From assembly GCA_027592745.1 (NCBI GenBank), contig JAQCLG010000026.1, positions 1 to 32,251 on the forward strand: 32,251 nt of DNA, in the 5' to 3' direction. The position numbers were made by a program, and so were the translations under genes. The notes below the pieces were generated by a model. The model worked only from the letters and a program-made list of their open reading frames with translations. It had not been told where the DNA came from and did not search any database. The number at the start of each line of letters is the position of its first letter. Position 1 is the stretch's first letter. Source of the DNA: Pseudomonadota bacterium. GTDB lineage: Bacteria; Pseudomonadota; Alphaproteobacteria; SP197. Of this stretch, positions 1 to 32,251 are shown in pieces.

Positions 1-1
1 G

Positions 2-457
2 CGAGACGCGAAGGTGGGCCAGTACCTCCCGTATCTGCTGGCGCGGGAGGAGGCGCGGGCGGCAGGGGCGGACGACGCGTTGCTGTTGAACTACGCCGGG
101 CATGTGGCCGAGGCGTCGACCTCCAACGTCATCCTCGTCATCGATGGCGCGCTGGTGACCCCGGACGCCTCGTCGGGGGCGCTGCCGGGGATCACCGCTG
201 CCGCTGTGGTCGAGGTAGCGCGTGACCTCGGGATCCGCGCCGGTGAGGCAGCGGTGACCCTAGAGCATGTCCTGCACGCCAGTGCCGTGCTGCTCACCAG
301 CAGTGTCGTCGGGATCCGCGAGGTCGAGGCGATTGAGGGTGGTGACGCGCCGACTCGCGTGCGGTGGGAGCGTGCGGACACGCCCGCGTCACCTGTCGCG
401 CGGCTACGCGAGGCCTACGAGATGCTGGTACTTCGAGAGTGTCCTTCCACGCCGTGA
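2..457 (+). CDS. Class IV PLP aminotransferase, C-terminal part (5' end outside window)
   Basis: The frame is open from the window edge (codon phase begins at base 2) to TGA 455-457, giving about 151 residues of the C-terminal half of a fold-type IV PLP enzyme (branched-chain aminotransferase / D-amino acid aminotransferase / aminodeoxychorismate lyase family). The visible family signatures are the KVGQYLPYLLAREEA helix, the GHVAEASTSN segment that contacts the PLP phosphate, and SGALPGIT ahead of the final helix-rich part. The N-terminal half with the catalytic Lys lies outside the window, so the substrate cannot be assigned. Base use and wording look actinobacterial rather than like the genes after 1.03 kb; see the junction entry. 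The family call is firm and the exact function is open. Confidence 0.8.
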   Translation, partial: RDAKVGQYLPYLLAREEARAAGADDALLLNYAGHVAEASTSNVILVIDGALVTPDASSGALPGITAAAVVEVARDLGIRAGEAAVTLEHVLHASAVLLTSSVVGIREVEAIEGGDAPTRVRWERADTPASPVARLREAYEMLVLRECPSTP

Positions 458-717
458 TTGCGCTCTTCGCGCGAATGTTCACTGCACATTCTCTCCTCCG
501 TCAGCATTTCGTCAGCCGAGGTAAACGGGGCGATTTCGCCCCCTTCGTATACTTGCAGCCGTTACCAGTGCCCCGGCAACGGGGACACAGGCGGCTGGTA
601 CACGACCCCGGATCCATCGTGGACATCTTGCGGAACACCCTCCGCGGGGCGCTAGCGTTGTGATCCTCCATCGGGAATCTGGGAGGACGGGCGTCCGGCG
701 TTGCCGGGGGCCGTGGC
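458..717. other. Intergenic gap before the response regulator
   Basis: These 260 bases lie between the aminotransferase stop and the response-regulator start. I see no conserved protein. A GGGAGGAC stretch at about 681-688 is too far (about 30 bases) from the chosen ATG at 718 to be its ribosome site, so the regulator may start elsewhere. No clear promoter or terminator was seen. Confidence 0.4.
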
Positions 718-1320
718 ATGCAACGGAACAATCCGGTCGAGGGCCGCGGTGCCTGGGGCAGCGCACGCATCCTCCTCATCGAAGATGACAATCGCATCCG
801 CGACATCGTCGCGTCTTCCCTCCAGAGCATCGGATGGGATTGCACCTCGGTGGGCTCCGGTGAGGATGCCCTCACTGCATTCGCCCGCGGTCCATTCGAC
901 CTCGTGCTGCTGGACCTGGGTCTGCCGGGGATCTCCGGCATTGACGTCCTGCGTCAGATCCGATCGCGCTCGGACGTGCCGGTCCTGGTGATGACCGCAG
1001 CCGGCGGACTGGACGCCTTCGATGGGAAACACGCGCTCCTGCGCTGCGGCTATACCGGCCGGGAACGGCAGGCGACCGCCGACGCCCTGCTCCTGGTCAC
1101 CGCGCGCCTGCCGCAGGAAACGCTCTACCGCGATCTGGTTGCCCATCCGCAGGTCGTCGCAGGCGAAGGCCCGGCGGTGGTGCGCATCGGCGACTGCGAG
1201 GCGCCGGGGCTGATCGCCCATGCGGTCTATGCCGGCCACCGCTTCGCGCGCGAGTTCGACATGACCGAGCGTGATCGTGCCGCCGTGCCGCGCGACGGCG
1301 TGGCGACGGCCCTCCAGTGA
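718..1320 (+). CDS. In-frame fusion: response-regulator receiver N-terminus joined to a DMA/TMA dehydrogenase-type flavoprotein C-terminus
   Basis: Residues about 17-100 are the first part of a CheY-like receiver: ILLIEDDNRI with the acidic Asp pair, the phospho-acceptor Asp in LVLLDLGLPG, and VLVMTA with the conserved Thr. The domain then stops before its conserved Lys, and no DNA-binding domain follows. From about residue 107 the chain reads CGYTGRERQ, ALLLVTARLP, RIGDCEAPGLIAHAVYAGHRFAREFD. This is the C-terminal NAD/FAD-domain end of trimethylamine/dimethylamine dehydrogenase and StcD-like demethylases (FMN, 4Fe-4S, FAD enzymes of old-yellow-enzyme type). Such a fusion has no structural sense because both domains are cut mid-fold. 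I infer an assembly join at about 1000-1045 that happens to keep frame. Only about 90 residues of the dehydrogenase remain. Confidence 0.75.
   Translation: MQRNNPVEGRGAWGSARILLIEDDNRIRDIVASSLQSIGWDCTSVGSGEDALTAFARGPFDLVLLDLGLPGISGIDVLRQIRSRSDVPVLVMTAAGGLDAFDGKHALLRCGYTGRERQATADALLLVTARLPQETLYRDLVAHPQVVAGEGPAVVRIGDCEAPGLIAHAVYAGHRFAREFDMTERDRAAVPRDGVATALQ
1000..1045. other. Probable chimeric assembly junction
   Basis: Upstream of about 1000 the frame encodes a receiver domain of actinobacterial style. Downstream of about 1045 it encodes the tail of an alphaproteobacterial-looking flavoprotein that fits the following genes. Neither partner is complete. The exact joint is not visible because the sequence between VLVMTA and CGYTGRERQ matches neither family clearly. 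Confidence 0.6.
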
Positions 1321-1334
1321 ACCACGGAGAAACC

Positions 1335-1817
1335 ATGGACCAGCCGGACTATCGCGACACGTTATGCCGCTACTTCGAGGAGGAGATCGAGGGCGAGGGT
1401 TACTTCCTCGAACTTGCCGAACGCAGCAGCGGCGAGGAAGCCGAAAAGCTGCGCCTGCTGGCCGCGGTCGAGCGCGAGGCGGCCAACGCCGTCGCGCCGC
1501 TGCTCGACCGCCATGGCCTCGTGCCGCGCCCCGATGCCGAACTGCTGGCCTCGGGCCGGCGACAGGCGCAGAAGGCATTGCCGCTCGACTGGGCCGCCTT
1601 CATCGACGACATGGAGCGGCGTTATCCCGACTACATGCCGGCCTTCGCCCTACTCGAGCGCCTGGGACCCGACGAGGACCAGCCGGCGCTGCGCCGCCTG
1701 ACCGAACACGAAGTCGAGGTGATCGACTTTGCCGGGCGCGAGCGCGCGGGCGACCCCGCGAGCACCGCGCCGCTGCTGCGCTACCTCGAAGGTCCGGCCC
1801 GCGCTCAGCTCAAGTAG
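1335..1817 (+). CDS. Ferritin-like four-helix protein next to the flavoprotein dehydrogenase
   Basis: The product is 160 residues and almost entirely helical. It carries spaced acidic and Glu/His patches typical of the ferritin/rubrerythrin-like fold: FEEEIEGEGYFLELAE near residue 12, a second helix with LLAAVEREAAN, and LTEHEVEVIDFAGRE near the C-terminus. I chose ATG 1335 because GGAG at 1326-1329 lies 5 bases before it; an in-frame GTG at 1317 overlaps the previous stop and has no better ribosome site. It follows the dehydrogenase tail by 14 bases, so the two were probably one operon. A di-metal or electron-transfer role for that flavoprotein is a guess. It overlaps the convergent AruI-like gene by 13 bases at its stop. 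Confidence 0.7.
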   Translation: MDQPDYRDTLCRYFEEEIEGEGYFLELAERSSGEEAEKLRLLAAVEREAANAVAPLLDRHGLVPRPDAELLASGRRQAQKALPLDWAAFIDDMERRYPDYMPAFALLERLGPDEDQPALRRLTEHEVEVIDFAGRERAGDPASTAPLLRYLEGPARAQLK

Positions 1818-3427
1818 TCGGCGTCCTCGCGCACCTCGATCAGGGTCGGGCCGTCGGCCTTGAAGGCGTCCTTGATCGCCCCGGTCAGGCCCTTGAGCGA
1901 CTTGGGCCGTTTGGCGCCCGCGCCGAAGGCCTTAGCCAAGGCCAGGAAGTCCGGGTTGCGCCCGGGCTCGACGCCCAGCGGCTTGATGTCGCGCTCGATC
2001 ATGCCCTGCTTGATCTGGCCCAGGCCGTCGTTGTTCCACAGCAGGATCGGCAGCGGCACCTTCTCGTCGACCGCCGTCGCCAGTTCCTGCACCGTGAACA
2101 GGAACCCGGCGTCGCCCGCCATCGCCACGCCGTCGCGCCCGGGCACGCCGAGCTTGGCGCCGATCGCCGAGGGCATGGCCGAACCCAGGGTGCAGTAGCC
2201 ATTGGGATGGGTGTAGCTGCGCGGCATCGAGGTCTGCCAGTAGGTGTTGCCGAAATAGGCGATCTGCGTGGCGTCGGTGATCAGCCAGCCATCCTCGGGG
2301 ATCGCCTCGCGCGTGGCGTCCAGCACCTTGGCGAGCTTCTTGGCGCGCTTGCCCTTCATCATGTCGGCCATGACCTTCTTCCTCAGGTCGGCCACCACCC
2401 GGCTGCCGCCGAAGCCGCGCTTGCCGTCGTTGTTGGCCGGCAGCGCCTCGGCGAGCATGGCCATGGAGGCGCCGGCATCGCCCAGCACGGCGACCTCAGG
2501 GCTATAGTCGCGCGACAGGTTCGCGGGATCGATGTCGATGCGGATCAGCTTTCCCTTGGGCGCGAGGAAATCCTTCTCGGCCCAGATGTCGGTCTCCGAC
2601 ATCTCGGTGCCCACGGCGATCAGCACGTCGGCTTCCTCGACCAGCTTGTGGGCGTGGGGCGAGGTCAGGCACGAACCGGCGTTGAGCGGATGGTGCTCGG
2701 GCAGGGCGCCCTTGCCGGCGATGGTCAGGATGACCAGAGCACCCATCTTCTCGGCCAGCGCCCGCAAGGCCCCGCCGGCGTCGATGGCGCCGCCGCCGGC
2801 GATGATGACCGGCGTCTTCGCCTTGGCCGCGACAACGGCGGCGCGTTCGATGGTGATGGCGTCGGGCCGGGGCGGGCCGGCCACGGGCGAGGGACGGGTC
2901 GCGAACTCGGCGGCCTCGGCGATCTTGTCGATCGGCAGTTCGATGTAGCAGGGACGCGGGCGACCGGCGCGGAAGGTCTCGAAGGCGCGGTTGATCGCGC
3001 CGGGGATCGAGCGGCCGTCGAAGATGGTCTGGGCGAAGGCGGCCAGCGGCGCGATCGCGGCGCGCTGGTCGGTGATCTCGTGCAGACGGCCGCGCCCGGC
3101 ACCCAGGTCGTCGCTGCCGTTGGTGCTCGCGATCACCAGCATCGGCTGGCTGTCGGCAAAGGCGTTGCCCATGGCGGTGGCGATGTTGGTCACACCCGGC
3201 CCGGTGATGACGCAGCACACGGCGGGTTTGCCCGAGATGCGGGCGTAGCCGTCGGCCATGAAGCCGCCGCCCTGTTCGTGGCGGAACAGGACATGGCGCA
3301 TGTCGCTGTCGCCGATGCCGCGGTAGTACTCCAGCGTGTGGACGCCCGGCATGCCGAACACCGTGTCGATACCGTAGCCGTGGACAAGCTGCATCAGCGC
3401 CTGTCCGCGGGTGAGATTGCTGCTCAT
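1805..3427 (-). CDS. aruI: Thiamine-diphosphate enzyme, 5-guanidino-2-oxopentanoate (2-ketoarginine) decarboxylase-like
   Basis: This 540-residue protein has the three-domain acetolactate-synthase/pyruvate-decarboxylase fold. The N-terminal PYR domain carries RHEQGGGFMADGYAR, with the TPP-activating Glu at residue 51. The middle domain reads IIAGGGAIDAGG and LIRIDIDPANLSRD. The C-terminal PP domain has the Mg-TPP motif starting GDAGFLFTVQE and ending WNNDGLGQIK. The stretch GMPGVHTLEYYRG, together with GRGRLHEITDQRA, is close to AruI of Pseudomonas aeruginosa as I remember it. AruI decarboxylates 2-ketoarginine to 4-guanidinobutyraldehyde in the arginine transaminase pathway. The nearby gbuA supports this. 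ATG 3427 has GAGGA 6 bases upstream; an upstream in-frame start (3472) would add 15 poorly conserved residues. A generic acetolactate synthase is the main alternative. Confidence 0.8.
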   Translation of the reverse strand: MSSNLTRGQALMQLVHGYGIDTVFGMPGVHTLEYYRGIGDSDMRHVLFRHEQGGGFMADGYARISGKPAVCCVITGPGVTNIATAMGNAFADSQPMLVIASTNGSDDLGAGRGRLHEITDQRAAIAPLAAFAQTIFDGRSIPGAINRAFETFRAGRPRPCYIELPIDKIAEAAEFATRPSPVAGPPRPDAITIERAAVVAAKAKTPVIIAGGGAIDAGGALRALAEKMGALVILTIAGKGALPEHHPLNAGSCLTSPHAHKLVEEADVLIAVGTEMSETDIWAEKDFLAPKGKLIRIDIDPANLSRDYSPEVAVLGDAGASMAMLAEALPANNDGKRGFGGSRVVADLRKKVMADMMKGKRAKKLAKVLDATREAIPEDGWLITDATQIAYFGNTYWQTSMPRSYTHPNGYCTLGSAMPSAIGAKLGVPGRDGVAMAGDAGFLFTVQELATAVDEKVPLPILLWNNDGLGQIKQGMIERDIKPLGVEPGRNPDFLALAKAFGAGAKRPKSLKGLTGAIKDAFKADGPTLIEVREDADYLS

Positions 3428-3480
3428 GGGATTCCTCGTGTGCCTGTCGGGCGCCTCGGGGCGCGGTCTCATCTTCGGGA

Positions 3481-3510
3481 CGGCGGCGCTGCAATGTCAA
3501 TGCGCCGCCG
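3481..3510 (-). promoter_or_regulatory. Inverted repeat around a TTGACA -35-like element upstream of the aruI-like gene
   Basis: CGGCGGCGC at 3481-3489 and GCGCCGCCG at 3502-3510 are perfect 9-base inverted arms with a 12-base loop. On the minus strand the loop holds TTGACA (3500 to 3495), a perfect -35. An 18-base spacer then leads to GAAGAT, a weak -10, about 44 bases before the ATG at 3427. Promoter with an overlapping operator is an inference from the layout. Confidence 0.4.
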
Positions 3511-3600
3511 CAGCCTGCAGGTTCATACCAAGCGCCGGCGCCCGCTCCCCGGGCCTGGCTTTTCGCGGCAGGGGCCGCGGCGCGCAGTCGCAACCTGGTA

Positions 3601-4509
3601 TCAGGCCATGCGGGCGCCCAGCCGGTCGGCCAGCCAGGTCGCCACGGCCTCGCGCACGCCGGACCGCCGCGTGCCCTGCGGCAGCATGAGGAAATAGGCC
3701 CCCGGCGCGGCGACCCGGACATCGAAGGGCGCGACCAGGCGGCCGGCGGCAAGATCGGCATCGGCCAGGACGGTGTCGCCCAGGGCGATGCCCAGGCCGT
3801 CGACCGCCGCACCCAGCGACAGGCTGGCATTGCCCAGGCGCATGTGGCGCAGGTCGGTGTTGTCGTCGAGCCCGGCCGCGGCCATCCAGCGCCGCCAGCC
3901 GGTGCCGTCGTCGTCATGCAGGATGGCGTGGCGGGCAATCTCCTGGGGCCGGCGCACGGCGCGCGGCCCGTGGGACAGCCGCGGGCTCATGACCGGAAAG
4001 AACGAGATCGCCGGCAGGCAGACCGTGCCGGGCAGGTCGGCATCGGGCCGGCCGTAGGCGATGACGATGTCGGCATCGCGCGGGGCGGCACGCTGACGCG
4101 GATCGAACCAGGCAAGGTCCTGGGCCGGTGCAAGGTCGATGGCGACACCGGGATGGCGCTCCAGCAGCGCGGTCATCTCGGGCACCAGCCACTTGGCCGC
4201 CAGGGCCGGGGCGCAGGCGATGGTGACCTGTTCGGCCGCACCGTCGTGGGCAAGGCCGGCGGTCGCCTCGGCGATGCGGTCGAGGCTTTCGCTGAGGACC
4301 GGCAGCAGGCGCTGGCCCGCCGGTGTCAGGGCGATGCGGTTGCCGGTGCGGCGCAGCAGTGCGGTGCCCAGGCTTTCCTCGAGGTGGCGGATCTGGTGGC
4401 TCACCGCGCCGTGGGTGACGTTGAGCTCGCCCGCCGCCCGCGCGATGTGCAGGTGGCGCGCGGCGGCCTCGAAGGCGCGCAGGGCATTGAGCGGGGGCAG
4501 GCGGCGCAT
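3601..4509 (-). CDS. LysR-family transcriptional regulator (GcvA-type)
   Basis: A 302-residue LysR-type regulator. The N-terminal winged helix-turn-helix has LNALRAFEAAARHLHIARAAGELNVTHGAVSHQIRHLEESLGTALLRR in the classic positions (quoted here in consecutive pieces: LNALRAFEAAARHLHIARAA, GELNVTHGAVSHQIRHLEES, LGTALLRR). The effector domain from about residue 90 is of GcvA/AmpR type and ends YFLMLPQGTRR...ATWLADRL. The gene is divergent from the amidinotransferase gene with a 119-base gap that holds a 15-base palindrome, and it lies 173 bases ahead of the aruI-like gene on the same strand. The usual LysR arrangement suggests that it controls the divergent hydrolase and perhaps aruI/gbuA in response to a guanidino compound. 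The effector is unknown. Confidence 0.9.
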   Translation of the reverse strand: MRRLPPLNALRAFEAAARHLHIARAAGELNVTHGAVSHQIRHLEESLGTALLRRTGNRIALTPAGQRLLPVLSESLDRIAEATAGLAHDGAAEQVTIACAPALAAKWLVPEMTALLERHPGVAIDLAPAQDLAWFDPRQRAAPRDADIVIAYGRPDADLPGTVCLPAISFFPVMSPRLSHGPRAVRRPQEIARHAILHDDDGTGWRRWMAAAGLDDNTDLRHMRLGNASLSLGAAVDGLGIALGDTVLADADLAAGRLVAPFDVRVAAPGAYFLMLPQGTRRSGVREAVATWLADRLGARMA

Positions 4510-4529
4510 CTTTCGCTCCGGAGGGTCCA

Positions 4530-4544
4530 GAGATAATCTATCTC
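4530..4544. promoter_or_regulatory. Palindrome GAGATA-ATC-TATCTC in the LysR/amidinotransferase divergent gap
   Basis: This perfect 15-base dyad lies 20 bases from the LysR start and 85 bases before the amidinotransferase ATG. It contains GATAAT, a near-consensus -10 box reading toward the amidinotransferase. The position fits a LysR-type operator. I infer that it is the binding site of the adjacent regulator. Confidence 0.55.
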
Positions 4545-4628
4545 ACGCAGGGTCGGAATTCTTCTCCCTTGCGCGCAAGCCGGCCGCGCCCGAACCTCGA
4601 CCCAGCATCCAGACACATGAGGACCGCC

Positions 4629-5534
4629 ATGAACCCGCTGCGCGCTCGTAATCCCCAGGGCAACACGCCCGTCCTTTCCGAATGGGGCTGCAATTCCGAA
4701 TACGGCAACCTGACCGACGTGTTGCTCAGCCCGGCCGACAACTACAAGTGGCTGCCGACCAGCTCGATCTCCAAGGCGACGCTGAAGCGCGGCGACGCCT
4801 TCGACCACCAGCTCGCCATGAAGCAGCACCGCGAGATGGTCGATGCCTACGAATCGGCCGGCGTGCGCGTCCACTGGCTCGAGCAGGACGAGGAACTGCC
4901 CTACCAGGTCTATGCCCGCGATTCCTCGTTCATGACGCCCTACGGCGCGGTCGTCACGCAGATGGCCCAGTGGTGGCGGCGCGGCGAATACGGCCCGGTG
5001 GTGCGCTTCTACATGGAAAAGGGCATTCCGATTTATGACATGGTGACCGCCGGTTCCTTCGAGGGCGGCGACTTCGACATCATCGAGCCCGGCTGCGTCC
5101 TGATCGGCTGGTGCGGCGAGCGCACCCAGGAACAGTCGGCCCAGCAGGTCCGCAAGTGGTTCGAGAAGGAAGGCTGGGAGGTCCGCATTGCGCCGATCGC
5201 CGAGCATTACGTCCACATCGACCTAATGGTCTGCATGCTGGCCGAGAAGCTCTGCGCGGTCTGCCCCGACACCACCGACCCCGAGATCATCGCCTGGCTG
5301 AAGTCCAAGAAGATCGAGCTGGTCGAGGTCAACTACCAGGACACCATGGCGCTGGCCTGCAACGTCATGTCGCTGGGCAACGACAAGATCCTCGCCCCGG
5401 CCCATGCCAAGGACCTCAACGCCAAGCTGCGCGCCCACGGCTTCGAGGTCTTCGATCCCGAGGTCGACGTCTTCACCCGCGGCGGCGGCGGCGTCCACTG
5501 CATGGCCCAGGCCCTGCGCCGCGACCCCGCCTGA
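4629..5534 (+). CDS. Amidinotransferase / dimethylarginine dimethylaminohydrolase superfamily hydrolase
   Basis: A 301-residue single-domain penta-fold (GME superfamily) enzyme acting on guanidino or amidino substrates through a Cys thiouronium intermediate. The visible catalytic set is FEGGDF with Asp148, HYVHID with His196 and Asp198, and the nucleophile Cys291 in GGGGVHCMAQ. YARDSS at residues 95-100 holds an Arg-Asp pair seen in this family. ATG 4629 has GAGGA five bases upstream. Candidate reactions are dimethylarginine to citrulline plus dimethylamine, arginine deimination, or amidino transfer; residues alone do not decide. The neighbours (AruI-like, GbuA) point to guanidino catabolism. 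A strong intrinsic terminator follows. Confidence 0.85.
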   Translation: MNPLRARNPQGNTPVLSEWGCNSEYGNLTDVLLSPADNYKWLPTSSISKATLKRGDAFDHQLAMKQHREMVDAYESAGVRVHWLEQDEELPYQVYARDSSFMTPYGAVVTQMAQWWRRGEYGPVVRFYMEKGIPIYDMVTAGSFEGGDFDIIEPGCVLIGWCGERTQEQSAQQVRKWFEKEGWEVRIAPIAEHYVHIDLMVCMLAEKLCAVCPDTTDPEIIAWLKSKKIELVEVNYQDTMALACNVMSLGNDKILAPAHAKDLNAKLRAHGFEVFDPEVDVFTRGGGGVHCMAQALRRDPA

Positions 5535-5541
5535 CCGGCTT

Positions 5542-5573
5542 CCGGGCGGCGCAGGCTCGCGCCGCCCGGTTTT
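5542..5573 (+). terminator. Rho-independent terminator after the amidinotransferase
   Basis: A perfect 11-bp GC-rich stem (5542-5552 with 5559-5569) closes a 6-base loop and runs into TTTT at 5570-5573. It begins 8 bases after the stop codon, so transcription of the hydrolase probably ends here. Confidence 0.85.
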
Positions 5574-5790
5574 CCGCCCCTGTGCCGGGGCGATTCGCCT
5601 GCGTCCGGGGCGGGTTCGGGCTGTGGTTGACGCCCGCTGTTGCCGTCCTTGCCGCCCCGGGGGGCCAGACGGCCCATCGGACCCTCCCGGCCAGCAGGCT
5701 GCAGGGCGCGTGATGCACCCGGTCCCCCGGGATGCCGGATCCCGCGTGTTTGAGACCTTCTTCAATGAAATCAATGGGTTGAGACGCTCC

Positions 5791-5806
5791 TCACTGCACG
5801 CAGTGA
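5791..5806. promoter_or_regulatory. Palindrome TCACTGC-AC-GCAGTGA
   Basis: Perfect 7-base arms with a 2-base centre, 157 bases before the small membrane protein ATG at 5963. It could be an operator for that unit or a short hairpin. No binding protein can be named. Confidence 0.35.
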
Positions 5807-5911
5807 CAGGATGAGAGGTCAATCTGCCTCGTATCGGGACAGATTGTCACCGCGTGCACGGCAGCCGACGGGGTGAGAGGCGCGCGCCTGGCAAGGGACA
5901 TGTTCTCTCCA

Positions 5912-5938
5912 TTGACACCCGGCCGCTGCACCGATTGG
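5912..5938 (+). promoter_or_regulatory. Possible promoter (-35 TTGACA) for the small membrane protein pair
   Basis: TTGACA at 5912-5917 is a perfect -35. The region 15-17 bases on reads GATTGG, a poor -10, so this is only a candidate. It lies 46 bases before ATG 5963. Confidence 0.3.
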
Positions 5939-5962
5939 CCGGACCACCTAGGGAGAAGTTCC

Positions 5963-6127
5963 ATGGCCAAGGCCGCTGCAAAGTCCACCAACATCGCCAA
6001 CGAAGCCGTCCGTCGCGCTGCCACCAAGGCGGAGGCGATGTACCAGTTCAAGATCTGCACCGGCCTGGCCGTGGCCTCGGGCCTGATTGGCACCGTCAGC
6101 GCCCTGATGATGCACAACGCCATCTGA
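5963..6127 (+). CDS. Small single-helix membrane protein (54 residues), unrecognised
   Basis: I do not recognise this family. ATG 5963 has GGGAGA seven bases upstream. The product begins with a basic, Ala-rich soluble stretch (MAKAAAKSTNIANEAVRRAA) and then has one hydrophobic helix at about residues 31-50 (CTGLAVASGLIGTVSALMM), ending HNAI. The positive charge before the helix predicts the N-terminus in the cytoplasm. A second small one-helix gene follows at 6245 on the same strand, and the two helices look alike (AM..F, a Gly/Ala-rich core, then His near the end). Such pairs are often accessory subunits of membrane complexes, but nothing here names the partner. The clean ribosome site and codon use support a real gene. 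Confidence 0.65.
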   Translation: MAKAAAKSTNIANEAVRRAATKAEAMYQFKICTGLAVASGLIGTVSALMMHNAI

Positions 6128-6137
6128 AGCCGTTGCG

Positions 6138-6149
6138 CACCGGCCGGTG
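6138..6149. repeat. 12-base palindrome CACCGGCCGGTG between the two small membrane protein genes
   Basis: A perfect palindrome without a loop, 10 bases after the first small gene. It may be an operator or simply a GC-rich coincidence. Confidence 0.25.
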
Positions 6150-6244
6150 ACCGCAATCACAGGCGGAGCGCGCGTCACCTCCCATATCAGGGTTACAAGG
6201 AGGGACGCGGTCGTCCTTCGCCCGAACCGAGAGGATGGATCGCC

Positions 6245-6394
6245 GTGGAATCAGTCAGACGCAACGACACGCATGCAACGACCCGTCTGGTCGGAGGCCG
6301 CGACGACAGGCGCCAGGTCGCCATGACCTTCGCCCTGACCGTGGTCGGCGCCATGGCCGGCATGATCGGCGCGATCGGCCTCCACGGCCTGTGA
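6245..6394 (+). CDS. Second small single-helix membrane protein (49 residues), unrecognised
   Basis: The frame runs from GTG 6245 to TGA 6392-6394. GAGAGG at 6229-6234 is the likely ribosome site, spaced 10 bases. No ATG lies upstream in this frame; an ATG at 6235 is in another frame and gives an Arg-rich nonsense product. The protein starts with a polar, charged stretch of about 26 residues (ESVRRNDTHATTRL, GGRDDRRQ) and ends in one hydrophobic helix, AMTFALTVVGAMAGMIGAIG, then LHGL. The layout mirrors the 54-residue protein upstream, so I treat them as a pair. The function is unknown. The gene is convergent with gbuA, leaving 10 bases between stops. Confidence 0.55.
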   Translation: MESVRRNDTHATTRLVGGRDDRRQVAMTFALTVVGAMAGMIGAIGLHGL

Positions 6395-6404
6395 AGCCGG
6401 CGCC

Positions 6405-7361
<957 letters not shown>

Positions 7362-7408
7362 GGCGTCGTCTCCGGGGTTGGCACGGGCCCTGTTTAGCGC
7401 CGGCGGGA

Positions 7409-7630
7409 TTGCTTTGCATCCCTGCAGAGATGTTACTGCGGCTGATTTCCTCCAGTATCCACTTCCCCTGTGCCCAGACGCTGACCTCGCCGCGTGGCTA
7501 CTTCGTGATCTGCCCGCGGGAACGCGCGCAGGAGCCCAAGATCGCGCGCTTTCGTGCGTGGCTGCTCGATCAAGCCTTGCGGGATCGCGAGCGATTGGCG
7601 AACCTCGCTCCGGTTGCAGGGGGAGTCTGA
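7409..7630 (+). pseudogene. Remnant of a GcvA-type LysR regulator (C-terminal end only)
   Basis: From 7481 the frame reads LTSPRGYFVICPRERAQEPK and then IARFRAWLLDQ, the typical end of the effector domain of GcvA-like LysR proteins (hydrophobic-Cys-Pro strand, then a final FxxWLL helix). Nothing before 7481 in this frame matches the family, and no helix-turn-helix domain is present. About 50 residues of a roughly 300-residue protein remain. It sits divergent from gbuA, where a gbuA regulator would be expected, so it may be the relic of that regulator. Confidence 0.55.
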
Positions 7631-7633
7631 TGC

Positions 7634-8185
7634 ATGGCGGGCAGTGGCATCATGATCGTGACCGGCGGCAGCCGGGGGATCGGCGCGGGCATCGCCCGCC
7701 TGGCCGGCCGCCAGGTTTACGACGTCTGCGTCAACTATACCGCCGCGGCCGACCGCGCCGAGGCGGTGGCCGGCGAGATCCGCGCCTAGGGCGTGCGCGC
7801 CATCGCGGTCCAGGCCGACGTCGCCAGCCCGGCCGATGTCGAGCGCCTGTTCGCCGAGACCGACCGCCAGCTCGGCCCGGTCGACGTTCTGGTCAACAAC
7901 GCGGCGATCTCGATCGAGTCGCCGATCGCCGATCAGGATGCCGACACCGTGCGCCGCATCATCGATACCAATCTGCTCGGGCCGGCCATGACCTGCCAGC
8001 AGGCGATCCGGCGCATGTCGACGCGGCGCGGCGGCAGGGGCGGCTACATCTGCGGTGACGACTGGGGCTGGAAGGACGAACAGGGCCGCACCAGCGTGCG
8101 CGATGCCGTGCTTGCCTACCTGCAGATGCAGCCGGTCGATTTCGTCCACGTGCGCAACGGCCAGATCCTGATCCGCCGGCCGTGA
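7634..8185 (+). pseudogene. Broken short-chain dehydrogenase with in-frame amber and a methyltransferase-like tail
   Basis: ATG 7634 opens an SDR Rossmann start (IMIVTGGSRGIGAGIARLAG). The frame hits TAG at 7787-7789 (codon 52) exactly where SDRs read IRAxG, and a single C-to-T change from CAG would explain it. The same frame then continues as SDR (GVRAIAVQADVASPADVERL, VDVLVNNAAIS, DTNLLGPAMTCQQA) up to about 8040. Beyond that the expected Ser-Tyr-Lys active site is absent. Instead it reads GGYICGDDWGWKD...VRDAV and ends VRNGQILIRRP, which resembles the end of a TylF/Methyltransf_24-type methyltransferase. The locus therefore carries a nonsense change and a deletion fusion of two genes. Function is not expected. 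Confidence 0.7.
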
Positions 8186-8216
8186 ACGCCTGATCCGGCC
8201 GGTTGCCGGGCGGCCC

Positions 8217-8852
8217 TCAGCCGCCGCCCTGGGCCTGGATCCGGGCGACCAGGGCGTCGTCGATCTCCGCGGCCCTCTGGTAGGCCGGACGGGCGGCAAG
8301 CCTCAGCCAGTACGTCTCGAAGGCCGGGCGTTTGTCGATCGTGCCGAACATCATGCCGAAGCCCAGTTGCGCGCCGAGATAGACATCCGCGGCGCTGAAG
8401 TCGGGACCGGCGATGTGGCCGCCGTCCTGCAACGCACCTTCCAGGGCGTCGAGCACGGCGCCATAGGTGCCGTAGCCCATCATGCGTTCGTGCTCCTCGG
8501 GCACCTCGAAACCCATGGCCCGGTTGGTCACCGATGCCTCGACCGGCCCGGCGGCGAAGAACAGCCAGCGGTAGTAGGCGGCGCGATCGGCCGGTGCCGG
8601 CGCCAGCCCGGCCTGGGGAAAGGCATCGGCCAGATAGGCGCAGATCGCCGCGGTCTCGGTCACCACCTTGCCGTCATGCATCAGCGCCGGCACCTTGCCC
8701 ATCGGGTTGATCGCCCGGTAACGCTCCGACTTCATCGCCGGGCCGTAACCCACCAGCTCCACGTCGTAGGGCTGGCCGACCTCCTCCAGCATCCAGCGCG
8801 CCACGCGGCCGCGCGACATCGGATGGCTGTAGAGGACAAGTGCGCTGCTCAT
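8217..8852 (-). CDS. Glutathione S-transferase family protein
   Basis: A 211-residue two-domain GST. The N-terminal thioredoxin-like domain has LVLYSHPMSRGRVARWMLEE, the cis-Pro motif KVPALMHDG, and TETAAICAYLAD for the glutamyl group. The all-helical C-terminal domain contains FSAADVYLG. I chose ATG 8852; longer starts overlap the upstream ECH gene. It is the last gene of a minus-strand acyl-CoA run, 34 bases after the CaiD-like ECH. GSTs in such operons may detoxify or isomerise reactive enoyl intermediates, but that role is inferred. Confidence 0.9.
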   Translation of the reverse strand: MSSALVLYSHPMSRGRVARWMLEEVGQPYDVELVGYGPAMKSERYRAINPMGKVPALMHDGKVVTETAAICAYLADAFPQAGLAPAPADRAAYYRWLFFAAGPVEASVTNRAMGFEVPEEHERMMGYGTYGAVLDALEGALQDGGHIAGPDFSAADVYLGAQLGFGMMFGTIDKRPAFETYWLRLAARPAYQRAAEIDDALVARIQAQGGG

Positions 8853-8886
8853 GGCATCGGCTTCCCTTGGCGTGGTCGTTCGGGGC

Positions 8887-9699
8887 TCAGCGCCCCTTGA
8901 AGACCGGTTCGCGTTTCTCGGCGAAGGCGCGGGGGCCTTCCTTGGCGTCCTCGGAATCGAGCATCGCCTGGTAGATCGGCAGGCTGCCGTCGCGCAGGGC
9001 GGCAAAGCAGTCGGGGATGGAGAGGTGCATGGTGTGGCGCACCGCCGCCTTGGTCGCCTGCAGCGCGAGCGGGCCGCCCTTGGCCAGGTGGTCGGCCATC
9101 TCGCGGGCGCGCTCCATCAGCTTGTCGGGTTCGACTATCTCGTTGATCAGGCCCCAGCGCAGCGCCTCCTCGGCATTCACCCGGCGGCCCGACAGCAGCA
9201 CGTCCATGGCGATGGCATGGGGCAGGCGGCGCGGCAGGATCTGGATCGCGCCTGCATCGGCGACGAAGCCGCGATGGACGTCGGGCACGAAGAAGGTGGC
9301 ATGCGGCACGGCGTATTGGATGTCGCAACTGAGCGCGATCTCCCAGCCGCCGCCGACGGCATAACCGTTGATCGCGGCGATCACCGGCTTGTAGAGGCTC
9401 CACAACTCGGTGATGCCGGCAAAGCCGCCCTCGTTCTTGTAGTCGATGCTGTCGGTCGCCCCGCTTTCCTTGGCGTCGATCTCGGCCGCACCCTCCTTGA
9501 GGTCCCAGCCCGGCGAGAAGAACTTGCTCCCCGAACCGGTGACGATGCCGACCAGCAGGTCGGGGTCGTCGCGCAGGGTGGTGAAGGCCTTCGACAGGCC
9601 CTCGGTGACCTTGCGGCCGATGGCGTTGGCCGGCGGGTTGTCGATGGTGATCTCGAGAACCTTGCCGCGGCGGACGGTATGGACGACCTCGTTGCTCAT
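8887..9699 (-). CDS. Enoyl-CoA hydratase/isomerase, CaiD-like
   Basis: A 270-residue crotonase-fold protein. The oxyanion-hole segments are SGSKFFSPGWDLKEG near residue 57 and AINGYAVGGGWEIALSCDI near 110. The usual active-site Glu region reads VADAGAIQILPRR, resembling crotonobetainyl-CoA hydratase (CaiD) and feruloyl-CoA hydratase relatives. The C-terminus ends AFAEKREPVFKGR, as is standard. It lies 12 bases after the ADP-forming acyl-CoA synthetase gene, so the two are probably co-transcribed. The acyl-CoA substrate cannot be read from sequence. Confidence 0.9.
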   Translation of the reverse strand: MSNEVVHTVRRGKVLEITIDNPPANAIGRKVTEGLSKAFTTLRDDPDLLVGIVTGSGSKFFSPGWDLKEGAAEIDAKESGATDSIDYKNEGGFAGITELWSLYKPVIAAINGYAVGGGWEIALSCDIQYAVPHATFFVPDVHRGFVADAGAIQILPRRLPHAIAMDVLLSGRRVNAEEALRWGLINEIVEPDKLMERAREMADHLAKGGPLALQATKAAVRHTMHLSIPDCFAALRDGSLPIYQAMLDSEDAKEGPRAFAEKREPVFKGR

Positions 9700-9711
9700 C
9701 TTTCTCTCCCT

Positions 9712-11799
9712 TCAGACTTTGCGGATCAGGGCATCGACGGCGACGACGCCTTGCCCTTCCGGCAGAACGAACAGCGGATTGACGTCGAGTTCGGCGAGGC
9801 TCGCGCGGTTGGCATCGGCGTAGGCCGCCACCGCCTTGATCGCCTGGACCAGCGCCTCGCGGTCGCCCCTGGGGCCGCCGCGGAAGCCGTCGAGCAGCCT
9901 GGCGATCTTGAGGCCGTCGATGGCTGCCCGGATGTCGTCCTCGTGGGCGGGCAGCAGTAGCGTGGCGGCGTCCTTGTAGAGTTCGACCAGCACGCCGCCG
10001 GCACCGATCACCAGCACGGGGCCGAATTCCTCCGAACGGGTGATGCCGACGATCATCTCGGCGACCGGCCTGGGCGCCATCGGCTCGACCAGCACCCTGT
10101 CCACGCGCAGGCGCTCGGCCATGTCGCGCGCGGCCGCCGCGACTAGTTCGGGCGTCGTCAGGTTCAGCGCGACGCCGCCGACATCGGTCTTGTGCAGGAT
10201 GGTGTCCGACAGCAGCTTCACGGCGACGGGAAAGCCGATCGCCTCGGCTGCCTGCGCGGCCTGCGCGATCGTCGCGGTGCGGCCGGCCGGCACGGGCAGG
10301 CCGTAGGCGGCCAGTTCCTGCTTGCCCTGCCATTCGTCCAGCGCGCGGGGTTCGCCCGCCAGCGGCCGGACGTCGGGCAGGGCATGGCTGTCGAGTTCGG
10401 CGCGGGCGAGAAGCTGCTGGCGCCGCTCGCCGAAGGCGGCGGTACGCGCCACCGCACCGACACCCTCGCGGATGCCCTGCAGCGCGGCGATGCCGTCCTC
10501 GTGGCTCCACTTGCGCATTTCGGCGTTGGAGGCCTCTGGCATCACCGAACAATAGGCGACGGGCACGCCGGCACGACGGCCGGCATCGCGGGTGGCGTGG
10601 ACCACCGCGTCGGTCTCGTGCTTGTGCGCGTTCTTGATCTCCGACGGGGAGTCGACGATCAGCAGGCCGGCATCGACCCCCTCGCGCAGCAGGACGTGGA
10701 AGAGTTCCACCAGGACCTTGTAGTTGCCCCAGAAGTTGGTGTTGTAGTCGAAGGGGTTGGTGACGTTGGCGAACTCCGGCATCACCGCGCGCAATTCCTT
10801 GAACTGCTGCGGATTGGGCTGGGGCAGGATGACGCCGAGCGGATCGCCGAGGTCCGCGACCGTCTCGGAATCGCCGCCCGAACAGGTGAAGACGGCAAGG
10901 CGGCGCCCCTTGGGCACGCCGGTGACGGTGATGTACTTGGCGGTCTCGAGCAGTTCGACCGGGGTCGAGACGCGGATGATGCCCAGCCGGTCGAACAGCG
11001 CCTGGTAGAGCGAATCGTCGCCCGCCAGCGAGGCGGTGTGGGACAGCGCCATCTTCTTGCCGAGTTCGGAGACGCCCGATTTGATCGCGATGATCGGCTT
11101 GCCCGCCTTCAGCGCCCGCAGGGCGACGCGGCTGAAGTGGGGCACATCGGGAATGGCCTCGACGAACAGTGCAAAACAGGTGATCGCCGGGTTGTCGATC
11201 AGCACATCGACGAAATCGGCGGTGTCGAGCACCGCCTGGTTGCCGCAGGAGATGACATAGGCCAGTTCGGCGCTGCGCTGGTTGTTGGAGACGTTGATGC
11301 ACAGGTTGCCGCTCTGGGCGATGAAGGCGCAGCCGCGCTCGACGCGCTCGCCCGAGGAGGCGATGGCGAGCAGCGGCACGCCGTGCAGGAAGTTGTTGAT
11401 GCCGTAGCAGTTGGGACCGACTAGGGCCATGTCGCCGGCATTGGCGCGCAGTTCGTCCTCCAGCGCGGGGCCGACGCCGCCGACTTCGGAGTAGCCCGCA
11501 GCGTAGCAGATCGCCCCGCCGGCGCCGCGCGCGGCCAGGCTCCTGACCACCTGGTTGGTCATTTCGCGGTTGACCGCGATGAAGGTCGCATCGGGCGCAC
11601 CCGGCAGGTCCTCGACCGTGGGGTAGCACCTCGCCCCGCCGATGGTTTCGTACTTCGGGTTTACCACCCAGACCTCGCCGTCGAAGCCCAGGCGGCGGTT
11701 GTACTGGATGGTGTTTTCGAGGAAGGCGCCGCCGACGTAACACACGGTGCGGGGATTGAGGGCGCGCTTGAGGTTCTCGCGGCGACGTTCGTTGAGCAT
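9712..11799 (-). CDS. ADP-forming acyl-CoA synthetase (acetate-CoA ligase family), fused alpha-beta
   Basis: A 695-residue fused enzyme. Order of domains: CoA-binding Rossmann (about 10-130, VCYVGG...VVNPKYETIGG), succinyl-CoA-ligase-like flavodoxin part (about 150-300) with the phosphorylated His254 in ALSHTASLAG, a ligase/CoA domain to about 450, and a C-terminal ATP-grasp_5 domain (about 485-695; GFPVAVKLLSDTILHKTDVG, VEPMAPRPVAEMIVG, LDVNPLFVLP). It makes an acyl-CoA from a carboxylate, CoA and ATP, giving ADP and phosphate; the reaction is reversible. ATG 11799 follows a weak ribosome site (GGATC). A paralogue lies at 28927-31052. The following ECH suggests that it activates a carboxylate for beta-oxidation-like steps. 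Confidence 0.9.
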   Translation of the reverse strand: MLNERRRENLKRALNPRTVCYVGGAFLENTIQYNRRLGFDGEVWVVNPKYETIGGARCYPTVEDLPGAPDATFIAVNREMTNQVVRSLAARGAGGAICYAAGYSEVGGVGPALEDELRANAGDMALVGPNCYGINNFLHGVPLLAIASSGERVERGCAFIAQSGNLCINVSNNQRSAELAYVISCGNQAVLDTADFVDVLIDNPAITCFALFVEAIPDVPHFSRVALRALKAGKPIIAIKSGVSELGKKMALSHTASLAGDDSLYQALFDRLGIIRVSTPVELLETAKYITVTGVPKGRRLAVFTCSGGDSETVADLGDPLGVILPQPNPQQFKELRAVMPEFANVTNPFDYNTNFWGNYKVLVELFHVLLREGVDAGLLIVDSPSEIKNAHKHETDAVVHATRDAGRRAGVPVAYCSVMPEASNAEMRKWSHEDGIAALQGIREGVGAVARTAAFGERRQQLLARAELDSHALPDVRPLAGEPRALDEWQGKQELAAYGLPVPAGRTATIAQAAQAAEAIGFPVAVKLLSDTILHKTDVGGVALNLTTPELVAAAARDMAERLRVDRVLVEPMAPRPVAEMIVGITRSEEFGPVLVIGAGGVLVELYKDAATLLLPAHEDDIRAAIDGLKIARLLDGFRGGPRGDREALVQAIKAVAAYADANRASLAELDVNPLFVLPEGQGVVAVDALIRKV

Positions 11800-11837
11800 G
11801 GTGGTGATCCGAAAGGTGAGGGGCGTGTGCCCTACTT

Positions 11838-12676
11838 CTAGGGTTTCATGGCCGCCCAGTCGGCGTCCGACATCTTGCGCAGGAAGTTGAACTGACCGGC
11901 GCCCTGCAGCCACTCGCCGCCGTCGATGGTGACGACCTCGCCGTTGATATAAGCAGAGCCGTCGCACATCAGGAAGCTCGCCAGGTTGGCCAGTTCGATG
12001 TGTTCGCCCACGCCCCCAGCGGCACGCTGGCGGCACCCATGCCGTCCTCGGCCAGTTCGCCCGACTTCGGCATCAGTCGGTCCCAGGCGCCGGGGGTGGG
12101 GAAGGGGCCGGGCGCGATGGCGTTGAGCCGGATACCGCGGCCACCCCATTCCACGGCCAGGCTGCGCGTCATCGCCAGCACGCCTGCCTTGGCCATCGCC
12201 GAGGGCACGACATAGGCCGAACCCGTCCAGGCATAGGTCGTGATGATCGACAGCACGGTGCCGGGGCGCTCCTGCGCCAGCCAGCGCTTGCCGCAGGCCA
12301 GGGTCACATGGGAGGTGCCGTGCAACACGATGTTGAGCACCGCATCGACGGCGCGGTGGGAGAGTTCCTCGGTCTTCGAGATGAACTTGCCCGCGGCGTT
12401 GTTGACCAGCCCGTCGAGCGGACCCTCGGCCCAGATGGATTCGACCATGGCCTCGACACCCTCGGCGTCGCGGATGTCGATCTGGCGCACGGCGACGCTG
12501 CCGCCGGTCTCGCCGGAGACCTCGCGCGCGGTCGCCTCGAGCACTTCCAGGCGCCGGCCGCAGAACACGATCCCGGCGCCCAGTTCGGAAAAGCGCCGCA
12601 CCATCGCCTTGCCCAGCCCGGTGCCGCCGCCGGTCACCAGGAACTTCTTGCCCTTCAGCAGGCCGCTTTCGAACAT
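11838..12676 (-). pseudogene. SDR oxidoreductase (2,4-dienoyl-CoA reductase-like) with a one-base frameshift
   Basis: From ATG 12676 the frame encodes an SDR: KKFLVTGGGTGLGKAMVRRF, CGRR, LVNNAAGKF, the serine strand SIITTYAWTGSAY, and the AMAKAGVLAMTRSLAVEW helix. This resembles mitochondrial/peroxisomal dienoyl- or enoyl-CoA reductases. At about 12010-12020 the frame shifts. The true C-terminus continues one frame over as VGEHIELANLASFLMCDGSA, then YINGEVVTIDGG, ending DWAAMKP at TAG 11838. One missing base in a G-rich tract explains it; the expected reading is PLGRVGEHIELANL. If this is a sequencing error, the product is about 279 residues and fits the acyl-CoA operon. Otherwise it is a recent pseudogene. 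Confidence 0.8.
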
Positions 12677-12707
12677 CGCACCGTCCGTCCTCTTCCAGTC
12701 CCATATC

Positions 12708-12796
12708 TCCTCATCCCTGCGAAAGCAGGGGTCCAGAGCCACACGCTCTGCGCCGGCGTCCGCCACCCTGGATCCCTGCTTTCGCAGGGATGAGGA
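12708..12796. repeat. Long inverted-repeat element (29-base arms, 28 matching)
   Basis: The left arm (12708-12736) begins TCCTCATCCCTGCGAAAGC. The right arm (12768-12796) is its reverse complement apart from one base. The arms are separated by 31 bases. This is the CTCATCCCTGCGAAAGCAGG-type dispersed hairpin common in proteobacterial intergenic regions. It sits between the SDR and acyl-CoA dehydrogenase genes of one minus-strand run, where it could form an RNA hairpin affecting operon expression. Confidence 0.85.
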
Positions 12797-12812
12797 AAGG
12801 TTGTGTGGCGCT

Positions 12813-13979
12813 TCAGCCCCGCTGCTCGTAGGGGCGCAGCAGGTCGCGGCTGATGATGTGGCGCTGGATCTCGCTGGTGCCTTCCCAGATGCGCTCGACG
12901 CGGGCGTCGCGCCAGAAGCGCTGGACCGGCAGCTCCATCATCATGCCCATGCCGCCGAAGATCTGCACCGTGTGGTCGACCACGCGGCCCAGGACCTCGC
13001 TGGCAAACAGCTTGCACATGCTGGCGTCGGTCCTGGTGCAGGTGCCCTGGTCGAGCTTCCAGGCGACGTTGAGCGTCATCAGCTCGGCGGCGCGGATCTC
13101 GGTCGCCATGTCGGCAATCTTGAAGCTGACCCCCTGGAAGCGGCTGATGGTCTGGCCGAAGGCCTTGCGGCTGGCCGCCCATTCGTTGGCCATGGTCATG
13201 GCCCGCTTGGCCCGGCCGACGCAGTTGGCCGCCATGGAGACGCGGCCGGCATAGAGCCAGTCGTTGGCGACGTCGAAGCCCTTGCCTTCCTCGTCGAGGA
13301 TCTGGTTGTCGTGCACGCGCACGTTGTCGAAGGTCAGGTCGGTCGGGTTGTAGCCCCGCATGCAGACCGCTTCCATCTTGCGCACGTCGAAGCCGGGAGT
13401 GCCCTTGTCGACCAGGAAGCTGGTGATGCGCTTGACCGTGCCGCGCGGCGTCTCGTTCTCGCCCGTCACGCACATCACGATGAAGAAATCGGCGAGGTCG
13501 CCCTCGCTGATGAAGTGCTTGCGACCGTTGATCACCCAGTGGTCGCCGTCCTTCACGGCGCGGGTCTGGATGTTGCGGGCATCCGATCCGGCGCCCGGCT
13601 CGGTCAGCGCGAAGGCTTCCTTGCGTTCGCCGGCCAGCGCTGGCTTGAGCCAGCGTTCGATCTGCTCGCCCTTGCACTTGGTCAGGATGTGGGTCGGCCC
13701 GCCGGCACACACCGCCAGGGCTGCCGAGCTGCTGCCCATTTCGAAGGCGATCAGCGCCGAGGTGACTGCGTCGAGGCCCAGGCCGCCCCATTCCTCGGGC
13801 AGGTGCTTAAGGTAGAGGCCCGCCTCGATGGCGGCCTTGCGCACCTTCGCCTCGATCTGCGGCGGCACGTAGCCCAGCTTCTCGACCTCCTCCTCATGGG
13901 GCGCCATCTCCCTGGCGATGAAGGCCCGCACGGAATCGATCAGCATCACCTGCTCGTCGGTCGGCGTGAAATCGAGCAT
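12813..13979 (-). CDS. Acyl-CoA dehydrogenase
   Basis: A 388-residue FAD-dependent acyl-CoA dehydrogenase of standard length. Signatures: the N-terminal helical domain from MLDFTPTDEQVML; the first ACAD motif AFALTEPGAGSDARN near residue 120; the flavin-contacting WVINGRKHFISEG; and the C-terminal ERIWEGTSEIQRHIISRDLL, where Glu366 occupies the usual catalytic base position. It is close in length and motif layout to the tandem neighbour at 14195-15361, so they are probably paralogues by duplication. The chain-length or substrate preference cannot be told. A 215-base gap with a repeat element separates the two. Confidence 0.93.
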   Translation of the reverse strand: MLDFTPTDEQVMLIDSVRAFIAREMAPHEEEVEKLGYVPPQIEAKVRKAAIEAGLYLKHLPEEWGGLGLDAVTSALIAFEMGSSSAALAVCAGGPTHILTKCKGEQIERWLKPALAGERKEAFALTEPGAGSDARNIQTRAVKDGDHWVINGRKHFISEGDLADFFIVMCVTGENETPRGTVKRITSFLVDKGTPGFDVRKMEAVCMRGYNPTDLTFDNVRVHDNQILDEEGKGFDVANDWLYAGRVSMAANCVGRAKRAMTMANEWAASRKAFGQTISRFQGVSFKIADMATEIRAAELMTLNVAWKLDQGTCTRTDASMCKLFASEVLGRVVDHTVQIFGGMGMMMELPVQRFWRDARVERIWEGTSEIQRHIISRDLLRPYEQRG

Positions 13980-14004
13980 CAGCGCATTCCTTTGATGATC
14001 GGTT

Positions 14005-14169
14005 TCCCTCTCCCCTTGTGGGGGAGGGTTGCGCAGCCTTGGTGCGGCGCAGCCGCGCCTAGGCGAAGCTGGGTGAGGGGGAAGCGTCGAGACGCCCTGC
14101 GTGGTTTTTCTCCGCGCTGCCGCGCGTAAGACCCCTCACCCCGACCCTCTCCCACAAGGGGAGAGGGGA
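14005..14169. repeat. Compound hairpin repeat element between tandem acyl-CoA dehydrogenase genes
   Basis: The two ends (about 14005-14029 and 14144-14169) carry CCCTCTCCCCTTGTGGG-type units in opposite orientation, nearly perfect inverted arms. Inside lie GGGTGAGGGGG (14071-14081) and CCCCTCACCCC (14132-14142), another inverted pair. This CTCTCCC/CTCACCCC layout is a well-known family of dispersed intergenic repeats in alphaproteobacteria. It is probably a non-autonomous element, and no transposase is nearby. Confidence 0.8.
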
Positions 14170-14194
14170 CAGTGTTGTGGAACCGGTGCATCCT

Positions 14195-15361
14195 TCAGGC
14201 CTCCAGCGGGCGCAGGATGGAACGGCTGATGATGTGGCGCTGCACCTCGCTGGTGCCCTCCCAGATGCGCTCGATGCGCGCATCGCGCCACAGGCGCCCG
14301 ACGGGGAAGTCGCTCATCATGCCCATGCCGCCGTAGATCTGGACCGCCTCGTCGGTGGTGCGCCCCAGCATCTCGCTGGCGTAGAGCTTGGCCATGGCGG
14401 CGTCGGCGTCGGTAAGGTTGCCCTGATCCAGGCGCCAGGCGGCATTGAAGGTCAGCCATTCGGCGGCGGCCAGCTCGGTCTCCATGTCGGCAAGCTTGAA
14501 GGAGACGCCCTGGAAACGGCCGATCTCCTGGCCGAACTGCTTCCTCGTGGCGGCCCACTCCATGGACATGTCGATGGCGCGGCGCGCCTTGCCGCAGCAG
14601 TTGGCCGCGACCATCACGCGGCCGGGCACCAGCCACTCGCCGGCGACCTCGAAGCCCTTGCCTTCCTCGCCCAGGATCTGGCTTTCGGGCAGGCGGCAAT
14701 CATCGAAGTAGATGTTGTTGACGTTGTGGCCGGGGTTGCCGATCGGCTTGCTGCCCAGGCTGATCTCCATGCCGGGCGTGCCCTTGTCGATCAGGAAGGC
14801 GGTGATGCGGCTCCTCCTGCCGCGCGGCGTCTCGTCCTCGCCGGTGACGGCAAAGACGATGGCGAAGTCGGCGCGGTCGGCGTTGCTGATGAAGTGCTTG
14901 CGGCCGTTGAGCACCCAGTCGCTGCCGTCCTTGCGGGCGCGCGTCGTGATGCCCATGGCGTCCGATCCGGCGCCCGGCTCGGTCAGCGCGAAACAGTCGA
15001 GCTTTTCGCCGGCGATCACGGGGTAGAGGTATTTCTCGCGCTGTTCGCCTTCGCAGGCGCACAGGATCAGGCTGCCGCCCTGGACGCAGGAGATCAGGCC
15101 CCAGGTCGTCACGCCCAGTTCGTATGACATCAGCGAGGCGGTGACGTTGTCGATGCCGCCGCCGCCCAGGTCTTCGGGGAAGTGGGCGTTCCAGAAGCCC
15201 ATCGCGACGGACTTCGCGCGGATCCGGGCCTCGATCTCGCCGGGCACGTCGCCCTTGTCGTAGACGACATCCTCGTGGGGCAGGACCTCCTCGCGCATGA
15301 AGGCGCGCAGGCTGTCGCGCACCATCGCCTGCTCCTCTGTGAATCCGAAGTCGTAGGCCAT
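14195..15361 (-). CDS. Acyl-CoA dehydrogenase (tandem paralogue)
   Basis: A 388-residue acyl-CoA dehydrogenase with the same motif set as its neighbour: CFALTEPGAGSDAMG, WVLNGRKHFISNAD, and ERIWEGTSEVQRHIISRSIL with Glu368 in the catalytic base position. The N-terminus MAYDFGFTEEQAMVRDSLRA is typical. It starts 13 bases after the stop of the upstream ECH gene, so these two are co-transcribed. It and the 12813-13979 enzyme have matching lengths but different substrate-cavity residues, which suggests related but different acyl-CoA substrates. Confidence 0.93.
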   Translation of the reverse strand: MAYDFGFTEEQAMVRDSLRAFMREEVLPHEDVVYDKGDVPGEIEARIRAKSVAMGFWNAHFPEDLGGGGIDNVTASLMSYELGVTTWGLISCVQGGSLILCACEGEQREKYLYPVIAGEKLDCFALTEPGAGSDAMGITTRARKDGSDWVLNGRKHFISNADRADFAIVFAVTGEDETPRGRRSRITAFLIDKGTPGMEISLGSKPIGNPGHNVNNIYFDDCRLPESQILGEEGKGFEVAGEWLVPGRVMVAANCCGKARRAIDMSMEWAATRKQFGQEIGRFQGVSFKLADMETELAAAEWLTFNAAWRLDQGNLTDADAAMAKLYASEMLGRTTDEAVQIYGGMGMMSDFPVGRLWRDARIERIWEGTSEVQRHIISRSILRPLEA

Positions 15362-15374
15362 CGCGCCGCTCCCC

Positions 15375-16157
15375 CTAGAGACCCTTGAAGACTGGTTCGC
15401 GCCGCTCGACCGCCGCGGCCAGGGCCTCCTTATGATCGGCGGTGTCGCCGCAGATCTTGCCCGCGGCCTGTTTGGCCTTGAGCTGGTCGGCGAGCGAACG
15501 GCCGGCGGCGTCCTCCATCAGCTTCTTGGTCTGGCGGATGGCGACGCTGGGCCCGCTGCCGAGCTGGCGGGCAAAGGCCATGGTCGCGGCCTCCAGGTCC
15601 GCGGTGGCGTGGACCTCGGTGACCAAGCCGCTCGCCCGCGCCTGTTCGGCCGACCAGATGTCGCCGGTGAAGGCAAAACGCTTGGCTGCCTCCAGGCCCA
15701 TCAGACGGGGCATCAGCCAGGTGCCGCCGGCGTCCGGGTTGAAGCCGACCCAGGTATAGGCGCAGCGGAACTTCGCCTCGGCGGCGGCGAAACGGAAGTC
15801 GCAGGTCAGCGCCATGTCCAGGCCCGCGCCCACCGCCGCGCCGTTGATCATGGCGATCAACGGCGTCTCCAGGGCGTGCAGGTCGAGGATCAGGCCGTGC
15901 ATCTCGCCGACCCAGTCGTAGCCCTCGGGCACGCCGGTTTTGGCCAGTTCCGACCACTCCTTGACGTCGGCGCCGGCGCAGAAGCCCTTGCCATTGCCCG
16001 TCACCACCAGGCAGCGCACGTTGTCGGCCGCGACGGCCGCCAGTTCGGCGCGCACGGCCTTGATCAGCGCCATGTTGAGGGCGTTGCGCGCATCGGGGCG
16101 ATTGAGGCGCAGGACGCGCACCGCGCCATCGTCGGTGCGTTCAACCAGTTGGGTCAT
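15375..16157 (-). CDS. Enoyl-CoA hydratase/isomerase family protein
   Basis: A 260-residue crotonase-fold protein. The oxyanion-hole segments are GKGFCAGADVKEWSE and AMINGAAVGAGLDMALTCDF. The catalytic-loop region reads VGFNPDAGGTWLMPRLMG, where a Gly/Asp pattern replaces the classical Glu-bearing loop seen in mitochondrial hydratase, so hydratase versus isomerase activity is uncertain. ATG 16157 (MTQLVERTDD) is chosen because upstream extension lacks family similarity. It is the first gene of the minus-strand acyl-CoA run. Confidence 0.9.
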   Translation of the reverse strand: MTQLVERTDDGAVRVLRLNRPDARNALNMALIKAVRAELAAVAADNVRCLVVTGNGKGFCAGADVKEWSELAKTGVPEGYDWVGEMHGLILDLHALETPLIAMINGAAVGAGLDMALTCDFRFAAAEAKFRCAYTWVGFNPDAGGTWLMPRLMGLEAAKRFAFTGDIWSAEQARASGLVTEVHATADLEAATMAFARQLGSGPSVAIRQTKKLMEDAAGRSLADQLKAKQAAGKICGDTADHKEALAAAVERREPVFKGL

Positions 16158-16542
16158 GGGGCGGGGTTCCCGTTCTTGGCAAGGATGGGACTCATAGCAC
16201 CCCTGAGGTATCGGAAGGCAAGCGTTGCGCGGCTTCCGACGGGCCGGAGTTCGGCCATGTCTCGTCCCGGGACAGCCCGGCAAGCCGTGTTCAAAAGGCG
16301 ATTCGAAAACCGGAAGCCGCGTTGCCCCCGGTTTCGACAGATGCCGGGGCGGCTGGGCAAGGTGCAGGCCGCTCTGTTCCAATCTGGCGCAAACAACCCA
16401 TCCGGACGGCCCGGCCTGTACCTGTTCTGACAAGTTGAACCATCATTGCGTGACCTGAGGGGCGTTCCTGCTCGTGCCGTCCGGCTCGCACGGATACTAT
16501 GGCTGCGGGACAAGGTGGGCGGCGCAAGCCGTATAGAGCGAC
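16158..16542. other. 385-base divergent gap, nothing recognised
   Basis: This divergent gap between the ECH gene (minus) and a small exported protein gene (plus) should hold promoters for both. I see no conserved coding region, terminator or clear -35/-10 pair. Confidence 0.4.
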
Positions 16543-16926
16543 ATGCGAATTTTTATCGTGCTGGCAGCGATCGCTGCCGGCCTGATCTGGGGAGCGTATG
16601 TTCTGCTCATCCAGGTCGGCCTGATCTGCGAGGGCTGCCCCGCAGTCAGCTCTCGCGGCGGCCAGATCGTGATCGAGAACAATCTGGCCGTGGACCTGGG
16701 GGTGCGGCTGCACGATGCGACGTAGACCGACATGCGCATCGGCGCCGGCCAGTGCGTCCTGGTGAACATCGTGCGCCTGCAGGTGGCCGCCGAAACCTGG
16801 GAGATGGGCAAGGAGGGCGCACCCAATTGCGTGGCCAACCTGCTGCCTGCCCAGAAGCTGGTGCTCTACGAACGCGGCGGCCTAGTCTATTGCGACATCG
16901 GGCGTGCCGAAATCAGCATGGAGTAG
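16543..16926 (+). pseudogene. Small exported or membrane-anchored protein gene split by an in-frame amber codon
   Basis: ATG 16543 opens a protein with an N-terminal hydrophobic segment (residues 3-25, a signal anchor or signal peptide), then CEGCPAVSSRGG and a beta-rich stretch. TAG at 16723-16725 ends it after 60 residues. The same frame continues without another stop to TAG 16924-16926 (TDMRIGAGQCVLVNIVRLQV...VYCDIGRAEISME), giving 127 residues with one interruption. Four Cys spread over both parts (CEGC, GQC, PNC, YCD region) look like parts of one exported domain. A CAG-to-TAG change or a base error would explain it. I do not recognise the family. Confidence 0.55.
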
Positions 16927-16953
16927 CGCTGCACGGTCTTGTCGCCGCAACGT

Positions 16954-18213
16954 TCAGCGGCGGCGCGCCATGCCGGCGATGTCGCGGTCCATCTGGTTGC
17001 GCAGGGCAAGGGCCGCACCGCTGCTGGAGGTGCGCGGCACCGGCACGTAGGGCGTCTGCTCCTCGTTCGGCGTCGCCGCCCGCTGCGTCATGCGCCACAG
17101 GGCGAAGACGCCCAGGGCTGCCATGGCCGCGGCGGGAAACCAGAAATAGCCCGACGGTCCCAGGATCGACATCGCGCCGCCGGCCAGCGCCGGCCCGGCG
17201 ATGCCGCCCAGGCCGTTGGCAAAGAGCAGGCCGCTGCTGGCGGCGACCATCTGGCGTGGCTCCAGATGGTCGTTGGTGTGGGCGACGGACAGTGTGTAGA
17301 GCGGGATCGCCATGCCGCCCACGACACCGACGCCCAGCATCAGCACCACGGGGTTGTCGCCGCCGTAGAGCGCGGCAAGGGCCGCCAGGGCAGCCCCCGC
17401 CAGGGTCGTGCCCGTGATCACCCGGCGCCGGTCGAAGATGTCGCTGAGTTGGCCCAGGGGCCATTGCAGCACCATGCCGCCCACGATCGAGGCAAAGGCA
17501 AACAGCGAGACGCTGGCAATCGGCATGCCGACCTTCTGGGCATAGACCGAGGCAAGCCAGATCAACGCGCCCGAAGTCGCGCCGTTCGTCACGCAGCCGA
17601 CCACGCCCAGGGGCGAGATGCGGTAGAGCTGGGTGAGCTTCAGCTTCTCGAGCTCGTGGAAGGCCGGTGCCGGATAGGCCGTCAGCGACAGCGGCACCAG
17701 GGCCAGCGAGACCATCACGGAAGCGGCGATGAACAGGTCGAAGCCGTCGGGATTGCCGATGTTGAGCAGCAGGGGCCCCAGCGCCATGCAGCCGGTCATG
17801 ACGATGACGTAGACCGACAGCAGCTGGCCGCGCGTGGCATTGGTCGAGCGTTCGTTCAGCCAGCTCTCGGCAACCACGAACAGGCCGAAGTAGCAGAAGC
17901 CGGTCAGCAGGCGCAGGGCGATCCATGCCACCGGATCGAGGAACACGGCATGCAGCAGCACGGCGATGGAGGCAAGCGAGGCCAGGGCGCCGAAGACGCG
18001 GATGTGGCCGACACGGGCGACCAGGCGCGGCACGATCATCGAGCCGATCAGGAAGCCGGCGAAATAGGCCGACATCACGACGCCGGTCACCAGGGCGGAG
18101 AAGTCCTCGGTTCCCGCGCGTACGCCCAGCAGCGAACCCTGCAGGCCGCTGCCCATCATGAACAGGGCGACACCCAGCAGCAGGGGCCAGACCGAAGAGA
18201 TGGCAGAGAACAT
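16954..18213 (-). CDS. MFS transporter, YcaD/UMF1-like
   Basis: A 419-residue transporter with about 12 hydrophobic helices. It starts at ATG 18213 (MFSAISSVWPLLLGVALFMM). Characteristic stretches are GSGLQGSLLGVRA, MSAYFAGFLIGSMIVPRLV, RVGHIRVFGALASLAS, and FVVAESWLNERSTNATRGQL, which match the YcaD-like major facilitator subgroup of unknown substrate. The cytoplasmic tail after residue about 385 is polar. It is divergent from the cyanophycin-synthetase-like gene with a 211-base gap, so it may move a substrate or product of that enzyme. That link rests only on position. Confidence 0.9.
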   Translation of the reverse strand: MFSAISSVWPLLLGVALFMMGSGLQGSLLGVRAGTEDFSALVTGVVMSAYFAGFLIGSMIVPRLVARVGHIRVFGALASLASIAVLLHAVFLDPVAWIALRLLTGFCYFGLFVVAESWLNERSTNATRGQLLSVYVIVMTGCMALGPLLLNIGNPDGFDLFIAASVMVSLALVPLSLTAYPAPAFHELEKLKLTQLYRISPLGVVGCVTNGATSGALIWLASVYAQKVGMPIASVSLFAFASIVGGMVLQWPLGQLSDIFDRRRVITGTTLAGAALAALAALYGGDNPVVLMLGVGVVGGMAIPLYTLSVAHTNDHLEPRQMVAASSGLLFANGLGGIAGPALAGGAMSILGPSGYFWFPAAAMAALGVFALWRMTQRAATPNEEQTPYVPVPRTSSSGAALALRNQMDRDIAGMARRR

Positions 18214-18424
18214 GGCGGTGGCTCTCGACGTGCGGTAGAGCGCGGCGTATCCCTTTTCCGGCGCGCTGATGTTACCGCATGCGACGATGCAATGCCCGCG
18301 CCGTGCGAGAACGGACCACAAAGAGGGGGCCAGAGCCGTGGCAGTCATTTTCCGGGCGGGGAAGCCCTTTCCCGATCCCTGCCCGCCGGCCGGCATCGCC
18401 GTCGGCTTCAACGCTTAGCCGGCC

Positions 18425-20287
18425 ATGGCGACATCGCGCATCTGGGAAGTTCTCCGCAGCGAAACCTTCGTTGGGCCCAATCCTGCGCTACCCTGTCGGG
18501 CGTTGCGGGTGCGGCTGGCGCTTGCCGTGCCCAGGCTGGGTCCCAGGCGTTTCGCGGCACTGCTCGAGGCGCTGGATGCCGTGCGCCGGCGACGCAAAGA
18601 TCTGCCCGGGCCTCTGCTTGCGTCCCTGATGGCGGAGCAGGGACAGGTCTCCAGTGCCGCGACCATTGCGGCCGTCACCGTGGAACTGCAGCGCATGTTC
18701 GGCGATCTGGTCAGCCGCGCCGTGGTCGGCGACATCGACGACGCGGGAGCATGTGTCATTGCCTGCGAGATCGAACAGGAGGTCCTGGGCAGCCTGGCGT
18801 TGCGTGCCGCCATGGCGATGGTGGCCCATGCTGTTGCGCGCGCGGCCCGCAGGCCCGAGGCGCTCGATTCTTTCATCGCACGCGCCGAGGCCGAAGCGCG
18901 CGACAGCGCCACCGCAGCGATCGTGCTGGGTGCGCGCGAGCGCGGCATTCCGGCCCGGCGGCTCCATCAGGGCCATCGCTTCGTCAACCATGTCCGCTTC
19001 AGCCACGGTCGCTATCAGCGCCAGGCCATCAGCACGATCACCGACGGCTGTTCGGCGGTTGCCGGGTCGGTGACCGGCAGCAAGAGCCAGACGGTTCTCC
19101 TTCTGCGCCGGCTGGGCCTTCCCGTGCCGCACCAGTTCGTTGCCGCCAGCGCGAAGGAAGCGCGGACAGCCGGGGAGCGGATCGGCTACCCGGTGGTGGT
19201 CAAGCCCGATCGCGGCACCGGTGGTGCCGGCATCACCGCGGATGTGCGCGACGAGACCGAGCTCGATGCCGCGTTCGGCCTTGCGACAAGCTACAGTTCC
19301 ACCGCGGTGGTGGAGGAGATGATTCCGGGCGAGGACCACCGCATGCTGGTCTGCGGCGGCAGGATGGTCGCGGCGACCCAGCGCCGCCGTGCCGCGGTGG
19401 TTGGTGATGGCCGCACCACCATCGCCGCGCTGATTGCCGCGGAAAACGCCAACCCGCGCCGGGGTCCTGCCGGTCAGGCCGACCTCGTGACGATCAAGCC
19501 GGATGCCGCCATGCGCACTCTGCTCGCCCGCGATGGCCTCGACCTTCGGAGCGTGCCGCCGGCAGGCCACCCGGTCCTGCTGCGCACCACGGCCAACATG
19601 AAGCTTGGCGGTTCGGTCGTGGCCGTCGACGATATCGTCCACCCCGACAACCAGCGCCTGGCGGAAGCCGCAGCACTGGGCCTTGGCCTCGACATCGCGG
19701 GTGTTGATCTCCTGATTCCCGATATCGCCGTCTCCTACCTCGACCAGCCCTGTGCCATCGTCGAGGTCAACATGAACCCGGGGCTGGCCTACGGCAGCTT
19801 CCCCGACGTCTTCCCCAGGGTGATCGACGGTGTCCTGGGCCAGCTCTTTGCCCCCGGCGAAACCGCAACGATGCCGCTGGTCGCCGTCGTGGGCTCTGCG
19901 CAGGGGCAGGGGCCGGCGACGGTCGCTGCCCTGGTTCGGGGGTTCGCCCTTGCGGGGCGCTGCGCGGCATGGTTCGACGGGCACGACCTGGGCATCGGCT
20001 GCGCCATCCAGCAGCGCGGTGTGGCCGAGGTGGCACTGGCCGCCGACATGATCCTGGGTCAGCCGCTCGCCGAGGCGGGCGTGCTGTTGTGCGAGGCACG
20101 GCACCTGCTGCGCCGCGGCCTGCCATGGGAAACGTGCGACACCGTGGTGTTCGCCGATGGCGCCGCCGCCGGCGAACTCGACTTCGTTGTCGCCGCGGCT
20201 GGCGGGCGCAGCTTCCAGGTCGGCGATGCGCCCGAGGCCACGGCCGCGGCCGTGATCGGCGCCCTGGGCCTTGGCGCGGTGAACTGA
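18425..20287 (+). CDS. Cyanophycin-synthetase-like ATP-grasp ligase with a degenerate, truncated Mur-ligase domain
   Basis: A 620-residue protein. Residues 1-165 resemble the CphA N domain (FVGPNP near 15, VTVELQRMFGDLV near 85). Residues about 165-475 are a CphA-type ATP-grasp core: SATAAIVLGARERGIPARRL, TDGCSAVAGSVTGSKSQTVL, VVVKPDRGTGGAGI with the ATP-binding Lys260, GEDHRMLVCGGRMVAA, VVGDGRTTI, LRTTANMKLGG, and the metal-binding IVEVNMNPG. Residues about 483-590 align with the start of the Mur-ligase half, but the P-loop usually GTNGKTTT reads GSAQGQGPAT, and about 200-300 C-terminal residues are missing. CphA1 makes Asp-Arg polymer with both halves; CphA2 joins beta-Asp-Arg units with the ATP-grasp half alone. 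This protein can have at most one ligase site. Substrates are unknown. No strong ribosome site is seen before ATG 18425, which follows an in-frame stop closely. Confidence 0.85.
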   Translation: MATSRIWEVLRSETFVGPNPALPCRALRVRLALAVPRLGPRRFAALLEALDAVRRRRKDLPGPLLASLMAEQGQVSSAATIAAVTVELQRMFGDLVSRAVVGDIDDAGACVIACEIEQEVLGSLALRAAMAMVAHAVARAARRPEALDSFIARAEAEARDSATAAIVLGARERGIPARRLHQGHRFVNHVRFSHGRYQRQAISTITDGCSAVAGSVTGSKSQTVLLLRRLGLPVPHQFVAASAKEARTAGERIGYPVVVKPDRGTGGAGITADVRDETELDAAFGLATSYSSTAVVEEMIPGEDHRMLVCGGRMVAATQRRRAAVVGDGRTTIAALIAAENANPRRGPAGQADLVTIKPDAAMRTLLARDGLDLRSVPPAGHPVLLRTTANMKLGGSVVAVDDIVHPDNQRLAEAAALGLGLDIAGVDLLIPDIAVSYLDQPCAIVEVNMNPGLAYGSFPDVFPRVIDGVLGQLFAPGETATMPLVAVVGSAQGQGPATVAALVRGFALAGRCAAWFDGHDLGIGCAIQQRGVAEVALAADMILGQPLAEAGVLLCEARHLLRRGLPWETCDTVVFADGAAAGELDFVVAAAGGRSFQVGDAPEATAAAVIGALGLGAVN

Positions 20288-20292
20288 CGGCT

Positions 20293-21048
20293 TCAGATAC
20301 CGACGATGGTGTCGCCGCCGTTGGGACTGATGCACTGGCCGGTGATGAAGCTCGCCCGCTCCGAGGCCAGGAAGACCACCGCCTCGCACATCTCCTCGGG
20401 CTGCGCCCAGCGGCCCAGCGGAATCAGCTTGGCGCGGTCGTCGATATAGTCCTTGCCCTTGTGCACCGTCATCTCGGTCAGCACGCAGCCGGGGGCCACC
20501 GCGTTGACGCGGATGTTCCAGGGCGCCAGTTCCTTGGCCCAGGTCTTGGTCAGGCCGAGCAGTGCGGCCTTGGCGCCGCAGTGCTGGGAATCGGAATGAT
20601 GGCCGGTCATGCCCCAGATCGAGGAGATGTTGACGATGGCGCCGCCGCCGCGCGCCTTCATGCCCGGCACCACGGCCTGGGTGGCAAAGAAGCTGCCCTT
20701 CACGTGGACGCCGAAGCCGCGGTCGAAATCGGCCTCGCTGGTGCCTTCGAGCGTGCCGCCAAGGCCGATGCCGGCATTGTTGACCAGGATGTCGATGCGT
20801 CCCAGCGTGGCCTCGGCGTGTGCGATCGCGGCCTGCATGGCGGCGATGTCGGCGATGTCGCAGACGATGGTGTGCACCGTCGCGCCGGTCGCGGCCACCT
20901 TCCTTGTCGCATCGGCGGCCAGACCCGGATCGATGTCGTGGATCACGATGGTCGCGCCGCGCTGCGCCATCAGCAGCGCATCGACCAGGCCCATGCCCCG
21001 GCCCGAGCCGGTGATCAGGGCGACCTTGCCCGCGAATTCTTCCGTCAT
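20293..21048 (-). CDS. SDR family protein with His replacing the catalytic Tyr
   Basis: A 251-residue classical-length SDR. Cofactor motif GSGRGMGL near residue 14, Asp-containing strand end HDID (suggests NAD), LVNNAGIG, and the Ser strand IVNISSIWG are present. Where YxxxK is expected the sequence is QHCGAKAALLGLTK: the Lys is kept but the Tyr position is His (CAC; one base from TAC). The C-terminus ends ITGQCISPNGGDTIVGI, normal for the family. It converges with the CphA-like gene (5 bases between stops) and is divergent from the PLP decarboxylase gene. It could be a low-activity or non-catalytic SDR, or the change could be a base error. Confidence 0.88.
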   Translation of the reverse strand: MTEEFAGKVALITGSGRGMGLVDALLMAQRGATIVIHDIDPGLAADATRKVAATGATVHTIVCDIADIAAMQAAIAHAEATLGRIDILVNNAGIGLGGTLEGTSEADFDRGFGVHVKGSFFATQAVVPGMKARGGGAIVNISSIWGMTGHHSDSQHCGAKAALLGLTKTWAKELAPWNIRVNAVAPGCVLTEMTVHKGKDYIDDRAKLIPLGRWAQPEEMCEAVVFLASERASFITGQCISPNGGDTIVGI

Positions 21049-21092
21049 TCCGCTTCCCCCGTTGGCACCGGCTCCCCCGCCAGCGTGGCCAG

Positions 21093-21100
21093 GCTAGCGC
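21093..21100 (-). promoter_or_regulatory. Partial copy of the GCGCTAG motif facing the SDR gene
   Basis: On the minus strand this reads GCGCTAGC, matching 7 bases of the 10-base element at 21121-21130 and forming with it an inverted pair (7-base arms, 20 bases apart). It is 44 bases before the SDR start. Confidence 0.35.
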
Positions 21101-21120
21101 GTCGTGCCGGCAGCGTCACT

Positions 21121-21130
21121 GCGCTAGAGT
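21121..21130 (+). promoter_or_regulatory. Shared element GCGCTAGAGT upstream of the PLP decarboxylase gene
   Basis: This exact 10-mer lies 26 bases before ATG 21157. The same 10-mer recurs at 24901-24910 and, with one change, on the minus strand at 24864-24873. TAGAGT could be a -10 box (4 of 6 matches), or the whole could be an operator. The -35 region here is weak. Confidence 0.55.
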
Positions 21131-21156
21131 GGGAACGATAGGGGGAGGAAACAGCC

Positions 21157-22422
21157 ATGGCGCAAGAGGAAACCAACCGGGTCTTTGCGGAGCAGGGCAG
21201 GGATGCCCGCACCCTGTTCGCCGAGATGGATGCCATCGCATCGGCCGACCAGCGCTGGGACGACCCGAGGAACCTGAAGGCCTCCTACTGGGCGGGAGAC
21301 GACGTGGTGGCCGTCATGCACGAGGCCTATGCCCGCCATGTCGACGACAACGCCATCTACGGCGCCTCGCTCTTTCCCAGCCTCGTGCGCTACGAGGCAG
21401 AGGTCGTGGCGATGGCCCTCGACATGCTGGAGGCCCCGGAAGGTGCGGCCGGGGGCATCACCACGGGCGGCACCGAGAGTATCCTGATGGCCGTGCGCAC
21501 GGCGCGGGACTGGGCGCGTATCCACCGGCCCGGCGCCGCACATCCCGAGATCATCCTGCCCGAGACCGCCCATCCGGCCTTCGAGAAGGCGGCGCAGGTC
21601 GTCGGCATGGCCGTGGTACGCATGACACGCAGCCCGGACTGGCGTGCCGATGTCGCCGCGATGGAAGCCGCCATCGGAGCGAACACGGTCATGCTCGTCG
21701 GCTCGGCGCCGCCCTATCCCTACGGCATCGTCGATCCCATCGCCGGGATCGCCGCGCTGGCCGTGGCCCATGGTCTGTGGATGCATGTCGACGGCTGCAT
21801 CGGCGGCTTCCTGCTGCCCTTCCTGGCAGACCTGGGCGAGCCGGTGCCGCCCTTCGACTTCCGGGTCCCCGGCGTCGATTCGATCTCGGCCGATCTCCAC
21901 AAGTTCGGCTACAGCGGCCGGGGTGCCTCGCTGCTGCTGCTGCGCGAGCGCGCCAACGAGGACTTCCAGCGCTTCAGTTCCGATGCCTGGCCCTCGGGCA
22001 CCTACAGCACGCTGAACTTCGGCGGCTCGCGCAACGGCGGCGCCATCGCCTCGTCCTGGGCGGTGATGCGTTATCTCGGACGCGCCGGCTACCGCGAGCG
22101 CGTCGCCGCGATCGTGGCGACCAAACGCGCCATCGCGGAAGGCCTTGCCGCCGACGGCCGCCTTGCGGTCCTGGGCAGGCCGGAGGGCGCCAACATCTGC
22201 ATCGTGTCGGACACGCTCGACATGGTCGCGGTGGCCGAAGGGCTGGACGAGAAGGGCTGGCTCACCGGGCGCCTGCAGCGTCCCGCGGGCCTGCTCTTGC
22301 TCATCACGCCGCGCCACGCCGGGATCGAAGGCAGCCTGCTGGCCGACCTCCGCGCCGTCGCCGACGAGGTCGCCTCGGGGCGGCGCAGCGCCCGGGGTTC
22401 CCAGGCGGTCTACGTCGGCTGA
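21157..22422 (+). CDS. PLP-dependent decarboxylase/lyase, sphingosine-1-phosphate lyase-like group
   Basis: A 421-residue group II fold-type I PLP enzyme. The phosphate-binding turn is TTGGTES (residues 102-108), the pyridine-N Asp is D212 in MHVDGCIGGF, and the Schiff-base Lys is K249 in SADLHKFGYS. The motif set matches sphinganine-1-phosphate lyase and the related glutamate/aromatic decarboxylase superfamily. A bacterial soluble protein of this length could be a lyase or an amino-acid decarboxylase; the substrate is not readable. ATG 21157 has a strong GGGGGAGG ribosome site. It is convergent with ureC (4 bases between stops) and shares an upstream 10-base element with ureAB and the class III aminotransferase. 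Confidence 0.88.
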   Translation: MAQEETNRVFAEQGRDARTLFAEMDAIASADQRWDDPRNLKASYWAGDDVVAVMHEAYARHVDDNAIYGASLFPSLVRYEAEVVAMALDMLEAPEGAAGGITTGGTESILMAVRTARDWARIHRPGAAHPEIILPETAHPAFEKAAQVVGMAVVRMTRSPDWRADVAAMEAAIGANTVMLVGSAPPYPYGIVDPIAGIAALAVAHGLWMHVDGCIGGFLLPFLADLGEPVPPFDFRVPGVDSISADLHKFGYSGRGASLLLLRERANEDFQRFSSDAWPSGTYSTLNFGGSRNGGAIASSWAVMRYLGRAGYRERVAAIVATKRAIAEGLAADGRLAVLGRPEGANICIVSDTLDMVAVAEGLDEKGWLTGRLQRPAGLLLLITPRHAGIEGSLLADLRAVADEVASGRRSARGSQAVYVG

Positions 22423-22426
22423 TGCT

Positions 22427-24136
22427 TCAACGCAGGAAGTAGCGCCTGTTGAGGGTGACGTTGCGCACGGGCTCGCTGGTCGCGTGTTCGCCGTCGGCAA
22501 AGACCTCAAAGGTCTGGGGATCGACGCGGATCTCGGGCAGCGCGTCGTTGCGTACCATGTCGGCCTTGGTCAGCCGGCGCACCGGCCCCGTCGCCAGCAT
22601 CGGCTTGGAGACGTTCCAACGCCCGGCCATGTCGTTGTCGATCGCGCTGCGATGGACGAAGATCGCCGAGAGCGTATCGGGCGCGCTTCCCGTGGCGGGC
22701 CAGCTTGCCCGGTAGACGTTGGGTTCGCAGACCGAAAGCGAGGCCGCGGCATCGCCCAGCGGACGCCAGACCTCGGCGCCGCATTTCAGCACCTGGCTCG
22801 GCTTGACGCCGAAGAAGGCCGGCTGCCAGAGCACGATATCGGCCATCTTGCCGATCTCCAGGCTGCCGACGTGGTCGGCGATGCCGAAGGTGATCGCGGG
22901 ATTGATCGTGGTCTTGGCGAGGTAACGCAGGATGCGCGCGTTGTCGGCGTTGCCGTAGGGTTCGCCCGGCAGTGGCCCGCGCTCGTCCTTCATCTTGGAG
23001 GCCAGGCGCCACATGCCGGCGATCACGTCCATCGTGCGTCCCATGCCCTCGGCGTCCGAACCCGCCATGGAGATGGCGCCCAGATCGTGCAGCACATCCT
23101 CGGCGGCCATGGTCTGGGGCCGCAGCCGGCTCTCGGCGAAAGCGACGTCCTCGGCGATGTCGCCGCGCAGGGTGTGGCAGAGCATCATCATGTCGAGATG
23201 CTCGTCGAAGGCGTTCAGGGTGAACGGGTTGGTCGGGCTGGTCGAGCTGGGCAGGCAGTTGGCTTCGCCGTTGCAGCGGATGATGTCGGGCGCATGGCCG
23301 CCGCCGGCACCCTCGGTGTGGTACATGTGGATGGTGCGCCCGGCGATCGCGGCCATGGTCGATTCGAAGAAGCCGGCCTCGTTCATGCCGTCGGTGTGGA
23401 GCTGGACCTGGAAGTCGAGGTCGTCGGCGACGCTGAGGCAGGTGTCGATCACCGCCGGCATGGCGCCGAGATCCTCGTGGATCTTCACGCCGATCACGCC
23501 GCAGGAGATCTGCTCGGCGATCGCCTCGGGCCGCGAGGCGCCGCCGCGGCTGAACAGGCCGAAGTTCATGGGCAGGGCGTCGAGCGCCTTCAGCATCTTG
23601 GCATTGGCCCATTCGCCGCCGCTGTCGATCGACCAGGCGCCCGGCCAGCCGCCCCCGATCATGGTGGTCAGGCCCGAGGACAGCGCGTGCCAGACCTCGG
23701 CGGGCTGGCCGTAATGGGCATGGACGTCGATGCCGCCGGGGGTGGCGATCAGGCCCTGGCCGCTGAAGTGCTTGGTCAGCGGGCCGATCGTCATGCCCGG
23801 GCTGACCCCGGCCATCACCGCCGGGTTGCCCGCCTTGCCGATGGCGCAGATGCGGCCGTCGCGGATGCCGATGTCGGCCTTGAAGATGCCCTGCACCGGG
23901 CACATCAGCACGACGTTGAGGACGACCGCCTCCAGCGCGCCGTCGGCGATGGTGGCGCGTCCCTCGATGCCGTTGCCGTCGCGCAGCGTCTTGCCGACGC
24001 CGGTGATGCCTTCCTCGCCATAGGTGCCCAGATCGCGCTCGATCCGTGCCAGCAGGCTGGTGTCGCCCAGGCGGATTCGGTCGCCCGTGGTCGGTCCGAA
24101 CATCTGTGCGTAGCGCGCCCGCGTCATCCTTGCCAT
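22427..24136 (-). CDS. ureC: Divergent urease alpha subunit (amidohydrolase)
   Basis: A 569-residue urease alpha-type nickel amidohydrolase. The metal and catalytic set is retained: His139/His141 (GGIDVHAH), Lys218 for carbamylation and His220 (GVKIHED), His247, His273 (YHTEGAGGGHAPD), flap Cys320-His321 and Arg337, and Asp361 (GSDAEGMGR). Against the Klebsiella protein as I recall it, the loop after GGG is changed: canonical GTGPAAGTHATTCTPG is replaced by WPGAWSIDSGGEW and is about four residues shorter, and CHHL is CHTL. That loop contributes the Ala contacts to urea, so the substrate may differ. It starts 3 bases after the ureAB stop, so the two are translationally linked. No ureDEFG genes are in the window. 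Confidence 0.88.
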   Translation of the reverse strand: MARMTRARYAQMFGPTTGDRIRLGDTSLLARIERDLGTYGEEGITGVGKTLRDGNGIEGRATIADGALEAVVLNVVLMCPVQGIFKADIGIRDGRICAIGKAGNPAVMAGVSPGMTIGPLTKHFSGQGLIATPGGIDVHAHYGQPAEVWHALSSGLTTMIGGGWPGAWSIDSGGEWANAKMLKALDALPMNFGLFSRGGASRPEAIAEQISCGVIGVKIHEDLGAMPAVIDTCLSVADDLDFQVQLHTDGMNEAGFFESTMAAIAGRTIHMYHTEGAGGGHAPDIIRCNGEANCLPSSTSPTNPFTLNAFDEHLDMMMLCHTLRGDIAEDVAFAESRLRPQTMAAEDVLHDLGAISMAGSDAEGMGRTMDVIAGMWRLASKMKDERGPLPGEPYGNADNARILRYLAKTTINPAITFGIADHVGSLEIGKMADIVLWQPAFFGVKPSQVLKCGAEVWRPLGDAAASLSVCEPNVYRASWPATGSAPDTLSAIFVHRSAIDNDMAGRWNVSKPMLATGPVRRLTKADMVRNDALPEIRVDPQTFEVFADGEHATSEPVRNVTLNRRYFLR

Positions 24137-24139
24137 GGC

Positions 24140-24835
24140 TCAGGCCCCCCGGAAGCCGCGCTGGCGGGCGCGTTCGAGGGCGGCCTCGCGGACCGCGGGA
24201 TCGTGGATCGAACCTTCGGTCAGGCGGTTGAGGCCGGTCAGGTCGCCGGTGCCGGCGATGGCGGTCAGCGCGATCTCCCTGGACCCTCCGGGATCGAACC
24301 GGGCGGTGGCGCCGGCCGGCAGGTCGAGGCGGAAACCGAAGGCGCCCGCCCGGTCGAACTCCAGCTCCCGATTGGCTTCGAAGAAATGATAGTGGCTGGA
24401 GACGTGGACCGGGCGGTCGCCGGTGTTGCAAACCACCAGCGTCTTCTTCTCTCCTGCCACGTTGAGTTCGATCTCGCCCTCCTCGGTCAGGATCTCGCCG
24501 GCGACCACGGCGGCTTCGACCGCCTCCTTGCCCGGCCGGATCGGCTGCCAGACGGTGATCGTCTTGGCGCCGTCCTCGAACAGCCCGTCGACGTTGATCA
24601 GGCCGACCATCCCGGCGACGCCGGGCATGACGTCGTCGGTGGTCAGGATGCGCGAACCCAGGCTGATGCATTCAGCCAGCGACAGGCCGTCGCGCGCAGC
24701 CTCGAGCAGGGTGTCGGTGATCAGCGCCACCGCCTCTGGGTGGTTGAGCCTGACGCCGCGGGCACGCCGTTTCCTGGCCAGTTCGGCGGCGGTGAAGATC
24801 ACCAGCCGCTCCATTTCCGTGGGTGTCAGCATCAT
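24140..24835 (-). CDS. ureAB: Fused urease gamma-beta subunit
   Basis: A 231-residue fusion. Residues 1-100 are the gamma subunit (LTPTEMERLVIFTAAELARK, RGVRLNHPEAVALI, DDVMPGVAGM, TITVWQPIR). Residues about 107-210 are the beta subunit (GEIELNVAGEKKTLVVCNTG, SSHYHFFEANRELEFDR, RLDLPAGATARFDPGGSREI, LTGLNRLTEG). Gamma-beta fusions occur in Helicobacter and in the second urease of some actinobacteria and proteobacteria. ATG 24835 (tandem ATG at 24832) has GGGAGA upstream. It forms an operon with ureC and is divergent from the aminotransferase gene, with a mirrored promoter motif between them. The two subunits are structural; activity needs nickel-insertion proteins encoded elsewhere. Confidence 0.9.
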   Translation of the reverse strand: MMLTPTEMERLVIFTAAELARKRRARGVRLNHPEAVALITDTLLEAARDGLSLAECISLGSRILTTDDVMPGVAGMVGLINVDGLFEDGAKTITVWQPIRPGKEAVEAAVVAGEILTEEGEIELNVAGEKKTLVVCNTGDRPVHVSSHYHFFEANRELEFDRAGAFGFRLDLPAGATARFDPGGSREIALTAIAGTGDLTGLNRLTEGSIHDPAVREAALERARQRGFRGA

Positions 24836-24863
24836 CGCCCGCTCTCCCGGTGCCTTGCTGCGC

Positions 24864-24892
24864 CACTCTAGCGTTCCTTCTGGCAGCGCCAA
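24864..24892 (-). promoter_or_regulatory. Promoter-like element for ureAB-ureC
   Basis: On the minus strand TTGGCG (24892-24887), a 16-base spacer and TAGAGT (24870-24865) form a fair -35/-10 pair. The CGCTAGAGT core (24873-24865) is the reverse-strand twin of the element at 24901-24910 and ends 29 bases before ATG 24835. Together the two form a perfect 9-base inverted repeat with 28 bases between the arms. Confidence 0.55.
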
Positions 24893-24900
24893 GCGCAGAA

Positions 24901-24910
24901 GCGCTAGAGT
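24901..24910 (+). promoter_or_regulatory. Shared element GCGCTAGAGT upstream of the class III aminotransferase gene
   Basis: Identical to 21121-21130 and facing the aminotransferase, 31 bases before ATG 24942. As an inverted pair with 24865-24873 it may bind a dimeric regulator or mark two back-to-back promoters. Confidence 0.55.
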
Positions 24911-24941
24911 TGCCCAAGGGACAGGAACAGGGGAGGCGGTG

Positions 24942-26291
24942 ATGGCGACGGCAGGAACCAGGGGCGCTCTGGCGCGCGAGAAGCTTGCGGCGATGACTCC
25001 GGGGTCGCGCGCACTCCACGAGCGCGGCAGCAAGGTGCTGCCCGTCGAGGTCGTGCCGACCTTCGAGATGCCCTCGCCGATCTACGTGCGTTCCATGGAA
25101 GGCGCGCGCATCACCGATGTCGACGGCAACACATGGCTCGACCTCACCATGGGTGCCGGTCCCCATGTCCTGGGCCACCGGCCCAAGGTCGTCGAGGACG
25201 CCCTGCACGACCAGCTCCGCCGTGGCTGGCATGTCGTGCTGCACAACGAACGCCAGGTCGAGCTTGCCGAACTGCTGGCCGATGCCGCACCCATGGCGGA
25301 GCGCACGATCTTCTGCAATTCCGGCACGGAAGCCACGATGTACGGCATGCGCGTGGCGCGTGCCTTTACCGGTCGCGAGAAGGTCGCGGTGTTCGACGGC
25401 AGCTACCACGGCGCCCACGACTACGCGCTGGTCAAGGCCGATCCCGCGAGCCCGCGCCATGCACCCACGGGCAAGGTCATCGGCGGCGGCGTGCCGCGCG
25501 CCATCGGCGACGACACCATGGTCGTGCTGCCCTACCGCGATCCGGTGGCCTTCGACATCGTGCGCGCCCGCAAGGACGAACTGGCGCTGGTCATGGTCCA
25601 GCCGGTGCAGAACACGGTGCCGCGCGACGATTCCGGTCCCTGGCTCCAGGAACTGCACGCCGTCTGCAAGGAAAACGGCGTGCTCTTCATGCTCGACGAG
25701 GTGGTGACCGGCTTCCGCCTGGGCTGGGGCGGCGGCATGGCGTTCTTCGGCCTGGACGCCGATCTCGCCACCTTCGGCAAGGCGCTGGGCGGCGGCATGC
25801 CGATCGGCGCGCTATCGGGCCGAGCCGACATCGTCAGCCTGCTGGGCCGTTCCTGGACCGATCCCAAGGGCGTCTTCTCAGGCGGCACGTTCTCGGGCAA
25901 CCCGCTCTCGATGGCCGCGGGCATCGCCGCGCTGGGCCACATGCAGGCCAACAAGGCGACGCTCTATCCCTATCTCAACACCCAGGGCGCGCGGCTTGCC
26001 CATGCGGTCAACAGCTTCTGCGAGGAGCGCCAGATCGGCGCCCAGCTGCTCAACGCTGGTTCGATCTTCTACATGCACTTCAAGCGTGGCATCGACAGCT
26101 CGCGCGACTTGGCCGACGAGAACAAGGACGCCGAGCGGGAGTTCTACGTCAACCTGACCGCCAAGGGTGTGATCGTGCCGGGCATCCATCTCTTCTTTAC
26201 CTCGGCGGCCCACACGCCCCAGGACATCGACACCATCGCCACCGCCTTCCAGGATGCCCTGATGGACACCCGCGAGGACGGCTTTCTCTGA
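24942..26291 (+). CDS. Class III aminotransferase, glutamate-1-semialdehyde 2,1-aminomutase-like
   Basis: A 449-residue PLP enzyme, close to GSA aminomutase length. Visible features: TDVDGNTWLDLTMGAGPHVL near residue 50, FCNSGTEATMYGMRVARAFT (PLP phosphate), SYHGAHDYAL, LFMLDEVVTGFRLGWGG with the pyridine Asp, the Schiff-base Lys in ATFGKALGGGMPIGAL, and FSGGTFSGNPLSMAAG. True HemL acts in tetrapyrrole synthesis, but alphaproteobacteria mostly make 5-aminolevulinate by the HemA route, and the gene sits with a decarboxylase and a urease-like enzyme. A different amino-group transfer or mutase reaction is therefore likelier. ATG 24942 follows GGGGAGG. The methyltransferase gene follows after 117 bases. 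Confidence 0.88.
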   Translation: MATAGTRGALAREKLAAMTPGSRALHERGSKVLPVEVVPTFEMPSPIYVRSMEGARITDVDGNTWLDLTMGAGPHVLGHRPKVVEDALHDQLRRGWHVVLHNERQVELAELLADAAPMAERTIFCNSGTEATMYGMRVARAFTGREKVAVFDGSYHGAHDYALVKADPASPRHAPTGKVIGGGVPRAIGDDTMVVLPYRDPVAFDIVRARKDELALVMVQPVQNTVPRDDSGPWLQELHAVCKENGVLFMLDEVVTGFRLGWGGGMAFFGLDADLATFGKALGGGMPIGALSGRADIVSLLGRSWTDPKGVFSGGTFSGNPLSMAAGIAALGHMQANKATLYPYLNTQGARLAHAVNSFCEERQIGAQLLNAGSIFYMHFKRGIDSSRDLADENKDAEREFYVNLTAKGVIVPGIHLFFTSAAHTPQDIDTIATAFQDALMDTREDGFL

Positions 26292-26307
26292 AAATCCATG
26301 ATTTGTC

Positions 26308-26330
26308 GCCCTGCGGCTTGACCGCAGGGC
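26308..26330 (+). terminator. Hairpin after the class III aminotransferase (no T tract)
   Basis: A perfect 9-bp stem (26308-26316 with 26322-26330) and a 5-base loop begin 17 bases after the stop. No T run follows, so it is either a weak or factor-assisted terminator or an mRNA-end stabiliser ahead of the methyltransferase gene. Confidence 0.45.
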
Positions 26331-26379
26331 CCATGCCGTAACGTACTTCCTGCGCCCATGCGGTGAGGTCACGGCATGG
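26331..26379. repeat. Inverted repeat CCATGCCGT / ACGGCATGG before the methyltransferase gene
   Basis: Perfect 9-base arms at 26331-26339 and 26371-26379, with 31 bases between them, end 29 bases before ATG 26409. The arms lie directly after the preceding hairpin. It could be an operator or a leader structure. Confidence 0.4.
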
Positions 26380-26408
26380 ATGGTCGTCTTGTTCAGCTAG
26401 GAGTTCCC

Positions 26409-27209
26409 ATGGCCAACAGCCAGTACAGCGAGCGTGTCATCGAGGGCATGCAGATGCTCTTCGGCGAAGGATTCCTTTCGCCCGGCGGCGCGCCCGAGGT
26501 CGACGAGATGCTGGCCGGCGAGACCGTGACGGGCCGCACCGTGGTCGACCTGGGCTGCGGCATCGGCGGCGGCGCGGTGATGCTGGCGGGCAAGTACGAT
26601 GCCGGCCGCGTCATCGCGGTCGATGTCGAACCCGATTCGCTGGAGCGCACGCGCCGGGCCGCCGATGCGGCCGGTGTCGGCGGTCGTGTCGAGACCCTGC
26701 AGGTCGCCCCCGGAACGCTGCCGCTGCCCGATGCCTGCGCCGACATCGTCTTCACCAAGGACGTCGTCTGCCACATCGACGACAAGGCTGCGGCCTTTGC
26801 CGAGATGGCCCGCCTGCTGCGCCCGGGCGGCCGCCTGATCTGCGCCGACTTCGTCGAGAACAAGCCCGACGAAGCCGACCCCGACGGCATCGCGCTGTTC
26901 GATTCCTGGGTCGAGGTGCTGAAGACCTACGGCCTGTCGTTTCACTACGAACGCTGGGACGTCTACCAGCGCGCGCTCGCCGCGGCCGGCTTCGCGGCGC
27001 CTGCGGTCTTCGATCACACGGCCAACTCGGCCGCCGTGGCGCGACGCGAATACGAACTCGTCACCGGCCCCGACCACGGCCCGATCAAGGCCCGCCTGGG
27101 CGAGGACTACTTCAAGGTCCGCATCAGGACCTCGGAGATGCGCGCCCTGGCGCTGGAACGCCGCGGCCTGCTTCACCTCCACATCCGGGCCAACAAGCCG
27201 GCCGGGTAA
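26409..27209 (+). CDS. SAM-dependent methyltransferase (phosphoethanolamine N-methyltransferase-like)
   Basis: A 266-residue class I methyltransferase. Residues 1-30 (YSERVIEGMQMLFGEGFLSP, GG) resemble phosphoethanolamine/sarcosine-type N-methyltransferases. Motif I is VVDLGCGIGGGAVML near residue 45, the acidic ribose contact is VIAVDVEPD, and later come FTKDVVCHIDD and LLRPGGRLICADF. The C-terminal third is longer than the core fold and should set the acceptor. ATG 26409 has AGGAG four bases upstream; an in-frame ATG at 26376 has no ribosome site. It follows the class III aminotransferase on the same strand. Acceptor unknown; an amine product of the neighbouring PLP enzymes is possible. Confidence 0.85.
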   Translation: MANSQYSERVIEGMQMLFGEGFLSPGGAPEVDEMLAGETVTGRTVVDLGCGIGGGAVMLAGKYDAGRVIAVDVEPDSLERTRRAADAAGVGGRVETLQVAPGTLPLPDACADIVFTKDVVCHIDDKAAAFAEMARLLRPGGRLICADFVENKPDEADPDGIALFDSWVEVLKTYGLSFHYERWDVYQRALAAAGFAAPAVFDHTANSAAVARREYELVTGPDHGPIKARLGEDYFKVRIRTSEMRALALERRGLLHLHIRANKPAG

Positions 27210-27223
27210 GACGCGTCCGATCT

Positions 27224-28063
27224 TCAGGCTGCACCGCGTTCTGCCGCGCCGGTCAGGCCCATCGTCTCGGAGATCCGTGCGGCGGCGTGTACGAAGGCGG
27301 GCCCGGCCATCTGGCGCAGCCGCATCTCGGTCATGAAGCGGCTGGGGATGCCGCCGGCCATCACGGCTTCGATCTCCCGCGTGGGGGAATAGATCCGCAC
27401 CGCGACGGCGGCCACGGTGCTGTCCCACTCGCCTATGGAAATGCAGAAGCCGTCTCTTGCGAAGTCCTCCTGGGCCCGTTCCAGCCCTGCCTGCATCGCT
27501 GCCAGGTGACCGGGCGCGCGTTCGCCCAGCAGGTCTAGCAGGTAGTCCCGGTCGGCGGGTGCGATGGCGCAGAGATAGGCGCGTCCGGTCGCCGTGGCGG
27601 CGACCGGAATGCGCGAGCCCACCGCGACGCAATAGGTCCGGCTGCCGGGCAGGGCGACCCGCTCGATCACCACCATGGAGAGCCGGTCGCGCCGTGACAG
27701 CGAGATCTCCATGCCGGTCTCCTGGGCCAGGGCGTCCATGGCCGGGCGGGCGTGCCGGCAGATGTCGAGCCCCGAGAGCACGCCATGGCCCAGGCCGACC
27801 ACCGCGTCACCCAGCCGGTAGGCCCTGGCGTGACGGTCGTGGGCGAGGTAACCCAGCGTCGTCAGGGTATGGGTCAGGCGCGAGACGGTGGCCTTGGGCA
27901 GGCCGGTGCGCGCCGCGATCTGGCTGTTGGAGAGGGCGGTCTCGCCGGGCATGAAGACCCGCAGGATCTCCAGCCCGCGCGCCAGGGCGCCGACGAACTG
28001 GCGGTCGTTGCGCGCGGTGGTCTCGAAGTCCTCCAGCGGCCCCTCGTAGAGCGTCACGGTCAT
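27224..28063 (-). CDS. IclR-family transcriptional regulator
   Basis: A 279-residue IclR regulator. The N-terminal winged helix domain (about 22-85) has FVGALARGLEILRVF, LSNSQIAARTGLPKATVSRL and TLTTLGYL. The effector domain (about 95-270) includes GSRIPVAATATGRAYL, and GEWDSTVAAVAVRI where many IclR proteins carry the ligand-site Cys/Asn pattern, and IPSRFM. It lies 99 bases downstream of the ECH gene on the same strand and converges with the methyltransferase. IclR proteins often control nearby acyl-CoA or aromatic-acid operons, so the 28163-32213 module is the likely target. The effector is unknown. Confidence 0.9.
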   Translation of the reverse strand: MTVTLYEGPLEDFETTARNDRQFVGALARGLEILRVFMPGETALSNSQIAARTGLPKATVSRLTHTLTTLGYLAHDRHARAYRLGDAVVGLGHGVLSGLDICRHARPAMDALAQETGMEISLSRRDRLSMVVIERVALPGSRTYCVAVGSRIPVAATATGRAYLCAIAPADRDYLLDLLGERAPGHLAAMQAGLERAQEDFARDGFCISIGEWDSTVAAVAVRIYSPTREIEAVMAGGIPSRFMTEMRLRQMAGPAFVHAAARISETMGLTGAAERGAA

Positions 28064-28162
28064 GGCAGGTCCTCCCGACCGTCATGGGAGCAGGGCGGGG
28101 GCCAGCCGTCCATGGCTGGCGAAAACCGGTTCCGCAGCGCGAAATCCCGTTCCGGCAGCCGT

Positions 28163-28930
28163 TCAGCCGAAGCGTGAGAAGTCCGGCTTACGCTTTTCCA
28201 GGAAGGCGCTGAAGGCTTCCTGCGCCTCGGGTGAGCGCACCATTGCGCCGAACGGACCGAGCTCGGCATCGATGACCGCAGACAGATCGCCGTAGCCGGC
28301 GCGCACCCGGGCCTTGGTTGCGCGCAGGGCGCTTGCCGGTTTCTGCGCCAGACGCCGGGCAAGCGCCAGGCTCTCGGCCTCCAGGGCGTCGTCCTCGCAG
28401 ATGCGGTTGACCATGCCGGCCTCGCGCGCCGCCTCGGCATCGAAGCGGTCGCCCAGCAGGAACAGCTCCATGGCCTTCTGGTGCCCGGCGATGCGCGGCA
28501 GCAGCACGGTCGAGGCCGCCTCCGGGAAGACACCCAGGTCGACGAAGGGGAAGCGGAAGCTGGCCGAGCGGGCGGCCAGCACCATGTCGCAGTGGAGCAG
28601 CATGGTCGCACCGACGCCGACCGCCATGCCGTTGACCGAGGCGACGAGCGGGCTTGCCAGCGTCGCCAGCGCATGGAGAAAGTCGTGGGCGGGCGGGCGC
28701 CCGGAGCCGCGGCCGCCGTCGACGAAGCTGGTGACGTCGTTGCCGCTGGTGAAGGAATCGCCGCTGCCCGTGATCCAGACGACCCGCACGGTGCGATCGC
28801 CGTCGGCTTGGCGCAGCGCCCCGGCGAGCGCCTCGTACATCTGGGGTGTCAGTGCATTCTTCTTTTCGGGGCGGTTCAGGCGCAGTTCCAGCACGCCCTC
28901 GCGAACCTGCCTGGCCACATGTTCGCTCAT
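28163..28930 (-). CDS. Enoyl-CoA hydratase/isomerase family protein
   Basis: A 255-residue crotonase-fold protein. The oxyanion-hole segments are GSGDSFTSGNDVTSF and VASVNGMAVGVGATMLLHCD. The catalytic loop FVDLGVFPEAASTVLLPRI has Pro-Glu as in enoyl-CoA isomerases (ECI/PaaG-like), so an isomerase role is plausible. The start ATGA at 28930 overlaps the stop of the acyl-CoA synthetase gene, indicating translational coupling. It is the last enzyme gene of the second acyl-CoA module. Confidence 0.9.
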   Translation of the reverse strand: MSEHVARQVREGVLELRLNRPEKKNALTPQMYEALAGALRQADGDRTVRVVWITGSGDSFTSGNDVTSFVDGGRGSGRPPAHDFLHALATLASPLVASVNGMAVGVGATMLLHCDMVLAARSASFRFPFVDLGVFPEAASTVLLPRIAGHQKAMELFLLGDRFDAEAAREAGMVNRICEDDALEAESLALARRLAQKPASALRATKARVRAGYGDLSAVIDAELGPFGAMVRSPEAQEAFSAFLEKRKPDFSRFG

Positions 28931-31052
28931 CGGAAGTTCTCCCCTGTACCGCTGCGATCTTCCGCCATCACCAGCAGCGCGTCGACGGCGATGACGCCCT
29001 GGCTGCGGGGCAGCACGAACAGCGGATTGACGTCGAGTTCCAGCAATTCGGGCGTGGCGAGTGCAGCTTCGCCGATCGCCACGATGGCGGCCACCGCCGC
29101 GTCGATGTCGCCGGGCGGCCCGCCGCGGAAGCCCGCCAGCAGTGCGGCGACCTTAAGCCCCAGCAGGGCGGTCCGCACGTCGTCGGCGTAGGCCGGCAGC
29201 AGCAGGGTGGCGACATCGCCCAGCAGTTCGGCGAACACGCCGCCAGCGCCGATCGCCAGGACCGGGCCGAAGTGCGGGTCGCGGTCGATGCCGACGATGA
29301 GTTCGGCGACCGGACGCGGTGCCATCGCCTCCACCAGCAGGCGTTCGATGCGGTGGGCGGGCCGGGCGGCGGCAAGGCGCGCGACCATGGCCTGCGCCGC
29401 AGTCTCTACCGCTTCGCGGTCGGCCAGTCCGAGGATCACCGCGCCCGCCTCGGTCTTGTGCGGCAGGTCGGTGCTGACCGCCTTGAGCGCCACCGGAAAG
29501 CCCAGGTCGGCGGCGGCCGCATCGGCCGAGGCGAGGGTGACGCAGCGTCCCGCCGGCACCGCCAGGCCCTGACCGGCGAGCCAGCGTTTGCTCGCCCACT
29601 CGTCCAGGGCGCGCCGCCCGTCGCCGCCCTGCCGGGAGCCAGGGGTCGGGCCGCGGGACGCCGGAGGTTCGCGTTGGCATCCCGTGCTGCGGCCAGGGCC
29701 AGGAAGGCGTCGTCGAAACCCTGCAGCGGCGTGATGCCTCCTGCCGCCAGGCGCTCGCGCTCGGCGTCGGGCACGCCCTCGGGCAGGCTGAAGGTCACGC
29801 TGAAGGGAGTGCCGGAGGTATCGGCCGCCAGCGCCGCATCGACCGCGGCGGTCCAGTCACGGTAGGCCGGCGAGGCTTCGGGATTGTCGATGCAGGGGAA
29901 GTTCATCACCAGGGTCGCGCCGTCGTAGCCGTCGGCGAGCAGGGCCTCGAACAGGCGGGCCTGGGCGGCGGCATCGCCCCATATCCGCGTGTGGTAGTCG
30001 AGCGGGTTGTTGACCGTGCCGAAGGCCGGCAGCAGGGCGCCGATCGCCGTACTGGCCTCCGGACCGGGCGAGGTAAGTTCGAACCCGGCATCGAGCGCGG
30101 CATCGGCCGCCAGGGTCGATTCCGCGCCCGAGCAGGTCAGCACCGCCAGCTTCCTGCCGCACGGCGCACCGCCGTGGCTGAAGAGCTTCAGCGTCTCGAC
30201 CAGCACCGACAGGGTCGGCACGCGCACCGCGCCGGCGCGGGCAAAGAGTGCGTCGTAGAGCGTGTCGGGTGCGATCAGGGCGGCGGTATGGGACCGCGCC
30301 ATGCGCGCGGAAAGTTCGTGGCGTCCGGCCTTCAGCACGAACACCGGCTTGCCGGCTGCGCGTGCACGGCTGACCGCCTCCAGAAAGGCGGCCGGACGTT
30401 TCAGGCTCTCGATGTAAAGCGCGATGGCGGTGACGCGTTCGTCCTCGGCCAGCACGCCGATCAGGTCGGCCATGTCGGTCACGGCCTGGTTGCCGATACT
30501 CATGACATAGGCAAAGGGCAGCGAGCGGCGCGCCCTGCTGGCGTTGAGCCCGATGCTGCCGCTCTGGGCGACGAAGGCCGGGCCCCGGTCCAGGGGTGGC
30601 AGGGGTTCCAGGCTGCCCAGGCTCACCGCCACCCGGTCGAGATAGTTGGAGAAGCCGGTGCAGTTGGGGCCGAGCAGCGCCATGGCGCCGGCCGCCTGTG
30701 CCAGCCGTGCCTCCAGTGCCGCGCCCTCGGCGCCGGTCTCGGCAAAACCCGAGGCAAAACACACCGCCCCGCCCGCACCCTTGCGCGCCAGCGCACCGAC
30801 CACCTCGACGCTCACCGCCGCCGGGGTCGCCAGGAAGGCCGCGTCGGGCGCCTCCGGCAGGCTGGCAACATCGGGAAAGCAGGGCAGGCCGGCGATCTCC
30901 TGGCGCGTGGGATGCACCGGCCAGATGGCGCCCTCGAAGCCGATCGCCCGGGCATGGCCGATGGCGTTCTCGATCGCCCGCCCGCCGACCATGGCGATAT
31001 GGCGCGGCCGCAGCAGCCGGCGCAGGTTCTCCCGGCGGGTCTGCCCGTTCAC
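28927..31052 (-). pseudogene. ADP-forming acyl-CoA synthetase paralogue interrupted by a frameshift
   Basis: From GTG 31052 (MNGQTRRENLRRLLRP) the frame encodes the CoA-binding and succinyl-CoA-ligase-like domains, with the phospho-His255 in MARSHTAALI. Near 29610-29630 the reading shifts: the true continuation (RALDEWASKRWLAGQGLAVP, then AGRCVTLASADAAAADLGFP and the ATP-grasp_5 domain ending LDVNPLFVLPRSQG) lies in another frame down to TGA 28927. One indel in a GC-rich stretch explains it; without it the product would be about 708 residues, a paralogue of the 9712-11799 enzyme. The GTGA overlap with the upstream acyl-CoA dehydrogenase stop and the ATGA overlap with the ECH start show a tightly packed operon, which argues for recent damage or a sequence error. 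Confidence 0.8.
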
Positions 31053-32213
31053 GCATCCCCCGGCGTCTGCATCAGGCCGGTATAGACGCCCATGCCGCGT
31101 TTCCTGATCTGGCCGCCGATGATCACCTTCTGCACCTCGGATGTGCCCTCCACGATGCGCTCGGCGCGCACGCTGGTGTAGTGGCGCGCGGCGGGGTTAT
31201 CCATCATGTAGCCGTGGCCGCCCTGGATCTGGCGCCTGGTCGGCGGTGCGCCATGCCATCTCCGTGCAGAACAGCTTCAGCGCGCTCATGCGGGCATGCG
31301 CGGCCTTGCGGTCGAGCCCGGCGTCGTATTCGGAAGCGCAGCGGTAGAGCAGGGCCTTGGCCGCCATGATGTCGACCGCCATCTCCGCGAGTTTCCACTC
31401 GATGCCCTGGAACTCGGCGATCTTCCGCCCGAAGGCCTTGCGCTCCTCGGCATAGGTCGCGGCCAGTTCGGCACAGCGTGCGGCGATGTTGGCGCGCTGC
31501 TCGACGAACCAGTCCTTGGTCAGCTCGAAACCCTGGCCGATGCCGCCCAGGATCTTCGACTCGTGGACCCGCAGGTCGGTGAGCTGCACCCAGGGGTGCT
31601 GGCTGGGGCCGTTGTACATCGCCTTGGGCCGCTTCACGATCTCGAAGCCCGCCATGCCCTTGTCCAGGATGAAGAGCGTCGCCTTGGCCGGATCGCCGTC
31701 GACGTTGCAGTGGAGCAGCATGTAGTCGGCGCTCTCGGAACCGCTGGAAAAGCACTTCAGGCCGTTGAAGACATAGTGGTCGCCGTCCCGGACCGCGCTG
31801 GTGAGAATGCCGCCGGCATCCGAGCCCGACTGCGGCTCGGTCACCAGGAAGGCCTCGCGGATTTCGCCGCGGATCGCCGGGCGCAGGTACTGCTCCTTCT
31901 GCTCCTGCGTGCCGAAGCGCAGGCAGTACGCCGGCATCCAGGGCGACAGGCCCAGCATGTTGGTCGCCTTGCCGAACTCCTCGAAGACCAGGCACTGCTC
32001 GACCAGGCTGAACCCCTGGCCGCCGTCGGCCCTGTCGTGGTTGACCGCGTTGAAGCCGTAGTTCAGCACACCGTCGCGGATCGCCTTGCGGCTCTCGGGC
32101 GAAAGCGCGTCGTTGTCCTGCACCTCCTGTTCGATCGGGAAAAGGTGCTTTTCGGTGAATTCGCGGGCGCGGGCCTGGAGCGCCATGTGTCCCGGGCTGA
32201 AGGTGAAATCCAT
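31049..32213 (-). pseudogene. Acyl-CoA dehydrogenase with a frameshift near the C-terminus
   Basis: ATG 32213 with GAGGAG six bases upstream opens MDFTFSPGHMALQARAREFT. Conserved motifs follow: AFLVTEPQSGSDAGG, YVFNGLKCFSSGSESADYML, FGRKIAEFQGIEWKLAEMAV. At 31232 two bases seem to be missing: after AWRTADQA the frame jumps. The true end (QIQGGHGYMMDNPAARHYTS, AERIVEGTSEVQKVIIGGQI) containing the catalytic Glu is in the next frame and ends at TGA 31049, overlapping the synthetase GTG. Repaired length would be about 388 residues. This is the first gene of the second acyl-CoA module. As read, the protein would lack its catalytic base. Confidence 0.85.
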
Positions 32214-32251
32214 CGGTCGCTCCTCGATGCTGGGCTGACAGGCGGGCGGAC

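Follow-up and report, generated by a model that had tools for sequence, protein, structure and literature searches.

A gene for a shortened protein resembling cyanophycin synthetase lies on an alphaproteobacterial contig among genes of a predicted arginine and urea pathway, and raises the question of what an enzyme of this family would make with only one of its two catalytic halves intact. The stretch of DNA analysed (32,251 nt, hereafter the window) is one entire contig of a 3.85-Mb, 99%-complete genome from a small order, represented by 16 genomes in the comparison set. Sequence comparison and a structural model point, with a probability of about 0.55, to a working amide ligase that has a single ATP-grasp site and descends from a proteobacterial cyanophycin synthetase.

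A short protein of the cyanophycin synthetase family

The open reading frame encodes 620 amino acids from an ATG start, which is backed by relatives beginning at the same position. Its likeness to CphA is well beyond chance, with matches to the NCBIfam cyanophycin synthetase models PRK14016 (4.6e-104, 349 bits; cut-off 877) and TIGR02068 (3.8e-93, 313 bits; below the curated cut-off of 850), and to CphA1 sequences in the PDB (9e-69). The model match spans residues 77–576 and falls short of half the curated cut-off, because the last ~250 residues of CphA1 are absent and the Mur core is degenerate. The features of the gene are as follows.

18425–20287, + strand: short CphA-family protein, 620 aa, with one intact ATP-grasp site (sequence matches; AlphaFold2 model)
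18425–18904, + strand: N domain of CphA-type fold, residues 1–160, without the HxxEH peptidase motif (alignment, model)
18905–19849, + strand: G (ATP-grasp) domain, residues 161–475 (alignment to PDB CphA)
19202–19231, + strand: G-domain P-loop KPDRGTGGAG (KPLDGNHGRG in CphA1), with Gly for the catalytic H267 (alignment)
19601–19603, + strand: Lys393 at the CphA Ser396 position, beside the bound Asp; Lys in 3/3 cluster-borne copies (alignment; PMC9427784)
19787–19789, + strand: Ala455 at the CphA1 Arg458 position (alignment; PMC9427784)
19850–20284, + strand: Mur-core remnant, residues 476–620, no lid, alpha/beta fold predicted with high confidence (alignment, model, dN/dS 0.31)
19892–19921, + strand: degenerate Mur P-loop GSAQGQGPAT (alignment)

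A preliminary description of this DNA had held that the ATP-grasp half keeps its conserved signatures, and that the Mur half has lost its P-loop Lys together with 200–300 C-terminal residues. All of this was borne out: the signatures are present, GSAQGQGPAT replaces the GT(N/D)GKTTT of full-length CphA1s, and the chain stops at about residue 620 of ~880. About 140 residues of the Mur core are retained. Reduced to this core, with neither P-loop nor lid, the Mur half is thus, by alignment and model, catalytically dead. The HxxEH motif is absent from the N domains of the window protein and two relatives carrying the gene in the same cluster (L005 and L023), and present in the full-length proteins L029 and L031; it occurs in about 80% of CphA1s, where it makes primers, but is not strictly defining (PMC9262961).

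The AlphaFold2 model is confident over the whole chain (pLDDT 91.5, pTM 0.86) and shows the Mur remnant as a well-folded alpha/beta unit. It superposes on CphA1 (7lgn) with Z 30.0 over 583 residues, and on CphA2 (7ta5) with Z 27.6 over 560 of 585 residues (rmsd 3.7).

The short end is genuine and the gene is constrained

The stop codon is followed 5 bases on by a convergent SDR gene, so there is no room for the lost Mur end. The sister-genome copy (L005, 75% identity) lacks the same parts; it is split over two contigs whose 19-base overlap falls within the 3′ end of the gene, and joining them gives the same stop, then the same SDR. The L023 copy, from another genus of the family (39% identity), also lacks the same parts and has the SDR directly after its stop. 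The possibility, raised in the preliminary description, that a frameshift conceals a full Mur domain is excluded by the shared stop and SDR, and an assembly error is ruled out by the same evidence.

Pairwise dN/dS between the window gene and L005 is 0.25 overall (0.30 for the N domain, 0.19 for the G domain and 0.31 for the Mur remnant), and 0.10–0.18 for four neighbouring genes. Measured in this way, all three domains, the Mur remnant included, are under purifying selection, and a pseudogene is ruled out. The gene is constrained yet, by these sequence measures, evolves faster than its metabolic neighbours: identity to the L023 counterparts is 39% for the CphA-like protein and 66–81% for MFS, SDR and urease. 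Such rapid change, together with the absence of the gene from four related genomes in which the cluster persists, would fit a decaying or non-catalytic paralogue, either losing its ligase activity or serving as a regulator that binds ATP or nitrogen metabolites. This is improbable given the G-domain ratio, a frame free of stops and frameshifts, and the retention of all ATP and Mg ligands across 39% identity. An active ligase is predicted with considerable confidence.

The gene lies in a conserved arginine, guanidino and urea cluster

The gene is flanked by the following features.

1805–3427, − strand: TPP enzyme of the 5-guanidino-2-oxopentanoate decarboxylase family, AruI-type (NF005712, 608.3 bits; cut-off 500)
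4617–5534, + strand: DDAH/arginine-deiminase-family hydrolase (PF19420, 1.2e-24; PF02274, 1.1e-17)
6405–7361, − strand: agmatinase/ureohydrolase (TIGR01230, 200.2 bits; cut-off 174.3)
8887–16157, − strand: CoA arm, with enoyl-CoA hydratases, an NDP-forming acyl-CoA ligase, an SDR and two acyl-CoA dehydrogenases (order conserved in L133–L135)
16954–18213, − strand: MFS transporter of the conserved cluster (profile match, relatives)
18214–18424, no strand: intergenic stretch between the diverging MFS and CphA-like genes, likely to contain the promoters of both (L005 and L023 have a similar divergent gap of ~200–250 bp)
20293–21048, − strand: SDR oxidoreductase, convergent with the CphA-like gene (profile match, relatives)
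21157–22422, + strand: PLP-dependent decarboxylase, MfnA/GAD-type (the sister species has it, the L023 cluster does not)
22427–24136, − strand: urease alpha subunit UreC (TIGR01792, 719.7 bits; cut-off 680)
24140–24835, − strand: fused urease gamma/beta subunit (PRK13192, 321.8 bits; cut-off 243)
25035–26291, + strand: class-III aminotransferase of the cluster (profile match, relatives)

The MFS transporter, PLP decarboxylase, urease and aminotransferase named earlier were all recovered, and the SDR is there as well. The wording 'urease-like' was right as to the enzyme but too weak, as UreC, UreA and UreB pass curated cut-offs. The view that a CphA-type ligase is out of place beside such neighbours did not hold, since the cluster appears to be one of arginine, guanidino and urea catabolism, which is not foreign to the chemistry of the family. 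This pathway assignment rests on the family membership of the enzymes, and AruI homologues can be promiscuous (PMC7268258).

Much of the gene order is kept in related genomes (ACAD-ECH-aminotransferase-UreAB-UreC-SDR-MFS-ACAD-ACAD-ligase-ECH, with DDAH and AruI further on). In two of them (G012 and G013) SDR and MFS adjoin on one strand, with a ~160-base gap and no CphA-like gene between. The CphA-like gene of the window, like that of the sister genome and that of L023, sits between these two on the opposite strand, convergent with the SDR and divergent from the MFS. Judged by gene content, it is an accessory of the cluster, tied to the pathway by position only, since four genomes of the family (G006, G012, G013 and G014) keep the MFS-urease core without it. 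The copies are monophyletic and occupy the same site in two genera, suggesting an old insertion that was later lost in several lineages.

The UreC of the window is the only one found in its genome. The accessory genes are grouped on a different contig (G000:C108), with UreG identified by model and UreD/E/F recognised by sequence, making a working urease likely. The UreC at 22427–24136 has CHTL where ureases usually have CHHL, with Thr for the second His, as is also seen in L023 and G014. This was considered as a loss of the catalytic His320 and set aside, because the alignment keeps the Cys and the following His and replaces only the next His.

Across several genera of this one small alphaproteobacterial order, the AruI-type decarboxylase, DDAH-type hydrolase, urease, MFS and acyl-CoA enzymes are conserved together (window 1805–31052; L096, L133, L134, L135, L138 and L139), in what looks like a CoA-dependent route of guanidino-acid degradation. 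Near the end of the window, the NDP-forming acyl-CoA ligase (29436–31052; 538 aa, against 709 aa in L140 of the sister genome) and an acyl-CoA dehydrogenase (31197–32213; 338 aa, against 398 aa in L140) both look frameshifted towards their own ends, through assembly error or decay.

The ATP site is kept and the substrate site is rebuilt

Positions were mapped to TeCphA1, for which a structure with all G-domain substrates has been published (PMC9427784), and the functions of the residues are taken from that work. The window protein keeps K220, K260, R306, R320, N391, D428, E447 and N449 (K220, K261, R309, R323, N394, D431, E450 and N452 of TeCphA1), of which TeCphA1 K220 and K261 are ATP residues. 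By alignment, the ATP, Mg and acyl-phosphate residues are likewise kept in L005 and L023.

Four other positions are altered in all three proteins. H267, the acyl-phosphate stabiliser, is Gly in the window protein; E215, which contacts the Arg side chain of the primer, is Ser (Ser/Ala/Ile across the three cluster-borne copies); S396, beside the bound Asp, is Lys; and R458, which binds the alpha-carboxylate of Asp in CphA1, is Ala. H267, E215 and R458 are also residues that distinguish CphA1 from the dipeptide ligase GshF (PMC9427784). The CphA2 structures have Lys at 267, Asp at 215, Ser at 396 and Phe/Tyr at 458. Because CphA2 alters both H267 and R458 yet still polymerises, the loss of these two is compatible with polymerisation and does not, by itself, exclude it. 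Reading the R458 change as the mark of an amine acceptor without an alpha-carboxylate was dropped, CphA2 likewise being without R458. Among the sequences examined, Lys at 396 is seen in the window group alone. The comparison with CphA structures proposed in the preliminary description yielded site changes that argue against the making of cyanophycin.

Another polyamide or oligo-amide would result if the G domain repeatedly extended what it had made, using some other monomer, for example a guanidino or amino acid. Characterised CphA enzymes do polymerise, and the N domain, which soft-binds the growing chain in CphA1 (PMC9262961), is kept here. Against these points stand the changed residues that hold the cyanophycin primer, the missing N-domain peptidase motif, and a cluster in which no depolymerase candidate was identified, leaving such a product unlikely, though less so than decay of the gene.

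Phylogeny and occurrence of short forms

Trees were built from the ATP-grasp domain, and only unrooted splits were read, because a distant ATP-grasp root pulled the fast window branch rootward. The window protein, L005 and L023 group together (100/98 in two of three trees). This group falls within an alphaproteobacterial set inside the proteobacterial CphA1s (96/95 and 100/98), and the same set includes L028 and L030, both with an intact Mur P-loop. CphA2 is placed elsewhere, away from the window group. A tree forcing the two together was not rejected (AU p 0.32 and 0.26), so that loss of the Mur site independently of CphA2 is probable, not proven. The trees accordingly speak against placement inside CphA2, named beforehand as evidence against a distinct ligase, but the AU tests do not reject it.

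Searches of the order and the class found no cluster-borne copies beyond the three genomes. Further short CphA-like proteins without the Mur P-loop do occur in Alphaproteobacteria, in other gene contexts (an L024 pair, L026, L006 and L070), and as the second genes of betaproteobacterial tandem pairs (L073 and L074). A plasmid search gave ordinary or distant CphA matches only, all below 60% identity.

Several of these loci have features of their own. In the sister genome, an adenylation-PCP (NRPS-like) gene has two adjoining short CphA-like genes nearby (L024 1817–5466); neither of the two has the Mur P-loop, and the second has a TAG inside the matched frame. L070 carries a 1102-aa fusion of an AMP-binding domain and a CphA-like ATP-grasp domain (4258–7566), beside a 658-aa short CphA-like gene (7785–9761). 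Of the three second genes of betaproteobacterial cphA pairs (L073 3168–5372, L074 4079–6256 and L072 3997–6153), two no longer have the Mur P-loop, and in all three Gly replaces the conserved G-domain Arg323. One CphA-like match, carried by a plasmid of Microvirga ossetica (NZ_CP016620.1, 355197–356417), is annotated as a CapA family protein, possibly a fusion or a misannotation.

Cyanophycin metabolism and the probable function

No CphA1 was found in the 99%-complete source genome, nor any member of Peptidase_S51, the cyanophycinase family, for which the search control was positive in 10/14 genomes. A cyanophycin operon is ruled out on these grounds. With neither family present, and with the primer and Asp pockets rebuilt, cyanophycin as a product is unlikely.

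The same results bear on the proposal that the protein acts as a CphA2, its G domain alone joining beta-Asp-Arg dipeptides or close analogues into cyanophycin and its dead Mur half being a shared CphA2 trait. The domain layout and loss are the same, the model superposes on 7ta5 over nearly its whole length, and the AU tests do not reject a joint clade. The trees, however, put the protein among proteobacterial CphA1s; a genome without cyanophycinase family or CphA1 offers no recognised source of beta-Asp-Arg; and Ser396 and Glu215 have become Lys and Ser, whereas the two CphA2 structures retain Ser396 and carry Asp at position 215. A CphA2 function is improbable, to the same degree as a decaying paralogue.

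The favoured reading remains a single-site amide ligase, and it is somewhat probable that this ligase does not polymerise cyanophycin-like chains. The G domain would phosphorylate a carboxylate with ATP, giving an acyl phosphate, and would then couple it to an amine in one round or a few, with no cyanophycin formed. Scaffold and oligomer interfaces may be provided by the N domain and the Mur core. The substrate would come from, or the product pass into, the surrounding pathway, and the divergently transcribed MFS carrier perhaps moves one or the other. Candidate carboxylates and amines offered by the pathway are guanidino acids, agmatine and GABA-type compounds. A substrate that is guanidino- or arginine-derived is a tentative suggestion, and a small amide is the best guess for the product.

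More speculatively, a family of CphA-derived single-site ligases in Alphaproteobacteria may have left cyanophycin metabolism, lost the Mur site independently of CphA2, and come to conjugate a guanidino or amine intermediate of the arginine/urease pathway into an undescribed amide; this full scenario is doubtful as it stands. If true, CphA gave rise to single-site ligases more than once, a natural comparison for the passage from a two-site polymerase to one reaction, and a possibly undescribed amide would be indicated in arginine and urea nitrogen metabolism. Automatic annotation would name such genes cyanophycin synthetase and credit their hosts, probably wrongly, with a nitrogen-storage polymer.

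Comparison with known systems

The preliminary description was right that one live half is joined to a dead Mur half, and relatives share this layout; the layout is not new, nor its surroundings foreign. CphA2 is defined by the absence of the Mur P-loop and Mur lid (PMC9427784), and the window protein has this same loss. What appears to be undescribed is such a layout combined with a rebuilt substrate site and encoded in an arginine/urease cluster of Alphaproteobacteria, and a search of openly licensed papers found no description of this short CphA-like family.

The proteobacterial CphA1s (Acinetobacter baylyi 7lgm and Tatumella morbirosei 7lgn) resemble the window protein in N domain, G domain and Mur core by sequence and fold, give the top PDB sequence scores and are nearest in the tree; the window protein differs in lacking the Mur P-loop and lid and in the changes at H267, E215, S396 and R458. 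The cyanobacterial CphA2s (7ta5 from Gloeothece citriformis and 8fxh from Stanieria) are of similar length and match in fold over the whole chain, but differ at 215, 267, 396 and 458; the trees place them apart, though a joint clade is not rejected (AU p 0.26–0.32), and the window protein is alphaproteobacterial and lies in an arginine/urease cluster. The betaproteobacterial tandem second cyanophycin synthetases (L072–L074, 718–734 aa) are CphA paralogues whose Mur half is also shortened, but they stand beside a full CphA1 and form a separate clade. The ATP-grasp part of the bifunctional glutathione synthetases of GshAB/GshF type (3ln6 and 3ln7) belongs to the same ATP-grasp subfamily, and GshF, like the window protein, lacks H267, E215 and R458; in contrast to these enzymes, the window protein has no glutamate-cysteine ligase domain and carries the CphA N domain and a Mur remnant. 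With the ATP-grasp carboxylate-amine ligase superfamily as a whole, the window protein shares the fold, the Lys pair and the Mg-binding Asp, Glu and Asn.
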